Translations under genes and position numbers: made by a program | Shown: in pieces, positions 1-64,000 of the stretch | Layout of the letters: every line of letters begins with the position of its first letter | Numbering within the stretch: the stretch's first letter is position 1 | Source of the DNA: Nocardiopsis sp. CC223A | GTDB taxonomy: Bacteria; Actinomycetota; Actinomycetes; Streptosporangiales; Streptosporangiaceae | Length of the DNA stretch: 64,000 bases | Reading direction: 5' to 3' | NCBI RefSeq assembly: GCF_030766825.1 | Contig: NZ_JASFDV010000004.1 | Location: 62,001 to 126,000, forward strand | Notes under the pieces: model-generated | The model's input: only the letters and a program-made list of their open reading frames with translations | Databases searched by the model: none | Told to the model about the DNA's origin: nothing

Positions 1-686
1 ACGACCCGGACAGCCACGCCGCGGCGCTCGACGGCGTCGACCGCGTCTACCTGGTGCCGCCGCCGGACGCCGACCCGGTCGAGGTCATGGGGGCGTTCCT
101 GGAGCGGGCGCACCGCCGCGGTGTGCGCCGGGCGGTGCTGCTCGGGGCGTCGGCCGTTCCCACGGGCGGGCCGATGGTGGGACGGGTGGCGCGGATGGTA
201 CTGGAGGTGTTCGAGGAGGCGGTGGTGCTGCGGCCGTCGTGGTTCATGCAGAACTTCACGGGGGACCACCCGCACGCGGCCGGGTTCCGGGAGCGGGGGG
301 CGATCGCGACGGCCACCGGGGGCGGACGGGTGGGGTTCGTCGACGTCCGCGACATCGCGGCGGTCGCCGCGCACGCGCTGACCGACGCGGAGCCGATCGA
401 ACGGGAGCCGGTCCTCACCGGACCCGAGGCGCTGAGTTACGACGAGGTCGCCGCGATCTACGGGGAGGTGACAGGGCGAGAGGTCGTGCACGAGTCGCTG
501 GAGCCCGGTGCCGTGGAGCGGGCGCTGGCGGCGGCGATGCCGGTGGAGGTGGCGCGGATACTGGTGGGGCTCGACGGGCTCATCGCCGCGGGCGCCGAGG
601 ACCGCGTCACGGACACGGTCGAACGCATCGCCGGTCGGCCGCCGGGCGACCTCCGCACGGTGCTCCGCCGCGACCTCCGCCCCTGA
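1..686 (+). CDS. NmrA-like NAD(P)-binding oxidoreductase, 5' truncated by window edge
   Basis: The reading frame is open from base 3 (D-P-D-S-H-A-A-A-L-D-G-V) to a TGA at 684-686, so the N-terminal Rossmann fold with its dinucleotide-binding loop lies outside the window. The visible part has 'VYLVPPP' ending a beta strand, 'RRAVLLGASAV' as a following strand/turn, 'VVLRPSWFMQNF' typical of NmrA/atypical short-chain reductases, and 'GFVDVRDIAAVAAHAL', the usual segment before the C-terminal helical part. Such proteins bind NAD(P)(H) and act as sensors or reductases, and the substrate cannot be told from sequence. A GTG at 54 could be mistaken for a start, but coding continues upstream of it. 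The next gene follows after 86 bases on the same strand. Confidence 0.85.
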   Translation, partial: DPDSHAAALDGVDRVYLVPPPDADPVEVMGAFLERAHRRGVRRAVLLGASAVPTGGPMVGRVARMVLEVFEEAVVLRPSWFMQNFTGDHPHAAGFRERGAIATATGGGRVGFVDVRDIAAVAAHALTDAEPIEREPVLTGPEALSYDEVAAIYGEVTGREVVHESLEPGAVERALAAAMPVEVARILVGLDGLIAAGAEDRVTDTVERIAGRPPGDLRTVLRRDLRP

Positions 687-772
687 GATATTCCCGTGCC
701 GTTCCTCCAGATTCCTCCCGGAACACGCAGCGATCGGCCCGTGCTGCAACGGTGGACGAGAGGAGATCCACC

Positions 773-1606
773 GTGACGATCGCATGGGGTGTCGAGGCCC
801 TGGACCTGGCGGCCTACCTGGACCGGGTGGGGGTGCCGGAGCGGCGGCCGGACGAGGAGTACCTGGACCGGCTGTACGAGGCGCACATCAGGGCGTTCCC
901 CTTCGAGACGGTCGACGCGCTCCTGGGCCGGGCCCCGGCGGTCGACGTACGGGGCGTGCAGGAGAAGTTCCTGGGTGGAGGCCGGGGAGGCTACTGCTTC
1001 GAGCACGGGGTGCTGTTCGCGGCCGCGCTGGAGCGGCTGGGGTTCGAGGTGCACCGGCGGCTGGGCACGGTCGGCCCGGCGGGTGAGAACGCCCGGACGC
1101 ACCTGCTGGTGGAGGTCGTGGTCGACGGCCGCCGGCTGCTGGCCGACCCGGGGTTCGGATCGGGCATGCGGCGTCCGATCGAGCTGAGGGACGGGGCCCG
1201 GAGCGGTGGGGGCGGGATGGCCTTCGCACTCGCCCGGGTGCCCCGCGGCAGGTCGTGGGGGTGGGAGCTGCGCAAACAGCGCGGCCATGCGTGGGAGCCG
1301 CTGCACGTGACGCACGAGTCGGAGGTGTACCCGGTGGACCTGGTCGCGGGGAACCACTTCGTGGCGACGCACCCGGACTCGGTGTTCCGGAGGATGCTGG
1401 TGGTGACGGGCTTCCTGCCGGACGGGATCCACGCGAGCCTCACCCAGGCGTCGGTCACCCTCCGCGCCCCGGACTCCCCCACCCGGCACGAGGAGCTGGC
1501 CCCGGCCGACCTCGATCCGTGGCTGGACCGCCTCGGCGTCCACTTGTCGGGGGACGACCACGCGCTCCTGCACAAGCGCCTCGCCGAGCTGTCGGCCCCC
1601 GTGTGA
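773..1606 (+). CDS. nat: Arylamine N-acetyltransferase
   Basis: 277 residues, the usual size for bacterial NAT enzymes, which move an acetyl group from acetyl-CoA to arylamines or hydrazines through a cysteine thioester; some relatives close amide bonds in polyketide pathways. The catalytic triad is visible: Cys75 in 'RGGYCFE', His110 in 'ARTHLLVEV' and Asp125 in 'ADPGFGSG'. The N-terminal 'FPFETVD' and C-terminal 'HLSGDDHALLHKRLAEL' also fit the family. The GTG start at 773 has a strong ribosome site (gaggaga) seven bases upstream. No polyketide synthase is near, so a detoxification or housekeeping role is more likely. It sits downstream of the NmrA-like reductase on the same strand. Confidence 0.93.
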   Translation: MTIAWGVEALDLAAYLDRVGVPERRPDEEYLDRLYEAHIRAFPFETVDALLGRAPAVDVRGVQEKFLGGGRGGYCFEHGVLFAAALERLGFEVHRRLGTVGPAGENARTHLLVEVVVDGRRLLADPGFGSGMRRPIELRDGARSGGGGMAFALARVPRGRSWGWELRKQRGHAWEPLHVTHESEVYPVDLVAGNHFVATHPDSVFRRMLVVTGFLPDGIHASLTQASVTLRAPDSPTRHEELAPADLDPWLDRLGVHLSGDDHALLHKRLAELSAPV

Positions 1607-1663
1607 CCGGAACCGCATGTGCTGGGCCGACCAGCGGTGTTCGATGATCTTCGGAACCGCGTC

Positions 1664-1692
1664 CGGCCCATCCCCGCGTGCGCGGGGCTCAC
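1664..1692 (-). repeat. Solitary CRISPR repeat, 2 mismatches to the array at 5.7 kb
   Basis: A 29-base sequence that matches the repeat unit of the array at 5723-5995 at 27 of 29 positions, in the same orientation. It keeps the palindrome ccccgcgtgcgcgggg. The two differences are c for t at the fourth base and c for g at the third base from the right-hand end. No second repeat is found 32 bases away on either side, so it stands alone, about 4 kb from the array. Confidence 0.85.
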
Positions 1693-1800
1693 GCGGTGCC
1701 CGTGAGCACCCTGCGGCAATTCAGCTTCATGGGGAACGAGCGCTGGAGGCCCTGCGTCCAACTGGTCATCCCATCGCAACCTCCACGGGAAAGTCCCCCA

Positions 1801-2354
1801 TGTTCGACATCATCGCCGACGCCGTCTCGGCTGGGCTTGTCTTCCTCGGCGTGGCCGTCACGCTCTTCGGTATCTGGGGCACATGGAAGGAGTGGGCACC
1901 GGAAGGCGTAGGGTTCTAGGACCCGATCATCCGGGCCCTGATGGTCCCCTGGAACGCCGCAAGACGCCACTTCCAGCGCATCTTCGGTAAGGAAACCCCC
2001 AAGCACGCCTCCGGTACCGCGACCGCGACTATCCAGGTCGAAGGATTCGTCTCGGGGTATCGTGGCCCAGGCCCCCTTCCCTCTCCCGAGAACCTTGAAG
2101 AGTTCGCGCAGGCCGTCAGCGATCAGCTCCGGGAGGCATACACCATCGCTGGCAAGGCCAAGGCCCAGTTCGAGGAAGAGCAGTGGCGGGCGAAGAAGGT
2201 CGAGAAGGAGCTCCGCGCCCAGCTCGCGGAAGCCAACCAGGCCGTGGACGCCAAGATGCGTAAGGCCATGACCGACGGCATCCACCTGGAACTGTTCGGC
2301 GTGGCCCTGGTCTTCGCCGGTGGAGTGCTCCAGGTCCTCAAGCTGATCTTCTGA
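1801..2354 (+). pseudogene. Two-TM coiled-coil membrane protein split by an in-frame TAG
   Basis: From the ATG at 1801 the frame encodes a short lumenal start and a transmembrane segment (about residues 10-27, 'GLVFLGVAVTLFGIWG'), then meets TAG at 1917-1919. The same frame continues without further stops to TGA at 2352-2354: a soluble part, a charged coiled coil ('FEEEQWRAKKVEKELRAQL') and a second transmembrane segment at the C-terminus ('ELFGVALVFAGGVLQVL'). Read through, this gives about 184 residues with a sensible membrane hairpin topology. I infer that one gene has been broken by a point change such as CAG to TAG. Alternatives are two separate small proteins (a restart near ATG 1941) or stop-codon readthrough. 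A site gggaaag precedes the ATG. Family not recognised. Confidence 0.65.
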
Positions 2355-2366
2355 GAACACGTGACG

Positions 2367-2402
2367 AGCGCCTCCGCTCCTCAGTTGAGGAGCGGAGGCG
2401 CT
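2367..2402. terminator. Bidirectional hairpin terminator
   Basis: A perfect 17-bp inverted repeat with a two-base centre (2367-2383 against 2386-2402) lies between the stop of the rightward broken membrane protein and the stop of the leftward HTH gene. It is placed to end both transcripts. Confidence 0.85.
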
Positions 2403-2406
2403 TTCG

Positions 2407-2664
2407 TCATGCCCTCTTCCCCTTGCCGATCTGGTCGACCCGGGCGGGGCTGAGGCCGAGCTCGGCGGCGAGGGCGCGCACGGTCATGCCCTGCTCGCGC
2501 AGCTCCGCGACGGCAGGCTGACGGACCGCTTTGAGGGCTTCTTCCACTTCGGCGATGGCGGCGAGGATCTCGCCAACGGTGCGAGCACGCGTGAGCGGGT
2601 CCGTCTCCTCCCCAGCGAGAGTGGGGAGTTTGCGCAGGTGGGCGAGGGTTTCGGTGATGTCCAT
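2407..2664 (-). CDS. Small helix-turn-helix regulator (sigma region 4-like)
   Basis: 85 residues. The N-terminal half is helical and acidic ('VGEILAAIAEVEEALKAV'); the C-terminal half is a helix-turn-helix, 'MTVRALAAELGLSPARVDQIGKGKR', of the kind found in sigma-70 region 4 and small phage-like regulators. It probably binds DNA as a dimer. The ATG at 2662-2664 has no ribosome site: a -10-like tacact lies only six bases upstream, so the message may be leaderless. Divergent from a tiny membrane peptide, with a shared inverted repeat between them that could be its own operator. No known name. Confidence 0.75.
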   Translation of the reverse strand: MDITETLAHLRKLPTLAGEETDPLTRARTVGEILAAIAEVEEALKAVRQPAVAELREQGMTVRALAAELGLSPARVDQIGKGKRA

Positions 2665-2670
2665 GGCGAC

Positions 2671-2735
2671 AGTGTAGGCGCCTGAACATTTTTTTTGTCC
2701 AGACGGGCTGACATCACAGTAAAGGCGCCTATGCA
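2671..2735. promoter_or_regulatory. Divergent promoters with a TAGGCGCCT inverted repeat
   Basis: Leftward: -35 tggaca (complement of 2696-2701), 19-base spacer with an A8 run, -10 tacact (complement of 2671-2676), which would start RNA at or next to the ATG of the HTH gene. Rightward: ctgaca 2708-2713, 16-base spacer, tatgca 2730-2735. The nine bases taggcgcct (2675-2683) recur inverted as aggcgccta (2723-2731), one copy touching each -10. That placement fits repression of both genes by one protein, most simply the adjacent HTH protein. Promoter calls are by eye. Confidence 0.5.
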
Positions 2736-2773
2736 ATGGAGGCACAACAGAATAATAGAGGGGAGGTGAGAGA

Positions 2774-2917
2774 GTGACTCTCTTCCAGGCGATCACGCTG
2801 ATGATCGCGCTCGCGGCCCTGACGCTCGCGACGGTCCGGTTCATCCAGGATCGGCCGAAACCGGGCAAGGGACGCCACGCGATCGGACGCCACCGCCGCC
2901 TCCATAAGAAGCGGTAA
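2774..2917 (+). CDS. 47-residue single-TM peptide
   Basis: A GTG start at 2774 follows an excellent ribosome site (ggggaggtgag). The product has one transmembrane helix at residues 4-20 ('FQAITLMIALAALTLATV') and a strongly basic tail ('GRHAIGRHRRLHKKR'), so the tail should lie in the cytoplasm. The gene is divergent from the small HTH gene and 81 bases ahead of another tiny membrane protein. Function unknown; small membrane peptides in such cassettes can be toxins, chaperones or sensor partners, but nothing here decides. Confidence 0.6.
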   Translation: MTLFQAITLMIALAALTLATVRFIQDRPKPGKGRHAIGRHRRLHKKR

Positions 2918-2998
2918 AGCGGACCCCGGATGCTCACATCATCCGGGGTCCGCCCCTCCCAGAATCGCACACCGCACCACCGCACAGAAAGGGAAAGC

Positions 2999-3160
2999 AT
3001 GAGCACGAAGCTCGCCATCTGGGTCACCTGGGCGGCCCTCGCCGTCGCCCTGGTCGCGCTCGCCGTCGGCGCCCCCTGGTGGGCCTGGGCCATCTGGGCC
3101 GTGATCGTCGCCGGGGCCGCGGTCCTGCACACGCTCGCCTACCAGGCTGGCCTGATGTAG
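2999..3160 (+). CDS. 53-residue two-TM hydrophobic protein
   Basis: ATG at 2999 with upstream site gaaaggga. The product is almost wholly hydrophobic, with helices at about residues 5-24 and 28-47 joined by 'GAPWWAW', rich in Trp and Ala. It lies just downstream of the 47-residue peptide and is followed by a hairpin, so the two are probably one transcript. I do not recognise a family. Confidence 0.6.
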   Translation: MSTKLAIWVTWAALAVALVALAVGAPWWAWAIWAVIVAGAAVLHTLAYQAGLM

Positions 3161-3177
3161 TCCAGGGCCGCTGGCGT

Positions 3178-3197
3178 CCCGCCCCATTCGGGGCGGG
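3178..3197. terminator. Hairpin after the small membrane genes
   Basis: An 8-bp perfect stem (3178-3185 against 3190-3197, loop attc) begins 18 bases after the stop of the 53-residue protein and is followed by ctttcg. Likely end of that short operon. Confidence 0.6.
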
Positions 3198-3596
3198 GCG
3201 CTTTCGCCGTTTCCGGGGCCGGTCAGCCCGGCCGGTGGCAGGATGCCCGACATGAGCGACTACGTGACCGTACACCGCCGAGCCCGGAGGGGACCCAGCG
3301 ATGTGGCACTGGCGGGGGTGGATGTGCTGACACGCGGGCGCCCCCGCCCACCATCACGGTGAGCGGGGGCATTCGCCTGTGGGCGGGGCCGGGGATCTTT
3401 CCTGGGTCCCCCGGCCCCGCTGGCCGCTCCGTATTCCCCCCACGGGCAGAGCGGCCGTCCAAGAGGGGCCACCGGAACCGAGCCCGGTGGCCCCGGGCCG
3501 CCTCGCACATCCCCTCAGATGTGGCGCCGGATGCGCCGAGTGCCAGAGGCGGCCGTCTGAACCGTGCGCCCACGGACAGGCGGGCGCACGGAGTCC
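3198..3596. other. Non-coding gap with three hairpins between convergent operons
   Basis: I see no convincing gene here. Three strong stem-loops are present: 3340-3370 (8+4 bp with one mismatch), 3465-3494 (perfect 11 bp, ggggccaccgg against its complement) and 3562-3591 (perfect 10 bp). The last lies five bases beyond the stop of the leftward three-gene operon and is its probable terminator. A 36-codon frame at 3252-3362 lacks a good ribosome site and runs into the first hairpin, so it is not called. Confidence 0.6.
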
Positions 3597-3770
3597 CTAG
3601 TCGCCCAGGTCGTAGTCGACGCCCCGGCGGCGGCCGTCCTCACCCAGCAGGGGGAGCCCAGCCTCGCGCTGGGCCGCGATGCGCTCCCCCTGGAGGCGGA
3701 CGGCGCGCTTCTCCTCCTCGGTGAGGTCGTCCGGGATCGGGTCCTCGGCCGGGTTGACATGGCGGCTCAT
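3597..3770 (-). CDS. 57-residue charged hypothetical protein
   Basis: Last gene of a leftward three-gene overlapping operon; its ATG (3768-3770) overlaps the upstream stop as ATGA, which implies translational coupling. The product is short, acidic at the start ('AEDPIPDDLTEEEKRAV') and ends 'RRRGVDYDLGD', probably a helix with disordered ends. No family recognised. The coupling is the main support for it being real. Confidence 0.6.
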   Translation of the reverse strand: MSRHVNPAEDPIPDDLTEEEKRAVRLQGERIAAQREAGLPLLGEDGRRRGVDYDLGD

Positions 3771-4084
3771 GGATGGCTCCTCTGGGTCGGCACGGGGGCG
3801 GTCTGGCGTTTCTGGAGACGCTCCTCCAACTGCCCGGCGGTGGGCTCCACCTCGGTGCGCCACGGGGCGGCCGGGTCGCGGTGAACGGCCACCCACAGGG
3901 CGCCGGTCCAGGCGATGCGGTGGGTGCGCCCCCACGCGGTGCGGAGTCGTTCGAGGGTGACCTCCGGACGCTCCCACCGGTCTCCGCGGGCGTCCTCGTG
4001 GTCACCGGTGTGGTCGCGGTCGAGCACGCACACGCGGGGGCGGCCGCCGCTGTCGCGGCACTCGGAGTAGCAGACGCCGGTCAC
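3767..4084 (-). CDS. 105-residue hypothetical protein with N-terminal Cys/His motif
   Basis: Middle gene of the leftward operon. Its GTG start (4082-4084) overlaps the upstream stop as GTGA, and its stop overlaps the next ATG. The N-terminus 'VCYSECRDSGGRPRVCVLDRDHTGDHED' holds three Cys and two His in a pattern like a small metal-binding or disulfide fold, seen in many short streptomycete proteins ('C..DHTG.H'). The middle is Trp-rich ('AWTGALWVAVHRDP'). Gene starts upstream of 4084 would add a low-quality Pro/Arg-rich segment, so they are rejected. Function unknown. Confidence 0.6.
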   Translation of the reverse strand: MTGVCYSECRDSGGRPRVCVLDRDHTGDHEDARGDRWERPEVTLERLRTAWGRTHRIAWTGALWVAVHRDPAAPWRTEVEPTAGQLEERLQKRQTAPVPTQRSHP

Positions 4085-4290
4085 GCCCCCACCCCCAGAC
4101 CCTCCAGGCCGACCAGCACCCGGAACAGCAGGGCACGGCCCGGCGCAGGCCGGGGCGGCGTGGTCCGGCGGTGGCGGCCGACCGGGGCGTACCGGCGACA
4201 GCGGCGGGCGCGGCGTCGCCGCGGGAGCGAGTTCTCGGGGGCCGGCCACTGAGCGGCCGCCCTCTCCGAGCAGGACTGGTATCGCGCCAT
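4081..4290 (-). CDS. 69-residue basic hypothetical protein
   Basis: First gene of the leftward operon. The ATG at 4288-4290 has an ideal ribosome site (ggaggt, six bases upstream), and its stop overlaps the next start as GTGA. The product is Arg-rich in the middle ('PRRRRARRCRRYAPVGRHRR') and hydrophobic at the end ('RALLFRVLVGLEGLG'). Composition is close to what any GC-rich frame would give, so the ribosome site and overlap carry the call. No family recognised. Confidence 0.5.
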   Translation of the reverse strand: MARYQSCSERAAAQWPAPENSLPRRRRARRCRRYAPVGRHRRTTPPRPAPGRALLFRVLVGLEGLGVGA

Positions 4291-4526
4291 GGGCGCACCT
4301 CCATCAGGGAGCCGGATGGGAGGTCCGGCGATTCATCAGGTGGCTCTATGTTGACGCATCGCAGTCAATTTCTCAATGCCCACTTTGCAATTCGGTGCGA
4401 GAATCTATAGAGACAGGTGCTTCATTGGGCTCGAAGCCCACTAAGTGATGGGCGGTGTACGAAATGCCTGATCAGCGAGGTTCCGCCGTAGGATCGAGCC
4501 AGCCGATGGCGAGGAGCGAGACACCC
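4291..4526. promoter_or_regulatory. AT-richer divergent promoter region
   Basis: A 236-base gap between the leftward three-gene operon and the rightward HTH gene, visibly lower in GC than its surroundings. It holds ttgcaa at 4386-4391 and tataga about 15 bases further right, a possible promoter for the HTH gene, and a 6-bp hairpin tgggct/agccca at 4426-4440 that could be an operator half-site pair. All by eye and weak. Confidence 0.35.
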
Positions 4527-5366
4527 ATGGCCAAGAGCCCCACCCTGCGACGGCGCCGCCTCTCCCGGCGCCTGCGTGAGCTGCGCGAGGCGAAGGGGTA
4601 CACGTCTGCGCACGTCACCGCCGAAGCCAAGCGGCTCGGGAAGGGGCGGTGGTCACGTGGGAAGCTCACCCGGATCGAGAACAACGAGTGGCTCCGCCCG
4701 AGCGTGACGGACGTCGAGGCGCTACTCGACATCTACGAGGTCACCGACCCCGCAGAGCGCGAGGCCTACGCCCGGCTCACGCGAGAGGCCCGGCAGGCCG
4801 GGTGGTGGGTCGGCTACAAAGATGTCCTCGGGGCTGGCACCTACGTGGGGCTGGAGCTGGAGGCGGAACGCATCCGCACCTACGAGGCGCTCGTAGTCCC
4901 GGGTCTACTCCAGACCGAGGAGTACGCGCGGGCGATCATCCGCGGGCACGGTGTGGCAGATGAGTCGACGGTGGAGCGCCGGGTCGAAGCCCGCATGGCG
5001 CGCAAGCAGATCCTCGCGCTTCCGAGCGGTCCACGCATCTGGGCGATCATCGACGAAGCCGCCCTTCGGAAGATCCCGGACGACATCCGGGAGGCCCAGA
5101 TCAGGTACCTGCTTGACGTGCAGCGCCCCGAGTTGCGCGTGCAGGTGCTGCCCGACTCAGCCGGATTGCACCCCGCGACAGCCGGGTCGTTCTCGATCCT
5201 GGACTTCCCCGAGGACCCCTCTGTGGTCTATCTGGAGGCGGTGATGTCCCAGCTCTTCTACGAAGACCCTGTGGAGATCGCGCACTGCGAGGTCGTGTAC
5301 GACCATGTACATGCCGCGGCGCTCAGCGTCCCGGACTCCCGGGTTTTCCTGGAGACCCTCATCTAG
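4527..5366 (+). CDS. XRE-type HTH regulator with DUF5753 (WhiJ-like)
   Basis: 279 residues. N-terminal helix-turn-helix of the Xre type (about residues 8-72, 'RRLSRRLRELREAKGYTSAHV...KLTRIENNEW'), then a C-terminal DUF5753 domain with hallmark motifs 'YKDVLGAGTYVGLELEAERIRTYEALVVPGLLQTEEYARAII' and 'VQVLPDSAGLHPATAGSFSILDF'. Proteins of this kind are very numerous in streptomycetes and pair with DUF397 partners such as those at whiJ and abaA, where they affect development and antibiotic production. The ATG at 4527 is preferred over 4455 and 4506 because gaggag lies ten bases upstream. The DUF397 gene follows after 12 bases, so they form one operon. Confidence 0.9.
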   Translation: MAKSPTLRRRRLSRRLRELREAKGYTSAHVTAEAKRLGKGRWSRGKLTRIENNEWLRPSVTDVEALLDIYEVTDPAEREAYARLTREARQAGWWVGYKDVLGAGTYVGLELEAERIRTYEALVVPGLLQTEEYARAIIRGHGVADESTVERRVEARMARKQILALPSGPRIWAIIDEAALRKIPDDIREAQIRYLLDVQRPELRVQVLPDSAGLHPATAGSFSILDFPEDPSVVYLEAVMSQLFYEDPVEIAHCEVVYDHVHAAALSVPDSRVFLETLI

Positions 5367-5378
5367 AAGGCAGCACCG

Positions 5379-5564
5379 ATGCAATCCCACCTGATCTTCC
5401 GCAAGTCGTCCTACAGCCAGGGCACCACCGAGAACTGCGTGGAGGTCGCCGACCTTCCGGCCGGCGGGGCCGCCGTGCGTGACACCCAGAACAGGGAACT
5501 GGGGCACCTGGAGGTCCCCGCCGCCGAATGGACCGCCCTCCTGCGAGCGGCCACCCGCTCCTGA
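5379..5564 (+). CDS. DUF397 protein, partner of the WhiJ-like regulator
   Basis: 61 residues with the full DUF397 signature: 'FRKSSYSQGTTENCVEVADL' at the start and 'VRDTQNRELGHLEVPAAEWTALL' at the end. DUF397 proteins are encoded next to Xre/DUF5753 regulators and are thought to modulate them. The gene starts 12 bases after the regulator, with a gaaggcag site upstream, and is followed by a hairpin terminator. No sign of decay. Confidence 0.92.
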   Translation: MQSHLIFRKSSYSQGTTENCVEVADLPAGGAAVRDTQNRELGHLEVPAAEWTALLRAATRS

Positions 5565-5576
5565 CCCCGACAACAG

Positions 5577-5611
5577 CGAAGGCCCCGACCGGCTGGCGGT
5601 CAGGGCCTTCG
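5577..5611. terminator. Hairpin terminator after the DUF397 gene
   Basis: Inverted repeat 5577-5590 against 5598-5611, 13 pairs and one mismatch, beginning 12 bases past the DUF397 stop. A probable intrinsic terminator for the HTH/DUF397 operon. Confidence 0.75.
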
Positions 5612-5722
5612 TCGTGCATCAACCTGATGAATCGATGCAATCCCGGGGACACTCTACCCCGGCCGGGTGATGACGGGGAAGGACCAAGGGCCTCGACTAC
5701 GCGGTGGCCAGCTCGCCCAGCC

Positions 5723-5995
5723 CGGTCCATCCCCGCGTGCGCGGGGCTGACGGTGGTCTTCGCCAGCCGGTCGATGTGGTCCGCGGTCCATCCCCGCGTG
5801 CGCGGGGCTGACGCCACGCTGACGGGCCCGAGCTCGACCTCGCCCGGTCCATCCCCGCGTGCGCGGGGCTGACATCAGCGGCGACCGGTCACCCTCCCCG
5901 GCGGCCGGTCCATCCCCGCGTGCGCGGGGCTGACACCGACGTGCACCGGTACCCGAAGTACTACATCGGTCCATCCCCGCGTGCGCGGGGCTGAC
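5723..5995 (-). CRISPR. Type I-E-like CRISPR array, 5 repeats and 4 spacers, no cas genes in window
   Basis: Five 29-base repeats at 5723-5751, 5784-5812, 5845-5873, 5906-5934 and 5967-5995, all identical by eye, are separated by four different spacers of exactly 32 bases (5752-5783, 5813-5844, 5874-5905, 5935-5966). The repeat has the palindrome ccccgcgtgcgcgggg. Read on the minus strand it begins gtcagccccgcg and ends gggatggaccg, the layout of E. coli-type (I-E) repeats, so the crRNA handle would be atggaccg and transcription runs leftward from a leader at about 5996-6100. Perfect repeats and 32-base spacers suggest the array is or was recently active, with Cas proteins encoded elsewhere. 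Confidence 0.97.
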
Positions 5996-6171
5996 AGTTA
6001 ACGACCTGGGAAAACGCGGGACGTTATCTCCGCGTTACCTTGCCCGGGGTGGCAACACCACGTCCTCCTGTCAGGGTGGCAGGTGCGAGGCACAGGCTCA
6101 AGGCAGGGAGAGGGCTCGGCGGTGACCCACGTGTGGGACTGCCGAACCTCGGTGGCGGCGATAGCCCGCCA
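5996..6171 (-). promoter_or_regulatory. Probable CRISPR leader
   Basis: The 176 bases to the right of the last repeat hold no gene. The part touching the repeat is AT-richer than the surroundings (agttaacgacctgggaaaac), as expected of a leader, and the repeat orientation predicts transcription from here into the array. I found no clear promoter hexamers. Confidence 0.5.
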
Positions 6172-6603
6172 TCAGGCGAGGAGGTGGCGCAGCTCCTGGA
6201 GGGCGTACCACATGAGCTCGTGGCCGTCGGCGGCGTCGGAATCCGGGTCGGCCGCCGCCTCGGCGATGTCCGGCGCAGCGGCCTCGTCGTCGATGTGCGC
6301 GGAGGCCAGGCGCTTGTACGGGATCGACTCCCCCGTGATGCGGACGCGGACCACGTCCGGTCCCTGGCGGCCCTCCTCCTCGACCAGGTGGTCGGCGAGG
6401 TTCGCGGCGAGTACCACGCGGCGGCGGGGCGCGGCCGGGTCCTGCGCCAGGAGGCGGAGGGACTCCTCGGCGGCCGCGTACATCGCCTCGTACTCCGCCT
6501 CCTCGTCGTCGGTGTCCGCCGCGAACGCCACCGGCACCCGCACCCTCCCCTCGTCGAGGACGGTCGCGAGGGCGGGGAGGGTACTGGGCAGGAAGACGTA
6601 CAT
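6172..6603 (-). CDS. Conserved actinobacterial protein, DUF6912-like
   Basis: 143 residues starting 'MYVFLPSTLPALATVLDEG', which matches the start of a small actinobacterial family (DUF6912) found near HAD-type hydrolases. The rest is acidic and helical, with 'RRVVLAANLADHL' as a central strand-helix and 'DGHELMWYALQELRHLLA' at the end. No catalytic motif or signal is seen; function unknown. The ATG at 6603 has cggagag five bases upstream. It lies 49 bases downstream of the HAD gene on the same strand, so the two may be one operon. Confidence 0.75.
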   Translation of the reverse strand: MYVFLPSTLPALATVLDEGRVRVPVAFAADTDDEEAEYEAMYAAAEESLRLLAQDPAAPRRRVVLAANLADHLVEEEGRQGPDVVRVRITGESIPYKRLASAHIDDEAAAPDIAEAAADPDSDAADGHELMWYALQELRHLLA

Positions 6604-6652
6604 CGCGGCTCTCCGGAAGGTGGAACGGTCACCCAGCAGTCTGCCGCACCCG

Positions 6653-7300
6653 TCAGGCGGCTTCGCTGTCCGCCATGAGGAACCCGCGCAGTTCCCGCGT
6701 GGTCGTCGCCACGTCGGTGTGCAGGATGCCGGTCATCCCGAGTTCCTCGGCCGTGCGGACGTTGTGCTCCAGGTCGTCGATGAACACACATTCCTCGGGC
6801 CGCAGCCCGATCCGCTGACAGGTGTGCAGGTAGATGCGCGGTTCCGGTTTGCGCATCCCCACCTCGCCCGAGATGACCACCTCGTCGAAGGTGGTGGCGA
6901 AGTGCTCGCGCGGGTAGCCGTTCCCCCACGAGTTCGACAGCAGCGCCGTACTCGCACCCGAGCTGCGGGCGTCGCGGAGCGCCTCGTACATGTCGTGGAC
7001 CGGGGCGAAGGAGGCGAACATGCGCTCGATGAGACCCTCGGCGACCACCGGCCCCCCATGGGTGGAGCGCAGCAGCGATGCCAGGTCGCGTTCGAAGCGC
7101 CCGGTGTCGATCTCCCCGCGTTCGAGCGCGTGCACGGGGTTGTCGTCGGCCAGGCTGCCGTCGAAGTACGGAGTCATGACCTCGTAGTAGTGCTCGACGT
7201 CGATCCGGTCGGCGGTCAGCCAGGCCCGGATCCCGTCCGGGAGCGGGGGTGTGAGCACGCCTCCCCAGTCGGAGATGACTCCGCGGCGGGTGCCGTCCAT
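6653..7300 (-). CDS. HAD-superfamily hydrolase (subfamily IA)
   Basis: 215 residues. Motif I is 'ISDWGGVLT' near the N-terminus, motif II lies around 'STALLSNSWG', the motif III Lys is in 'MRKPEPRIY', and motif IV is 'ECVFIDDLEHN'. The cap is the small helical type. The nucleophile Asp is present, but the usual acid/base Asp two residues later is replaced by Gly ('DWGG'), as in the epoxide-hydrolase-like HAD branch ('DFGGV'), so phosphatase activity is uncertain. The ATG at 7300 has ggagggg five bases upstream. Substrate unknown. Confidence 0.88.
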   Translation of the reverse strand: MDGTRRGVISDWGGVLTPPLPDGIRAWLTADRIDVEHYYEVMTPYFDGSLADDNPVHALERGEIDTGRFERDLASLLRSTHGGPVVAEGLIERMFASFAPVHDMYEALRDARSSGASTALLSNSWGNGYPREHFATTFDEVVISGEVGMRKPEPRIYLHTCQRIGLRPEECVFIDDLEHNVRTAEELGMTGILHTDVATTTRELRGFLMADSEAA

Positions 7301-7424
7301 CCGATCCCCTCCATCCGTGTCGTCGTATCACCCGACCTCGGATGCCCGGATCGGGCGGGCAACGGTTCTTCCCGTTCCCCGTCCGTTTCAATCCTTTTGC
7401 CCCATCGGTTCGGGACCGCGGACC

Positions 7425-9035
7425 CTAGTACGAGAGCCCCGCGCCGAACTCGGCCGTGTCCGGGATCGTCACCGGCAGGGTTCCGGTGGGCTCGACCTCG
7501 CCCGCGATGACCCGGGCGGCCGCCGCCAGGGACACGTCGACGGCGGAGTACACGGCGACGAACCCGTCGACGTCCGGGGAGGCGGCCAGCGGGTACGGCC
7601 CGCCCTGGGACACCGCGATGGTGGGCGCCGTGGAGCGGCCGACCGGGGCGGTGTTCGCCCCGACGATGACCGCGTCGGCGTCGCCGGTGACCACTTCGAG
7701 CCCCGCCTCGGTGAGCGCCTCGGCGAGCCGGTCGGCGTTGGTGCCCTCGACCCGCACCCGGGTGCCCGGGGCGAGCGGGAGGACTCCGTCGGTGTTGCGC
7801 AGCACCGTGGCGGAGGCGTCCGCCACGCGCTGGGCGGCCTCGGCGTGCGCCGGGTCGGTCACGGCGGCGTCGGCCGCGGCCGGGTCGACCGGGTCCGCCT
7901 CCAGGATGCCGCGCTTCTCCTTGAGGGAGAGGACGCGCAGCACGGATTCGTCGATGCGCTCCTCGGTGAGGCGCCCCTCCTCCAGGGCCGCCTTGATCGC
8001 GGCGACCGCGGCCGCCGGGTCCGGCGGCATCAGGAGCTGGTCCACACCCGCCTCCAGGGCCAGGACCGCGTTCTCCCCGTCGGAGTGGCGCTGGCGCACG
8101 CCCTCCATGTTGAGGGCGTCGGTGGTGACCACGCCGTCGTAGCCGAGCTCGTCGCGCAGGATGCCGCCGATGATCTCCGACGACAGGGTGGCGGGCTCGT
8201 CGGGGTCCAGCTGCGGCATGAGCACGTGGGCGGTCATGACCGCGTCCACGTCGGCCTCGACCGCGGCGCGGAACGGCGGCAGGTGTTCGGCCTCCCACCG
8301 GTCGCGCGGCAGGTCGATGACGGGCAGCCCCGTGTGGCTGTCCACGTCGGTGTCGCCGTGGCCCGGGAAGTGCTTGACGACCGGGACGATCCCCTGCTCG
8401 GCGTAGGCGTCGGCCTCGGCGATCGCCATCTCGGCGACCAGGTCGGGCTCGGAGCCGAACGAGCGGATGCCGATCACCGGGTTGTTCGGGTCGGTGTTGA
8501 CGTCGGCGTCGGGCGCGTAGTTGAGGTTGATCCCCAGGGCGGCCAGCTCGGCGGCGGTCGTCGTGGCGCGCAGCGCGGCGAGTCCGGGGTCGCGGGTGGC
8601 GCCGACGGCCATGGCGTCGGGGAAGCGGGTGCCGACCGGCAGCCGCACCACGAGCCCCTGTTCCTGGTCCACGCCGACGAACAGCGGGATGTCGGACAGT
8701 TCCTGGACCCCGTTGGAGAACTCGGCGATCCGGGCCGCGTCGGTCAGGTTGGCGTCGAAGTAGATGATGCCGCCGGGGCGGAACTCCTCGATTCCGGCGG
8801 CGTTGTCGGCGGCCGCGGTGCCCTGGGCGGTGAGCACCAGGAGCTGGCCGACCTTGGCGTCCAGGTCCATCTCCGCGAGCAGGCGCGGGGCCAGGACCGG
8901 CTCGAAGGGCGGCTCGGACGGGGACGGTTCCTCGCTCGGCGTGGTGTCCACCTCCTGGGGTGCCGTGGTGCAGGCCGAGAGGGCGATCAGGGCGATTCCC
9001 GCGCAGGCCAGGGCTCGGGTGACGGGACTTCTCAT
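7425..9035 (-). CDS. Secreted GH3 beta-N-acetylhexosaminidase lipoprotein
   Basis: 536 residues. An N-terminal lipoprotein signal has its lipobox at 'LSAC' (Cys22). The GH3 barrel follows, with the NagZ-type motif 'KHFPGHGDTDVDSH' (221-234), which carries the His/Asp acid-base pair of beta-N-acetylglucosaminidases, and the nucleophile Asp306 in 'TTDALNM'. A smaller C-terminal domain begins near residue 400. The enzyme probably releases GlcNAc from chitobiose or muropeptides at the cell surface. It sits downstream of GlcNAc-type PTS genes on the same strand, which supports a role in amino-sugar use. The ATG at 9035 has ggagatg upstream, next to an 8-bp hairpin (9049-9056 with 9068-9075). Confidence 0.93.
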   Translation of the reverse strand: MRSPVTRALACAGIALIALSACTTAPQEVDTTPSEEPSPSEPPFEPVLAPRLLAEMDLDAKVGQLLVLTAQGTAAADNAAGIEEFRPGGIIYFDANLTDAARIAEFSNGVQELSDIPLFVGVDQEQGLVVRLPVGTRFPDAMAVGATRDPGLAALRATTTAAELAALGINLNYAPDADVNTDPNNPVIGIRSFGSEPDLVAEMAIAEADAYAEQGIVPVVKHFPGHGDTDVDSHTGLPVIDLPRDRWEAEHLPPFRAAVEADVDAVMTAHVLMPQLDPDEPATLSSEIIGGILRDELGYDGVVTTDALNMEGVRQRHSDGENAVLALEAGVDQLLMPPDPAAAVAAIKAALEEGRLTEERIDESVLRVLSLKEKRGILEADPVDPAAADAAVTDPAHAEAAQRVADASATVLRNTDGVLPLAPGTRVRVEGTNADRLAEALTEAGLEVVTGDADAVIVGANTAPVGRSTAPTIAVSQGGPYPLAASPDVDGFVAVYSAVDVSLAAAARVIAGEVEPTGTLPVTIPDTAEFGAGLSY

Positions 9036-9144
9036 GGTGGTGCTTCATCTCCGGCGGATCGCTGGTTCGCCGGAGACTACCCGCTCCTCAGGACTCCGTG
9101 GGACGACCCGGCCGGTACACGGTACCGCGCACCGGCCGTGTCGT

Positions 9145-9633
9145 TCAGGCCCAGGTGAAGAGCGGTTCCCCGGCGTTCACACCGCCGTCGGCGATGGCGT
9201 CCAGCGCGCCGGGCGCGGCGTCCAGGGCGACGACCGGGACCACGGCGGGCAGCCCGCGCGCGGCCACCGACCCCGGGGACCAGCGCACGACGGGCGTGCC
9301 CGCCGCCACCTCGGCACCCTCCTCGACCAGGAGCGTGAACCCCTCGCCCTTGAGTTTGACCGTGTCGATGCCCAGGTGGACGAGCACACCCCGGCGCTGG
9401 TCGGGCGCCATCACCACGAAGGCGTGCGGGTGCAGTTTGACGAGGGTGCCGTCGATGGGGGCGATGGCCTCCTGGGTGCCCTCTTGCCCGCCCTCCTGGC
9501 CCGGTTCGGGGTGGACGGCGACACCGGGTCCCACCATCCCCTGGGAGAACACCGGGTCGGGCACCGTCTCCAGGGAGAGGGCGGTTCCGCGGACGGGGGA
9601 CAACACGCTCAGGAATCCGTTGACGTCTGGCAT
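9145..9633 (-). CDS. crr: PTS glucose-family EIIA component
   Basis: 162 residues of the Crr type. The phosphorylation-site region reads 'KLHPHAFVV' (His70) and 'VLVHLGIDTVKLKGEGF' (His86), the two active-site histidines of EIIA-Glc. A Gly/Gln/Glu-rich insert (residues 45-54) before 'AIAPIDGTL' is unusual. It takes phosphate from HPr and passes it to EIIB. The ATG at 9633 has gggaagagag upstream, chosen over upstream in-frame codons that add a poor N-terminus. Next to EIIB in the same direction and close to the matching IIC gene. Confidence 0.93.
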   Translation of the reverse strand: MPDVNGFLSVLSPVRGTALSLETVPDPVFSQGMVGPGVAVHPEPGQEGGQEGTQEAIAPIDGTLVKLHPHAFVVMAPDQRRGVLVHLGIDTVKLKGEGFTLLVEEGAEVAAGTPVVRWSPGSVAARGLPAVVPVVALDAAPGALDAIADGGVNAGEPLFTWA

Positions 9634-9737
9634 GGGAGCTCTCTTCCCTGTTGGGGGGACTTCATCCGGACCGACGGAGAACGGGTCTGCGTCCCATCCG
9701 TTACCGGGCGCGGTGTCCGCCGCCGCGACCGCCCGCG

Positions 9738-9977
9738 CTATCCGTCGATGATGTCCCGGATGTCGTCGGTGAGGGAGTCGGCCTCGGGGCCGACGACCAC
9801 CTGGACGACGTTGCCGGAGATCAGGACGCCGTGCGCCCCGGTGTTCTTCAGGGCCTGCTCGTCCACCAGCGACGAGTCGGTGACCTCGGTGCGCAGGCGG
9901 GTGATGCACGCCTCGATGTCCTCGATGTTGTCCGCGCCGCCCAGACCCGCGACGATCGCCGCTGCCTTGTCCGCCAT
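9738..9977 (-). CDS. PTS EIIB component (GlcNAc/glucose family)
   Basis: 79 residues, a free-standing EIIB domain with the phosphocysteine Cys24 in 'IEACITRLRTEV' and the end 'GNVVQVVVGPEADSLTDDI'. It receives phosphate from EIIA and passes it to the sugar carried by EIIC. Streptomycetes also keep the GlcNAc EIIB as a separate gene (nagF). The ATG at 9977 has ggagga upstream; codons further left in frame are not used. It lies between the EIIA and SIS genes on the same strand. Confidence 0.93.
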   Translation of the reverse strand: MADKAAAIVAGLGGADNIEDIEACITRLRTEVTDSSLVDEQALKNTGAHGVLISGNVVQVVVGPEADSLTDDIRDIIDG

Positions 9978-10080
9978 GTGTCGTCCTCCGTGCTGTGCCG
10001 TGGGAACCGCTACGTCCCCGTGGGGGGAGCTTAGGGCCGCGGAACCCGGGGCGCCAGACAACCGCGTCCCGGGGCGTGGC

Positions 10081-11124
10081 TCAGGCCGTCTGGGTGACCT
10101 TGTTGAGGCCCCGGGGGACGTCCGGGTTGTATCCCAGGCGCCGGGCCAGCCGCTCGGTGAGGAGCTGGGCCGGGACGATGAGGTTCATCGGGGAGACCCA
10201 CTCGGGCACGTCCGGGACGGGGACGGACAGGTCGCTGGCCTCGGCCAGGGCGGCCCCGCCGCCGAAACCGAACACCGGGGCGCCGGCGGAGCGGGCCCGC
10301 TCCGCCAGGGCGACCGTGCCCGCGAGGGTGGGGCCGCCGGGGGCGGCCACCAGCAGGGCCGGGGTGCGCGGGTCGACGACGGCGATCGGGCCGTGCAGCA
10401 GGTCGGCGTAGGACAGGCCCATGGCGTGCAGGTAGCAGGCCTCCTTCAGCTTGAGGGCGGCTTCCAGGGCGGTGGAGAAGGCCATGCCCCGTCCGGAGAT
10501 CACCGCCCCCTGCACGGCGACCATGCGCTCGACGATCTCCTCCAGGGAGTCGGTGGGCGCGGCGAGGGTCTCCTCGATGGCGTCGGGCACCCGGTCCAGG
10601 TCCGCCGGGTCCAGGTCGGCACCCAGGCCCAGGGCCAGTACCGCGAGGGCGGCCAGCTGGGTGTTGTAGGTCTTGGTGGCGGGCACCGCGAGCTCGTTCC
10701 CGGCCCGCGTGACCAGGGCGACGTCGGCCTCGGCGGCGAGCGGGGAGTCGGCTCCGTTGGTGACGCCGACGGTGCGGGCCCCGCAGTCGGCGGCCCAGCG
10801 CATGGTCTCGACGATCTCCTCGGTCTTGCCGGACTGGGAGATGGCCACGGCCAGGACGTCGGACAGGTCGATCTTGGCACCGTAGGCGGTGGCGATCGAG
10901 GGCGAGCCCAGGGTGGCCAGTCGGCCGGCGTGCGCCTGGAGCAGGTAGCTCCCGTACACCGCGGCGTTGTCGGAGGAACCGCGGGCGATGAAGAGCACGT
11001 GTTTGGTGGAGCGTCCCAGGGCCGCGATCTCCGAACGGAGCGGGAGCAGCTCCGCGAAGGTGCGGCGCAGCGCCTCGGGCTGCTCGGCGATCTCGGAGCG
11101 CATCACGCTCGTCGTGGTGGTCAT
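10081..11124 (-). CDS. SIS-domain sugar-phosphate enzyme, probable GlcN-6-P deaminase (NagB-II type)
   Basis: 347 residues with two SIS domains (about 45-180 and 215-345) and no glutaminase domain. Motifs 'FIARGSSDNAA', 'ISQSGKTEEIVE' and 'TKTYNTQLAAL' match the isomerase half of GlmS. Stand-alone proteins of this kind in GlcNAc operons (NagB-II/GlmD) convert glucosamine-6-phosphate to fructose-6-phosphate and ammonia. The location beside PTS GlcNAc genes and a DasR-like regulator makes that the best guess; AgaS-like activity is the alternative. No classical nagB or nagA is in view. The ATG at 11124 has aggggaagg upstream. Confidence 0.85.
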   Translation of the reverse strand: MTTTTSVMRSEIAEQPEALRRTFAELLPLRSEIAALGRSTKHVLFIARGSSDNAAVYGSYLLQAHAGRLATLGSPSIATAYGAKIDLSDVLAVAISQSGKTEEIVETMRWAADCGARTVGVTNGADSPLAAEADVALVTRAGNELAVPATKTYNTQLAALAVLALGLGADLDPADLDRVPDAIEETLAAPTDSLEEIVERMVAVQGAVISGRGMAFSTALEAALKLKEACYLHAMGLSYADLLHGPIAVVDPRTPALLVAAPGGPTLAGTVALAERARSAGAPVFGFGGGAALAEASDLSVPVPDVPEWVSPMNLIVPAQLLTERLARRLGYNPDVPRGLNKVTQTA

Positions 11125-11198
11125 GAGGGCCTTCCCCTGCTCGTGCCGGGTGCCCGGCACTCCCGTGAAGTGGTGCGAACCGCCTGCCGTTGGGTGGA

Positions 11199-11241
11199 TT
11201 GACACTCGGGCAGAGCTATGGTCTAGTCCGGACTATACCAG
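11199..11241. promoter_or_regulatory. Palindromic GntR/DasR-type operator in the divergent promoter
   Basis: tggtctagtcc (11219-11229) faces ggactatacca (11230-11240), an 11-bp inverted repeat with one mismatch. Its arms resemble the tggtctag core of DasR sites (dre). A -35-like ttgaca lies at 11199-11204, and the palindrome covers the expected -10 (tctagt or tatacc). The site lies between the leftward SIS gene and the rightward GntR gene, where an autoregulating DasR-type protein would bind. Operator call from the palindrome is good; exact promoter positions are inferred. Confidence 0.75.
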
Positions 11242-11391
11242 TGGCTCCGGGATTGTCCTGATACTCGGGGTACAAGAGGATGTACCCGCGCTCACGGGGC
11301 CACTGCGTCACAGGAGACCGACCACGAGCGAACCCGGAGCGCACCGCACCACCCAGACCGACTCCACCGACCGAGAAGGCCACCCGCACCC

Positions 11392-12129
11392 ATGGCGATC
11401 GATCCCGGCAACCCGCTGCCGAAGTACGTCCAACTCCGCGACCTGATCCTGGACTGGATCACCGAGGCCGGACTGGGCGTGGACGACATGATCCCCTCCG
11501 AGCGGGAGTTGAGCGCCTCCTACGGTCTTTCCCGCATGACCGTCCGCCAGACCATCGACCTGATGGTCTCGGAGGGACGGCTCTACCGGGTCCCCGGCAA
11601 GGGGACCTTCATCGCCCGCCCCAAGATCGAGATGTCCCTGGTCCTGGCCTCCTTCAGCGAGGACATGCGCGCCCGCGGGTACGAGCCCGGGGCGCGCGAG
11701 CTCATCCGCCAGGTCATCCCGGCCAGCGGGCACACCGCCCGCATGCTCGACATCGAGCCGGGCACCCTGGTCCACCACATCGAGCGGATGCGCACCGCCG
11801 ACGACGAACCCATGGCCGTGGAGCGCTCCAACATCCCCGCGGCCATGGCCCCCGGGCTCGAAGCCTTCGACCTCGCCGAACGCTCGCTGTACGAGGTCCT
11901 GGAGAACGAGTACGACATCCTGTTGGATTCCGGGGAACAGACCATCGAGGCCGGGATCTGCGACTCGGCCGACTCCCGCCTCCTGGGTCTGCCGGCTGGA
12001 AGCCCGGTGCTGGTGATGCAGCGCCGCAGCTTCTCCAAGGGACAGTGCGTGGAACTGGCACTGTCCACCTACCGCGCCGACCGGTACCAGCTGCACTCGC
12101 GGCTGGACCCGCGCCGACACGGCGACTGA
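11392..12129 (+). CDS. dasR: GntR/HutC-family regulator, DasR-like
   Basis: 245 residues. Winged helix-turn-helix at residues 8-75 ('PLPKYVQLRDLILDWI', 'IPSERELSASYGLSRMTVRQTIDLMV', 'VPGKGTFIARPK'), then a UTRA ligand domain ending 'YRADRYQLHSRLDP'. DasR in Streptomyces represses GlcNAc uptake and chitinase genes and is released by glucosamine-6-phosphate. Here it lies between genes for GlcNAc PTS proteins, and a matching palindrome lies 150 bases upstream. The orthology is inferred from sequence resemblance and context; another HutC-type amino-sugar regulator such as NagR is possible. Confidence 0.85.
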   Translation: MAIDPGNPLPKYVQLRDLILDWITEAGLGVDDMIPSERELSASYGLSRMTVRQTIDLMVSEGRLYRVPGKGTFIARPKIEMSLVLASFSEDMRARGYEPGARELIRQVIPASGHTARMLDIEPGTLVHHIERMRTADDEPMAVERSNIPAAMAPGLEAFDLAERSLYEVLENEYDILLDSGEQTIEAGICDSADSRLLGLPAGSPVLVMQRRSFSKGQCVELALSTYRADRYQLHSRLDPRRHGD

Positions 12130-12178
12130 TTCTCACCCCCCGCGCCCACCCGGCGCAGGTCCGAGGGAAGGACCCCCC

Positions 12179-13576
12179 TTGAGTTCGGACAACACACCGG
12201 CCACGAAGGCCGCGGCAGGAACGCCCAAGCGCGCCTCCTCCACCCTGGCCGTGCTACAGCGCCTCGGGCGCAGCATGATGATGCCCATCGCGGTCCTGCC
12301 CGCGGCCGCCATCCTCCTCCGCCTGGGTCAGAACGACCTGCTCGGCTCCGACGGCCTGGCCGGGCTGAACGGCATGGGGTGGATGCAGGGTGTCGCGGAC
12401 GTGGTCGGCACCGCGGGCGACTCACTGTTCCAGGCGATGCCGCTGCTGTTCGCGGTCGGTGTCGCCATCGGCTTCGCCAAGCGGTCCGACGGTTCCACCG
12501 CCCTGGCCGCGCTGGTCGGCTACCTGGTGTTCGACCGTGTGTCGAAGCTGCTCTTCTTCGACCTGGGCGGTGAGGTCGGCGCCCGGGTCACCCTGGACGC
12601 GGGCGGCGAGATGATCGTCAACTGGGGTGCGAAGAACCCGAGCGACGTGCTCGGCGGCATCGTCATCGGCCTCCTCTCGGCGCTGCTGTGGCAGCGCTAC
12701 CACCGGATCAAGCTCCCGACCTGGCTGGGCTTCTTCGGCGGGCGCCGCTTCGTGCCCATCCTCATGGCGGGCGTGGGCCTGCTGGTGGCCGTGGCGTTCG
12801 GTCTGGTCTGGCCTGTGGTCGGCTCCCTGATCAACTCCCTCGGTGAGTGGATCATCGGGCTGGGCGCGGTCGGCGCCGGCATCTACGGCATGATCAACCG
12901 CCTGCTGCTGCCGCTGGGCCTGCACCACATCGTCAACTCGGTGGTGTGGTTCGTGTTCGGCTCGTACACCGACCCGGAGACGGGCGACGTGTACCTGGGC
13001 GAGATCAACCGCTACCTGGCCGGGGACCCGACGGCGGGCGGCTTCCTCTCGGGCTTCTTCCCGGTGCTCATGTTCGGCCTGCCCGGTGCGGCGCTGGCGA
13101 TCTGGCGCTGCGCCCACCCCTCGCAGCGCGCCAACATCGGCGGTCTCATGGTCGCCGCGGCGCTGACGGCCTTCGTCACCGGTATCACCGAGCCGATCGA
13201 GTTCGCGTTCATCTTCATCGCCCCGGTCCTGTTCGGTGTGCACATCGTGCTGACCGGCATCTCGATGGCGGTGCTCAACGCCCTGGACACCCAGTTGGGC
13301 TTCGGGTTCTCGGCGGGCCTGATCGACCTGTTGCTCAACGCCACGAAGTCCAATACCGAGGGCCTGTGGATCATCCTCGCGATGGGCGTGGCGTACTTCT
13401 TCCTCTACTATTTCATCTTCATGTTCCTCATCAAGCGGATGAACCTGCCCACCCCGGGCCGGGAACCGGCGGAGGGCGCCGAGTCGGCCAAGGCCGACGT
13501 CGGAGCCCCGGAGGCCGGTGGAACCCCGGACGAGGGCGGGGAGCAGGACGGGGGCCGGGGCGACCGCACCGGCTGA
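12179..13576 (+). CDS. PTS EIIC permease, GlcNAc-specific type
   Basis: 465 residues with about ten transmembrane segments. Family motifs include 'LQRLGRSMMMPIAVLPAAAILLRLG' at the start, 'LLPLGLHHIVNSVVWF' and 'GITEPIEFAFIFIAPVLF', the GITEP loop of glucose-family IIC proteins. It lacks a fused IIB domain, as in streptomycete NagE2, which fits the separate IIB gene nearby. The C-terminal 40 residues are charged and disordered. Start is TTG at 12179 with gaaggac upstream; the next Met codons lie inside the first helix. It follows the DasR-like gene by 49 bases. Confidence 0.92.
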   Translation: MSSDNTPATKAAAGTPKRASSTLAVLQRLGRSMMMPIAVLPAAAILLRLGQNDLLGSDGLAGLNGMGWMQGVADVVGTAGDSLFQAMPLLFAVGVAIGFAKRSDGSTALAALVGYLVFDRVSKLLFFDLGGEVGARVTLDAGGEMIVNWGAKNPSDVLGGIVIGLLSALLWQRYHRIKLPTWLGFFGGRRFVPILMAGVGLLVAVAFGLVWPVVGSLINSLGEWIIGLGAVGAGIYGMINRLLLPLGLHHIVNSVVWFVFGSYTDPETGDVYLGEINRYLAGDPTAGGFLSGFFPVLMFGLPGAALAIWRCAHPSQRANIGGLMVAAALTAFVTGITEPIEFAFIFIAPVLFGVHIVLTGISMAVLNALDTQLGFGFSAGLIDLLLNATKSNTEGLWIILAMGVAYFFLYYFIFMFLIKRMNLPTPGREPAEGAESAKADVGAPEAGGTPDEGGEQDGGRGDRTG

Positions 13577-13595
13577 CCCGCCCGCGGCGGAGTCC

Positions 13596-13635
13596 GGCGG
13601 TGAGGAAATCGGCGCAGCGGGGTCTCCTCACCGCC
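13596..13635. terminator. Hairpin terminator after the PTS IIC gene
   Basis: Perfect 11-bp stem ggcggtgagga (13596-13606) against its complement (13625-13635), 20 bases past the IIC stop and ahead of the next gene's ribosome site. Confidence 0.7.
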
Positions 13636-13682
13636 GTCCGCTCCGAATGGAGGGGGAACGAACCCTCTGGAAAGGCGGAGCG

Positions 13683-14279
13683 ATGAACACGCGGACTCCG
13701 AAGGCGGCCCTGTGGCGCCGGCCCCTGGTGGTGTGGCCGGTGGCCGGCCTCGTCCTGGTCCTGGTCGCGGCCGGGTTGTGGGCCTTCCAGCCCTGGCGGC
13801 TGTTCACCACGCGCACGGTCGAGGAGCCGCCGCCGGTCGCGGTCACGGCGCCGAGCGACCCCGGCGACGGGGGTCCGGAGGCCGAGGGCGGTGACGGCGC
13901 GGCGGCCGACGCCGAGGAGCCGGGAACGGAGCCCGAGCCGGTGGTCCTGGCGGAGGGCGAGTTCGTGAGCCAGGAGCACGACACCTCCGGCACGGTCACC
14001 GTCCTGGAGCTGCCCGACGGGTCGCGCCACGTCCGCCTGGAGGACCTGGCCACGAGCGACGGCCCCGACCTGCACGTCTGGATCACGGACCAGGAGGCGG
14101 GCGGCGACTGGTTCAAGTACCGCGACGGCCGGTACGTCGCCCTGGGCGAGCTGAGGGGCACCCACGGGTCGGCCAACTACGAGATTCCGGCCGACGCCGA
14201 CATCTCCGGCATGACGAGCGTGGTCATCTGGTGCGACCGCTTCTCGGTCGCCTTCGGATCGGCCCCGGTCGGGCTGTAG
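13683..14279 (+). CDS. Membrane-anchored DM13-domain protein
   Basis: 198 residues: a transmembrane anchor at about 16-36, a Pro/Glu/Gly-rich linker (45-90) and an extracellular DM13 domain (about 95-198) with 'EFVSQEHDTSGTVTVLELPDGSRHVRLEDL', 'GPDLHVWIT' and 'VVIWCDRFSVAFGSAPV'. The Cys in 'IWCDRFSVAFG' is conserved in DM13 and is proposed to take part in electron transfer or a haem-like centre, though biochemical evidence is thin. The ATG at 13683 has ggaaaggcggag upstream. It stands alone between PTS IIC and the convergent secA gene. Confidence 0.9.
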   Translation: MNTRTPKAALWRRPLVVWPVAGLVLVLVAAGLWAFQPWRLFTTRTVEEPPPVAVTAPSDPGDGGPEAEGGDGAAADAEEPGTEPEPVVLAEGEFVSQEHDTSGTVTVLELPDGSRHVRLEDLATSDGPDLHVWITDQEAGGDWFKYRDGRYVALGELRGTHGSANYEIPADADISGMTSVVIWCDRFSVAFGSAPVGL

Positions 14280-14340
14280 GCACGGTCCGCTTCCCGCGGT
14301 CCGCTGCCCGCGGGCCCCGCGCGTCGGTGTCCCGGGAACG

Positions 14341-14594
14341 GAAGGCGCCCCCTTTCCGGACCGGATCGAGGACCGCCCGGCCGGGAGCAGTGACCCCGGC
14401 CCCGCCCCGGCCGAGACGACGCGGCCGCCCGCGAGGGACCCCGGCCTCCCACGGAAGCGGACCACCCGAAGGCGCCCCCTTTCCGGACCGGACCGAGGAC
14501 CGCCCGGCCGGGAGCAGTGACCCCGGCCCCGCCCCGGCCGAGACGACGCGGCCGCCCGCGAGGGACCCCGGCCTCCCACGGAAGCGGACCACCG
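14341..14594. repeat. 127-bp tandem repeat, two nearly identical copies
   Basis: Copy 1 spans 14341-14467 and copy 2 begins at 14468, with the same 127-base sequence; I see one internal difference (ggatcgag against ggaccgag) and a change at the last bases. Each unit starts gaaggcgccccctttccgg and ends ggaagcggaccacc. It lies in the 397-base gap between the DM13 and secA genes, along with the secA terminator; I see no gene in that gap. Confidence 0.9.
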
Positions 14595-14622
14595 GGCGAA
14601 CGGTCCCGAACCCCGGAATGCG

Positions 14623-14658
14623 TGTGGGCGCGGTCCCCCTCAGGGGAGCGCGCCCACA
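14623..14658 (-). terminator. secA hairpin terminator
   Basis: tgtgggcgcg (14623-14632) pairs with cgcgcccaca (14649-14658), and the inside pairs further (tcccc with gggga), giving about 15 bp with one mismatch. It lies 19 bases past the secA stop. Confidence 0.75.
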
Positions 14659-14676
14659 GGCGTGTTCCGGCGGCGG

Positions 14677-17520
<2,844 letters not shown>

Positions 17521-17794
17521 TTCCTATGCGCTCCTCGCAGATCGCGGTTGGCTCCACGGCACGCGTGGAGATCAGATCTAGGCCCGCTGACCGCTGTCCC
17601 GTGGCCGCGGAGGGCGGCGGGGGTCCCTGGGCCCTCGGGCCTACATCCTAGAGGACGTGCACCCTGTACCCGGTCCGCTCGACGGCGGGCGCGGACGGGA
17701 GGCCCTTTCCCCCAGGTGAACGATCGAAACCACGGAGAATGTTCCCCTGCGCACGTACAGGTCCTCCAGGGTCGTCCTGCGGCCGTGCGCGATG

Positions 17795-18002
17795 GTGTCT
17801 CCCGCCGAATGGTGTGACTCTTCCGGCTCTGTTCCGACGGATACGCGTCGGCGGCGCAGGCCGGACCGGTGCGCCGTCGCCTTCGGTGACGCCTCCACCC
17901 GGGGCACCGTGCCGACAGGGCGCGATGGCCGTCCAACACCGGCGGATCGCGATGACCCGCAAGGACGCACCCGCGCGGAAGTCACACCGCTTCAGGGGAC
18001 AT
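17795..18002. repeat. Possible long element with terminal inverted repeats
   Basis: The left end reads gtgtctcccgccgaatggtg followed by tgactc. The right end, at 17978-18002, read on the other strand is atgtcccctgaagcggtgtg followed by acttc. They share tgtc.cc, gaa and ggtgtgact in matching order. The ends resemble those of the 117-bp family nearby (gtgtccc...ggtgtg). The middle does not match, so this is a tentative fourth member. Confidence 0.4.
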
Positions 18003-18169
18003 GCCCCCGGGCGCACGCGGCGCCGGGGATTCTCACCCTTTTCCAACCGTTGCGGGCGGGCGGCGCCGCGGTCGCGTCCGGCGGGCGCCCGTTCGGCGCC
18101 CGCACGGCCGGACGGACACGGCCCGGAGACGAGGGGGCGGCCGCGGCCCGGGGCCGACGGGTACGGATC

Positions 18170-18286
18170 GTGTCCCGTCGAGTGGTGTGGGGACGACGTC
18201 CGTCCGAACAGGAACGGACCGCCGACCGGTGCGTCGTCGCCGCTGGGCCCGGGGGTCGAACGAAGTCACACCGCCCGGTGGGACAC
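18170..18286. repeat. 117-bp intergenic element with 21-bp terminal inverted repeats
   Basis: Left end 18170-18190 (gtgtcccgtcgagtggtgtg then g) and right end 18266-18286 (complement gtgtcccaccgggcggtgtg then a) match at 16 of 21 positions. The inside, from gaacaggaacggacc at 18206, aligns at nearly equal length with the two copies at 21245 and 21405. No coding potential; MITE-like in form. Confidence 0.7.
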
Positions 18287-18410
18287 CGTCCGGGTACGGG
18301 CGGTTCCGCGCGGTCCGCGTTCATCGACCGGATCCGGGTAGACCATCGATAGACGCCCGGCCCGTGCCGGAGCGGCCGGGCCGACCTCATGAGCGTTCAG
18401 GGGGACCGCC

Positions 18411-18950
18411 ATGCGTACCGGTGAAGGACCCGAAAGGGCACAGGCCGCGGAGAACGGGGCCCCGTCGCCCCGGTCGCCCGTGGAGATCCTCGACGACCTG
18501 ATCGAGAGGCGGCGGCACCCGTCGTCGACCGAGGCCAGCTTGGGATGGGAGCTGCACAACCCCGACGACGAGCAGCGTTTCGGCCGCATCCGGGGATTCC
18601 AACGCCAGGGCGGCAGCCTGGCTCCGACCGGGCGGCACCGGGGCCGGGCCGCGTCCTGGGCGGTGGTGGCGCTCGCCCTGGCCGGGTCCGTCGCGGCCGC
18701 GATCGCCCTCGTCCAGGGGATGACCGTGTGGCTGTTGGTGATCGCCGCCGTGCTGCTGGCCGCGGCGCTGGTGCTGGCCGCGGTCACCCGCATCTTCGAG
18801 GACGTCGTGCTCGACGCGCCGTCGGTGGAACCGGAGGAGCCGCACGGCGTCTCGCTGCACCGGATCCGCAAGGAGCAGCGGCGCGAGCGCCGGAGCCGGC
18901 TGCGGGAACGGCGGCGCGGCCGGGGGGAGCGGCGCGCCACCGCCGTCTGA
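18411..18950 (+). CDS. Hypothetical two-TM membrane protein
   Basis: 179 residues. The N-terminal 80 residues are soluble ('SPVEILDDLIERRRHPSSTEASLGWELHNP'), followed by two adjacent transmembrane helices (about 83-103 and 107-127, 'WAVVALALAGSVAAAIALV' and 'VWLLVIAAVLLAAALVLA') and a very basic C-terminal tail ('RIRKEQRRERRSRLRERRR'). Layout resembles actinobacterial DUF3040-like small membrane proteins, but I am not sure of the family. The ATG at 18411 has aggggga upstream. Convergent with hpf. Confidence 0.65.
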   Translation: MRTGEGPERAQAAENGAPSPRSPVEILDDLIERRRHPSSTEASLGWELHNPDDEQRFGRIRGFQRQGGSLAPTGRHRGRAASWAVVALALAGSVAAAIALVQGMTVWLLVIAAVLLAAALVLAAVTRIFEDVVLDAPSVEPEEPHGVSLHRIRKEQRRERRSRLRERRRGRGERRATAV

Positions 18951-19044
18951 CACGGCCCGTTCGGGCTCACCGGTGCGGCGGGTCTCGCGGCCCGCCGCAC
19001 CCGTGTCCCGGCTGTCGGCCTCGGCCCTCGGGGAAGGGTCCGGA

Positions 19045-19719
19045 TCAGTCGACGAGGCGGATGACCCCGTAGTTGAAGCCCTTGCGGCGGTAGACGACGC
19101 TGGGTGCGTCCTTGACCTCGTCGTGGAAGAGGAAGAAGTCGTGGCCGACGAGTTCCATCTCCATCAGCGCCTGGTCGATGCTCATGGGCTTGGCCTGGTG
19201 GGACTTCTCCCGAACGATGAGGGGGACCTCCCCCTGGGTGTCGAGTTCGACGAACTCGTCGGAGAAGCGGGACCGCCCGGCGTCGGACGCCACGTCCTCC
19301 TCCGCGCTGCGGCGGGCCGGGGGCGCCTGCACGATCTCACCCTCCGGGGGCAGGTCCCCGGGCAGGTTCGCGGTGGCCGAGGCGACGGAGACGGGGGCCC
19401 GGGTTCCCCGGTGCACCTTGCGGCGGTCGGCGGCCTTGCGCAGGCGCGCCTCGATCTTGTCGATGGCCATGTCCAGGGCGCCGTGCCGGTCCACCGCGGC
19501 CGCCTCGCTGCGAACGACGGGGCCGTTGCCGTTCGAGCGGATGGTCAGTTCGACGCGTTCCTTCACATCGGCGAGCTTGGGATTGCGTTCCGTGGACACC
19601 TCCACATCGACGGTCATGCCCTTCTTCTCCCACTTGGAGAGCCTGTCGAGCTTGTTCTCGACATGCTGTCGGAACTTGTCGCTCACACCGGTGCGTCGAC
19701 CCTTGACGATGATGTCCAT
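19045..19719 (-). CDS. hpf: Ribosome hibernation promoting factor, long form
   Basis: 224 residues. The N-terminal HPF/RaiA domain (1-100) begins 'MDIIVKGRRTGVSDKFRQHVENKL' and has the typical 'VDVEVSTERNPKLADVKERVELTI'. After a flexible linker the C-terminal dimerisation domain reads 'QALMEMELVGHDFFLFHDEVKDAPSVVYRRKGFNYGVIRL'. Long HPF pairs two 70S ribosomes into inactive 100S particles in stationary phase or stress. The ATG at 19719 has aaggggg upstream. The gap upstream of it is unusually long (710 bases), with a possible stress-sigma -10 (gggtat). Confidence 0.96.
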   Translation of the reverse strand: MDIIVKGRRTGVSDKFRQHVENKLDRLSKWEKKGMTVDVEVSTERNPKLADVKERVELTIRSNGNGPVVRSEAAAVDRHGALDMAIDKIEARLRKAADRRKVHRGTRAPVSVASATANLPGDLPPEGEIVQAPPARRSAEEDVASDAGRSRFSDEFVELDTQGEVPLIVREKSHQAKPMSIDQALMEMELVGHDFFLFHDEVKDAPSVVYRRKGFNYGVIRLVD

Positions 19720-20429
19720 AGGACCCCCTTCATCGCGTGGCCGTCGAGAAGGCGACGGCCAGGCTGGTTTCTGCGCCTTCCGTCGTTCGGGGGACGGAAG
19801 GGTCTCGCGCTGTCGGCCCCCTTCTGCGAGTGATCCGGTTCTGCGCGGATCACGTCTCGGTTGAAAGTGCGTATACCCACCGGGGACACGGTCATCACCC
19901 GTCCCACGCACATGATCGGTGGGAGCCCTGAACTGGGGAAAGGGACTTTCGTCGCGCCAGGGAGGAAATCGGCATGGGAGGGGATCCCCGGGGGCTCGCT
20001 CATGGCGAGGCCCCCGATGGGATGCCACCCGTCCGGCCGACCTGGTCTTCGTCCCCACATCCGCCTGCTGAGAGTGTCGCCGCTCTTATCCGCGACTACT
20101 GCTCTTCTCCCTGTCGTGAGGGACATCGGGACCCTCCGCGGGGCAGGGCTTACCTCTAAGGCGCACCGTGATCGGTCGACGAAAAGTCGCCTTACGTGGG
20201 CCGTTTCGCCTGCGCCTGGCATCGGCTTGCCGGAGGAGTGCCCTGGTCTTCCCAGGAACACCGAAACTCCGACGCAACCACGGACCCGGACGGGTGCCAT
20301 ACGGTGACCGTAACCTGTCCTGGCGAGGATGTCAGGTGGCGCCCCCGCCCCCAAGCTCCGGAAAACCACCGCGAACCCCTGTACACAAGGACTTTTCATG
20401 GTTTCCAGGGTGTTCGTAAAACCTTCTCC
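19720..20429. other. 710-base non-coding region upstream of hpf
   Basis: No gene is supported. On the minus strand, towards hpf, a gggtat (complement of 19873-19878) resembles the -10 of SigB/SigF-type stress promoters; a gggt 18 bases upstream is spaced slightly too far for the GNNT consensus. The length and several local stem-forming stretches (for example around 20105-20160) leave room for a structured leader. On the right, gtgaccgtaac at 20304-20314 is a short GTGAC/GTAAC direct repeat of the type reported for MtrA sites, weak alone. Confidence 0.4.
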
Positions 20430-21140
20430 TCACCTCTGTGGCAGGGCTTCGCCGCCCTCCGTCGACGGGAGTCGCTCGGCGAGCACCACCGCGCCCGCCA
20501 CGCACAGCCCGGCGGCCCGCAGCGCACGCGCCGCCTCGGCCAGCGTCGCGCCGGTGGTGACGACGTCGTCGACCACCACGGCCCGGCGGCCGACGGCCCA
20601 CTCCGGGACCGGGTCCGCACAGAACGCGCCCGCCCGGTTGGCCAGCCGCTCCCGGCGCCCCAGGCCCGCCTGGCGCCGCATCCGGCCCCGGTGGCGCAGC
20701 AGCGGCAGGGGGGTGCCGCCGCGGTGCTCCCCGCAGGCCGCGGCCGCGATCCGGGCCACCGGGGCACGCGGATCGTGCGGCGGCCCGCGCCCGGGTACCG
20801 GAACCAGCAGGGTGTCGGCCCGGACGAGACCGCTCGCCTCGCACACCGCGGCCAGGCGCTCGCCCCACACCCGGGCCAGCGCGTCGTCGCCCTCCTTGTA
20901 CGCGAGCAGCACCCGGCGGTGCAGCCCGGCGTAGGGACCGGCCGCCCAGACCGGCGGACACCCCGGACGCGGTGTGCACCGGTGCGGCCGACGCACCAGT
21001 GCGTCGCGGCACGTCCGGCACAGCGGCCCGGCACCCGCCGCCGGACCCGCGCACCCGGGACAGGCCCGCGGGAGCAGCAGGTCCAGCAGCGCGTCCCAGA
21101 TCCGCGCGAGTGCCCTGACAAGGGATTCCCCGACATCCAT
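20430..21140 (-). CDS. ComF-family phosphoribosyltransferase-like protein
   Basis: 236 residues. The N-terminus has a zinc-ribbon-like pair of CxxC motifs ('ACPGCAGPAAGAGPLCRTC'), then the PRTase fold with the PRPP loop 'RRAVVVDDVVTTGATLAEAARAL'. ComF proteins assist DNA uptake in competent bacteria; in actinobacteria the family is conserved without proven competence. The Met at 21140 begins 'MDVGESLVRALARIWDALLDLLLPRACPGC', the family's usual start, with a weak ctgaagg upstream. In this lineage comF lies between lpqB and hpf, as seen here. Two repeat elements separate it from lpqB. Confidence 0.88.
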   Translation of the reverse strand: MDVGESLVRALARIWDALLDLLLPRACPGCAGPAAGAGPLCRTCRDALVRRPHRCTPRPGCPPVWAAGPYAGLHRRVLLAYKEGDDALARVWGERLAAVCEASGLVRADTLLVPVPGRGPPHDPRAPVARIAAAACGEHRGGTPLPLLRHRGRMRRQAGLGRRERLANRAGAFCADPVPEWAVGRRAVVVDDVVTTGATLAEAARALRAAGLCVAGAVVLAERLPSTEGGEALPQR

Positions 21141-21244
21141 GCCTTCAGGGTCGGCGACCGGGGGCGGCCGCGCCACCCCTTCCCCGAACCTGTGGACGAC
21201 CGGCTCCGCCCGGGAGGCCCACAGGCGGCGACCGCGGGTGGGGC

Positions 21245-21362
21245 GTGTCCCGGCGGGCGGCGCGGGAACACCGGCCGCCCGAACAGGAACGGACCACCGA
21301 CCGACACACCACCGCACCCGGAAACACCGGGCCGCACAACACCGCACCACCCGATGGGACAC
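21245..21362. repeat. 118-bp element with terminal inverted repeats, copy A
   Basis: Left end gtgtcccggcgggcggcgcg (from 21245) and the complement of the right end, gtgtcccatcgggtggtgcg, match at 17 of 21 positions. It shares gaacaggaacggacc and overall length with the element at 18170. Copies A and B are nearly identical and repeat with a period of 160 bases. Confidence 0.8.
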
Positions 21363-21404
21363 CGCCCGCAGGTCGGCGGACCCGAAACCGCCACGGCCCC
21401 GGAC

Positions 21405-21522
21405 GGGACCCGGCGGGCGGCGCGGGAACACCGGCCACCCGAACAGGAACGGACCACCGACCGACACACCACCGCACCCGGAAACACCGGGCCGCACAAC
21501 ACCGCACCACCCGATGGGACAC
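21405..21522. repeat. 118-bp element, copy B of the tandem pair
   Basis: Nearly identical to copy A over 118 bases plus the following 30 (cgcccgcaggtcggcggacc onward). The left terminus has changed to gggaccc. The stretch gcgggtggggcgtg occurs both before copy A and after copy B. The 446-base gap between comF and lpqB holds little else; no gene is seen in it. Confidence 0.8.
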
Positions 21523-21586
21523 CGCCCGCAGGTCGGCGGACCCGAAACCGCCGCGGGTGGGGCGTGCCCCGGCGGGGCCGCCGGGG

Positions 21587-23443
21587 TCAGCCCGGGAAGG
21601 CGGGCGAGCTGCCCTCCACGGCGGTCTGCCAGTTCAGGCGGTCGTTGGAGATCCAGATGTTGCCGTCGTCGGTGCCCGCGACCAGGGGCTGGCCCGGGGC
21701 GCCGGAGATGGTGACCAGCCCGGTGACCGAGTTGCCGGCGCTGGAGGGCGGGGTACCGCCGTCCAGGGCCACGAGGAACACCTGGTCGGTGCCGGCCTCG
21801 CGGCGGCCCAGCACCGCCAGCTGGTCGGCCGAGCGCCAGGAGATCTCGGTGACCTCCTCCAGCTCCCCGGCCAGGGGTACGAAGTCCTCCACCGAGACCC
21901 GGCCGTCCTCGTCGGTGACCACCCGGCCCACCTTGAGCGAGCGCCGCCCGTCGACCTCGGTGACCGCGGCGGCGCGGGCGCCGTCGCGGGACACCCGGAA
22001 GTGCACCAGGGACTCGTCGCGCAGACCGCCGATGTCCACCCGGACCACCTCCTGGGCGTCGCGCAGCACCCAGACCGCGGAGTCCCCCGGCTCCGGCGGA
22101 GCCGGCGACGGAGGCGTCTCGGGGTCGGCGGGGGGCTCGGAGGGCTCCTGCTCGGACTCCCCGTCCGGTTCGCCGATCTCCTCGACCACCCACAGGTTGC
22201 CTTCGATGTCCCAGGACAGCTCGGTGAAGACGCCGTCGTCGAGGACCTCCACGACCTCCGTATTCGGCGACGCGGCGGAGGTCACGACCGTCGCGCCGTC
22301 CAGGGTGATGCCCGCGACGGTGCTCTCGTCGATGGAGACGGCGAACCGCTCCAGCAGCACGTCGCCCGCGCCGAGCGGGCCCGGGACGCGCTCGGCGTCG
22401 CCGAAGACCTCGGTGTCCCACTCCGAGGTGGACCAGAGCTGCCCCTCGTGCGAGTAGTACGCCCGCACCTGCGGGCCCAGCGCCCCCGGGCCGACCCCGT
22501 TCCAGAACTCGCTGGCGGGCCGGGGCCGGTCGGCGCTGTCGCCGTCGGCGGCCGCGAACGCCACCTCCTGGCCGTCCACGGCCAGCGTGAACTCCTGCAC
22601 GTCCGGAATCTGGCGCAGGGTCCAGGCGATCTGGGCGCCCAGCCGGAACTCGTCGACGTCGCCGACGCCGTACAGCTCGACCACGACGCTCTCCGAGTCC
22701 GCGGTCACATCGACCCGGGCGTCCTCGGGGAACTCCGAACGCACCGCGGGCCCCAGCCAGGAGGTCGGCCCCTCCCCCAGGCGCGCCAGCAGGCGCCCGG
22801 CCAGCCGGTCGGTGCTCACCGGCAGGTAGATCGGGTCGGGCACCAGGGAGGTGCCCTCCCGGTTGAAGTAGTACAGGTTGAACGGCCGGTGGGTGCGCTC
22901 CACGTCGAGCCTGCTGAGGATCAGGTCGTCGGGCAGGCTCTGGATCCGCCACTCGCCCTCGGGGTCGCCCTCCTCGCGGGCGAGCGTGAACGTCTCGTCC
23001 ATCAGCGTTCCGGTGGCACCGGGGCGGTACTTGCCGTCCTCGTCGATGGTCGCGACCAGCGGGGTGCGCATCCGCACGGTGGCGGTGAGCCCGTCATCGG
23101 ACACCTCGGTCTCCAGGTCCACGGTGTCCAGGTCGCTGAAGACCTTGACGGAGCCGTCCGGCGACCACTCGTCATCGGTGTCGGGCAGCATGTAGACGCG
23201 GGCCGCCCTGTGGTCCTCCTCGAAACTGCCCATGTCCTTGAGGAAGCTGCCGACCAGCCCGTCCGGGTTCATGCCGGCCTGCGGGCCCGCGGGCAGCAGC
23301 CGCACGTAGCCGCCGTAGGGGTCGGCGCCGCCGTCACCGCCCTCGCCCGGGACCACCGGGCCGGTCGTCGGCACGCCAGCGCACGAGGTGAGGAACAGGC
23401 AGGACAGCGCGGAGGCGCCGAACACCAGGAGGTTTCTGCTCAC
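21587..23443 (-). CDS. lpqB: Lipoprotein LpqB, MtrAB accessory protein
   Basis: 618 residues. Signal peptide with lipobox 'LTSC' (Cys21), a GerMN domain in the first half ('LLARLGEGPTSWLGPAVRSEFPEDARVDV', 'FRLGAQIAWTLRQIPDVQEFTLAVDG') and a C-terminal beta-propeller-like region. LpqB sits outside the membrane, binds the sensor domain of MtrB and tunes MtrA phosphorylation, affecting cell-wall growth and development. Its ATG overlaps the mtrB stop as ATGA, so the three genes are one operon. An acidic Pro/Glu-rich stretch near residues 430-455 is a likely flexible insert. Confidence 0.96.
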   Translation of the reverse strand: MSRNLLVFGASALSCLFLTSCAGVPTTGPVVPGEGGDGGADPYGGYVRLLPAGPQAGMNPDGLVGSFLKDMGSFEEDHRAARVYMLPDTDDEWSPDGSVKVFSDLDTVDLETEVSDDGLTATVRMRTPLVATIDEDGKYRPGATGTLMDETFTLAREEGDPEGEWRIQSLPDDLILSRLDVERTHRPFNLYYFNREGTSLVPDPIYLPVSTDRLAGRLLARLGEGPTSWLGPAVRSEFPEDARVDVTADSESVVVELYGVGDVDEFRLGAQIAWTLRQIPDVQEFTLAVDGQEVAFAAADGDSADRPRPASEFWNGVGPGALGPQVRAYYSHEGQLWSTSEWDTEVFGDAERVPGPLGAGDVLLERFAVSIDESTVAGITLDGATVVTSAASPNTEVVEVLDDGVFTELSWDIEGNLWVVEEIGEPDGESEQEPSEPPADPETPPSPAPPEPGDSAVWVLRDAQEVVRVDIGGLRDESLVHFRVSRDGARAAAVTEVDGRRSLKVGRVVTDEDGRVSVEDFVPLAGELEEVTEISWRSADQLAVLGRREAGTDQVFLVALDGGTPPSSAGNSVTGLVTISGAPGQPLVAGTDDGNIWISNDRLNWQTAVEGSSPAFPG

Positions 23444-25185
23444 GGGTGGTCCTCTCCCCCCTCACGGGGGTAGGCGCGGCCCAGCGAGAACTCCGGGGGC
23501 ACCAGCGGCAGCGGGGAGCCCCGCAGTTCGGCGCCCGCGAGCCGGGGCAGGGACAGGCGGAACTGGGACCCCTGGCCGGGCATGCCCCACGCCTGGAGCC
23601 AGCCGCCGTGCAGGGCGGCGTCCTCCTTGGCGATGGACAGGCCCAGTCCGGTGCCCCCCGTGGTGCGCACCCGGGCCGGGTCGGCCCGCCAGAAGCGGTC
23701 GAAGCACAGGTGCTCCTCGCCCTCCTTGAGGCCGACGCCGTAGTCGCGCACGGCGACGGCGACGGCGTCGCGGTCGCCCGCGGCGGTGACCACCACATCG
23801 CGGCCCTCGCTGTGCTCGATGGCGTTGACCACCAGGTTGCGCAGGATGCGGTTGATCCGCCGGGGGTCGTACTCGGCGACGCACGGGTCGGCGGGCAGCC
23901 GCATGACGACCTTGATGCCGCGCTTCTCGGCGATCTGCTCGGCGTCGCCGACCGCCTTCATCACCGCGTCGCGGATGTCGGAGGGCTCGGTCCCCAGGGT
24001 GGCGGCGCCGGCGTCGTGGCGGCTGATCTCCAGCAGGTCGGCGAGCAGCTCCTCGAACCTCTCCACCTGGCTCTGCAACAGCTCGACCGAGCGGCGCATG
24101 GCGGGTTCGAGCTCGTCGCGGTCGTCGAAGAGCAGGTCGCCGGCCATCTTGATGGTGGTGAGCGGGGTCCGCAGCTCGTGGGAGACGTCGGAGACGAACT
24201 GGCGCTGGAGCTTGGACAGCTCCTCCAGCTCCTGGATCTTCTCCTGGAGGGTCCCGGCCATGTCGTTGAAGGACACGGCCAGGCGGGCCAGGTCGTCCTC
24301 GCCCTGGACGGCCATGCGCTCGGACAGGTCGCCCGCGGCCAGCCGCTCGGCGGACTGGGCGGCGGAGCGGACCGGCGAGACGACCTGGCGGGTGACGACG
24401 TAGGCGATGAGGCCCAGGAGGATGACCAGCAGCGCCCCCACCAGGACGACGGTGCGCTGGACCAGGTCGAGGATCTCCTGCTCGTGCTGGAGCGGGAAGA
24501 CGTAGTACAGCTCGTAGGCGTGGGTGAGCTCGGCGCCCACGACCAGGGCGGGCTCCTCGGTGCCCTCGGCCTCGTTCTCGATGCGCGCGTAGGTGTGGTA
24601 CTGCTGGTCGCCCATCGAGTCGCCGACCTGGTCGATGAGCCGTTCCGGGACGCTCGTCTCAAGCTGCTCGTCCGGGGACTCCTCGCCCACCCAGCCGAGC
24701 TCGTCGTCCACGGACGGCAGGATGACGACCCCGTACAGGCCGGTGTCGCCGCTGCGTCCGGCGAGTTCGCTGGCGATGTTGTACATCAGCCGGTCGCGGT
24801 CGCCGGTCTCGTTCTCCTGGATCTCGGCGAGTGCGTAGTTGAGCCCGGCGCGGTGGTCGTTGACCGCGGTGGCGATCTTGGCGTCCAGCAGGCCGCTGCG
24901 CACCTGGGAGATGAGCACGTAGCCCAGGCCGGCCATGACCAGCAGGGACAGCACCAGGGTCGTGGAGATGACGCGCAGGTGCAGGGAGCGGCGCCAGTTG
25001 GTGTGGGCGCCGCGGACCAGCGCGCGGGCCGCCCGCTGGGCGAACAGGTAGGCGCGGGTGAGTCCGGAGTCGGCGTCCCGGGCATCACGACGGCGCCCTC
25101 CGGACTCGGATCGTCCGGAGGGCCGGGGCGGCCGCTCCCCTTCGGGGTCGGCCCCCCGCTGCTCCTCGGATGCGGGTGCGGTCAT
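23440..25185 (-). CDS. mtrB: Sensor histidine kinase MtrB
   Basis: 581 residues. A disordered N-terminus, transmembrane helix 1 ('VISTTLVLSLLVMAGLGYVL'), an extracellular sensor of about 180 residues, helix 2 ('TVVLVGALLVILLGLIAYVV'), a HAMP domain, the phospho-acceptor box 'VSDVSHELRTPLTTIK' and an ATPase with N box 'NLVVNAIEHSEG', G1 'DYGVGLKEGEE' and G2 'GGTGLGLSIAKED'. It phosphorylates MtrA in response to envelope or division state. ATG at 25185 is preferred over a more upstream start; it follows mtrA by 16 bases, and its stop overlaps lpqB. Confidence 0.97.
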   Translation of the reverse strand: MTAPASEEQRGADPEGERPPRPSGRSESGGRRRDARDADSGLTRAYLFAQRAARALVRGAHTNWRRSLHLRVISTTLVLSLLVMAGLGYVLISQVRSGLLDAKIATAVNDHRAGLNYALAEIQENETGDRDRLMYNIASELAGRSGDTGLYGVVILPSVDDELGWVGEESPDEQLETSVPERLIDQVGDSMGDQQYHTYARIENEAEGTEEPALVVGAELTHAYELYYVFPLQHEQEILDLVQRTVVLVGALLVILLGLIAYVVTRQVVSPVRSAAQSAERLAAGDLSERMAVQGEDDLARLAVSFNDMAGTLQEKIQELEELSKLQRQFVSDVSHELRTPLTTIKMAGDLLFDDRDELEPAMRRSVELLQSQVERFEELLADLLEISRHDAGAATLGTEPSDIRDAVMKAVGDAEQIAEKRGIKVVMRLPADPCVAEYDPRRINRILRNLVVNAIEHSEGRDVVVTAAGDRDAVAVAVRDYGVGLKEGEEHLCFDRFWRADPARVRTTGGTGLGLSIAKEDAALHGGWLQAWGMPGQGSQFRLSLPRLAGAELRGSPLPLVPPEFSLGRAYPREGGEDHP

Positions 25186-25201
25186 GAGAACTTCGTGCGG
25201 G

Positions 25202-25879
25202 TCAGGCCGTACCGGCCTTGTAGCCGACACCGCGGACGGTCACGACGACCTCGGGGTGCTCGGGGTCCTTCTCGATCTTGGCGCGCAGGCGCTGCACGTG
25301 CACGTTGACCAGGCGGGTGTCGGCGGCGTGCCGGTAGCCCCAGACCTGCTCCAGCAGGACCTCGCGGGTGAACACCTGGCGCGGCTTGCGGGCCAGGGCG
25401 ACCAGCAGGTCGAACTCCAGCGGGGTGAGGCTGATCTGCTCGCCGTCGCGGCGCACGGCGTGCCCGGCGACGTCGATGGTGATGTCGCCGATCTGGAGCA
25501 CCTCGGGAGCGGGCTCCTCGGTGCGGCGCAGGCGCACACGGATGCGGGCGACGAGCTCCTTGGGCTTGAACGGCTTGACGATGTAGTCGTCGGCACCCGA
25601 CTCCAGGCCGAGGACGACGTCGATGGTGTCGCTCTTCGCGGTGAGCATGACGATCGGCACCCCGGACTCGGCGCGGATCTGGCGGCACACGTCGATGCCG
25701 TCGGCGCCGGGCAGCATCAGGTCGAGGAGGACCAGGTCGGGCTTGGTCTCGCGGAAGGCTTCGAGCGCCTTGTCGCCGTCGTGGACGAACGAGGGCTCGA
25801 AACCCTCGCCCCGCAGCACGATGCCGAGCATCTCGGCGAGGGCGAGGTCATCGTCGACAACCAGTACACGTCCCTTCAT
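25202..25879 (-). CDS. mtrA: Response regulator MtrA
   Basis: 225 residues, OmpR class. The receiver domain has the acidic pocket 'VVDDDLA', phospho-acceptor Asp53 in 'LVLLDLMLP', and the conserved Thr/Lys in 'VMLTAKSD' and 'YIVKPFKPKEL'. The winged-helix domain reads 'LTPLEFDLLVALARKPRQVFTREVLLEQVWGYRHAADTRLVNVHVQRLR'. MtrA controls cell-wall hydrolases, dnaA/oriC and development in actinobacteria. It is first in the mtrA-mtrB-lpqB operon, with only a poor ribosome site before the ATG at 25879. Confidence 0.98.
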   Translation of the reverse strand: MKGRVLVVDDDLALAEMLGIVLRGEGFEPSFVHDGDKALEAFRETKPDLVLLDLMLPGADGIDVCRQIRAESGVPIVMLTAKSDTIDVVLGLESGADDYIVKPFKPKELVARIRVRLRRTEEPAPEVLQIGDITIDVAGHAVRRDGEQISLTPLEFDLLVALARKPRQVFTREVLLEQVWGYRHAADTRLVNVHVQRLRAKIEKDPEHPEVVVTVRGVGYKAGTA

Positions 25880-26328
25880 CGGTGTGTCCGGCGCCGGGCG
25901 TCGGTCCCACCCTGTGGGGCGGAGTTCGCGGCGCCTACTCCTCTCTCGTCGAAGAACACGAATGTCAACGTCGTCGGTGCGGTCTCGGGTGCGCCGTCAC
26001 CGACCGACGCGGGGAACCGTCATTCCCCCCACTCTGCCATCTCCTGGAGCGGTGGGAAGTGCGGTCGATGTCTTTGGGGCCTTCAGGGACCGTTTTCGGC
26101 CACTTCGGACGTCCTCCCTGGCCGGGAGGCTGATAGCGCCCTTGATAACGCCCGACCGGTTGGTAACAGAAAGCATACAAAAGGAATGAAGTGCGTCGGT
26201 TGCCCGTGAAGGCGCCCGGACCGTGCCCGACTTCGGGGGAACCGGCCGGTAGGTTGTTCTCCGAGACGTGAATGCGGAACCCGGTCCGCTTACGCAGAGT
26301 AACCGAACCTCACGGAGGGCGGGGGCAG
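25880..26328. promoter_or_regulatory. 449-base divergent region upstream of mtrA
   Basis: No gene is visible. The right half is AT-rich for this genome, with gataacgcc, ggttggtaacagaaagcata near 26158 and agagtaaccg near 26297. The GTAAC pieces resemble elements described for MtrA regulons and could allow autoregulation, but the spacing does not form a clear direct repeat. Promoters for mtrA (left) and the membrane gene (right) must both lie here. Confidence 0.4.
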
Positions 26329-27960
26329 ATGACCCAGGAGGACGACCACCGGAACCCCTCGGGGGAGACCCCGCAGGCACCCGCCGACGGTGGATCGCCC
26401 GTACCCGGCACCCAGGAGGGGGCCGGGAACGCGGAGTCCTGGTCCCCGCCGGGGCAGGGGGCCGACACCCCCGGAACGCCGGACGCGCAGGGTCCCGCGG
26501 ATCCGCGGTACCCGTCCTTCGCGCCGCCCGCGGGCGGCGCCCCCGCGGAGGGCACGCCCGCCGGGTTCGCCGCACCGGGCTCACAGGAGCCCGCGGGACA
26601 GACACCCCACGCCCCCGGGTACGGACCGCAGGGCGGCCACGGACAGCCCGGGTACGGCCAGGCCCCGGCACAGGGGTTCGCCGCACCGGGCTCACAGGAG
26701 CCCGCGGGACAGACACCCCACGCCCCCGGCTACGGACCGCAGGGCGGCCACGGACAGCCCGGGTACGGCCAACCCGGGTACGGCCAGGCCCCGGAACAGG
26801 GGTTCGCCGCACCCGGGTACGGCCCGCAGCCCGGGCACGGCCAGTGGACCGGTCCCCACACCGGACCGCAGACCGGGCCGTGGCAGGCGGCCCCCGGGCA
26901 GTACCCGCCGGGCCCGGGGTACGGCCAGGCCCGGCCGCAGGCGCCCAAACCCGGTGTGGTGGCGCTGCGCCCGATGACCCTCGGGGACATCCTCAACGGC
27001 GCGTTCACGCTCATCCGCCGCAACCCCAAGACCATGGTCGGCCTGTCGCTGATCATCATGGCGGTCTCCAGCATCGTCACCTCCATCGGTTTCAGCGGCT
27101 ACATGACCGACTACGGGACGTTCATGGACCAGGCCATGAACGACCCGATGTCCGTCGATCCGAACGACCCGGTGCCCTTCAGCCTCTGGTCGATCCTCAC
27201 GCTGTACGGCGGCGCCTTCGTCAACTACGCCGGAGTCGTCTTCCTCACCGGCCTGCTCACCACGGCGGTCGGCATGGCCGTGCTCGGCCGCAGGCTGTCC
27301 CCCGGCCAGACCTGGGCCGCCTTCCGGGGACGTCTGGGGCCCGCCGTGGGCGTGGCCGTGCTCCAGCTGCTCATCGGGCTCGGCCTGACCACGATCGTCG
27401 TGGTCCTCGTCATCGCGGGTGTGTTCGCGGGCGCGACCCTGGCCTTCGCCGGGAGCGAGGGGGCGGGCATCACCGTCATGATCGTCTCCGTGGTGGTCGG
27501 GCTGATCGGCGGCGCCGCCCTGTCCGCCTGGATCCTGATCCGGATCTACTTCGCGATGCCCATCGTGGTCCTGGAGCGCGTCGGCGTCGGGGAGGCCCTG
27601 ACCCGCTCCTGGAAACTGACCCAGGGGAGCTGGTGGCGGGTCTTCGGCATCGTCCTGCTGTCGGCCATCCTCATCGGCTTCGTGACCAACCTGCTGAGCA
27701 TGCCGTTCAGCATCGCCGCGGTCGTGCCCGCGTTGGTCGCGCCCGGGGCCCTGTGGGCCACGGTCGCATCGGGGGCCATCATCTACCTGGGCAACGTCCT
27801 GGTCTACTCCGTGTCCACCCCCTTCACCGTCGGTGTGACCACCCTCCTCTACGTCGACCTGCGGATGCGGCGCGAGGGCCTGGACCTGAGGCTGCACACC
27901 GCCGCCCTGTCCGGCCAGGAGGTCGGTCCGGAGATCTACCTGCCGGAGCAGCGGGCGTGA
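26329..27960 (+). CDS. Large membrane protein with repeated Gly/Pro/Gln N-terminus (DUF7847-like)
   Basis: 543 residues. The first 200 are disordered and repetitive: a unit running from 'GFAAPGSQEPAGQTPHAPGY' through 'GPQGGHGQPGYGQ' occurs twice almost unchanged, then shorter 'PGYGQ' pieces. The rest starts 'VVALRPMTLGDILNGAFTLIRRNPKTMVG', the signature of the glycerophosphodiester-phosphodiesterase membrane-domain family, with six transmembrane helices ending 'TTLLYVDLRMRREGLDLRLH'. Probably an integral membrane protein of unknown role near the MoxR operon. ATG at 26329 has cggagggcggggg upstream. Its stop overlaps the next gene's GTG. Confidence 0.85.
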   Translation: MTQEDDHRNPSGETPQAPADGGSPVPGTQEGAGNAESWSPPGQGADTPGTPDAQGPADPRYPSFAPPAGGAPAEGTPAGFAAPGSQEPAGQTPHAPGYGPQGGHGQPGYGQAPAQGFAAPGSQEPAGQTPHAPGYGPQGGHGQPGYGQPGYGQAPEQGFAAPGYGPQPGHGQWTGPHTGPQTGPWQAAPGQYPPGPGYGQARPQAPKPGVVALRPMTLGDILNGAFTLIRRNPKTMVGLSLIIMAVSSIVTSIGFSGYMTDYGTFMDQAMNDPMSVDPNDPVPFSLWSILTLYGGAFVNYAGVVFLTGLLTTAVGMAVLGRRLSPGQTWAAFRGRLGPAVGVAVLQLLIGLGLTTIVVVLVIAGVFAGATLAFAGSEGAGITVMIVSVVVGLIGGAALSAWILIRIYFAMPIVVLERVGVGEALTRSWKLTQGSWWRVFGIVLLSAILIGFVTNLLSMPFSIAAVVPALVAPGALWATVASGAIIYLGNVLVYSVSTPFTVGVTTLLYVDLRMRREGLDLRLHTAALSGQEVGPEIYLPEQRA

Positions 27961-28580
27961 CGGCGCCGTTCGCGGCCGTCCTGGAGGTCACCGGGGACGA
28001 GGGGCGCCGCCGCGCCGTCGAGGAGCTGAGCGACCCGGTGTACGGGGGGCAGGAACCGTCCCTGCTGGACCGCGTCCTGGAATGGTTCCTCGGCCTGGAG
28101 GTCCCCGTCCCGGGAGGCGGCGGCGGGTGGGTCACCGTGGTCGTGCTCGTGGTGATCGCGCTGCTGGTGCTCTGGCTGGTCCTGTGGCTGCGCCCCTCCC
28201 GGACCCGTCGCGCCGGGGGCGCCGTCCACCGGACCGCGCCCCGGTCGGCGGCCGACCACCGCGCGGCCGCCCGGGCCCATGAGGAGGCCGGGGAGTACAC
28301 GGCCGCGGTCACCGAGCGGATGCGCGCGATCAGCGTCGACCTGGAGGACCGCACGATCATCTCGCCGCGCGCCGGGCGCACCGCCACCGAGCTGGCCGCC
28401 GAGGCCGCGAAGGCGCTGCCCGGCGAGGCCGGGGGGCTGCGCGAGGGCGCCCGCCTGTTCAACGACGTCGTCTACGGCGACCGCCCGGCGACCGCCGACA
28501 CCGCCCGGACGCTGCGCGAGCTCGACGAGCGCCTGCGCGCGGCCCGCCCGGCCCTGGCCCCCGAGGAGGCGCACGGATGA
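27957..28580 (+). CDS. DUF4129 membrane protein
   Basis: 207 residues: an N-terminal soluble segment, one transmembrane helix (about 59-79, 'WVTVVVLVVIALLVLWLVLWL') and a C-terminal cytoplasmic DUF4129 domain ('AAARAHEEAGEYTAAVTERMRAISVDLEDRTIISPRAGRTATELA', 'LFNDVVYGDRPAT'). DUF4129 proteins accompany MoxR/DUF58 genes and resemble the C-terminal part of transglutaminase-like membrane proteins. GTG at 27957 overlaps the previous stop (GTGA), and its own stop overlaps the next ATG. Confidence 0.85.
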   Translation: MTAPFAAVLEVTGDEGRRRAVEELSDPVYGGQEPSLLDRVLEWFLGLEVPVPGGGGGWVTVVVLVVIALLVLWLVLWLRPSRTRRAGGAVHRTAPRSAADHRAAARAHEEAGEYTAAVTERMRAISVDLEDRTIISPRAGRTATELAAEAAKALPGEAGGLREGARLFNDVVYGDRPATADTARTLRELDERLRAARPALAPEEAHG

Positions 28581-29776
28581 CCGTCCACTCCCCCGAGGCC
28601 CCCGCCGTCCCGGCACCCGCCGACGCACCCCCGGAATCGGCCGTCCGCCGCCTCTGGCGGGCCGCCCGCTTCCCCGCGGTCCTGGCCGCCGCACTCATCG
28701 TGGTGTCCGTGCTGATGTCGTTGGGCGACGAGCAGTTCCCCACCGGCCACCTGGAGCCCGGCAGTGTCTCACCGGACGGCACTCGCGCCCTGGTGAACGT
28801 GCTGAGCGAGGACCGGGAGGTCGAGGTGGTCCGCTCCTCCGGGGACGCCGCCGCCGCGGTCGGCGCCGCCGACGACGCGGTCCTGGTCGTGTTCCTGGAC
28901 CACCGGCTGCTGCCCGAGGAGCTGGACCGGCTGGCCGCCCTGGACGTGGACACCGTCCTGGTGCGCCCCTCGGTGCGATCGCTGTCGGCGTTCGCCCCCG
29001 GGGTCGAGATGACCGGCCGCGAACTGCCCCGCGACATCCTGGAGCGGCCCCTGGAGCCGCACTGCGACCTGCCCGCCGCCGCGTCCGCTGGCCCCGCCTA
29101 CGTGCACGGCGAGCTGTACACCGCCGACCCGGGGGTCGACGCCGTGGGCTGCTACCCGGCCGGTGCGGGCGACGCCCTGGTCCAGGTGTCCGAGGACGGC
29201 ACGACCACCACCGTGCTGGGCAACGGGGGTCCGTGGGCCAACCGGCTCCTGGACCGGGGCGGCGACGCCGCCCTGGCGCTCAACCTGCTGGACGCCGGGA
29301 CCGTGGTGTGGCTGCGCCCCGACCCGCCCCGGCAGGAGGGCACGGCGTCCCTGACCGAGCTGCTGCCCGCCGGGGTGCGCTGGTCGCTGCTGCCGCTGGC
29401 GGTGGGCCTGGTGCTGCTCGTGGTCTGGCAGGGCCGCCGCATGGGCGCGCTCGTGCCCGAGTCGCTGCCGGTGGTGGTGCGCGCCTCGGAGACCACCGAG
29501 GGGCGGGCCGGGCTGTACCGTTCGCGCACGGCCCGCGACCGGGTGACCGGCGCGCTGCGCACAGGCTTCCTGGAGCGGCACACCGCCCGGCTGGGGCTGG
29601 GGCCCGACGCCCCGCCCGACGCGGTGGTCGCGGCGGTCGCCGAACGCACCGGGGACGACCCGCAGGCCGTACGCGAGCTGCTGTACCCGCCGGGCCCGGA
29701 CCCGTACGCCGCCGACGACGAGGGCCTGCTGCGGCTGGCCGCCGAGCTGGACGAGCGGTCCCGGAGACTGCGGTGA
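28577..29776 (+). CDS. DUF4350 membrane protein
   Basis: 399 residues, one N-terminal transmembrane helix (about 32-48), an extracellular or periplasmic DUF4350 domain ('EPGSVSPDGTRALVNVLSEDREVEVVRS', 'DDAVLVVFLDHRLLPEELDRLAALDVDTVLVRP'), a second helix near residue 275 and a C-terminal cytoplasmic part with 'LYRSRTARDRVTGALRTGFLERHTARLGL'. Like its neighbours it belongs to the conserved MoxR cluster; no biochemical function is established. ATG at 28577 overlaps the preceding stop as ATGA. Confidence 0.88.
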   Translation: MTVHSPEAPAVPAPADAPPESAVRRLWRAARFPAVLAAALIVVSVLMSLGDEQFPTGHLEPGSVSPDGTRALVNVLSEDREVEVVRSSGDAAAAVGAADDAVLVVFLDHRLLPEELDRLAALDVDTVLVRPSVRSLSAFAPGVEMTGRELPRDILERPLEPHCDLPAAASAGPAYVHGELYTADPGVDAVGCYPAGAGDALVQVSEDGTTTTVLGNGGPWANRLLDRGGDAALALNLLDAGTVVWLRPDPPRQEGTASLTELLPAGVRWSLLPLAVGLVLLVVWQGRRMGALVPESLPVVVRASETTEGRAGLYRSRTARDRVTGALRTGFLERHTARLGLGPDAPPDAVVAAVAERTGDDPQAVRELLYPPGPDPYAADDEGLLRLAAELDERSRRLR

Positions 29777-29822
29777 CCGGACCGACGGAGAATTCCGACA
29801 GAGCGAGAGAGGTGGACGGCAC

Positions 29823-30805
<983 letters not shown>

Positions 30806-30806
<1 letters not shown>

Positions 30807-32107
30807 TGGTGGTCACCGGCCGGGCGGTCCTGCTCGCGGGGGTGCTGACGGTCGCCGTGGCGTTCTCCGGTTCCCTGGGCCCGTGGGCGGCCGCGGTCGC
30901 CGCCGCCGTCCTGGTGGTGCTGGTCGTCCTCGACGTCCTGCTGGCGGCGAGCCCCCGGGCGCTGCGGCTGTCCCGGGCGGGCGACACGTCGCTGCGGCTG
31001 GGCGACACCGCCGCCGTGGAGGTCACCGTCGCCAACCCGACGCGGCGCGGCCTGCGCGGGACCGTGCGCGACGCGTGGCCGCCGAGCGCGAACGTCGAAC
31101 CGGGGGTGCAGCCGCTGCGGGTGGACGCGGGCGAGCGGCGCCGGGTGGGCACGACGCTCACCCCGACCCGGCGGGGCGACGCCCGCGCCGCCGGGGTGAC
31201 CGTGCGCAGCCTGGGCCCGCTGCGGCTGGCCGGGCGGCAGCGCACCCTGCCGGCGCCGTGGACGGTACGGGTGCTGCCGCCGTTCCACAGCCGCCGCCAC
31301 CTGCCCGGGAAGCTGTCGCGGCTGCGGGAGCTGGAGGGGCAGCACACGGCGATGGTGCGCGGCCAGGGCAGCGAGTTCGACTCGCTGCGCGACTACGTGC
31401 CCGGTGACGACGTGCGGTCCATCGACTGGCGGGCCAGCGCCCGCAACGACGGGGTGGTCGTGCGCACCTGGCGCCCCGAGCGGGACCGGCGCATCCTCAT
31501 CGTGCTGGACACCGGGCGCACCTCCGCGGGCCGGGTGGGCGACACCCCCCGCCTGGACCACTCCATGGACGCGGCGCTGCTGCTGGCCGCGCTGGCGGGC
31601 AAGGCGGGCGACCGGGTGGACTTCCTGGCCTACGACCGCCGGCTGCGGGCGCAGGTCAAGGCGGCCGGCAAGGGCAGCCAGGTGCACCGGATCGTGGAGG
31701 CGATGGCCCCGCTGGAGGCGGAGCTGCTGGAGTCCGACCCGGCGGGCATGGCGAGCGCGATCCTGACCGCCCAGGGCCGGACGCGCTCCCTGGTGGTGCT
31801 GCTCACCGACCTCAACGCGGCGTCGCTGGAGGAGGGGCTGCTGCCCCGGGTGCCGGCGCTGACCGCCCGGCACCTGCTGCTGGTCGCGGCCGTGCAGGAC
31901 CCGGCGGTGGCGGCGATGGCGGCCGGGCGCGACGACTCCGCGGCCGTGTACCGGGCGGCCGCCGCCGAGCGCACCCTGGCCGAGCGGCGCCGGGTGACGG
32001 CGGAGCTGCGCCGGGTCGGAGTGGAGGTCGTGGACGCCGAACCCGAGCACATCGCGCCAGCGCTGGCCGACGCCTACATCAACCTCAAGGCCCAGGGCCG
32101 CCTGTAG
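30806..32107 (+). CDS. DUF58 domain (vWA-like) membrane protein
   Basis: 433 residues. Two N-terminal transmembrane helices (about 8-24 and 27-46), a beta-rich middle, and the DUF58 motif 'GSEFDSLRDYVPGDDVRSIDWRASARNDGVVVRTWRPERDRRILIVLDTGRTS', followed by a vWA-like fold. It is the expected partner of MoxR and probably acts in envelope assembly. ATG 30806 overlaps the moxR stop (TGATG). A strong hairpin follows. Confidence 0.93.
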
Positions 32108-32121
32108 CGGAACGACGCGGG

Positions 32122-32153
32122 GGGCGGGGTGGCCGGTTCCGGCCACCCCGCCC
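32122..32153. terminator. Terminator of the MoxR/DUF58 operon
   Basis: A perfect 15-bp inverted repeat with a tt centre (32122-32136 with 32139-32153), 15 bases after the DUF58 stop, followed by tttcc. Confidence 0.85.
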
Positions 32154-32226
32154 TTTCCCGTGCTCACCGTGTCCGGGCACGTGCGGTCCGCCCGTGGGCG
32201 GTGGGGCGCTCGGGCAGTATGTGGGC

Positions 32227-34248
32227 ATGGACTCTTCCCCCGGAACCCATGCCAACACGGTGAGCGGCGACGTGTACGGGCGGCTGCTCCAGGCGCGCGA
32301 CATCCACAGCGTCACCATCAACGCCGGGGAGCGGCCCGCTCCCCCGCCCGGGGCGGACGTGGTGCTGGACCCGCCGCGCCCCGCGACCGCGGTGCGCGGG
32401 CGGGAGGAGCTGGTCGGGGCCCTGCTGGCGGAGATGCGCGCCGGGGCGGCGGTGCCGCACGTGCTGACCGGGCCCGGCGGGTTCGGCAAGACCACGGTGG
32501 CGGCGGAGCTGGCCGTGCGGGCGCGGGCCGAGGGGCGCACGGTGTTCTGGGTGCGGCCGGACAGCGTCGCGGCGAGCATGATCGAGGTCGCCGTGGAACT
32601 GGGCGGGTCGCGGCGGGAGGCCGAGGAGGTGCGGACCACCCGGCACCTGGCGATGCGGTGGGTGTGGCGGCACCTGGACGGCGCGCCGCGGCCGTGGCTG
32701 CTGGTCATCGACAACGCCGACCGCCCCGAGGAGCTGGACCCCGGGAACCGGCCCGGCGACCAGCTGGGGTGGATGCGGGCCAGCCCGGGCGGGTTCGTGG
32801 TGGTGACGACGCGGGTGGACGACCCCGCACAGTGGGCGCCGGCCCGGATCCACCGGGTGGAGGCGTTGGAGTCGGGTGCCGCGGTGTCGGCGCTGACCGA
32901 CCACGCGGCGCTGGAGGGGACGGCCGGGGCCGGGGAGCTGGCGGAACGGTTGGGCCGGGTGCCGCTGGCACTGTCGCTGGCCGGGCGCATCCTGGCCACG
33001 CACCGGGTGCTGTTCCCGGACGCCCGCGCACTGCTGGCGCACCTGGAGGAGGGCGTGGACCGGCTGGACGAGCTGGCGGCGCCGTTCGTGACCGGCCCCG
33101 ACGCGGACCGGAGGCTGCTGTCGGGGGTGTGGGACCTGTCGTTGCGATTGGTGGCGGAGCGGGAGCCGTACGCGGAGCCGCTGTCGCAGGTGTTGGCGGT
33201 GTTGGGCCCGAACGCGGTACCGGTGCCGCTGCGGCGGCTGCCGGTGGCGGTGCTGGCGGCCGGACCGCTGGAGGGACTGGACGTGGTGGGGCTGGCCCGT
33301 GCCGTCAACGCGCTGCTCGTGCACGGGCTGGTCACCCTGGGCGAGCACGGCGGGGAGACCGCGCTGCGGATGCACCCGCTGGTGGCCGAGACCATCCGGG
33401 CCGGGATCGCGGACGGGGCCGTCGCGGACATCGCGCTCGGCCTGCTGGAGCACCAGGGCGGGCACGACCTCTCCCTGGAGTCGGCCGCCTTCCATGAGCT
33501 GTGGGACGTCCTGGTCCGGCTCCACGGCCCGGAGCACCCCGCCGCCCTCGTCGCGCTCGCCCACGGTCTGCGGATGCACATGCGCCTGAACCCCGGTGAC
33601 GAAGCGGTTCCGCCCCTGGAGGAGCTGGCCCGGCAGGCGGCCGGCTTGCTCGGCGCCACCCACCCCGACACCCTGCTCATCCGGCACTTCCATGGCGACG
33701 CCCTGCGGGCCGCGCAGCGCATCGAGGACGCGGAAGAGGTCTACCGGTCCGTGCTCGGGGACCGCGAGGCCGTACTCGGTCCCCGCCATCCCGCGACCCT
33801 GAGCACCCGCCACCAGGTGGCGCTCCAGGTCCTCCTCCGCGGCGACCGGGACACTGCCGAGCGCGAGTTCCTCGCCGTGTGGGAGGCATACGCGGGCGAC
33901 GAGACCGATCGGACCGCCATCACCGCGTTGGAGAACCTGTCGTACATCCGCATGCTGCGGGGTGACTTCGACGCCGCGGAGCAGGGGTTCGCCCGGGTGC
34001 GCGCCGCCAGGGCGGGAACCCTCGGGGAAAGGCACCCGCACACCATCGACGCCGACTACTACCTCGCCCGCAACGCCGCCGAACGCGGCGATCACGCACG
34101 GGCGGCGGCCCTGTTCGACGCGGTCGCCGCCGCACGGGCCGGGATCATGGGAGGAGAACACCCCCAGACACTGCTCGCGAAGGAGCACGCGGCGAGAGCA
34201 CGAGAAACGGTCAACAACAGGCGGGGCGGTCGCACACGGTCGGAATGA
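32227..34248 (+). CDS. STAND NTPase with TPR repeats
   Basis: 673 residues. Residues 10-31 read 'NTVSGDVYGRLLQARDIHSV', a short motif common ahead of NTPase or effector domains in streptomycete signalling proteins. The NB-ARC-like domain has Walker A 'GPGGFGKTT' (82-90), Walker B 'WLLVIDNAD' (157-165) and 'GFVVVTTRVDDPAQW' as sensor 1. The second half (about 420-660) is tetratricopeptide repeats with 'GDRDTAEREFLAVWEAY' and 'GERHPHTIDADYYLARNAAERGDHARAAALFD'. STAND proteins oligomerise on a signal and are used in regulation, and in some cases antiphage defence. The N-terminus is too short to hold an effector enzyme. Ribosome site weak. Confidence 0.9.
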   Translation: MDSSPGTHANTVSGDVYGRLLQARDIHSVTINAGERPAPPPGADVVLDPPRPATAVRGREELVGALLAEMRAGAAVPHVLTGPGGFGKTTVAAELAVRARAEGRTVFWVRPDSVAASMIEVAVELGGSRREAEEVRTTRHLAMRWVWRHLDGAPRPWLLVIDNADRPEELDPGNRPGDQLGWMRASPGGFVVVTTRVDDPAQWAPARIHRVEALESGAAVSALTDHAALEGTAGAGELAERLGRVPLALSLAGRILATHRVLFPDARALLAHLEEGVDRLDELAAPFVTGPDADRRLLSGVWDLSLRLVAEREPYAEPLSQVLAVLGPNAVPVPLRRLPVAVLAAGPLEGLDVVGLARAVNALLVHGLVTLGEHGGETALRMHPLVAETIRAGIADGAVADIALGLLEHQGGHDLSLESAAFHELWDVLVRLHGPEHPAALVALAHGLRMHMRLNPGDEAVPPLEELARQAAGLLGATHPDTLLIRHFHGDALRAAQRIEDAEEVYRSVLGDREAVLGPRHPATLSTRHQVALQVLLRGDRDTAEREFLAVWEAYAGDETDRTAITALENLSYIRMLRGDFDAAEQGFARVRAARAGTLGERHPHTIDADYYLARNAAERGDHARAAALFDAVAAARAGIMGGEHPQTLLAKEHAARARETVNNRRGGRTRSE

Positions 34249-34471
34249 GGGCCGACCACTCCCGCGATCCGACTGTCAGAACGGCGGCCTCCCGGTGCTG
34301 CGTGTCCCGGATCAGGGCGGCGGGGGAGGCCCCGAAGTTCACCTCGACGCAGTCCGTCTCCGCGGCGCTGTACGTGCTCTTGAACCAGGTCGGTGCGAAG
34401 GCGATCTCGACGCAGGCGAAGTTCTCGGCGGAGCTGTAGGAGCTCTTGAACCACTGGAGGGCTTCACTCAT
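34211..34471 (-). CDS. Tandem DUF397 protein
   Basis: 86 residues with one and a half DUF397 modules: a truncated first copy 'WFKSSYSSAENFACVEIAF' and a full second copy from 'WFKSTYSAAETDCVEVNFG' to 'IRDTQHREAAVLTVGSREWSALI'. DUF397 genes usually sit beside an Xre/DUF5753 regulator; none is present here, so its partner may be elsewhere or the STAND protein may fill a linked role. The tail 'PTVCDRPACC' is unlike the family. The last 38 bases overlap the 3' end of the convergent STAND gene. ATG at 34471 is preferred to an in-frame start 21 bases upstream. Confidence 0.85.
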   Translation of the reverse strand: MSEALQWFKSSYSSAENFACVEIAFAPTWFKSTYSAAETDCVEVNFGASPAALIRDTQHREAAVLTVGSREWSALIPTVCDRPACC

Positions 34472-34513
34472 GACGCCGACACTGCCACACACAAGCCCGG
34501 CACGGTAGGGCTT

Positions 34514-35518
34514 TCAGGCCACCGGCACCGCCGCGGGGGCGTTCCGGATGTCGCCCGTCTCGCCCTCCAGGTAGGCCCGGCGGCCGACCACGAACACGTA
34601 CAGCAGGAACAGCACCTCCGCCAGCACGCCGATGCCCAGCGCCACCGGCACCGGGATGTGCCCGGCGACCGTGTTCCCGGTGACCAGGCCCTCGATCAGG
34701 CCGGAGATGAACAGCACCACCGCCAGCCCCAGCGCCGCCGCCACCGCCGAGCGGCCCTCCTCGCCCAGGGCGCGCAGCCGGGTGCGGTTCCCGGGGGCGA
34801 TGAGCGACCAGCCCAGCCGCAGGCCGATGCCGCCCGCCACGAACACGGCGGTCAGCTCCAGCAGGCCGTGCGGCAGGATCAGGCCGAAGAACACGTCGGC
34901 CCGGCCGTGGCCGATCATCAGCCCGGCCATGGTGCCCACGTTCACCGCGTTGATCAGCATCACGACCAGCGTCGGCACCCCGAACGCCACGCCGTACACG
35001 ATCGCCTGTGCCGACACCCACGCGTTGTTGGTCCACACCTGGGCGGCGAAGGAGCCCCGCGGGTTCTCGACGTAGTAGTTCGCGAACTCGTACTCGACCA
35101 CCTGGGCGACGTACTCGGGCGTGCCGATCGCGTGCATCACCGCGGGATCGGCGACGATCCACCAGGCCACGGCGGCGGCGATCCCGACGGTGCCCGCGGT
35201 CATGCCCAGCCACCACCAGCGCAGCCGGTACAGGATCGCGGGGAAGACCCGGGTGAAGAACCCGAGGATGTCGCGCCAGGCGGGGTCGTGGGCGCCGGTC
35301 ACCGCGGAGCGGGCGCGGGCGATCAGCGCGGACAGGCGGCCCACCAGGGCGGGGTCCTGGCCCGAGGAGCGCACCACCGACAGGTGGGTGGACACCCGCT
35401 GGTAGAGGTCGACGAGTTCGTCGATCTCGGCACCGTCGAGGTGGCGGCGTCGGCGGACCAGCCGGTCCAGGCGCTCCCATTCCCGGGCGTGCGCCGCGGC
35501 GAAAACGTCGATATCCAC
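34514..35518 (-). CDS. Stage II sporulation protein M-family membrane protein
   Basis: 334 residues with a soluble helical N-terminus (1-95) and about six transmembrane segments ('LRWWWLGMTAGTVGIAAAVAWW', 'AIVYGVAFGVPTLVVMLINAVNVGTMAGLMI', 'FFGLILPHGLLELTAVFVAGGIGLRLGWSLI'). The 'PHGLLELTAVFVAGGIGL' motif is the SpoIIM family signature. Bacillus SpoIIM helps remodel peptidoglycan during engulfment; actinobacterial relatives sit with RDD, MoxR and DUF58 genes, and their role is unproven. Start is GTG at 35518. Divergent from the RDD gene. Confidence 0.92.
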   Translation of the reverse strand: MDIDVFAAAHAREWERLDRLVRRRRHLDGAEIDELVDLYQRVSTHLSVVRSSGQDPALVGRLSALIARARSAVTGAHDPAWRDILGFFTRVFPAILYRLRWWWLGMTAGTVGIAAAVAWWIVADPAVMHAIGTPEYVAQVVEYEFANYYVENPRGSFAAQVWTNNAWVSAQAIVYGVAFGVPTLVVMLINAVNVGTMAGLMIGHGRADVFFGLILPHGLLELTAVFVAGGIGLRLGWSLIAPGNRTRLRALGEEGRSAVAAALGLAVVLFISGLIEGLVTGNTVAGHIPVPVALGIGVLAEVLFLLYVFVVGRRAYLEGETGDIRNAPAAVPVA

Positions 35519-35631
35519 GCAAGGGACCCTACCGTCTCGCGGCCCGGGAACGCGGCCGGTGGGAACGCGGTGCCCGCCCTGCGGGTAGTGTCAGGGGGGA
35601 AGTTCCGTTCGGCCCCGAGGGAGCAGCACCG

Positions 35632-36444
35632 GTGTCCTATCCCGGCGGTGGTGAGGTACGCGGCGACGCGTACGGTACGACGCCCCTGGTCACGGGGGAC
35701 GCGGTGGTCCTGGACCTGCGCGCGGCGGGGTTCGCGACCCGGGCGGTGGCCCTGGTCATCGACGTGATCGTGCAGGGCGCGCTGCTCCTCCTGCTGGCCG
35801 TGCTGGTGTTCTGGATGGGCACCACCATGGACCCGGCGGCGACCGCCGCGGTGTACCTGGGCGGCACGATCCTGATCCTCGTGGGCTACCCGACCGCGTT
35901 CGAGACGATCTCGCGCGGCCGCTCCCTGGGCAAGATGGCGCTGGGCCTGCGCGTGGTGGGCACCGACGGGACGCCCGAGCGGTTCCGGCAGGCGCTGGCG
36001 CGGGCCCTGGCGGGGTTCGTCGAGATCTGGCTGACGACGGGCGTGATCGCGCTGATCACCTCGATGCTGAGCAGGGACGGGCGCCGGGTGGGCGACTTCC
36101 TGGCGGGCACCATGGTCGTGGAGGAGCGCACGGGGCGCCCGCGCCAGGAGTACGTCGCGATGCCGCCGTACCTGGCGGGGTGGGCGTCGGGTGCCGACCT
36201 GTCCCGGCTGTCGCCGGAGTCGGCCGCGGCGGCCCGCCAGTACGTGCTGCGCTACCGGGAGTTGGCCGAGCACACCCGCTACGAGATGGGCTTCCGGCTG
36301 GCCGACACGGTGGTCGCGCAGATCAGCCCGCCCCCGCCGCCGGGGGTCGCGCCGGTGGACTTCCTCGCGGCCGTGCTGGCCGAGCGCCGCCGCCGTCAGG
36401 AGACCGCCCTCCGGAACCACCGTTCCCGCCCCGCCGACCCCTGA
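35632..36444 (+). CDS. RDD-family membrane protein
   Basis: 270 residues. The RDD domain covers about residues 25-170, with 'DLRAAGFATRAVALVIDVIV' (RxxA...D signature), 'GYPTAFETISRGRSLGKMALGLRVV' and 'DGRRVGDFLAGTMVV'. Three to four transmembrane helices; the C-terminal 100 residues are cytoplasmic. RDD proteins are of unclear function, some linked to ion transport. Start is GTG at 35632 with gagggagcag upstream. The last 30 codons fall inside copy 1 of a 148-bp tandem duplication whose second copy continues into the convergent gene's end. Confidence 0.92.
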   Translation: MSYPGGGEVRGDAYGTTPLVTGDAVVLDLRAAGFATRAVALVIDVIVQGALLLLLAVLVFWMGTTMDPAATAAVYLGGTILILVGYPTAFETISRGRSLGKMALGLRVVGTDGTPERFRQALARALAGFVEIWLTTGVIALITSMLSRDGRRVGDFLAGTMVVEERTGRPRQEYVAMPPYLAGWASGADLSRLSPESAAAARQYVLRYRELAEHTRYEMGFRLADTVVAQISPPPPPGVAPVDFLAAVLAERRRRQETALRNHRSRPADP

Positions 36445-36649
36445 CCGGGCCGTACACGGCCAGGGGTGCCAGGAGCGCAGGTAGGACTCCTGCTCAGGGG
36501 TGGTGGACTTCCTCGCGGCCGTGCTGGCCGAGCGGCGCCGCCGCCAGGAGACCGCCCTCCGGAACCACCGTTCCCGCCCCGCCGACCCCTGACCGGGCCG
36601 TACGCGGTCAGGGGTGCCAGGAGCGCAGGTAGGACTCCTGCTCGGGGGT
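36354..36649. repeat. 148-bp tandem duplication across two convergent gene ends
   Basis: Copy 1 is 36354-36501 and copy 2 is 36502-36649, with five mismatches. Copy 1 contains the real 3' end of the RDD gene; copy 2 contains the real 3' end of the leftward SAH hydrolase-like gene. The gene tail carried in the other copy is redundant in each case; in copy 1 the hydrolase stop has changed. The stretch 36445-36607 thus consists of duplicated gene tails. Confidence 0.93.
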
Positions 36650-37870
36650 GAGGGTGTCGATGGTGACGCCCAGGGCGGCCAGCTCCAGTCCGGCGACCTC
36701 GGTGTCGATCTCGCCGGGGACGTCCACGACCCCCGGGGCGAGGTCCCCGTGGGCTCGGGCCAGCCAGGCGGTGGTGAGCGCATGGGCGGCGAACGACAGG
36801 TCCATGACGGCGGCCGGGTGCCCCTCGGCGGCGCCCAGGTTGACCAGGCGGCCCTCGGACAGCAGCAGGACGCGGCGGCCGTCGGCGAACTCGTACTCGT
36901 CGGCGTGCTCGCGCACCCCGCGGTCCACCGCGACGGCGAGCCGGTCCAGCGCGGCCAGGTCGACCTCCAGGTCGAAGTGGCCGGAGTTGGCGAGGATCGC
37001 GCCGTCGCGCATCAGGGCGAGGTGCTCCTCGCGGATCACGTCGCGGTTGCCGGTGACGGTGATGAACACGTCCCCGACCGGGGCGGCCTGCGCCATGGCG
37101 GTGACCGTGTACCCCTGCATGACGGCGTCCAGGGCCTTGACCGGGTCCACCTCGGTGACGATGACGCGGGCGCCCATGCCGCGGGCGCGTTCGGCCAGGC
37201 CGCGCCCGCAGTAGCCGAACCCGGCGACGACGACGGTGCGGCCCGCGAGCATGGTGTTGGTGGCCCGCAGGATGCCGTCGATGGTGGACTGCCCGGTGCC
37301 GTACCGGTTGTCGAACATCCGCTTGGTGGCGGTGTCGTTGACCGCGACCATGGGCAGCCGCAGCTCGCCCTCCGCGCTCATGCGGCGCAGCCGGATGACA
37401 CCGGTGGTGGTCTGCTCGCAGCCGCCCAGGACGCCGTCGAGCAGGTCGGGGCGGGCGGCGTGCAGGGTGTGGACGAGGTCGCAGCCGTCGTCCAGCAGCA
37501 GGTGGGGACGGGTCTCCAACACCGTGACCAGGTTGCGGTCGTAGGCGGCGGGGTCCATCCCGGCCCAGGCGTGCACGGCCACCCCGTACTCGGCGACCAG
37601 CGCGGCCGCGGTGTCGTCCTGGGTGGAGAGCGGGTTGGAGGCGGCCAGGGCCACCTCGGCGCCGCCGGCGCGCAGGACGCGCAGCAGGTTGGCGGTCTCG
37701 GCGGTGACGTGCAGGCAGGCGGCGACGCGCAGCCCGGCCAGCGGCCGCTCGGCGGCGAAGCGCTCGTGGACGCTGCGCAGCACCGGCATGGACCGCTCGG
37801 CCCAGGCGACCCGGCGCACCCCGGCGGGGGCCAGGGACAGGTCGGCGACCTCGTGTGGAGTCCCGGTCAT
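36608..37870 (-). CDS. S-adenosylhomocysteine hydrolase-like protein, short form
   Basis: 420 residues. It has the whole AdoHcyase layout: substrate domain with '[23 protein letters not shown]', '[13 protein letters not shown]' and 'LDDGCDLVH', the 'GVIRLRRM' region, '[25 protein letters not shown]', the NAD-binding '[31 protein letters not shown]' and the tail '[11 protein letters not shown]'. It lacks the insertion of the longer form, like archaeal and Thermotoga enzymes, some of which prefer S-inosylhomocysteine. It lies directly downstream of the long ahcY in the same direction. ATG at 37870; the leader holds a 14-bp hairpin. Confidence 0.92.
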
Positions 37871-37892
37871 GGTGCCCGTTCTGGAGAGACGG

Positions 37893-37925
37893 CTCCGGGG
37901 CCGGTGTACGGCACCGGCCCCGGAG
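37893..37925 (-). terminator. 14-bp hairpin between the two SAH hydrolase genes
   Basis: Perfect stem ctccggggccggtg (37893-37906) with its complement (37912-37925), loop tacgg. It lies 22 bases before the ATG of the short-form gene, in the 248-base gap after ahcY. It may be an ahcY terminator or an attenuator for the downstream gene; no T run follows. I found no match to an SAH riboswitch in this gap. Confidence 0.6.
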
Positions 37926-38118
37926 GAGTGACGGCCCTGGGGCCTGTACTCCGAACACCCTCCTGTGCCGCAGTGGTCCGCACGAGGCGCCGGCGGGGTT
38001 CCGGGGCCCTGGAAGCCAGGTCCGAGGAACGAGGACTTCGCCGGAGGGACCGGAGGTCCCCGCCCTCGAAGGGCGCCGCGCACGGACCGAGGCGGAGCGG
38101 AGGTTCGGAGGAACAGTC

Positions 38119-39555
<1,437 letters not shown>

Positions 39556-39621
39556 GCGTTCCTCACTCGTGATGGTCGTGGCGCCCCTGATTCTAGGCCC
39601 GCACGCCCGTCATCGGCGCGA

Positions 39622-39643
39622 ATCTGACAATGCGGCGTCAGAT
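39622..39643. promoter_or_regulatory. Inverted repeat in the ahcY-merR divergent region
   Basis: atctgac (39622-39628) faces gtcagat (39637-39643) across eight bases, between the ahcY start (39555) and the MerR-family start (39684). The position suits an operator for the MerR-family protein, but no convincing -10/-35 pair with 19-base spacing is seen around it. Confidence 0.45.
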
Positions 39644-39683
39644 ACCGCCGATGTGGGCGCCGGGCTCGGTTAGGGTCGTCCGC

Positions 39684-40076
39684 ATGGCCCTGGACGACAC
39701 CTCTACCGCGTACGGCGGTCCGATGCCCATCTCGGCGGCGGCCGAACGGGTGGGGACGACCCCGCGCATGCTCCGGTACCGGGAGGCACTGGGGCTGCTG
39801 CCCCGCACCCAGGAGCAGCCGACGGGGCGCGGGCACCGGCACCGCCGGTTCACCGAGGAGGACCTGCGGACCATCGCGACCGGCCTGGACCTGGAGCGGG
39901 AGTTCGACATCCCCCCGGCCGCGCTGGCGTTCGCGCTGCGCGTGCTGTCCGAGCCGGAGGTGCTGGCGCGGGTGCGCGCCCACGGGGAGCGGCTGGGCCG
40001 ACTGGCCCCGGCGCCGACCCGCGCCCTGGATTTCGAGAAGCAGAAGGCGATGCGCCTGCTGGGCAGACGCCCCTGA
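39684..40076 (+). CDS. MerR-family transcriptional regulator
   Basis: 130 residues. The N-terminal winged helix reads 'PISAAAERVGTTPRMLRYREALGLLP' and 'RHRRFTEEDLRTIATGLDLEREFDIPPAALAFAL'; the C-terminal part is short and lacks the long coiled coil and metal-binding Cys residues, so a drug or stress-type sensor with unknown ligand is likely. ATG at 39684 begins the natural N-terminus; the frame extends upstream to 39630 but into the probable operator. Divergent from ahcY. Confidence 0.88.
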   Translation: MALDDTSTAYGGPMPISAAAERVGTTPRMLRYREALGLLPRTQEQPTGRGHRHRRFTEEDLRTIATGLDLEREFDIPPAALAFALRVLSEPEVLARVRAHGERLGRLAPAPTRALDFEKQKAMRLLGRRP

Positions 40077-40182
40077 CGACGCAGGTCGGAACCGGTCCGC
40101 ACGTACGGGCCGGGTTCCGGGTGCGCGGTCAAGGGGCCATCGGGCAGGTTTCACCGCAGTGCCCACGGGCTACGGAGAAGGC

Positions 40183-41322
40183 GTGGATACCCTACGCCTC
40201 AGCGCGGACCCGGCCCGGCTCCCCGACCGCGTGCGCGACGAGCTGACCGACGTCGACCGGCTGCGTCGGATCTGGTCCGGGCACCGGCAGACCCAGCCCC
40301 GCCAGGCGCGCGAGGCCGCGCGCCGGTCCCTGGTGCGCTCCCGGATCGAGGGGGCCGGAGTCGGCGGGGCCCTGGCCGAATTCCTGGAGTCGACGCTGGC
40401 GGACGGGATGGGCGGCCGCGCGCTCGGCCCCGAGTACGTGCTCGAACTCGCCGACCGCGTCCATTCCCTGCCCGCCCCGGGCGCCTTCCGCGCCCCGGGG
40501 ACCCCCCTGGCCGCGTACGGCCACGCCCGCGTCGTGTCCGCCCCCGCGGCGGTCCCCGGCCACCCCCTGATCCGCGCGGCGCACACCTACGCCGAGACGC
40601 TGGCGGTCGTCACCGAACTGGACGACGGGAACGAGGCGCCCCGGCTGTTGCCGTGGCTGGCCGCCGCGCTGGTGCTGCGCCGTTCGGACTTCCCGCCGCT
40701 GCCGCCGGTGCACCCGCCCGCGAGTACCGACCCGGATCCCGACGAGCGCCTGGCGCCGACCGTGTCGGCGCTGGCCCGGGCCGTCACGGCGGCGCTGCGC
40801 GACGAGCTGAGCTGGACGCCGCCGGAGTCCGTTCCCGACCCCGGGGAGCCGGTGCCGCCGCTGGCGGCGGTGACCAGCCGCCGGGTGACGGAGCACCTGC
40901 GCTCGCACCGGGAATCGGTGGGCCTCATCCTGCGCGGCCTGGACCCGGCGGCGCGCGCCGCGGTCCGCACCGGCGGCTGCGACGCCGGAGTCGGCGCGGA
41001 GGGCCTCTCCGAGGCGGGGCGGGCCGTGCTCACCCCGGGGGCCGCGCACTGGTGGACGACGCTGGAGCTGCTGGTGGACGACGTGACGCTGTCGCTCGTG
41101 GTGGTGGTGCAGGAGATCGGCCGCCCCCGCACGGGGGTGCTGGCGGTCACCGTGGACGGGCGGCTGACCGATCCCGACGGGGTGCGCGACCTGCCGGGGA
41201 TCTCGGGCACCGAGGGCGTGACCCTGATGCCCACCGACTGCGTGGACGACCGCTGGCCGCGGATCCGCGACCTGGTGGACGAGGGGGTGTCCCTGGCGCT
41301 GGGCGAGCTCACCCGCATCTGA
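40183..41322 (+). CDS. Conserved hypothetical protein, 379 residues
   Basis: Not recognised. It looks like a soluble, helical protein without signal or membrane segment. Stretches such as 'ARRSLVRSRIEGAGVGGALAEFL' recall the N-terminal region of Fic-type proteins, but the Fic catalytic motif HPFxxGNGR is absent. The end has 'WWTTLELLVDDVTLSLVVVVQEIGRPRTGVLAVTVDGRLTDPDG', which looks like a small beta domain. GTG at 40183 is chosen because ggagaagg lies just upstream; an in-frame ATG-like start at 40159 lacks a site. Between MerR and a convergent kinase gene. Confidence 0.75.
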   Translation: MDTLRLSADPARLPDRVRDELTDVDRLRRIWSGHRQTQPRQAREAARRSLVRSRIEGAGVGGALAEFLESTLADGMGGRALGPEYVLELADRVHSLPAPGAFRAPGTPLAAYGHARVVSAPAAVPGHPLIRAAHTYAETLAVVTELDDGNEAPRLLPWLAAALVLRRSDFPPLPPVHPPASTDPDPDERLAPTVSALARAVTAALRDELSWTPPESVPDPGEPVPPLAAVTSRRVTEHLRSHRESVGLILRGLDPAARAAVRTGGCDAGVGAEGLSEAGRAVLTPGAAHWWTTLELLVDDVTLSLVVVVQEIGRPRTGVLAVTVDGRLTDPDGVRDLPGISGTEGVTLMPTDCVDDRWPRIRDLVDEGVSLALGELTRI

Positions 41323-41340
41323 GCCCGCGGGCGTCGCGGG

Positions 41341-42693
41341 TCAGGAGACGACGATGAGGATCAGCAGCAGGACGAGGATGAGGATCGTCATGAGGACCGC
41401 CGGGATCACCCAGCTCTGCTGGAGGAGCGAGTCCTCGGCGGGGGGCTGCTGGACCGGTCCGCCGTAGGTCTGGTTGGGGTTGCCGGTCACCAGCGGGTTG
41501 CCGAACTGCGGCTGGGGGCCCTGCGGGTAGGGGCCGACCGGCCGCGGGTTGGACGTGCCGGGGTGGCCGGGCATGCCCATCCCGTGCTGCGGGTTGGACG
41601 TGCCCGGGTGGCCGGGCATGCCCATCCCGTGCTGCGGGTTGGAGGTGCCGGGGTGCGGGTAGCCGGGGCGGCCCTGCACCGGCATGCCGGGCTGGGGGTT
41701 GGAGGTGCCGGGGTGGCCGGGCAGCCCGGGGCGGGGGTTGGACACCCCGGGGTGGCCGTGGCCGAACCCGCCCTGGGGGCCGGTCTGCGGGCGCACCGGC
41801 ATCTGCCCCTGCGGGATGAGCCCGGTCTGGGCGATCTGTTCGCCCTGCTTGACGGCGTCCTCGGTGGAGGGGGCCTCCTCGGCGTCCTCGTGGCCGAGCA
41901 GGCGCATGAGGAGCTTCTGGGCGGTGGGCCGCTTGGCGGGGTCCTTGCTCAGGCAGGCCGCGACGATGGGGCGCAGGGCCTCGTCGACGCCGTCGATGTC
42001 CGGCGGGGCGCTGATGACCCGGTGCACGACCGCGGGGACGGTGTCGGAGCCGAACGGCGCCCGGCCGCTGGAGGCGAACGCGATGACGCAGCCCCAGGCG
42101 AAGATGTCGCACTTGTCGGTGATGCCGTGTCCCTCGATCTGCTCGGGCGCCATGTAGGAGGGCGTGCCGACGATCGAGTTGGTCATGGTGGCGGTGCCGT
42201 CGTCGATCCGGGCGATGCCGAAGTCGATGACGCGGGGCCCGTCCGGGCCCAGCAGCACGTTGCCGGGCTTGAAGTCGCGGTGGACGATCCCGGCCTTGTG
42301 GATGGCCACGAGCGCGGTGGCGGTGGAGACCGCGAGCCGCTGTAGCGCCGAGCCGCGCAGCGGGGCGCCCTTGGCGACCGTCTCCTGTAGGTCCTTGCCG
42401 GGCACGAACTCGCTGACCACGTAGGGCGGGTCGCTGTCGAGCTGTGCGTCGATGATCGCGGCGGTGCAGAAGGAGGCGACCTTCTGCGCGGCGCGGACCT
42501 CCTTCTCGAACCGCTTGCGCAGGTCGCTGTCGCGGGACCACTGGTCGTTGAGGACCTTGACCGCGTACTCCTCGCCCTGCGGGTCCTCGGCCAGGTACAC
42601 GATGCCCTGGCCACCCTTGCCCAGGCGTCCGGTCACGCTGTAGTCGCCGAACGCGGAGGGATCGCTCGGCTGTAGCGGTTCGGGACCGGGCAT
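41341..42693 (-). CDS. Serine/threonine protein kinase, C-terminal membrane anchor
   Basis: 450 residues. Kinase domain about 18-275: Gly loop 'GKGGQG' (25-30), Lys46 in 'YAVKVL', catalytic loop 'HRDFKPGNVLL' (Asp140) and 'DFGIAR' (157-162), then 'GTPSYMAPEQ'. The middle (about 320-420) is Pro/Gly/Asn-rich and repeats 'GHPGTSNPQHGMGMP' several times. A transmembrane helix ends the protein ('WVIPAVLMTILILVLLLILIVV'), with almost nothing outside, so there is no sensor domain of the PASTA kind. ATG at 42693 with ggagg upstream. Substrate unknown. Confidence 0.95.
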   Translation of the reverse strand: MPGPEPLQPSDPSAFGDYSVTGRLGKGGQGIVYLAEDPQGEEYAVKVLNDQWSRDSDLRKRFEKEVRAAQKVASFCTAAIIDAQLDSDPPYVVSEFVPGKDLQETVAKGAPLRGSALQRLAVSTATALVAIHKAGIVHRDFKPGNVLLGPDGPRVIDFGIARIDDGTATMTNSIVGTPSYMAPEQIEGHGITDKCDIFAWGCVIAFASSGRAPFGSDTVPAVVHRVISAPPDIDGVDEALRPIVAACLSKDPAKRPTAQKLLMRLLGHEDAEEAPSTEDAVKQGEQIAQTGLIPQGQMPVRPQTGPQGGFGHGHPGVSNPRPGLPGHPGTSNPQPGMPVQGRPGYPHPGTSNPQHGMGMPGHPGTSNPQHGMGMPGHPGTSNPRPVGPYPQGPQPQFGNPLVTGNPNQTYGGPVQQPPAEDSLLQQSWVIPAVLMTILILVLLLILIVVS

Positions 42694-42889
42694 CGGTGTC
42701 CTCCAGGGAGGTCGTGTTGAGCGGGTGGGCACGAACAGGGTACGGGTTGCGGGGGTATGGGACGGTGCGCCCGTCACCCCCCGGAGACGAAGTCTCTCAC
42801 TTCGCCGCACCCGCTATGACTACCGGAACGTCCATAACGTTCCATAGGGGTCCGACACGAATTCGGGCCCCTGCCCGCCCGGGACGCCG

Positions 42890-43066
42890 TCAGCCGATCT
42901 TGCGGGCCTCATCGACCAGCAGGACGGGGATGCCGTCCCGGATCGGGTAGGCCAGGCCGCTCTCGTCGCAGACCAGCTCGTCGGTCTCGGGGTCGTGGCG
43001 CAGCGGCGCCTGGCTCTGCGGGCAGGCCAGGATCTCCAGCAGCCAGCCGTCGATCTTCGTGCTCAT
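42890..43066 (-). CDS. Trm112-family small protein
   Basis: 58 residues. 'LEILACPQSQAPLRHDPETDELVCDESGLAYPIRDGIPVLLVDEA' is the Trm112/YcaR signature, although here only one Cys of each pair remains. In this lineage the gene lies next to the phosphomannomutase, as found here (same strand, 65 bases downstream). Family members activate methyltransferases in eukaryotes; the bacterial role is not known. ATG at 43066. Confidence 0.92.
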   Translation of the reverse strand: MSTKIDGWLLEILACPQSQAPLRHDPETDELVCDESGLAYPIRDGIPVLLVDEARKIG

Positions 43067-43131
43067 GGTCCTCGTTCCTCGTCGTGCGGGGCGGGACGAC
43101 CGAACGTCCCACCCCTCCATCATGCCCCCTC

Positions 43132-44484
43132 TCAGGAGCGGACGATGGCCAGCACCTCGTCGCGCAGCGCGTTGACCGCCTCCGTGTCGGGGGCCTCGAC
43201 GTTGAGCCGCAGCAGCGGCTCGGTGTTGGAGGCCCGCAGGTTGAACCAGGAACCGTCGGGCAGCGCGACGGTCAGGCCGTCCAGCTCGTCGACCTCGGCG
43301 CCCTCGCGTCCGGCGAACGCGGCGCGCACCGCGGCCGCGCGGTCCGCGGCGTCGGCGACCTCGGAGTTGATCTCGCCGGAGGCGGCGTAGCGCGAGTACT
43401 CGGCGGTGATCTCCGACAGCGACCGCTCGTCGGTGCCCAGCACGCGCAGGACGTGCATGGCGGCGAGCATGCCGGTGTCGGCCTTCCAGAAGTCGCGGAA
43501 GTAGTAGTGGGCGGAGTGCTCCCCGCCGAACACCGCGCCGGTCTCGGCCATGGTGGCCTTGATGTAGGAGTGGCCCACGCGGGTGCGCACCGGGACACCG
43601 CCGTGCTCGCGGACGATCTCGGGGACGGCGTGGGAGGTGATGAGGTTGTGGATGACCGTCGCGCCGGGGTCCTTGGCCAGCTCCTGCACGGCGACCAGGG
43701 CGGTGATCGCCGAGGGCGGCACGGCGTCGCCGTTCTCGTCCACGACGAAGCAGCGGTCGGCGTCGCCGTCGAAGGCCAGGCCCAGGTCGGCGCCGGTCTC
43801 GCGGACCTTCTTCTGGAGGTCGACGATGTTGGCCGGGTCCAGGGGGTTGGCCGGGTGGTTGGGGAAGGTGCCGTCGAGCTCGAAGTAGAGCGGCACGACC
43901 TCCAGCGGCAGGCCCTGCTCCAGGACGGCGGGGACGGTGTGGCCGCCCATGCCGTTGCCCGCGTCCACGACGACCTTGAGCGGCCGGATCCCGGACAGGT
44001 CCACCAGGGTGCGCAGGTGGTCGGCGTACCCGGCGAGCAGGTCCCTCTCGGTGACCGTCCCGGCCGGACCGTCGTGGGCGGGCACCCCCTCCTCGGCCAG
44101 CCGGCGGATCTCGGCCAGGCCGGTCTCGGCGCTGATGGGGGCGGCCCCGGCCCGGCACATCTTGATGCCGTTGTACTGGGCGGGGTTGTGGCTGGCGGTG
44201 AACATCGCGCCGGGCAGATCGAGCGCACCGGAGCCGTAGTACAGCAGGTCGGTGGAGCCCAGCCCGGCGAAGACCACGTCGACGCCCTGGGAGGTGACGC
44301 CGTCCGCGAAGGCCCGGGCCAGTTCGGGCGAGGAGGGGCGCATGTCGTGGGCGACCACGACGGCCGGTCCGCCGACGACCCGGGCGAAGGCCGCCCCGAT
44401 GGCCCGGGAGATGTCCGCGTCGAGAGTGTCGGGGATCACACCGCGTACGTCGTATGCCTTGAAGATGCCTGCGAGGTCTGCCAC
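43132..44484 (-). CDS. manB: Phosphomannomutase/phosphoglucomutase
   Basis: 450 residues. The alpha-D-phosphohexomutase motifs are complete: start 'IFKAYDVRGVIPDTLD', phosphoserine Ser98 in 'TASHNP', metal site 'DGDADR' (239-244), sugar loop 'GEHSAHYYF' and phosphate loop 'RASNTEPLLRL'. It converts mannose-6-phosphate to mannose-1-phosphate for GDP-mannose and glycans. The GTG at 44484 follows ggagaag; a longer frame starting near 44598 adds a non-homologous N-terminus. Sits between the Trm112 and DUF3499 genes, all on the minus strand. Confidence 0.96.
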   Translation of the reverse strand: MADLAGIFKAYDVRGVIPDTLDADISRAIGAAFARVVGGPAVVVAHDMRPSSPELARAFADGVTSQGVDVVFAGLGSTDLLYYGSGALDLPGAMFTASHNPAQYNGIKMCRAGAAPISAETGLAEIRRLAEEGVPAHDGPAGTVTERDLLAGYADHLRTLVDLSGIRPLKVVVDAGNGMGGHTVPAVLEQGLPLEVVPLYFELDGTFPNHPANPLDPANIVDLQKKVRETGADLGLAFDGDADRCFVVDENGDAVPPSAITALVAVQELAKDPGATVIHNLITSHAVPEIVREHGGVPVRTRVGHSYIKATMAETGAVFGGEHSAHYYFRDFWKADTGMLAAMHVLRVLGTDERSLSEITAEYSRYAASGEINSEVADAADRAAAVRAAFAGREGAEVDELDGLTVALPDGSWFNLRASNTEPLLRLNVEAPDTEAVNALRDEVLAIVRS

Positions 44485-44671
44485 GTCTTCTCCGGCCGGA
44501 TCGGTCCTGCTCCGAATGGTCATGCCGCGCGGAGGCCGGGCCATCAGCCGAATTTCCGACTTACCGTTTCCGGTGGTCCGGAAATTCGCATGCGGCACCG
44601 CGGCGGACCGCGCGCGCTACCAACCTAGCAAGGGGTCCGGCGGCCCCCCGGCGCGAGGGCGCGTCGGCGGC

Positions 44672-45046
44672 TCAGGTGCGGGGGTCCGGCCGAGAGGGGT
44701 CGGAGCGGACGACTCTCAGGTGTCCACGGCGCATGCCGTCGGGGCCGTCGGCGTCGTCGGCCGGTCGGGCGGGCGGGCGCGCCGCCTCACGTACGGCGTC
44801 CGCGAGGGCCTCCAGGTCGTCGCTACCGGGACCTCCGCCCGCCGTCTCGACGGGGAGCCGGACCACCTCCCAGCCGCGCGGCGCCGTCAGACGGTCGGCG
44901 TGCATGGCGCAGAGGTCGTAGCAGTGCGGTTCCACGTAGGCGGCGAGCGGACCGAGGACGGCCGTCGAGTCGGCGTAGACGTACGTGAGCGTGAAGACGG
45001 CGGGCTGCCGGCAGGCGGTTCGGGAGCAGCGTCGAACAGGGCTCAC
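44672..45046 (-). CDS. DUF3499 family protein
   Basis: 124 residues. 'VSPVRRCSRTACRQPAVFTLTYVYADSTAVLGPLAAYVEPHCYDLCAMHADRLTAPRGWEVVRL' is the conserved DUF3499 core, with four Cys and a His in a zinc-ribbon-like arrangement (C..C, C..C.HH). The end is disordered. The GTG at 45046 matches the usual start of the family, but there is no ribosome site, so a leaderless message or a start further upstream is possible. Divergent from the metallopeptidase gene. Function unknown. Confidence 0.88.
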   Translation of the reverse strand: MSPVRRCSRTACRQPAVFTLTYVYADSTAVLGPLAAYVEPHCYDLCAMHADRLTAPRGWEVVRLPVETAGGGPGSDDLEALADAVREAARPPARPADDADGPDGMRRGHLRVVRSDPSRPDPRT

Positions 45047-45229
45047 AGCGTTCGACTGTATGCCTTTACTGAGGGACACGCCAGCATCGTTCCACGACCT
45101 GGTCTGTTTCGTGGTGTCCAACGCGATACCGGCGCCGGATCGGTGCCCCACCGGGGCGGTTCGGGGGGCCGGCCGATCAGCGCGCCCGCGGGGCTACGCG
45201 AGGCGCCCGCGATGGCTTAGTCTCGAAGT

Positions 45230-45664
45230 GTGCGACGAGTGCGCCCTTCCCATGGCCAACCTGACCGAGTGCGACGCCGGGACCGCCGCGGCCGAGGCAT
45301 CCGCGGTCCTCTCGTGCCCTCCGACCTACCGGTGTTCCGCAGCCGTGCGCAGGCGTTCGACGACCTCGTGCTGGACGCGGTCGAACGCCTGGAGCGGTTG
45401 TGGGCGCGCGAGCTGGCGAACGTCGACTTCCTCGTGGAGGACGTCCCGCCGGTGCCACCCCGGGGCCCCCTGACCGAGGCGATCCCCTTCTCCCGACTGG
45501 AGACCGATCCCTCGGGCCGGGCCCGGATCGTGGTGTACCGGCGTCCGCTGGAGATCCGGACCAAGGACCCGGAGGAGATGGCACTCCTCGTCCACGAGAC
45601 CGTGGTCGAGGAGGTCGCCAACCTGCTCGGTGTGGAACCGGAGTCGGTCGACCCCGAGAGCTGA
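45230..45664 (+). CDS. Zincin-like metallopeptidase family protein (PF06262 type)
   Basis: 144 residues from the GTG at 45230 or 131 from the GTG at 45269; the family normally starts near the second ('RRRDRRGRGIRGPLVP'). Conserved parts are 'FDDLVLDAVERLERLWARELANVDFLVEDVPP', 'RIVVYRRPLEIRTKD' and 'LLVHETVVEEVANLLGVEPE', the last being the HExxxE-like site of this small zincin family. Peptidase activity is not proven. No ribosome site precedes either start, and a tagtct eight bases before 45230 suggests a leaderless start. Divergent from DUF3499. Confidence 0.85.
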   Translation: MRRVRPSHGQPDRVRRRDRRGRGIRGPLVPSDLPVFRSRAQAFDDLVLDAVERLERLWARELANVDFLVEDVPPVPPRGPLTEAIPFSRLETDPSGRARIVVYRRPLEIRTKDPEEMALLVHETVVEEVANLLGVEPESVDPES

Positions 45665-45743
45665 CCGGCCCGGTGTCCGCGTGGAGGCCCGGAGGCGGTT
45701 CTTCGAACCCGCCGCCGGGCCCCCACTCCTGCTTCCGCACCGG

Positions 45744-47438
45744 TCAGGGCACCACGCCCACCATCGTGTCGCGCACGACCGGCAGGGCCACCTCCACCGG
45801 CGCCGGGCGCACCGGCAGCGCGCTGCGGGCGTCCCCGTCGGTGAGGATCCGGGCCGCGTACAGCGGCCCCGAGCCGTCCAGCAGTTCCAGGCGGACCGTG
45901 TAGCCGTCCTCGGGGTCGGTGCCCTCCGGCGCCGCCCAGCCCTCGCCGTCCCCGCCGAACACGGCTGTGGTGCCCGCGGCGATCTCGGTGCGGACCGCGT
46001 CGCCCTGGGTGCCGTCGGCCCCGACCGGGGTGGCCATCAGCCGGACGTCGCCCTCCGGGGCCGTGAGCACGAGCCGGGTGGCGGTGCCCTCCGGGGAGTC
46101 GGGCAGCACCGCCGTGGTGTCCAGCGGGAACGACAGCGGCGGCACGGCCGCGGTGTAGGCGGTCTCCAGGATCTCGTCGGGGTCGTCGCCGGTGAACTCG
46201 GCGGCGACCCCGGTGACCACGGGCACGTCGGCCTCCACCACGACCGCACCGGCGTGTCCGCCCAGGACCGCGTCCAGGCTGATCCGGGCGGACGCCGCCG
46301 GGGGGACCCGGAGTTCCAGCGGGTCGTCCGCGGTGCCCGCGGCCGCCGCGGCGTCGTCCCCGCCGTCCTCCGCGGCCTCTTCCTCCTCTTCCTCCTCCGC
46401 GGCGTCCGCGGTGTCGTCGCGCTCGGGCCCGATGACGTGGATGCGCACCCGGGCGGGCTCCTCGCCCGGGGCGGTGACGACCAGGTGGCGGCGCCCGCCG
46501 CCGGCCGGGACGCCCGGGATCACGTGCTCGCGGGCGGGGGCCGCGGTGGGCGGGACCCAGTCGGTGTGCCCCTCGACGTGCTCGGCGCTCAGGGAGGCGG
46601 CGACCCGGCCGGTGCTGGTGCGCACCTGCACGCCGATCCCGCCGATGCTCTGCGCCAGCTCGGTGATGTCCAGCTCGGTGGACCGGCCGGGCAGCAGGGA
46701 GATGCCCCGGCTGTCGAGGGAGTAGGACGGCCCGCCGCTGGTGTGGATGTCCAGGCTGGCGGTGGCCCTGGACGTCTCGGGGTTGGCGAGGTGGACGGTG
46801 ATCCGCTCCAGCCGGACGCCCTCGGAGTCGCCGCCTCCGGGCAGGGCGAACCAGGTGCTCACCGAGGGCTCGGCGCAGCGCACCTCGGTGACGCCGTCGG
46901 AGGCGACGGTGATCTGGGCCGACTCCAGGCCGGAGGCGAGGGAGCCCCGGGCGTGGACGGCGGTCGGATCGGCGGCCCCGGAGGTGTCGACGCCCCACAC
47001 GCTGCCGGGTTCGGTCAGCTCCTCGCCCAGGAGCAGTTCGGGGTCGGGGGTGGCGCCGGTCCCGGTGGAGGCGGCCCGCCCTGCCGCGTCCCCGCCCTGC
47101 CCGCCTCCTGCGCCCTCCTCGGTGTCCTCGGCCCCGTCCCCGTCGTCCGTGTCCTCGTCGTCCGTGTCCTCGTCGACGGACGGGACCGGGACGGCCCACA
47201 GGTCGCCGGTGTCGTCGCGGCTGACCCGGGGCGCGAACGCGGCGACGGAGCTGTCGGCGTCCGCGTCGTGCGGCGCCGGGCAGACCCGCAGGGTGTGGGA
47301 GGGGCGGGCGGTCCCGGGTTCGGTGATGCCCAGTTCGGCGGTCACCGGCCGGGTCGCCACGGCGATGCCGAACAGCGCGGCCAGGGCCAGCGCGACCAGT
47401 CCGAACAGCGCGAACCGGTTCTCCACGATCAGTCGCAC
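45744..47438 (-). CDS. DUF5719 secreted/membrane protein
   Basis: 564 residues. One N-terminal transmembrane helix (about 8-28), then a large extracytoplasmic part made of repeated beta modules ('STWFALPGGGDSEGVRLERITVHLANP', 'ISLLPGRSTELDITELAQ'). Two very acidic stretches (near 90-115 and 345-365, with runs of Asp and Glu) look like disordered linkers. DUF5719 genes regularly follow the large GT2 gene in this conserved block; the pair probably acts in making a surface glycan. The ATG at 47438 is four bases from the GT2 stop. Confidence 0.88.
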   Translation of the reverse strand: MRLIVENRFALFGLVALALAALFGIAVATRPVTAELGITEPGTARPSHTLRVCPAPHDADADSSVAAFAPRVSRDDTGDLWAVPVPSVDEDTDDEDTDDGDGAEDTEEGAGGGQGGDAAGRAASTGTGATPDPELLLGEELTEPGSVWGVDTSGAADPTAVHARGSLASGLESAQITVASDGVTEVRCAEPSVSTWFALPGGGDSEGVRLERITVHLANPETSRATASLDIHTSGGPSYSLDSRGISLLPGRSTELDITELAQSIGGIGVQVRTSTGRVAASLSAEHVEGHTDWVPPTAAPAREHVIPGVPAGGGRRHLVVTAPGEEPARVRIHVIGPERDDTADAAEEEEEEEAAEDGGDDAAAAAGTADDPLELRVPPAASARISLDAVLGGHAGAVVVEADVPVVTGVAAEFTGDDPDEILETAYTAAVPPLSFPLDTTAVLPDSPEGTATRLVLTAPEGDVRLMATPVGADGTQGDAVRTEIAAGTTAVFGGDGEGWAAPEGTDPEDGYTVRLELLDGSGPLYAARILTDGDARSALPVRPAPVEVALPVVRDTMVGVVP

Positions 47439-47441
47439 GGC

Positions 47442-50400
47442 CTACTCCTCCCTCTCGTCGCCGGCGGTGCCGCCGTCCGCGCCGTCCCGTGCCGGACCGA
47501 CCCGGCGCCGCCCCTTGCGACGGGTGCCGCGGCGGCGGCCGCGGACCGTCGTGATCGACCCGGTGTCGGTGACGGCGAACTCCCCGGTGGCGGGGTCCTG
47601 CGGCTCCCCGCCCGGGGTCGGCTCCGCGTCGTCGGCCTCGGACGCCGGCGCGGGGCGCGCCCGGGAGCCGCGGTGGCCGCGGCGCGGCACGCGCAACCCC
47701 GCCGGGCGGCGGGGCCGGGGCGCGGGGGTGGACTCGATGAGCCGGACGTCCTCCTCGGTCCGCACCCCGGGGGCGGCCAGGACCGCCACGACGAGCAGCA
47801 GCACGCCCTGGGTGACCACCCAGGCGGTGTGCACGTGGTCGGTGTGCCACACCCGGAGCTCGCCGCCCTGCACCGGCAGCTCCCAGGTCTGGACCCCGCC
47901 CTGCCCCTCGACCGGGGTCAGCTCGGTGCCGTCGAGGTCGGCCCGCCAGCCGTTCCCGGCGGTCTCGGCCAGGGCCAGGCGGCGGCCGGCGCCGCCCTCC
48001 GCCACCCGGGCGGTGAAATCGTGGCCCGGGCCGCTCACCCGCAGCGGCTCCGTCTCCAGTCCGTCCGCGGAGACCACGCGCAGCCGCCCGGTGGGCTCGG
48101 CCAGCCGCCACAGGCCGTAGCCGTCGGACAGCGACTCCCGCATCAGCCCGGGGGTACCGTCCAGCATGTCCACGACGGTGACGTCGGTGGGGGTCCCGGT
48201 CTCCGGCCGGGGGTAGAGCACGTACTGGATCCCGTGGTCGGCCAGGACGCGCAACCGGTCCCCGCCCTGCCCGATGGCCAGTTCGGCGACGGCCAGGTCC
48301 ACGGCCGCCCGGGAGGCCCCGTCGGGGCGGATGCGCTCCTCCCCCAGACGGGGTTCGCGGCCGCGCACGACGGTGTAGTCCACACCGCCCTCGCCGTCCG
48401 GGGTGACGACGAGGGTGCGCGGCTCGGTGCCGTCGTCGCTCAGGCCGACACCGCCGCCGACCAGGGTGCCGGGCAGGACCGGCTCGGCGCGCGAGGTGAG
48501 CGGCCCGTCGACGCCCTCCCACATCCACAGGCCCGCACCGGCCAGGGGCGTGGTGACGGCGAGGAGCGCGACACCGACGGCGAAGGCCCGGCGCAGGCCG
48601 CCCAGGGACAGCATGGTGCGGAAGGCGCGGGCGGCGGTGGCCGCCGACAGCAGCACCGCCGTGGCGGCGAAGGTCAGCGCCACCCCGGGCCAGACCGCCG
48701 CGGGCGGGCCGCCGAAGTGGGGCTCGACCACCAGGCGGGAGGTGAGGACCGCGACGAGCAGCCCGAACACGGCCAGGGACCAGCCCGCGGCGACCAGGAT
48801 GCGGTTGCGCAGGAGCAGCAGCGCGCACAGGGCGGCGGCCAGCAGCCCGGCGTTCACCCAGGCCGGGGGTGCGCCGGGTCCGCCCGGGGAGAGCATGAGC
48901 AGCTGTTCCGGGGTGGCCCCCGGCTCCGACAGCTCGGGGCGGTGCAGCCCGGCCTCCAGCAGCCACTGGGTGGGGTGCACCAGCAGGTCCAGGGTCCAGG
49001 GCATCAGCATGACCAGGGGGACGCCCAGGGAGATGCCGACGGCGGCGTACAGGCGGCGGCCCAGGTGCCCGAAGGCGGCCGCCACCAGCAGGCCGGTGAC
49101 CAGCGCCAGCGGCCATACCAGGGGGACGAACGCGGTGGCGGCGGCCAGGGTCAGGCCCAGGCCCCAGGCCGCCCGCCGGGAGTGCTTGGCCGGCATGGAC
49201 ACCACGCGGATGAGCAGCAGGCCCAGCACCGGCATGAGCATGTGGACCACGGCGGTGCCCAGCCGCCCCTGGGCGATCGCCCCGGTGACGACCGGCAGCA
49301 GCGCGTAGGAGGCGGCCATCCAGACCCGGGCGGGCCGGTAGCCGAGCACCTCGCGGGCGAGCAGGTAGGCGGTGGCCCCGGCCAGGGGAACGGAGCCGAG
49401 CAGCAGCACGGAGACCGCGATCCAGGGCTTGCCGAAGGTGACCGTGGAGAGCAGGGCCAGGATCCCGACGTAGGGCGGGACCGCGCCGTCGGAGCCCAGA
49501 CCGGAGTCGGGGGCGCCGGACAGGTAGAGGTTCCACAGGTCGGCGGCGCCGCCCGCGACGGGCGGCAGCGCGCCGCCGGCCAGCAGGGAGCCGAAGAGCA
49601 GGGAGCGCTCGGCGATGAGCGCGACGACCGTCAACCCCATGACGAGCAGCGGGCCCGGTCGCAGCACCACCCGGCGCAGGAAGCCCCCGGTGTCGGTGAG
49701 CGCCTCCTCGTCCTCGGGTGCGGACCCGGGGGCGGTGGTGACGGCCTGGTGGCGGCCCGCCGTGTCGATGACCGGCTCGCCGGAGAGCACCCCGGTGAGG
49801 AAGTCCGTGAACTGGCGCATCGCCACACCGCGCGCCAGGTAGGGCCGGATCGCGCTGTAGGTGCGGCGGCGGTCGCGGCGGCGCCGGAAGCGGGCCCGCA
49901 GCAGCTTGTCCGGCCGCAGGTAGACCAGGGTGATCGCAGCCGCCTCGTCGAGGGCGTTGGCGGGCTGCTTCATGAACAGGTACATGATCACGCGCAGCAG
50001 CGACCCGACGGAGTTGCGCAGCAGCGCCGAGAGCATGCCGCCGAAGGGGAGGTTGGCCAGCAGCACGAAGACGGCGTGCCTGCGGTCCACCCGGCGCGGG
50101 TGGTTGCGGGCGGCGCCGATGGACCGCCGTCGGCGGGCGGACGCCTCGGCGTGGTACGCGACGGCCTCGGTGACGATGAGGACGTGCAGTCCGGCGCCGC
50201 CCACCCGCCAGCAGAGGTCGATGTCGTCGCGGAACAGCGGCAGGGCGCGGTCGAAGCCGCCCAGGCGCTCCCACACGTCGCGGCGGACCAGCATGCCCGC
50301 GCTGGACACGGCCAGGACCTGGCGGGTGCCGTCGTGCTGGCCGTGGTCGAACTCGCGCGGCTCCAGGCCGGTCTCGCGGCGCCCGGCGCCGTCGATGGTC

Positions 50401-50849
50401 ACGCCGACCTCGATCAGCAGGCGGCGGTCGAACCAGTCGCGGAGCTTGGGGCCCAGGACGGCGGCGCGCGGGTCGCGGTCGGCGGCGGCGAGGAGGTGGG
50501 CGAGGGCGTCCTTCTCGGGGGCGAGGTCGTCGTGGACGAGCCAGATCCACTCGGTGGCGTCCTCGTCGAACCCGTGGACCGGCGACGTGGAGCGCGGCAG
50601 TTCGAGGGCGGCGCGCACCGCGTCGCCGTAGCCCGTGCGGGCGGGCAGCCCGATGATCGCGTCCGGGGGCAGGTATTCGTGGAGGATGTCCGCGGCGCCG
50701 TCGGTGCCGCCGGTGTCGGCGGCCACGGCGCGCTGCACCGGGCGGCTCTGGGCGCGCAGCGCGGCCATGGTCTCCGGCAGCCACCGCGCCCCGTCGTGGG
50801 ACACGATGACCGCTGTCACGACGTGTCGGGCTGAGTCGAGGTCGAGCAC
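47442..50849 (-). CDS. Large GT2-family membrane glycosyltransferase
   Basis: 1135 residues. The N-terminal GT2 domain begins 'VVTAVIVSHDGARWLPETMAALRAQ', with 'EWIWLVHDDLAPEKDAL', 'FDRALPLFRDDIDLCWRVGGAGL' (DDxD-like) and 'RVDRRHAVFVLLANLP'. From about residue 400 at least 12 transmembrane helices follow, then a large extracytoplasmic domain and a last helix near 1045. Probably moves a sugar to a lipid or glycan at the membrane. The GTG at 50849 gives the family-like start 'LDLDSARHVVTAVIVSHDG'; the ribosome site is poor and a GTG at 50819 is an alternative. Part of the whiB-linked block. Confidence 0.93.
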   Translation of the reverse strand: MLDLDSARHVVTAVIVSHDGARWLPETMAALRAQSRPVQRAVAADTGGTDGAADILHEYLPPDAIIGLPARTGYGDAVRAALELPRSTSPVHGFDEDATEWIWLVHDDLAPEKDALAHLLAAADRDPRAAVLGPKLRDWFDRRLLIEVGVTIDGAGRRETGLEPREFDHGQHDGTRQVLAVSSAGMLVRRDVWERLGGFDRALPLFRDDIDLCWRVGGAGLHVLIVTEAVAYHAEASARRRRSIGAARNHPRRVDRRHAVFVLLANLPFGGMLSALLRNSVGSLLRVIMYLFMKQPANALDEAAAITLVYLRPDKLLRARFRRRRDRRRTYSAIRPYLARGVAMRQFTDFLTGVLSGEPVIDTAGRHQAVTTAPGSAPEDEEALTDTGGFLRRVVLRPGPLLVMGLTVVALIAERSLLFGSLLAGGALPPVAGGAADLWNLYLSGAPDSGLGSDGAVPPYVGILALLSTVTFGKPWIAVSVLLLGSVPLAGATAYLLAREVLGYRPARVWMAASYALLPVVTGAIAQGRLGTAVVHMLMPVLGLLLIRVVSMPAKHSRRAAWGLGLTLAAATAFVPLVWPLALVTGLLVAAAFGHLGRRLYAAVGISLGVPLVMLMPWTLDLLVHPTQWLLEAGLHRPELSEPGATPEQLLMLSPGGPGAPPAWVNAGLLAAALCALLLLRNRILVAAGWSLAVFGLLVAVLTSRLVVEPHFGGPPAAVWPGVALTFAATAVLLSAATAARAFRTMLSLGGLRRAFAVGVALLAVTTPLAGAGLWMWEGVDGPLTSRAEPVLPGTLVGGGVGLSDDGTEPRTLVVTPDGEGGVDYTVVRGREPRLGEERIRPDGASRAAVDLAVAELAIGQGGDRLRVLADHGIQYVLYPRPETGTPTDVTVVDMLDGTPGLMRESLSDGYGLWRLAEPTGRLRVVSADGLETEPLRVSGPGHDFTARVAEGGAGRRLALAETAGNGWRADLDGTELTPVEGQGGVQTWELPVQGGELRVWHTDHVHTAWVVTQGVLLLVVAVLAAPGVRTEEDVRLIESTPAPRPRRPAGLRVPRRGHRGSRARPAPASEADDAEPTPGGEPQDPATGEFAVTDTGSITTVRGRRRGTRRKGRRRVGPARDGADGGTAGDEREE

Positions 50850-51171
50850 GGCTGTGGTGGGTTCTCTCCGGGCGAAGGGACGGGCCTGCCGGGCGCCGGG
50901 CCGGAGGCGGGGCGCCGGGGCGGTGGGCGTGCGGTCACGCCGGATCCCGACCGCGGGTCGGGATGGCACGGGTGCGTGCGGGACATCACCCTACGCCACC
51001 TCGCACCATTGCGTGCCTATTCACCTCCGGTCCGCACGACTGGCGACTTATCCCCCTATTCGACGCCGAAGGGCCGTGCGTGCCAAACCTCACTTTAGAC
51101 CCGAACGGTCGGGAACATGAAAAAAGCGCGCCCGGGCTCGCGGCCCGGGCGCGCATCACGCGCACGCCTTC
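50850..51171. other. 322-base gap between whiB and the GT2 gene
   Basis: No gene is seen. The left part is the GT2 leader, with a stretch unusually AT-rich for this genome near 51000-51110 that probably holds its promoter (no clear hexamers). The right end is the whiB terminator. Confidence 0.5.
51121..51155 (-). terminator. Classic intrinsic terminator of whiB
   Basis: A perfect 12-bp stem gcgcgcccgggc (51127-51138 with 51144-51155, loop tcgcg), read leftward, is followed by six T residues. It is one of the few textbook rho-independent terminators in the window, starting 17 bases past the whiB stop. Confidence 0.93.
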
Positions 51172-51459
51172 CTACAGCATGTCCGCCAGGAAATCGAAAT
51201 CCCCTCCGGCGGCTTTCTTCAGCCTTCGGCGCTCGCGCTCGGAGAGTCCCCCCCAGATACCGAAGCGCTCATCGTGTTCGAGCGCGTATTCCAGGCACTC
51301 CGCGCGCACGTCGCACGACTGACAGACCTTCTTCGCCTCCCGGGTCGAGCCGCCCTTCTCGGGGAAGAACGCCTCCGGGTCGGTCTGCGCGCACAGTGCG
51401 CGTTCCTGCCAGCCCAGATCCTCATCCGAGCCGTGCGCCAGCGGGATGACCTCGCTCAT
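51172..51459 (-). CDS. whiB: WhiB-family iron-sulfur regulator (WhiB/WhiB2 type)
   Basis: 95 residues with the four cluster cysteines Cys23, Cys46, Cys49 and Cys55 (C-x22-C-x2-C-x5-C), the 'GIWGG' turn (67-71) and a basic C-terminal DNA-contact end 'LSERERRRLKKAAGG'. Of the many Wbl paralogues, the position beside fbiA and the GT2/DUF5719 genes matches whiB itself (SCO3034 in S. coelicolor), needed for sporulation septation, and mycobacterial whiB2. WhiB works with the SigA/WhiA system to activate developmental genes. The ATG at 51459 has an excellent aggaggtg upstream. Confidence 0.95.
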   Translation of the reverse strand: MSEVIPLAHGSDEDLGWQERALCAQTDPEAFFPEKGGSTREAKKVCQSCDVRAECLEYALEHDERFGIWGGLSERERRRLKKAAGGDFDFLADML

Positions 51460-51533
51460 GCGCACCTCCTGTTGCCCCCCATAGATGACCCGACCCATTT
51501 CGTCCCCCGGGCCGGGTGGAATCCCACCTTGAA

Positions 51534-51563
51534 ATTACACGCGGACGCAGTGCTACTCGTCAA
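51534..51563 (-). promoter_or_regulatory. Promoter of whiB
   Basis: On the minus strand ttgacg (complement of 51558-51563), an 18-base spacer and tgtaat (complement of 51534-51539) make a near-consensus vegetative promoter, 74 bases before the ATG. Confidence 0.7.
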
Positions 51564-51697
51564 GCGCCCTACGTGGTAATCCACTGAATATCATGTAACG
51601 AAGCGCCAACGCTGCTCGGTTCATGTCCGTTCTGCGGATTACCACGCAATTCACGACGTTCCAAGGCGGCGGGGGGCTCGGGGCCCGCGCGGAGGGT

Positions 51698-52975
51698 TCA
51701 GCGCTGACCCTCGCCCCCGTACCAGCCCTGCTGGCCTCCGGTGCCGCCCTGTCCCTGCTGGTCAGAGCCGTATCCGGGACCCGAGCCGTACTGGTCTCCG
51801 TACGCGGAGCCGCCCTGGTCGGTCGTCTCCGTGCCGTTGTTCTCACCGGAGTTAAAGAAAGGTTCAACTCCACTCTCGGACGGCTGGCCCTGCGGCTGCT
51901 GCTGCCCCTGCCCGTACCAGCCGTAGTTGATGGCGTCCTGGGCCGCCTGCTCGCCGGAGGCCGCCGGCTGCTCGCCCTGCGGGGCGTACTGGGACGGGTC
52001 GTAGGCCTGGCCGTAGCCCTGCTGGGCGTCGGTGCCGTACTGCTGCTGGGCCTGCTGGCCGTACTGGTTCGGGTCGTAGGCCGCCTGCTGACCGGACGCG
52101 TCGGTGCCGTACTGCTGCGCCGAGGCGTCGTAGCCCTGCTGCTGCGCCTGGCCGTAGCCCTGCTGTGCCGAGGCGTCGTACCCCTGCTGGCCGTAGGCCT
52201 GCTGGGCCCCGGTGCCGTACTGCTGCTGGGCCTGCTGGCCGTACTGGTTCGGGTCGTAGGCCTGCTGCTGCGGCTGCGCCGCGTCGTAGGCCTGGGCCTG
52301 CTGGGCCGACGTGTCGTAGGCCTGCGGCTGGGCGTAGGACTGCTGGGCGCCCGTGGCGTAGTGCTGCGGCTGGCCGTACTGGTTGGGGTCGTACGCCGCC
52401 TGCTGGCCCGAGACGGCCTGCGCGGGGTCGGCCGCGGGCTGGCCGCCGGTCATGGCCGGGTCCTGGTAGCCGGGCTGGGCGTACGCCTGCGGGTAGCCGC
52501 CGTAGGTCTGCGCCTGCGGGGTCGCCCGCGGCACCAGGGTCGGGTCGTTGAACACCTTGAGCAGCGCGAAGGCGAAGATGCCCAGCACCGCGCCCTGGCC
52601 CAGGGTGCTCAGGAAGCCCGCGAAGCCGAGGCTGATCGCGTCGATCTCACTGGCCGCGATGAACTCGGTGATGAGGTTGATGAGCGCGAAGAGCAGCCCC
52701 AGGCCGGAGAAGATGAGGGCGGTCAGCACGATGCCGAAGGCCGACGGCCGGGTCCGCTCGGAGGTGGTCACCAGGAGCACCGCGACAGCGAGCAGGATCA
52801 CAACGGACAGGCCGAAGAAGTTGCCCCCCGCACCCCCCAGTGCCGAGGCGAAGGACCCCGGGTAGCCCGATCCGGCTATCAGCTGGATGAAACCCGCCAG
52901 CACACCGGCGCCGACGGCACCGATCAGGACCCACGCCGCGGGTAGGCGCAGGCGTTCCAGTGTTTCGTTGTTCAA
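51698..52975 (-). CDS. Membrane protein with long Gln/Tyr/Ala-rich repetitive tail
   Basis: 425 residues. Three or four transmembrane helices occupy the first 150 residues ('AAWVLIGAVGAGVLAGFIQLIA', 'FFGLSVVILLAVAVLLVTT', 'IVLTALIFSGLGLLFALINLI', 'GAVLGIFAFALLKVF'). The remaining 270 are low-complexity, built on variations of 'AYDPNQYGQQAQQQYGTGAQQ'. Such tails are typical of proteins that condense or bind cell-wall polymers, but no function is known. Start TTG at 52975 with aggggaacc upstream; an upstream frame adds Arg-rich junk. Between whiB and fbiA, divergent from fbiA. Confidence 0.85.
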   Translation of the reverse strand: MNNETLERLRLPAAWVLIGAVGAGVLAGFIQLIAGSGYPGSFASALGGAGGNFFGLSVVILLAVAVLLVTTSERTRPSAFGIVLTALIFSGLGLLFALINLITEFIAASEIDAISLGFAGFLSTLGQGAVLGIFAFALLKVFNDPTLVPRATPQAQTYGGYPQAYAQPGYQDPAMTGGQPAADPAQAVSGQQAAYDPNQYGQPQHYATGAQQSYAQPQAYDTSAQQAQAYDAAQPQQQAYDPNQYGQQAQQQYGTGAQQAYGQQGYDASAQQGYGQAQQQGYDASAQQYGTDASGQQAAYDPNQYGQQAQQQYGTDAQQGYGQAYDPSQYAPQGEQPAASGEQAAQDAINYGWYGQGQQQPQGQPSESGVEPFFNSGENNGTETTDQGGSAYGDQYGSGPGYGSDQQGQGGTGGQQGWYGGEGQR

Positions 52976-53237
52976 GGGAGGTTCCCCTCTGCTGCTTCGT
53001 CGCCGCCCTCGTGGGAGGAAGAGTGGCTCTGTCGTCGGGCTGTTCGGTTGGAATCGATCGATCCCGGCTGCGGAACACGGGGACGCCGGAGGATCCGATC
53101 GTGAAAGTGGGACGGCGGCCACGGTACCGAGGTTCGGCCGAACGGCGAACCGGCGGTACCGGTACGGTCACGCCCGGGTCGCGCCCACGGTGGGGCAGAC
53201 GACCCGTACATGCTCCCAGCCTGCCAGACTTGGACGC

Positions 53238-54224
53238 ATGCGGATAGTCGTACCGGCCGGTGGTATCGGCGGAGCGCGCTTCCTGCGGGGCCTGAAGGCC
53301 GCCCTGGGAATCGACTCCCCGATCCCGGAGGAGCAGAGCACGAACGCCATCACCGTCATCGGCAACACGGGTGACGACATCACTCTGTTCGGACTGAGGA
53401 TATGTCCGGATCTGGACACGGTGATGTACACCCTGGGCGGGGGCATCGACGAGGAGCGCGGCTGGGGCCGGGCCGACGAGACCTTCACGGTCAAGGAGGA
53501 ACTGGCCGCCTACGGCATGCGCCCCACCTGGTTCGGCCTGGGCGACCGGGACACCGCCACCCACATCGTGCGGGCTCAGATGCTCGCCGCGGGGTACCCG
53601 CTGTCGGCGGTCACCGAGGCCCTGTGCGACCGGTGGAAGCCCGGGGTGCGGCTGCTGCCGATGACCGACGACCAGGTCGAGACGCACGTGGTCATCGAGG
53701 AGGACGGGCGCAGGCGCGCGATCCACTTCCAGGAGTGGTGGATCAGGTACCGGGCGGCGGTGCCCGCGCACGGCATCGTGAGCGTGGGCGCGGAGGAGGC
53801 CGAGCCCGGCCCCGGGGTGCTGGAGGCGATCGCCGAGGCCGACCTCGTGATCCTGCCGCCGTCGAACCCGGTGGTGAGCGTGGGATCCGTCCTGGGCGTG
53901 CCCGGGATCAGGGAGGCCCTGGCCGCCAAGACGGTCGTGGGCGTCTCCCCCATCATCGGCGGCGCCCCGGTGCGCGGCATGGCCGACGCCTGCCTGGACG
54001 CGATCGGGGTGGAGACGGGTGCCGGGGCGGTCGCCGCCCACCTGGGCGCCGACCTGCTCGACGGGTGGCTGGTGGACGAGGCCGACGCGGGCACCGAGGT
54101 CGAGGGGATCGAGGTGCGCTCGCGCCCGCTGTACATGAGCGACCCGCAGGCCACGGAGGCGATCGCCCGGGCCGCCCTGGACCTGGGCCGCGAACTGGCC
54201 GAGCGCAGGAGCGGTGGCGAGTGA
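53238..54224 (+). CDS. fbiA: 2-phospho-L-lactate (or phosphoenolpyruvate) transferase, F420 synthesis
   Basis: 328 residues, CofD/FbiA family. Start '[19 protein letters not shown]', then '[27 protein letters not shown]', 'GWGRADETF', 'VETHVVIEE' and '[25 protein letters not shown]'. It couples a guanylyl-activated lactate- or PEP-derived unit to FO to give (dehydro)F420-0. The ATG at 53238 has no strong ribosome site. The stop overlaps fbiB's GTG (GTGA), so the two are co-translated. Confidence 0.96.
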
Positions 54225-55525
54225 GCGCGGACGCGGGGACCGGGGTGCGGGTGCGCGGGCTGGCGGGCCTGCCCGAGGTGGGCGCGGGCGCCGACCTGGC
54301 CGCGCTGATCGCCGACGCGGTGGCCGCCTCCGGTGAGCCGCTGGCCGACGGCGACGTGCTGGTGGTCACCTCCAAGATCGTCGCCAAGGCCGAGGGGCGG
54401 CTGCGCCGGATGGACCGGGAGGCCGCCGTCGACGCCGAGACCGTGCGGGTGGTCGCCCGCGCCGGGAGGACCCGGATCGTGCAGACCCGGCACGGGCTGG
54501 TGATGGCCGCCGCCGGGGTGGACGCCTCCAACGTCGAACCCGGCACGGTGCTGCTGCTGCCCGAGGACTCCGACGCCTCCGCCCGCGCCCTGCGCGCCGG
54601 GCTGCACGAGCGGCTGGGGGTGCGGGTGGGCGTGATCGTCTCCGACACCTTCGGCCGGCCCTGGCGGGTCGGGCAGACCGACGTGGCCATCGGCGCGGCC
54701 GGTCTGGACCCGGTGCAGGACCTGCGGGGCACCGTGGACACCCACGGCAACATCATGGAGGCGACCGTCAACGCGGTCGCCGACGAGATCGCCGCCGCCG
54801 GGGAGCTGGTCAAGGGCAAGACGGGCGGGGTGCCGGTGGCGGTGGTCAGCGGCCTGTCGGTGGTGACCGACGCGGACGGGCCGGGGGCGGCGGCGCTGGT
54901 GCGCCCGGCCGACGCCGACCTGTTCCGGTACGGCTCGCGCGACGTGGTGCCCGCCCGGCGCACGGTGCGTGCGTTCACCGACGCCCCGGTGGACCCCGGG
55001 GCGGTGCGCCGCGCGGTGGCGGCGGCGATCACCGCGCCCGCCCCGCATCACACGACGCCGTGGCGGTTCGTGCTGGTGGAGTCGGCGCCGGTGCGCAAAC
55101 GGCTGTTGGACGCGATGCTCCAGGCGTGGGTGGCCGACCTGCGCCGCGACGGGTTCGACGAGGACGCGATCGCCCGGCGCACCCGGCGCGGCGACGTGCT
55201 GCGCGGGGCGCCCTACCTGGTGGTGCCGTTCCTGGTGGCCGACGGGGCGCACGCCTACCCCGACGAGCGGCGGGCCGACGCGGAGCGGACCATGTTCCAC
55301 GTGGCGATGGGCGCGGGGGTGCAGGGCCTGCTGGTGGGGCTGGCCGTGGAGGGGCTGGGCTCCGCCTGGATCTCCTCCACGATGTTCTGTGCCGACGTGG
55401 TGCGCGAGGTGCTGGAGGTGCCCGAGCACTGGCGGCCGATGGGTGCGGTGGCGGTGGGGCACGCCGCCGAGCCGCCGCGGGAGCGGCCGCCGCGCGACCC
55501 GGAGGACTTCATCGAGGTCCGCTGA
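54221..55525 (+). CDS. fbiB: F420:gamma-glutamyl ligase with C-terminal nitroreductase domain
   Basis: 434 residues. The N-terminal CofE domain (1-240) has '[19 protein letters not shown]', '[23 protein letters not shown]', '[30 protein letters not shown]' and '[16 protein letters not shown]'. The C-terminal FMN-dependent nitroreductase-like domain (about 250-434) starts '[22 protein letters not shown]'. In mycobacterial FbiB this domain reduces dehydro-F420-0 while the first adds glutamates. GTG at 54221 overlaps the fbiA stop. Confidence 0.96.
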
Positions 55526-55827
55526 GGCGGCCTCCCGGCGCCGCGGCCGCGGGTCCCCTCGGAATGCGAGGGGCCCGCGGCCGCGGTGCTTCCACCGACC
55601 GCGTCGGCCTCCCGGCGCCGGGCAGGGGCGTCGGCCCCAAAGGGGCGGGCTCCGGGGCGGGTGAATTCCGGGTGATCGAATGGAGTCCCTCTCGGAACCA
55701 GGTCCCGAAGAAAACTGAAAGCTTTCCTTCCCATTGCATTGACGCGCGGGTAAGGCAACTATAAGGTTTCTTAACAATTCAATCCCCCGACCTTCGTCAC
55801 CCGCTCGACGGAAGGAACCCCCCGACC
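55526..55827. other. 302-base gap: fbiB terminator and chitinase promoter region
   Basis: No gene seen. Contains the terminator at 55541-55586 and, near the right end, a likely chitinase promoter (ttgacg 55739-55744, tataag 55760-55765, 15-base spacer, shorter than ideal). The stretch cctcccggcgccg appears twice (near 55531 and 55607). Confidence 0.5.
55541..55586. terminator. Long hairpin terminator after fbiB
   Basis: ccgcggccgcgggtcccctc (from 55541) pairs with the sequence ending at 55586 over about 20 bp with a single bulge and a five-base loop, 16 bases past the fbiB stop. Confidence 0.85.
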
Positions 55828-57099
55828 GTGAACCGTCAACGAAGTCGTTCCCCCCGGGCGAAAGCCCTGGTGGCAGGGGCCTTCGCGCTCCTGACCGCCG
55901 CGTTCGCCATCGGCGCGACCCAGCTCCCCTCCGGCCCCACCGAAGCCGAGACCGTGGCGGGCGAGGAATCCGCCGCGCAGGCGAACGGCCAGTGGCTGAC
56001 CGGCTACTGGCACAACTTCGACAACGGCTCCACCGTGATGCCGCTCTCGGAGATCCCCTCCGAGTACAACCTCGTCGCCGTCGCCTTCGCCGACAACCAC
56101 CCGAGCCTCGACGGCGGCATCACGTTCAACCTCGCCGGCGGTGAACTGGACGGCTACACCGACGCGCAGTTCCGCGCCGACATCGCGGCCATCCAGGCCC
56201 AGGGTCGCAAGGTGATCATCTCCGTCGGCGGCGAGCGCGGGAACGTGATCGTCTCCAACCCCGCCCAGGCGCAGAACTTCGCCGACACCACGTACGCGCT
56301 GATGCAGGACTACGGGTTCGACGGCGTCGACATCGACCTCGAACACGGCATCAACGCCCAGTACATGACCGACGCGCTGCGCGACCTGCACGGCCAGGCC
56401 GGCGACGACCTGATCATCACGATGGCGCCGCAGACGATCGACTTCCAGGCCCCCACCATGGGGTACTACCAGCTGGCGTCGAACATCTCCGACATCCTCA
56501 CCATCGTCAACATGCAGTACTACAACTCCGGCACGATGATGGGCTGCGACCAGCAGGTCTACGCCCAGGGCACGCCCGACTTCGTCGCCGCCCTGGCCTG
56601 CATCCAGCTGGAGATGGGCCTGGACCCGAGCCAGGTCGGCCTGGGCCTGCCGGCCACGCCCTCCGCCGCGGGCGGCGGGTACATGGCCCCGAGCCAGATC
56701 GTCCGCGCCCTCGACTGCCTGGAGGCCGGGACCAACTGCGGGAACTTCTCCCCCGACACCCCGTACGGTCCCATCGGCGGCGTGATGACCTGGTCCGTCA
56801 ACTGGGACGCCACCAACGGCTACGCGTTCGCGAACACCGTCTCCGACCGCCTGGAGCAGGGCCCCGGGACCGGTCCGACCGACCCGCCCACCGAGGAGCC
56901 GACCGACCCGCCGACGGACCCGCCGACGGACCCGCCCGGCGACTGCACCGCCCCGGCCTGGGCCTCCGGCGACGTCTACACCGGCGGCGACGTGGTCTCC
57001 CACGACGGCTCCGAATGGCGCGCCCAGTGGTGGACCCGGGGCGAGGAGCCCGGCACCACCGGCGAATGGGGCGTCTGGCGCCTCGTCGGCGCCTGCTGA
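55828..57099 (+). CDS. Secreted GH18 chitinase with C-terminal chitin-binding module
   Basis: 423 residues. Signal-anchor or signal peptide in the first 40 residues, then a compact GH18 barrel (about 55-345) with the catalytic motif 'DGVDIDLE' (165-172, Glu172 as acid) and 'ILTIVNMQYYNSG'. A Thr/Pro/Asp linker (about 350-370) leads to a CBM5/12 module (371-423, 'CTAPAWASGDVYTGGDVVSHDGSEWRAQWW...EWGVWRLVGAC'). It cuts chitin outside the cell. Start GTG at 55828 with ggaagga upstream. The DNA of the last module is nearly identical to that of the next gene. Confidence 0.95.
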   Translation: MNRQRSRSPRAKALVAGAFALLTAAFAIGATQLPSGPTEAETVAGEESAAQANGQWLTGYWHNFDNGSTVMPLSEIPSEYNLVAVAFADNHPSLDGGITFNLAGGELDGYTDAQFRADIAAIQAQGRKVIISVGGERGNVIVSNPAQAQNFADTTYALMQDYGFDGVDIDLEHGINAQYMTDALRDLHGQAGDDLIITMAPQTIDFQAPTMGYYQLASNISDILTIVNMQYYNSGTMMGCDQQVYAQGTPDFVAALACIQLEMGLDPSQVGLGLPATPSAAGGGYMAPSQIVRALDCLEAGTNCGNFSPDTPYGPIGGVMTWSVNWDATNGYAFANTVSDRLEQGPGTGPTDPPTEEPTDPPTDPPTDPPGDCTAPAWASGDVYTGGDVVSHDGSEWRAQWWTRGEEPGTTGEWGVWRLVGAC

Positions 57100-57114
57100 C
57101 ACACCCCTGACCGG

Positions 57115-57140
57115 GGCCGCCCGGCGATCGCCGGGCGGCC
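57115..57140. terminator. Palindromic terminator between the chitinase genes
   Basis: A perfect 26-base palindrome centred on gatc, 15 bases past the first chitinase stop. Suggests the two genes are transcribed separately. Confidence 0.75.
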
Positions 57141-57251
57141 CCACCGGCCCCTCTCCTTCCAGTGCTCCCCCGGTCCCCGCACCGGCGGGGCCCTCTGCCG
57201 TGCCCATGTCCGGGCCCGACGCATCCCCCGAGATCCCGAGGAAGGTCCCCC

Positions 57252-59612
57252 ATGCCCGAAACCCGACCCCGCGGCGGACCCGCACGCCGGTTCGGCTCCG
57301 CCCTGGCGGCGCTGGCCCTGGCGGCCGGGACGCTGTTCACCCCCGCGGTCGCGCACGCCGCACCGGTGGCACCGGCCGAGGTGTCCGCCTCCTCCGACGC
57401 CGAGTGCCGACCCGACGGGCTGTACCCCACCCCCGGTGTGGACGTCCCCTACTGCGACATCTACGACACCGCCGGCCGCGAGAAACTCCCCAACGACCTG
57501 GACCGCCGGGTCATCGGGTACTTCACCAGCTGGCGCAACGGCTCCAACGGACAGCCCGAGTACCTGGCCGACGACATCCCCTGGGACCGGATCTCCCACA
57601 TCAACTACGCCTTCGCGCACGTGGGCCCGGACGACCGGGTCTCCGTGGGCGCCGACACCCCCGACAACCCGGCCACCGGGATGACCTGGGAGGGGCTGGA
57701 GCCCGACCCGGAGTTCGGCTACCAGGGGCACTTCAACCTGCTCAACAAGTTCAAGAAGGAGCACCCCGGGGTGAAGACCCTGCTGGCGGTCGGCGGCTGG
57801 GCCGAGACCGGCGGGTACTTCGACGCGGACGGCGAGCGGGTGGCCAGCGGCGGGTTCTACTCGATGACGACGACCCCCACCGGGGTGAACCACGAGGGCA
57901 TCGAGACGTTCGCCGACTCGGCCGTGGAGTTCGTGCGCGAGTACGGGTTCGACGGACTGGACATCGACTACGAGTACGCCACCTCCAACAACGGCGCGGG
58001 CAGCCCGGACGACTTCTGGATCTCCGACGCCCGGCGCGGCCTGCTCTGGGAGGGCTACGAGGAGCTGATGCGCGTCCTGCGCGAGAAGCTCGACGAGGCC
58101 TCCGCCGAGGACGGCACGTACTACCAGCTGACCGCCGCGGTGCCCGCCTCCGGATGGCTGCTGCGCGGCCAGGAGGTGCACCAGGTCGTGCAGTACCTCG
58201 ACTTCGTCAACATGATGAGCTACGACCTGCACGGCACCTGGAACCACTTCGTCGGCCACAACGGCGCGCTGTACGACAGCGGCCTGGACCCCGAGCTGAG
58301 CGAGGTGTACGGGGCCTACAACGGCATCGGCTACCTCAACGCCGACTGGGCCCACCACTACTTCCGGGGCGCGATGCAGGCGGGCCGGATCAACCTGGGG
58401 GTGCCGTTCTACACACGCGGCTGGACGGACGTGCAGGGCGGCACGAACGGACTGTGGGGGACCTCGGCGCTGCCGGACCAGACGCAGTGCCCGCCCGGCA
58501 CCGGGGTCAGCACCCCCTGCGGCAACGGGGCCGGCGGCATCGACAACCTGTGGCACGACAGCGACCCGGTGACCGGCGGGGAGATCCCGGCGGGCGCGAA
58601 CCCGATCTGGCACGTCCTCAACCTGGAGGACGGCGTGGTCGGCGACTACGTGGACGACTACGGCGTGGACGACCCGATCGAGGGCACCTACGAGCGGCAC
58701 TGGGACGACGTCACGAAGAACGAGTGGTGGTGGAACGCCGAGACGCGGACCTTCCTGACCGGCGACGCCGAACAGACCATCCAGGCCAAGGCCGACTACG
58801 TGGCCGACACCGGCCTGGGCGGCGTCATGATCTGGGAGATGGCGGGCGACTACTCCTACGACACCGCCGCGGGCCAGTACGAGATGGGCGACACCCTCAT
58901 CACGTCGCTGCACGAGACCCTGAGCAACGCCGGCCCCTACGGCGCGCTCAAGGCCGAGACCGAGGCCCCGGCCGAGGTCCTGGACGTGGACGTGGACTTC
59001 GGCGGGTTCGCACTGGGTGACAACAACTACCCCATCAACCCCGAGGTCACCATCACCAACAACTCGGCGGCCGAGATCCCCGGCGGGACGAAGATCACCT
59101 TCGACTACGGCACCTCCGCGCCGGGCAACATGGGCGACCAGTCGGGGCTGGGGCTCACCCACCTCCAGATCGGGCACGACCGGGCGGACAACATCGGCGG
59201 CCTGGACGGGGACTTCCACCGGGCGCAGATCACCGTTCCGGGCTGGCAGTCGATCCCGGCGGACGGCGGGACGTTCACGTTCGACCTCAGCTGGCGGCTG
59301 CCCATCGCGCAGCCCTCCAACTGGCGGATCGAGGTGGGCGGTACCGAATACGCCATCACCTACGACCACCCGCGCGAGGGCACCGTGGTGGACGACCCCG
59401 GTGACGGGGACGGCGGCGGTGACGACGGTGGCGACGGCGGTGGCGAGCCCGGTGACTGCACCGCCCCGGCCTGGGCCTCCGGCGACATCTACACCGGCGG
59501 CGACGTGGTCTCCCACGACGGCTCCGAATGGCGCGCCCAGTGGTGGACCCAGGGCGAGGAACCCGGCACCACCGGCGAATGGGGCGTCTGGCGCCTGGTC
59601 GGCGCCTGCTGA
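57252..59612 (+). CDS. Secreted multidomain GH18 chitinase
   Basis: 786 residues. Signal peptide with cleavage after 'AHA' (about 36). The GH18 barrel (about 85-560) has an N-terminal 'RRVIGYFTSWRNG', catalytic 'DGLDIDYE' (234-241, Glu241), an inserted alpha/beta subdomain and 'LGGVMIWEMAGDYSYD'. A second domain (about 590-710, 'VTITNNSAAEIPGGTKITFDY') looks like a fibronectin/CBM-type beta sandwich. A Gly/Asp linker leads to a CBM5/12 module (733-786) that nearly repeats the one in the previous gene. Probably a processive or exo chitinase. ATG at 57252 with gaggaagg upstream. Confidence 0.95.
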   Translation: MPETRPRGGPARRFGSALAALALAAGTLFTPAVAHAAPVAPAEVSASSDAECRPDGLYPTPGVDVPYCDIYDTAGREKLPNDLDRRVIGYFTSWRNGSNGQPEYLADDIPWDRISHINYAFAHVGPDDRVSVGADTPDNPATGMTWEGLEPDPEFGYQGHFNLLNKFKKEHPGVKTLLAVGGWAETGGYFDADGERVASGGFYSMTTTPTGVNHEGIETFADSAVEFVREYGFDGLDIDYEYATSNNGAGSPDDFWISDARRGLLWEGYEELMRVLREKLDEASAEDGTYYQLTAAVPASGWLLRGQEVHQVVQYLDFVNMMSYDLHGTWNHFVGHNGALYDSGLDPELSEVYGAYNGIGYLNADWAHHYFRGAMQAGRINLGVPFYTRGWTDVQGGTNGLWGTSALPDQTQCPPGTGVSTPCGNGAGGIDNLWHDSDPVTGGEIPAGANPIWHVLNLEDGVVGDYVDDYGVDDPIEGTYERHWDDVTKNEWWWNAETRTFLTGDAEQTIQAKADYVADTGLGGVMIWEMAGDYSYDTAAGQYEMGDTLITSLHETLSNAGPYGALKAETEAPAEVLDVDVDFGGFALGDNNYPINPEVTITNNSAAEIPGGTKITFDYGTSAPGNMGDQSGLGLTHLQIGHDRADNIGGLDGDFHRAQITVPGWQSIPADGGTFTFDLSWRLPIAQPSNWRIEVGGTEYAITYDHPREGTVVDDPGDGDGGGDDGGDGGGEPGDCTAPAWASGDIYTGGDVVSHDGSEWRAQWWTQGEEPGTTGEWGVWRLVGAC

Positions 59613-59665
59613 CCCCGGGCCGCGCGCGGGGGCCCGGCCCCCACCCGCTCCGCGCGGCCCCTGAA

Positions 59666-59707
59666 GAAGGGGCGGGAGCGCCGATCCCCCGGCGCTCCCG
59701 CCCCTTC
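59666..59707. terminator. Bidirectional terminator between chitinase and vapC
   Basis: Perfect 17-bp stem gaaggggcgggagcgcc (59666-59682) with its complement (59691-59707), loop gatccccc. It serves the rightward chitinase and the leftward toxin gene. Confidence 0.9.
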
Positions 59708-59725
59708 GCCGTTGCCCCCGGTGTC

Positions 59726-60103
59726 TCAGACCCGGATCAGTTCAAGGGTGGAATCGAGCTTGCCGATGTCATCCGGGTCGGAGGTGAGCACCGGCGCACG
59801 GAACAGCCTGCCCGGAAGAGCGACGTGCGCGTCCACGACATCGCGGGATCCGGTCCGGGCCAGCAGGGCGCCGACGTGTCGGGCGATCTCCTCGTCAAGA
59901 GGCTCAATTCTCACCGTGAGGTCCTTGACCAGGCGAGCAATCGCGTGCTGCCGGGGATCGTTCCGCCACACCCGGGCATAGACACCGGCGGAGATGACGA
60001 TGAGGCGCCGTTCTTGGGAGGTGCGCTGCACCAGGTGCCACATGCGAACGTCGCGACGTTCGAGTGCGATGAGTGCACCCGTGTCGAATACGAGAGGGGT
60101 CAT
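59726..60103 (-). CDS. vapC: VapC-type PIN-domain toxin
   Basis: 125 residues. PIN-domain acids: Asp7 in 'LVFDTGALIALER', Glu/Asp in the middle helix and Asp88/Asp91 in 'GSRDVVDAHVALPGR', with 'VLTSDPDDIGKL' near the end. VapC toxins cut RNA, usually tRNA. ATG 60103 overlaps the antitoxin stop (ATGA), so the pair is translationally coupled. It is convergent with the second chitinase. Confidence 0.92.
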   Translation of the reverse strand: MTPLVFDTGALIALERRDVRMWHLVQRTSQERRLIVISAGVYARVWRNDPRQHAIARLVKDLTVRIEPLDEEIARHVGALLARTGSRDVVDAHVALPGRLFRAPVLTSDPDDIGKLDSTLELIRV

Positions 60104-60354
60104 GCGGCGGACCCTGCGGAAGCCTCTCCCCCACTGAGCACGTTTTCGACCCACTCCTTGTCCTGGGCGGTCGGTTCGCCCGATTCCGCCAGAATTTCAG
60201 CAGCGAGAAGTTCGGCGTCGGCCCAATCCGGCTGGTTCCTGATGATTTCCGTGATGTACGCGGAGATCGAAGCGGCCTGCCCGGAATCGACGGCCTTCTG
60301 CACCTTGGCCAGGATCTCCTCCGGGATGCTGACGGTGATGCGCCGGTTCGTCAT
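60100..60354 (-). CDS. VapB-like ribbon-helix-helix antitoxin
   Basis: 84 residues. 'TNRRITVSIPEEILAKVQKAVDSGQAASISAYITEII' is an N-terminal ribbon-helix-helix DNA-binding domain; the acidic tail should bind and block the PIN toxin. ATG at 60354 with gcggagt upstream. Only 31 bases separate it from the end of fbiC on the same strand, so readthrough from fbiC is possible besides an own promoter in that gap. Confidence 0.9.
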   Translation of the reverse strand: MTNRRITVSIPEEILAKVQKAVDSGQAASISAYITEIIRNQPDWADAELLAAEILAESGEPTAQDKEWVENVLSGGEASAGSAA

Positions 60355-60385
60355 ACTCCGCTCATACTCTTCGCTCCCGGGTTTC

Positions 60386-63001
60386 TCAGACGAGGGGGAG
60401 GGAGCGGCGCAGGATGCTCGGGGCGACGCCGTCGCTGGCCTCGGCGACGGCGCGGCGCTCCTCGGGGACCTCGCCGTAGAGGGTGGTGCGCTGGCGCAGC
60501 GGGCGGCCCGTGGGCCCGACCAGGGCGCGGATGTCGGTGATGGTCTTGTACGACCCCTGGTCCGAGCCCGCCATGCGGCTGATGGTCTCCTCCATCAGGG
60601 TGCCGCCCACGTCGTTGACCCCGCCGCGCAGCAGCAGGCGGCAGGTGTCCTCGGCGAGCTTCACCCAGGAGCACTGGATGTTGTCGATCGACCCGTGCAG
60701 CAGCAGGCGGGCCAGCGCGTGCACCGCCCGGTTCTCCCGGACTGTGGGGCCGGTGCGGGCCAGGCCGGCCAGGTAGATGGGCGCGCTGGTGTGCACGAAC
60801 GGCAGCGGCACGAACTCGGTGAACCCCGGCCGCCCGTTGCGCTCCAGGGAGCGTTCCTGGAGCGAGCGCAGCAGCTTGATGTGCGCCACCCAGTGGCGGG
60901 GCGAGTCCACGTGCCCGTACATCATCGTCGACGTGGTGGGGATGCCCAGGTCGTGCGCGGCGGTGATGACCTCGATCCACTCGCTCGCCGGGAGCTTGCC
61001 CTTGGTGAGGACCCAGCGGATCTCGTCGTCGAGGATCTCCGCCGCCGTACCCGGGATCGACCCGAGCCCCGCGTCGCGGGCCCGGGTGAGCCACTCGCGG
61101 ACGGGCAGGTTCGTGCGCGCCGCCCCGTTGACCACCTCCATCGGGCTGAACGCGTGGACGTGCATGCCCGGGACCCGTTCGCGGACGGCGGCGGCGATGT
61201 CGAAGTAGGCGGTGCCCGGCAGGTCCGGGTGGATGCCGCCCTGCATGCACACCTCGGTGGCGCCCGCGTTCCACGCCTCCTCGGCGCGGTCGGCGACCTG
61301 GTCCAGGGAGAGGGTGTAGGCGTCGGCGTCGGTGCGGCGCTGGGCGAACGCGCAGAACCGGCAGCCGGTGTAGCAGACGTTGGTGAAGTTGATGTTCCGG
61401 GTCACCACGAACGTGACGTCGTCGCCGACCGCGTCGCGGCGCAGCCCGTCGGCCAGCTCCGCCAGGGCCTCCAGCTCGGGCCCGTCGGCGTGCAGCAGGG
61501 CCAGGGCCTGAGCGTCGGAGAGTCCCGCCGGGTCCTGCTCCGCGGCGCGCAGGGCGTCGGCGACCTCCGGGTCGAACCGGCGGGGCACCGCGCCCTCGCG
61601 GTCGACGCCCTCGCGCAGGGACTCCCAGTCGCCGTACACCGAGTCGAAGTCGCCGCGCCGGTCCCCGGTGCGCCCCTCGGTGTCCACGGCGGTGTGCAGG
61701 TCGGTGCGCCCGGTGTCGGCCAGCACCGCCTCGGGCTCCTGCCAGGGGCGGCCCACCACGGGCGCGTCCTCACGGGCCAGACCGGTGTCGGGGTCCACCA
61801 GGGCCTCGACGTGCGCCCGCAGCCGCGGGTCGAGCCAGGGCTCACCCGCGCGGATGTACTCCGGGTACGCGGTGAGCCGCTCCCTGAGCTCGAACCCCTG
61901 GGCGGCGCTGCGGGCGGCCAGCTCGTCGATCTGCGGCCAGGGCCGTTCCGGGTTCACGTGGTCGGCGGTGAGCGGGGAGACCCCGCCCCAGTCGTCGATG
62001 CCCGCGCGGAGCATGAGCGCGTACTCGTCGCGGCCGCCGTCCTCACCGCCGATGAGGTTGGGCGGGGCCTGGACGTGCGCCCTGGGTCCCATGACCAGTC
62101 GGGTGACGGCGATGGTGGCGGCCATCCCGTCGATCTCGGCGTCGGCCCGGTGCATCATCGCCGTGTCCGGCTTGGCGCGGAAGTTCTGGACGATGACCTC
62201 CTGGATCCCGCCGTGGCGGCGGGCGACGGAGCGCATCGCGAAGATGGACTCGGCCCGGTCGGCGATCGTCTCCCCGATGCCCAGCAGGATGCCGGTGGTG
62301 AAGGGGACGCTGGTGCGGCCCGCGTCCTCCAGTGCGCGCAGGCGGACGGCCGGGTCCTTGTCCGGGCTGCCGTAGTGGGGCTGCCCCTTCTCCTCGAACA
62401 GCCGCCGGGAGGTGGTCTCCAGCATCATGCCCATGGACGGGGCGACGGGCTTGAGGCGCTGGAAGTCGGCCCAGGTGAGCACGCCCGGGTTGAGGTGGGG
62501 CAGCAGCCCGGTCTCCTCCAGGATCATGATGGAGACGGCGCGCACGTAGGAAAGGGTGTCGTCGTAGCCGTGGGCGTCGAGCCACTCGGCGGCCTGCTTC
62601 CACCGGTCCTCGGGGCGGTCCCCCAGGGTGATGAGGGCCTCCTTGCAGCCCATCTCGGCGCCCCGGCGGGCGATGTCCAGGACCTCGTCGGGGGACATGA
62701 ACGGGGCGTCCAGGCGGCCGGGCACGGTCGCGAAGGTGCAGTAGTGGCAGCGGTCGCGGCACAGGCGGGTGAGGGGGACGAACACCTTGCGGCTGTAGGT
62801 CACCACACCGGGCCGGCCGGCCGCCTCCAGGCCCGCGTCGCGCACCCGGGAGGCGTACCCCAGGAGGGTCTCCAGGTCCTCTCCGCGGGCGTGCAGCAGG
62901 ACCTCCGCCTCGGCGGCGTCGAGGGTCTTGCCGTCGCGGGCGCGGGCCAGGGCGCGGCGCATGGCGGACGGGGTGGGGGCGGGTTCGTTCGCACCGGTCA
63001 T
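60386..63001 (-). CDS. fbiC: FO synthase, fused CofG/CofH radical SAM enzyme
   Basis: 871 residues, the standard actinobacterial fusion. The CofG half has its cluster motif at Cys81-Cys85-Cys88 ('CRDRCHYC'), and the CofH half has '[19 protein letters not shown]', both CxxxCxxC. Together they make the deazaflavin FO from a pyrimidine precursor and tyrosine, the first dedicated step of F420 synthesis. ATG at 63001, close to a divergent promoter with the next gene. Its products feed FbiA and FbiB, encoded 5 kb away with chitinases and vapBC in between. Confidence 0.97.
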
Positions 63002-63102
63002 AAGCGGCACCCTACGCCCCGGAGGTTCCGCTCCGGTGAACCGGATCGGCCCCGAGCGGGAGGGCGTAGGGTCGGCGCAGGACGGAGATGAGGAGGGACC
63101 GC

Positions 63103-64000
63103 GTGCTCGCTCGGCTGCGCCGCGACCCCTGGGTGCGGTTGGTACTGGTGGGGCTGCTGTGCGTGTGCGCCGGGTGGGCGCTGCACGGGCACTGGGAGCA
63201 GGCGCGCGACGCCGCGCTGTCCCTTCCGCTGTGGACGCTGCCGCTGGCCGTACTGGCCGGGATGGCCGGGCTGACCGCGCAGATGATGGCCTGGCGGGCG
63301 CTGCTGGCCGGGCTGGGCTCGCCGCTGCCGGTACCGGTGGCCGCACGGGTGATGTTCGTGGGCCAGCTCGGCAAGTACCTGCCGGGGTCGGTGTGGGCGT
63401 TCGTGGCCCAGGTGGAGCTGGCCCGCGACCGGGAGGTGCCCCGGGTGCGGGGCACGGCGGCGACCCTGCTGGCGGTGGGGGTGACGGTGGCCGCGGGCCT
63501 GGCGGTGGCCGCGGTGGCGCTGCCGCTGTCGTCGGCGGAGGCGGCCCGCACCTGGTGGTGGGCGCTGGCGCTGGCGCCGCTGCTGCTGGCCGGGCTGCAC
63601 CCGCGCGTGGTGCGGTGGGGGGTGCGCCTGGCGGCGCGCCCGTTCGCCCGGTTCCGGGAGGTGGCCGAGGCCGGCCCGCTGGACATCGGCGGCCGGGCGA
63701 TGGCGGCGGCGCTGGGGTGGACCCTGGTGGCGTGGGTGCCGCTGGGCCTGCACCTGTGGGTGCTGGTGTGGGCGGTGGGCGGCGACCCGTGGGGGTCGCT
63801 GGCCCCGGCGGTGGGGGCGTACGCGCTGGCCTGGACCCTGGGCCTGCTGGTGGTGTTCGCCCCGGCCGGACTGGGGGTGCGCGAGGCGGTGCTGGTGGTG
63901 GCCCTGGCCCCGGTGGTGGACGCCGGTGCGGCCCTGGTGGCGGCGGTGCTGTCACGGCTGGTCATGACGGTCGCCGACGTGGCGTGGGCCGGGCTGTCGG
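63103..64000 (+). CDS. YbhN/lysylphosphatidylglycerol synthase-like flippase domain protein, 3' end outside window
   Basis: The frame is open to the last base. It begins '[27 protein letters not shown]' and has the family motif '[24 protein letters not shown]' followed by several hydrophobic helices, as in UPF0104/YbhN and MprF transmembrane domains. These move lipids or glycolipids across the membrane. The GTG at 63103 follows aggagggacc; an in-frame ATG at 63088 has poorer spacing. Divergent from fbiC. Confidence 0.9.

Follow-up and report, generated by a model that had tools for sequence, protein, structure and literature searches.

The evolution of CRISPR arrays is usually described as gain of spacers at the leader end and loss of spacers elsewhere. 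Arrays split by insertion sequences are described, in the excerpted text of the respective reports, for CRISPR II of Streptomyces avermitilis (PMC4762764) and CRISPR2 of Escherichia coli ATCC 8739 (PMC2886076). CRISPR repeats may also occur outside arrays, as in CreTA, where, according to excerpts, toxin-antitoxin pairs are guarded by ectopic repeats. Pairs of XRE-type and DUF397 genes are presented in excerpts on Streptomyces as antibiotic and developmental regulators and as proposed type II toxin-antitoxin systems (PMC10364602, PMC10294661, PMC7159879).

In the window (the whole analysed stretch of 64,000 nucleotides from Nocardiopsis sp. CC223A), a 4.0-kb block of accessory genes was very probably inserted into the old end of a type I-E array after the split from the closest sampled relative, genome G020. 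The locus comprises the following features:

773..1606, + strand: left-flanking ORF, which we take to be an arylamine N-acetyltransferase-like gene (NAT); the array starts at its stop codon
1603..1631, no strand: decayed CRISPR repeat at the array terminus (18/29), with its first base 1 nt ahead of the NAT TGA
1632..1663, no strand: gap of 32 nt (spacer-sized) between the two old repeats
1664..1692, − strand: lone CRISPR repeat, 27/29 versus the array repeat
1693..5722, no strand: accessory block, absent at this site in G020, Nocardiopsis sp. N85 and N. flavescens
1800..2354, + strand: gene broken by an in-frame stop (ORF 1800–1919 ending with TAG, same-frame ORF 1941–2354)
2407..2664, − strand: predicted helix-turn-helix (HTH) protein of 85 aa; Pfam HTH matches weak, none reaching the cut-off
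3597..4084, − strand: two small ORFs (3597–3770 and 3767–4084) without Pfam match
4527..5366, + strand: XRE-type regulator (Pfam HTH_31, 8.9e-12; DUF5753, 4.1e-51)
5379..5564, + strand: DUF397 partner protein (Pfam, 2.8e-18)
5577..5612, + strand: strong hairpin (inverted match) 3' of the DUF397 gene, predicted terminator
5683..5722, no strand: interval likely containing the right junction, from comparison with G044
5723..5995, − strand: type I-E CRISPR array of five perfect repeats and four spacers of 32 nt
5996..6103, − strand: leader, aligned with the G020 leader and, over its first ~60 bases, with that of N85
6172..6603, − strand: right-flanking DUF6912 gene (Pfam, 5.7e-35)

Repeats of about 29 nt, 32-nt spacers and a leader at one end identify the array as type I-E. 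Its 29-nt repeats, spaced at 61 nt, start at 5723, 5784, 5845, 5906 and 5967, all of them matching 29/29 and lying on the same strand as the repeat at 1664, so that the uniform orientation on both sides of the block, reported in the initial annotation, was recovered. The spacer length of 32 nt is shared by 289 of the 319 spacers collected. The pattern following the last repeat is common to 33 other arrays, including that of G020, and this leader marks the right side as the young end of the array, as had been deduced initially from repeat polarity together with a trailer on the far left. Weak phage matches (87–90 %, E 0.08–0.3) were obtained with two array spacers; a phage match to the gap at 1632–1663 was looked for and none was found. 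The type I-E genes for Cas3, Cse1, Cse2, Cas7e and Cas5e are located on contig C12 of the same genome (G000), and Cas6e is also present. A PF01867 search of this draft (rated 100 % complete) revealed no Cas1, and five ORFs from L163 9910 onward had no NCBIfam match; Cas1-Cas2, which add spacers, are not required for its status as an array, but the array may be read-only. The cas3 gene of G000 has a stray repeat-like unit (21/29) upstream.

On the far side of the block, the decayed repeat at 1603–1631, an addition to the initial annotation, lies exactly one 61-nt period to the left of the lone repeat, its 18/29 score being set against a background of 62 matches of at least 18/29 among 59,491 window positions. 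The lone repeat scores 28/29 against a consensus permitting, besides CTGAC, the variant CTCAC present in many other arrays of the sampled loci, and is therefore less decayed than previously thought.

The initial annotation interpreted the block as inserted into an older array and suggested looking for a relative in which an array joins both flanks. Such an array exists in G020, where 12 continuous repeats without the block are located between the same flanking genes (flank identity 91 % over 1.6 kb on the left, 94 % over 5.8 kb on the right). Since the array is unbroken there, the accessory genes were likely inserted into its oldest end. The lone repeat, 57 nt past the NAT stop, is placed where the terminal repeat of G020 is found (63 nt), i.e., not remote from any array. 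In N85, the site harbours two repeats followed by the leader, again without the block; the first of these repeats (22/29) has an offset from the NAT stop identical to that of the decayed repeat at 1603, indicating that the array formerly began at the NAT stop. N. flavescens possesses neither repeats nor block at the site. The NAT gene displays 87–91 % DNA identity in these three relatives over most of its length, and its tree groups the window with G020 (split support 0.988), N85 and N. flavescens being placed outside. As all three lack the block, one gain in the lineage of the window is the shortest history. Of the 39 other genomes of the genus searched (one genome per species), none contains the whole block, and hence no relative carries it without the left repeat, which had been named as counter-evidence. 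Deletion of a longer array, considered initially as an alternative, may still have accompanied the insertion, because repeat numbers differ among relatives.

The block now separates the old repeats from the remainder of the array by 4,030 bp. The lower GC content attributed to it holds on average (68.6 % versus 74.0 % at 1–1606 and 70.8 % at 6001–20000), with an uneven internal distribution from 55 % to 76 %, and of its genes, described as partly broken, only one (1800–2354) is interrupted. The second piece of this gene (1941–2354) yielded only a self-match at E 1e-3 among 5.8 billion proteins. Sub-cut-off matches of the 85-aa HTH protein include a transposase-type HTH (0.013), and one of its 11 other relatives carries the source label 'predicted transposase YdaD' (those with an organism name belong to Nocardiopsis); the protein is, however, judged too short for a transposase. 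Of the eight ORFs of the block run against Pfam, none passed the cut-off as a transposase or integrase, and no integrase occurs within 3 kb of any of the 15 arrays in G000, G020 and G023. The HTH_31/DUF5753 gene followed by a DUF397 gene constitutes an XRE-DUF397 pair, and the fold of the downstream region (5571–5620) is predicted at −31.4 kcal/mol (z −5.3).

A relative of this XRE-DUF397 module occurs in G044 at a place without an array and retains ~80 % identity up to ~5682, diverging beyond; this comparison places the likely right junction at most 40 nt from the first intact repeat. The proposed search for target-site duplications, extended to inverted repeats, provided none that is convincing at the block edges (among the repeats listed and by eye), with the left edge unmapped. 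A donor of the complete block was not found: related DNA covers pieces alone (63–93 %), and for the left part (1693–2420) matches among the sampled loci are no better than E 0.03. As only pieces match elsewhere, the block may be a mosaic assembled in several steps.

The arrangement recurs in the genus. Trailer-side repeats (at least 24/29) stranded apart from the array were detected for seven of 34 leader-bearing arrays (window, L057, L063, L077, L078, L081, L092), with different cargo. L057, L078 and L081 reside on contigs of 5.8–7.2 Mb and are thus no draft artefacts; given also the syntenic flanks, misassembly of the window is unlikely. A further match in L057 (23/29 at rc 2915) was left out of the count, being a partial repeat fused to other sequence. 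In two orthologous comparisons (G055 versus G047, G013 versus G018), one array is located near the shared flank, while the other has extra kilobases and a stranded repeat; a similar kind of difference exists between contig C13 of G000 and G020. The trailer side is not exclusive, since L087 has a separated repeat (24/29) on the leader side, the scanned trailer stretches being mostly longer than the leader-side ones. L079/L086 and L064-/L083 have variable trailers, yet no stranded repeat of at least 24/29. The old end of arrays would take up whole genes repeatedly, stranded repeats marking the former reach of the array, which opens the question of whether arrays merely receive incoming DNA as neutral sites or draw in certain genes.

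As mode of entry, passive insertion is favoured. The old end of an array is presumably little constrained by selection, so that foreign DNA landing there would be retained, and the stranded repeats, severed from the leader-driven transcript, would subsequently decay. The XRE-DUF397 pair might be a regulator or toxin-antitoxin-like pair travelling between such sites; a role in immunity is not claimed.

DUF397 genes were found within 3 kb of ten of the 34 arrays (~1.4 expected) and, in G000, G020 and G023, of 9 of 15 arrays (0.65 expected). To control for a general enrichment of accessory genes near arrays, acetyltransferase genes (PF00583) were counted as well: at least one of the 15 arrays had such a gene within 3 kb (0.9 expected). 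The XRE-DUF397 pairs of N85 and G023 are located on the leader side and are, therefore, unexplained by insertion into old ends. The excess of DUF397 genes offers a testable connection of CRISPR loci with a large gene family whose function is uncertain.

An integron-like platform has a site-specific recombinase, and its cassettes end exactly where recombination takes place. Comparable exchange at the present locus, with CRISPR repeats seeding recombination and repeat-bounded blocks moving from array to array, is unlikely. It would account for L057 of G020, where a methyltransferase-like and then a VOC-like gene (named by eye) are each bounded by repeats like beads, for the peptide-cluster cargo that G005 and G055 share, oppositely oriented, within interrupted arrays, and for relatives of block pieces beside other arrays: G020 carries an 81 % DNA relative of the 85-aa HTH gene at another of its arrays, 226 bp from the trailer end, and relatives of ORF 3767–4084 lie ~225–245 bp past the leader end of L057, L061 and L063, though also away from arrays (L075). 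Array-specificity of the peptide cluster was, however, rejected, as it is near repeats in only two of eight genomes with a match of at least 1 kb (among the remaining six, the contig measures 5.5 kb in one, and a 22/29 match lies ~9 kb away in another). Moreover, no recombinase was recognised in the block, the native flank of the module extends past the gene, leaving at most 40 nt before the array, the G044 module occurs without any repeat, and no exact repeat-to-repeat transfer was seen. There is equally little probability that Nocardiopsis arrays are a cassette platform in which accessory genes, above all toxin-antitoxin-like XRE-DUF397 pairs, are loaded and shuffled between arrays into repeat-gene-repeat strings, the pair helping to hold the array in the genome.

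An ancestral position of the block between the repeats, with losses from G020, N85 and N. flavescens, e.g., by recombination of the flanking repeats, is rather improbable. Direct repeats would permit clean excision, and arrays at orthologous sites differ greatly; losses in three lineages would, however, be required versus one gain, with window and G020 being sisters.

In a CreA-type repeat, the gap sequence seed-matches a nearby promoter beside a PAM. That the lone repeat and its decayed partner form a CreA-like guide RNA repressing a nearby gene is very improbable, even though the arrangement, a better and a decayed repeat separated by a 32-nt gap, is similar to that of CreA with its one or two ectopic repeats, as described in the excerpted text of PMC9458426. 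The same positions are a plain old array end in G020 and N85, seed matches with PAM in window positions 1–6100 number three (200 shuffled spacers: mean 1.3, maximum 8), and over the first 12 bases the best match does not stand out from those of shuffled spacers; this reading was rejected, matches of the gap being no better than shuffled controls. A chance match or independently placed stray repeat, an initial alternative for which the unit upstream of cas3 might speak, is scarcely conceivable in view of the orthologous position in G020 and N85 and of no match of at least 22/29 outside 1560–6040 in the window (59,491 + strand and 63,972 − strand positions) or of at least 23/29 in 1,847,850 positions on the two strands of 65 further loci.

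Insertion into the old array end thus remains the preferred reading, under which the locus can be compared to the known systems. With CreTA, as excerpted, it shares repeat-like units outside arrays beside small genes; in contrast to CreTA, the window repeats are remains of an array end, with target matches not beyond chance. The pair has the same order as the WhiJ/BldB-like XRE-DUF397 pairs of Streptomyces, an HTH_31-DUF5753 gene followed by DUF397. No link of those pairs to CRISPR arrays appears in the excerpts of PMC10364602, PMC10294661 and PMC7159879, whereas in the genus of the window DUF397 genes are unusually often located beside arrays. As in S. avermitilis, likewise an actinomycete with type I-E (PMC4762764, in excerpt), and E. 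coli ATCC 8739, an array is cut in two by inserted DNA. The inserts of these two cases are, according to the excerpts, transposase genes or an IS element, whereas that of the window consists of accessory genes without recognised recombinase; and unlike in both, the break affects the old end, and other arrays of the genus show the same pattern with different cargo.

The accessory block at 1693-5722 lies between repeats of one CRISPR family. The initial annotation had reported a lone 27/29 copy and five perfect repeats on one strand, which was borne out, and its assignment of the leader to the right of the array was likewise correct. The repeat-related features are the following:
1603 (start), decayed repeat, 18/29, exactly one period left of the lone repeat
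1664-1692, same strand as the array repeats, lone repeat, 27/29 identity
5723-5995, CRISPR array of five perfect 29-nt repeats with a spacing of 61 nt
5996-6103, leader, alignable with the leaders of G020 (same genus) and Nocardiopsis sp. N85
The lone repeat reaches 28/29 if its last bases are allowed as CTCAC or CTGAC. A score of 18/29 is attained at 62 of 59,491 background positions (~0.1 % per position).

Among the three relatives possessing the locus, G020 is nearest, with a right flank identity of 94.0 % versus 90.4 % and 89.0 %. Its flanks match the window at 1-1587 (91 %) and 6164-12000 (94 %) and enclose one unbroken array of 12 repeats without the block, i.e. the continuous array sought by the initial annotation in a related genome; a weak repeat-like match (19/29) lies 59 nt ahead of the terminal repeat. 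The corresponding site in N85 (locus L101) holds two repeats (22/29 and 24/29) followed by leader-like sequence, with DUF397 and a gene judged XRE-like by eye on the leader side. The first of these repeats starts 1 nt ahead of the stop of the left-flanking arylamine N-acetyltransferase-like gene (773-1606, +), the same offset as that of the decayed repeat in the window. In N. flavescens (L096), no repeat of at least 21/29 was detected at the site. Since the tree of the acetyltransferase-like gene groups the window with G020 (0.988), and given the state of the site in the relatives, the block was most likely gained in the lineage of the window.

The right part of the block comprises two small ORFs, an XRE-type regulator (HTH_31, DUF5753), DUF397 and a strong hairpin. 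An 85-aa HTH protein is encoded in the middle, with 11 other relatives, one of which carries the source label "predicted transposase YdaD"; the DNA relative of its gene in G020 lies 226 bp from a different array. The left part contains a stop-broken gene, the second piece of which retrieved solely itself from 5.8 billion proteins. No recombinase was recognised among eight block ORFs compared with Pfam, and GC content is uneven (55-76 %). As the relative of the XRE-DUF397 module in genome G044 stays alignable only to ~5682, the junction between block and array is likely located within 5683-5722, at most 40 nt from a repeat, which fits insertion in or beside a spacer. Around this relative, no CRISPR repeat of at least 20/29 was found in the 3.6 kb retrieved and no array in a 12.9-kb stretch.

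Of 40 genomes surveyed with a pattern of last repeat plus leader, 14 yielded arrays, 34 in total, and the surroundings of all 34 were retrieved. Same-strand repeats (at least 24/29) apart from the array on its trailer side, i.e. the old side, were present at seven arrays: the window, L057 (two repeats), L063, L077, L078 (three repeats), L081 and L092. That of L077 sits past a neighbouring 17-repeat array with its own leader. A separated repeat on the leader side occurred at one array (L087), and none of at least 24/29 apart from other arrays was found on the opposite strand in these stretches. This asymmetry is only suggestive, because contig ends cut some flanks and trailer stretches are mostly longer than leader stretches. 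The genes in the gaps differ and, from their translations by eye, presumably encode an acetyltransferase, a hydrolase, a methyltransferase, VOC-like and YcaO-like proteins and a peptide cluster. In the comparisons of G055 with G047 and of G013 with G018, the shared flank ends ~76 or 313 nt short of the array in one species, whereas the other species harbours several kilobases and a stranded repeat there; contig C13 of the window's own genome (G000) differs from G020 in a similar manner. The variable trailers of L079/L086 and L064-/L083 hold no stranded repeat of 24/29. Same-orientation neighbour arrays, each with its own leader, lie 1.2 to 6.1 kb apart at L056:7548-9513, L077 (rc) 7564-14941, L082:9591-16210 and L090 (rc) 321-3054. 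The same peptide-biosynthesis-like cluster resides within the interrupted arrays L078 and L092, in two species and in opposite orientation. Saccharomonospora phage PIS 136 (JX006077.1:15678-15889) appears to hold a small CRISPR array whose repeat is similar.

The sequence comparison underlying the favoured, landing-site reading is itself established. The old array end would be tolerated as a landing site for DNA, the inserted DNA would separate the oldest repeats from the leader, presumably ending their transcription, and the repeats thus cut off would then decay. Cassette exchange between arrays via CRISPR repeats is possible but improbable, the peptide cluster being near repeats in only two of the eight genomes that match it over at least 1 kb.

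Type I-E interference genes are present in G000. Cas1 was not found in this assembly, and none was recognised after Cas6e (L163:9700-12600, contig C12), so the G000 arrays may no longer grow and be read-only; G020, whose array at the block's site is unbroken, has a Cas1 adjoining Cas6e. A lone repeat-like unit (21/29) at L163:2267-2295, ~360 bp upstream of type I-E cas3, is a possible site of cas self-regulation.

DUF397 genes are enriched near arrays. PF04149 gave 593 matches across ~89.7 Mb in the 14 array-bearing genomes (sizes rounded), and proximity was scored with a profile built from two loci. Of the 34 arrays, 10 have a DUF397 gene no farther than 3 kb away (~1.4 expected; binomial 7e-7), and for six the distance is at most 250 bp (0.15 expected; 9e-9); as the arrays are non-independent, grouping by judgement into ~28 families leaves six (8e-4) and four (7e-6), respectively. 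In three genomes with complete DUF397 lists, 9 of 15 arrays were accompanied, the acetyltransferase control scoring at least 1 of the same 15. In each of the six close cases, as in N85, it is the DUF397 end that points towards the array. Close DUF397 genes lie on the trailer side in the window, at one array of L064 and at L092, and on the leader side in the G023 cases (L058-L060) and N85; therefore, this association is distinct from array interruption. In L058, L059 and L060, DUF397 lies ~235 bp past the last repeat, and the leaders are related, as if array and gene had been copied together. The window also holds a second DUF397-like gene, away from the array (34241-34456, -), and a raiA RNA (20028-20294, -; 144.5 bits).

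Among the papers listed, titles and abstract openings gave no report of accessory genes at Nocardiopsis array ends or of DUF397 tied to CRISPR arrays. XRE-DUF397 pairs are described as known regulators and proposed toxin-antitoxin pairs (PMC10364602, PMC10294661, PMC7159879). Interrupted arrays are on record for S. avermitilis, by transposase genes (PMC4762764), and for E. coli, by an IS (PMC2886076).
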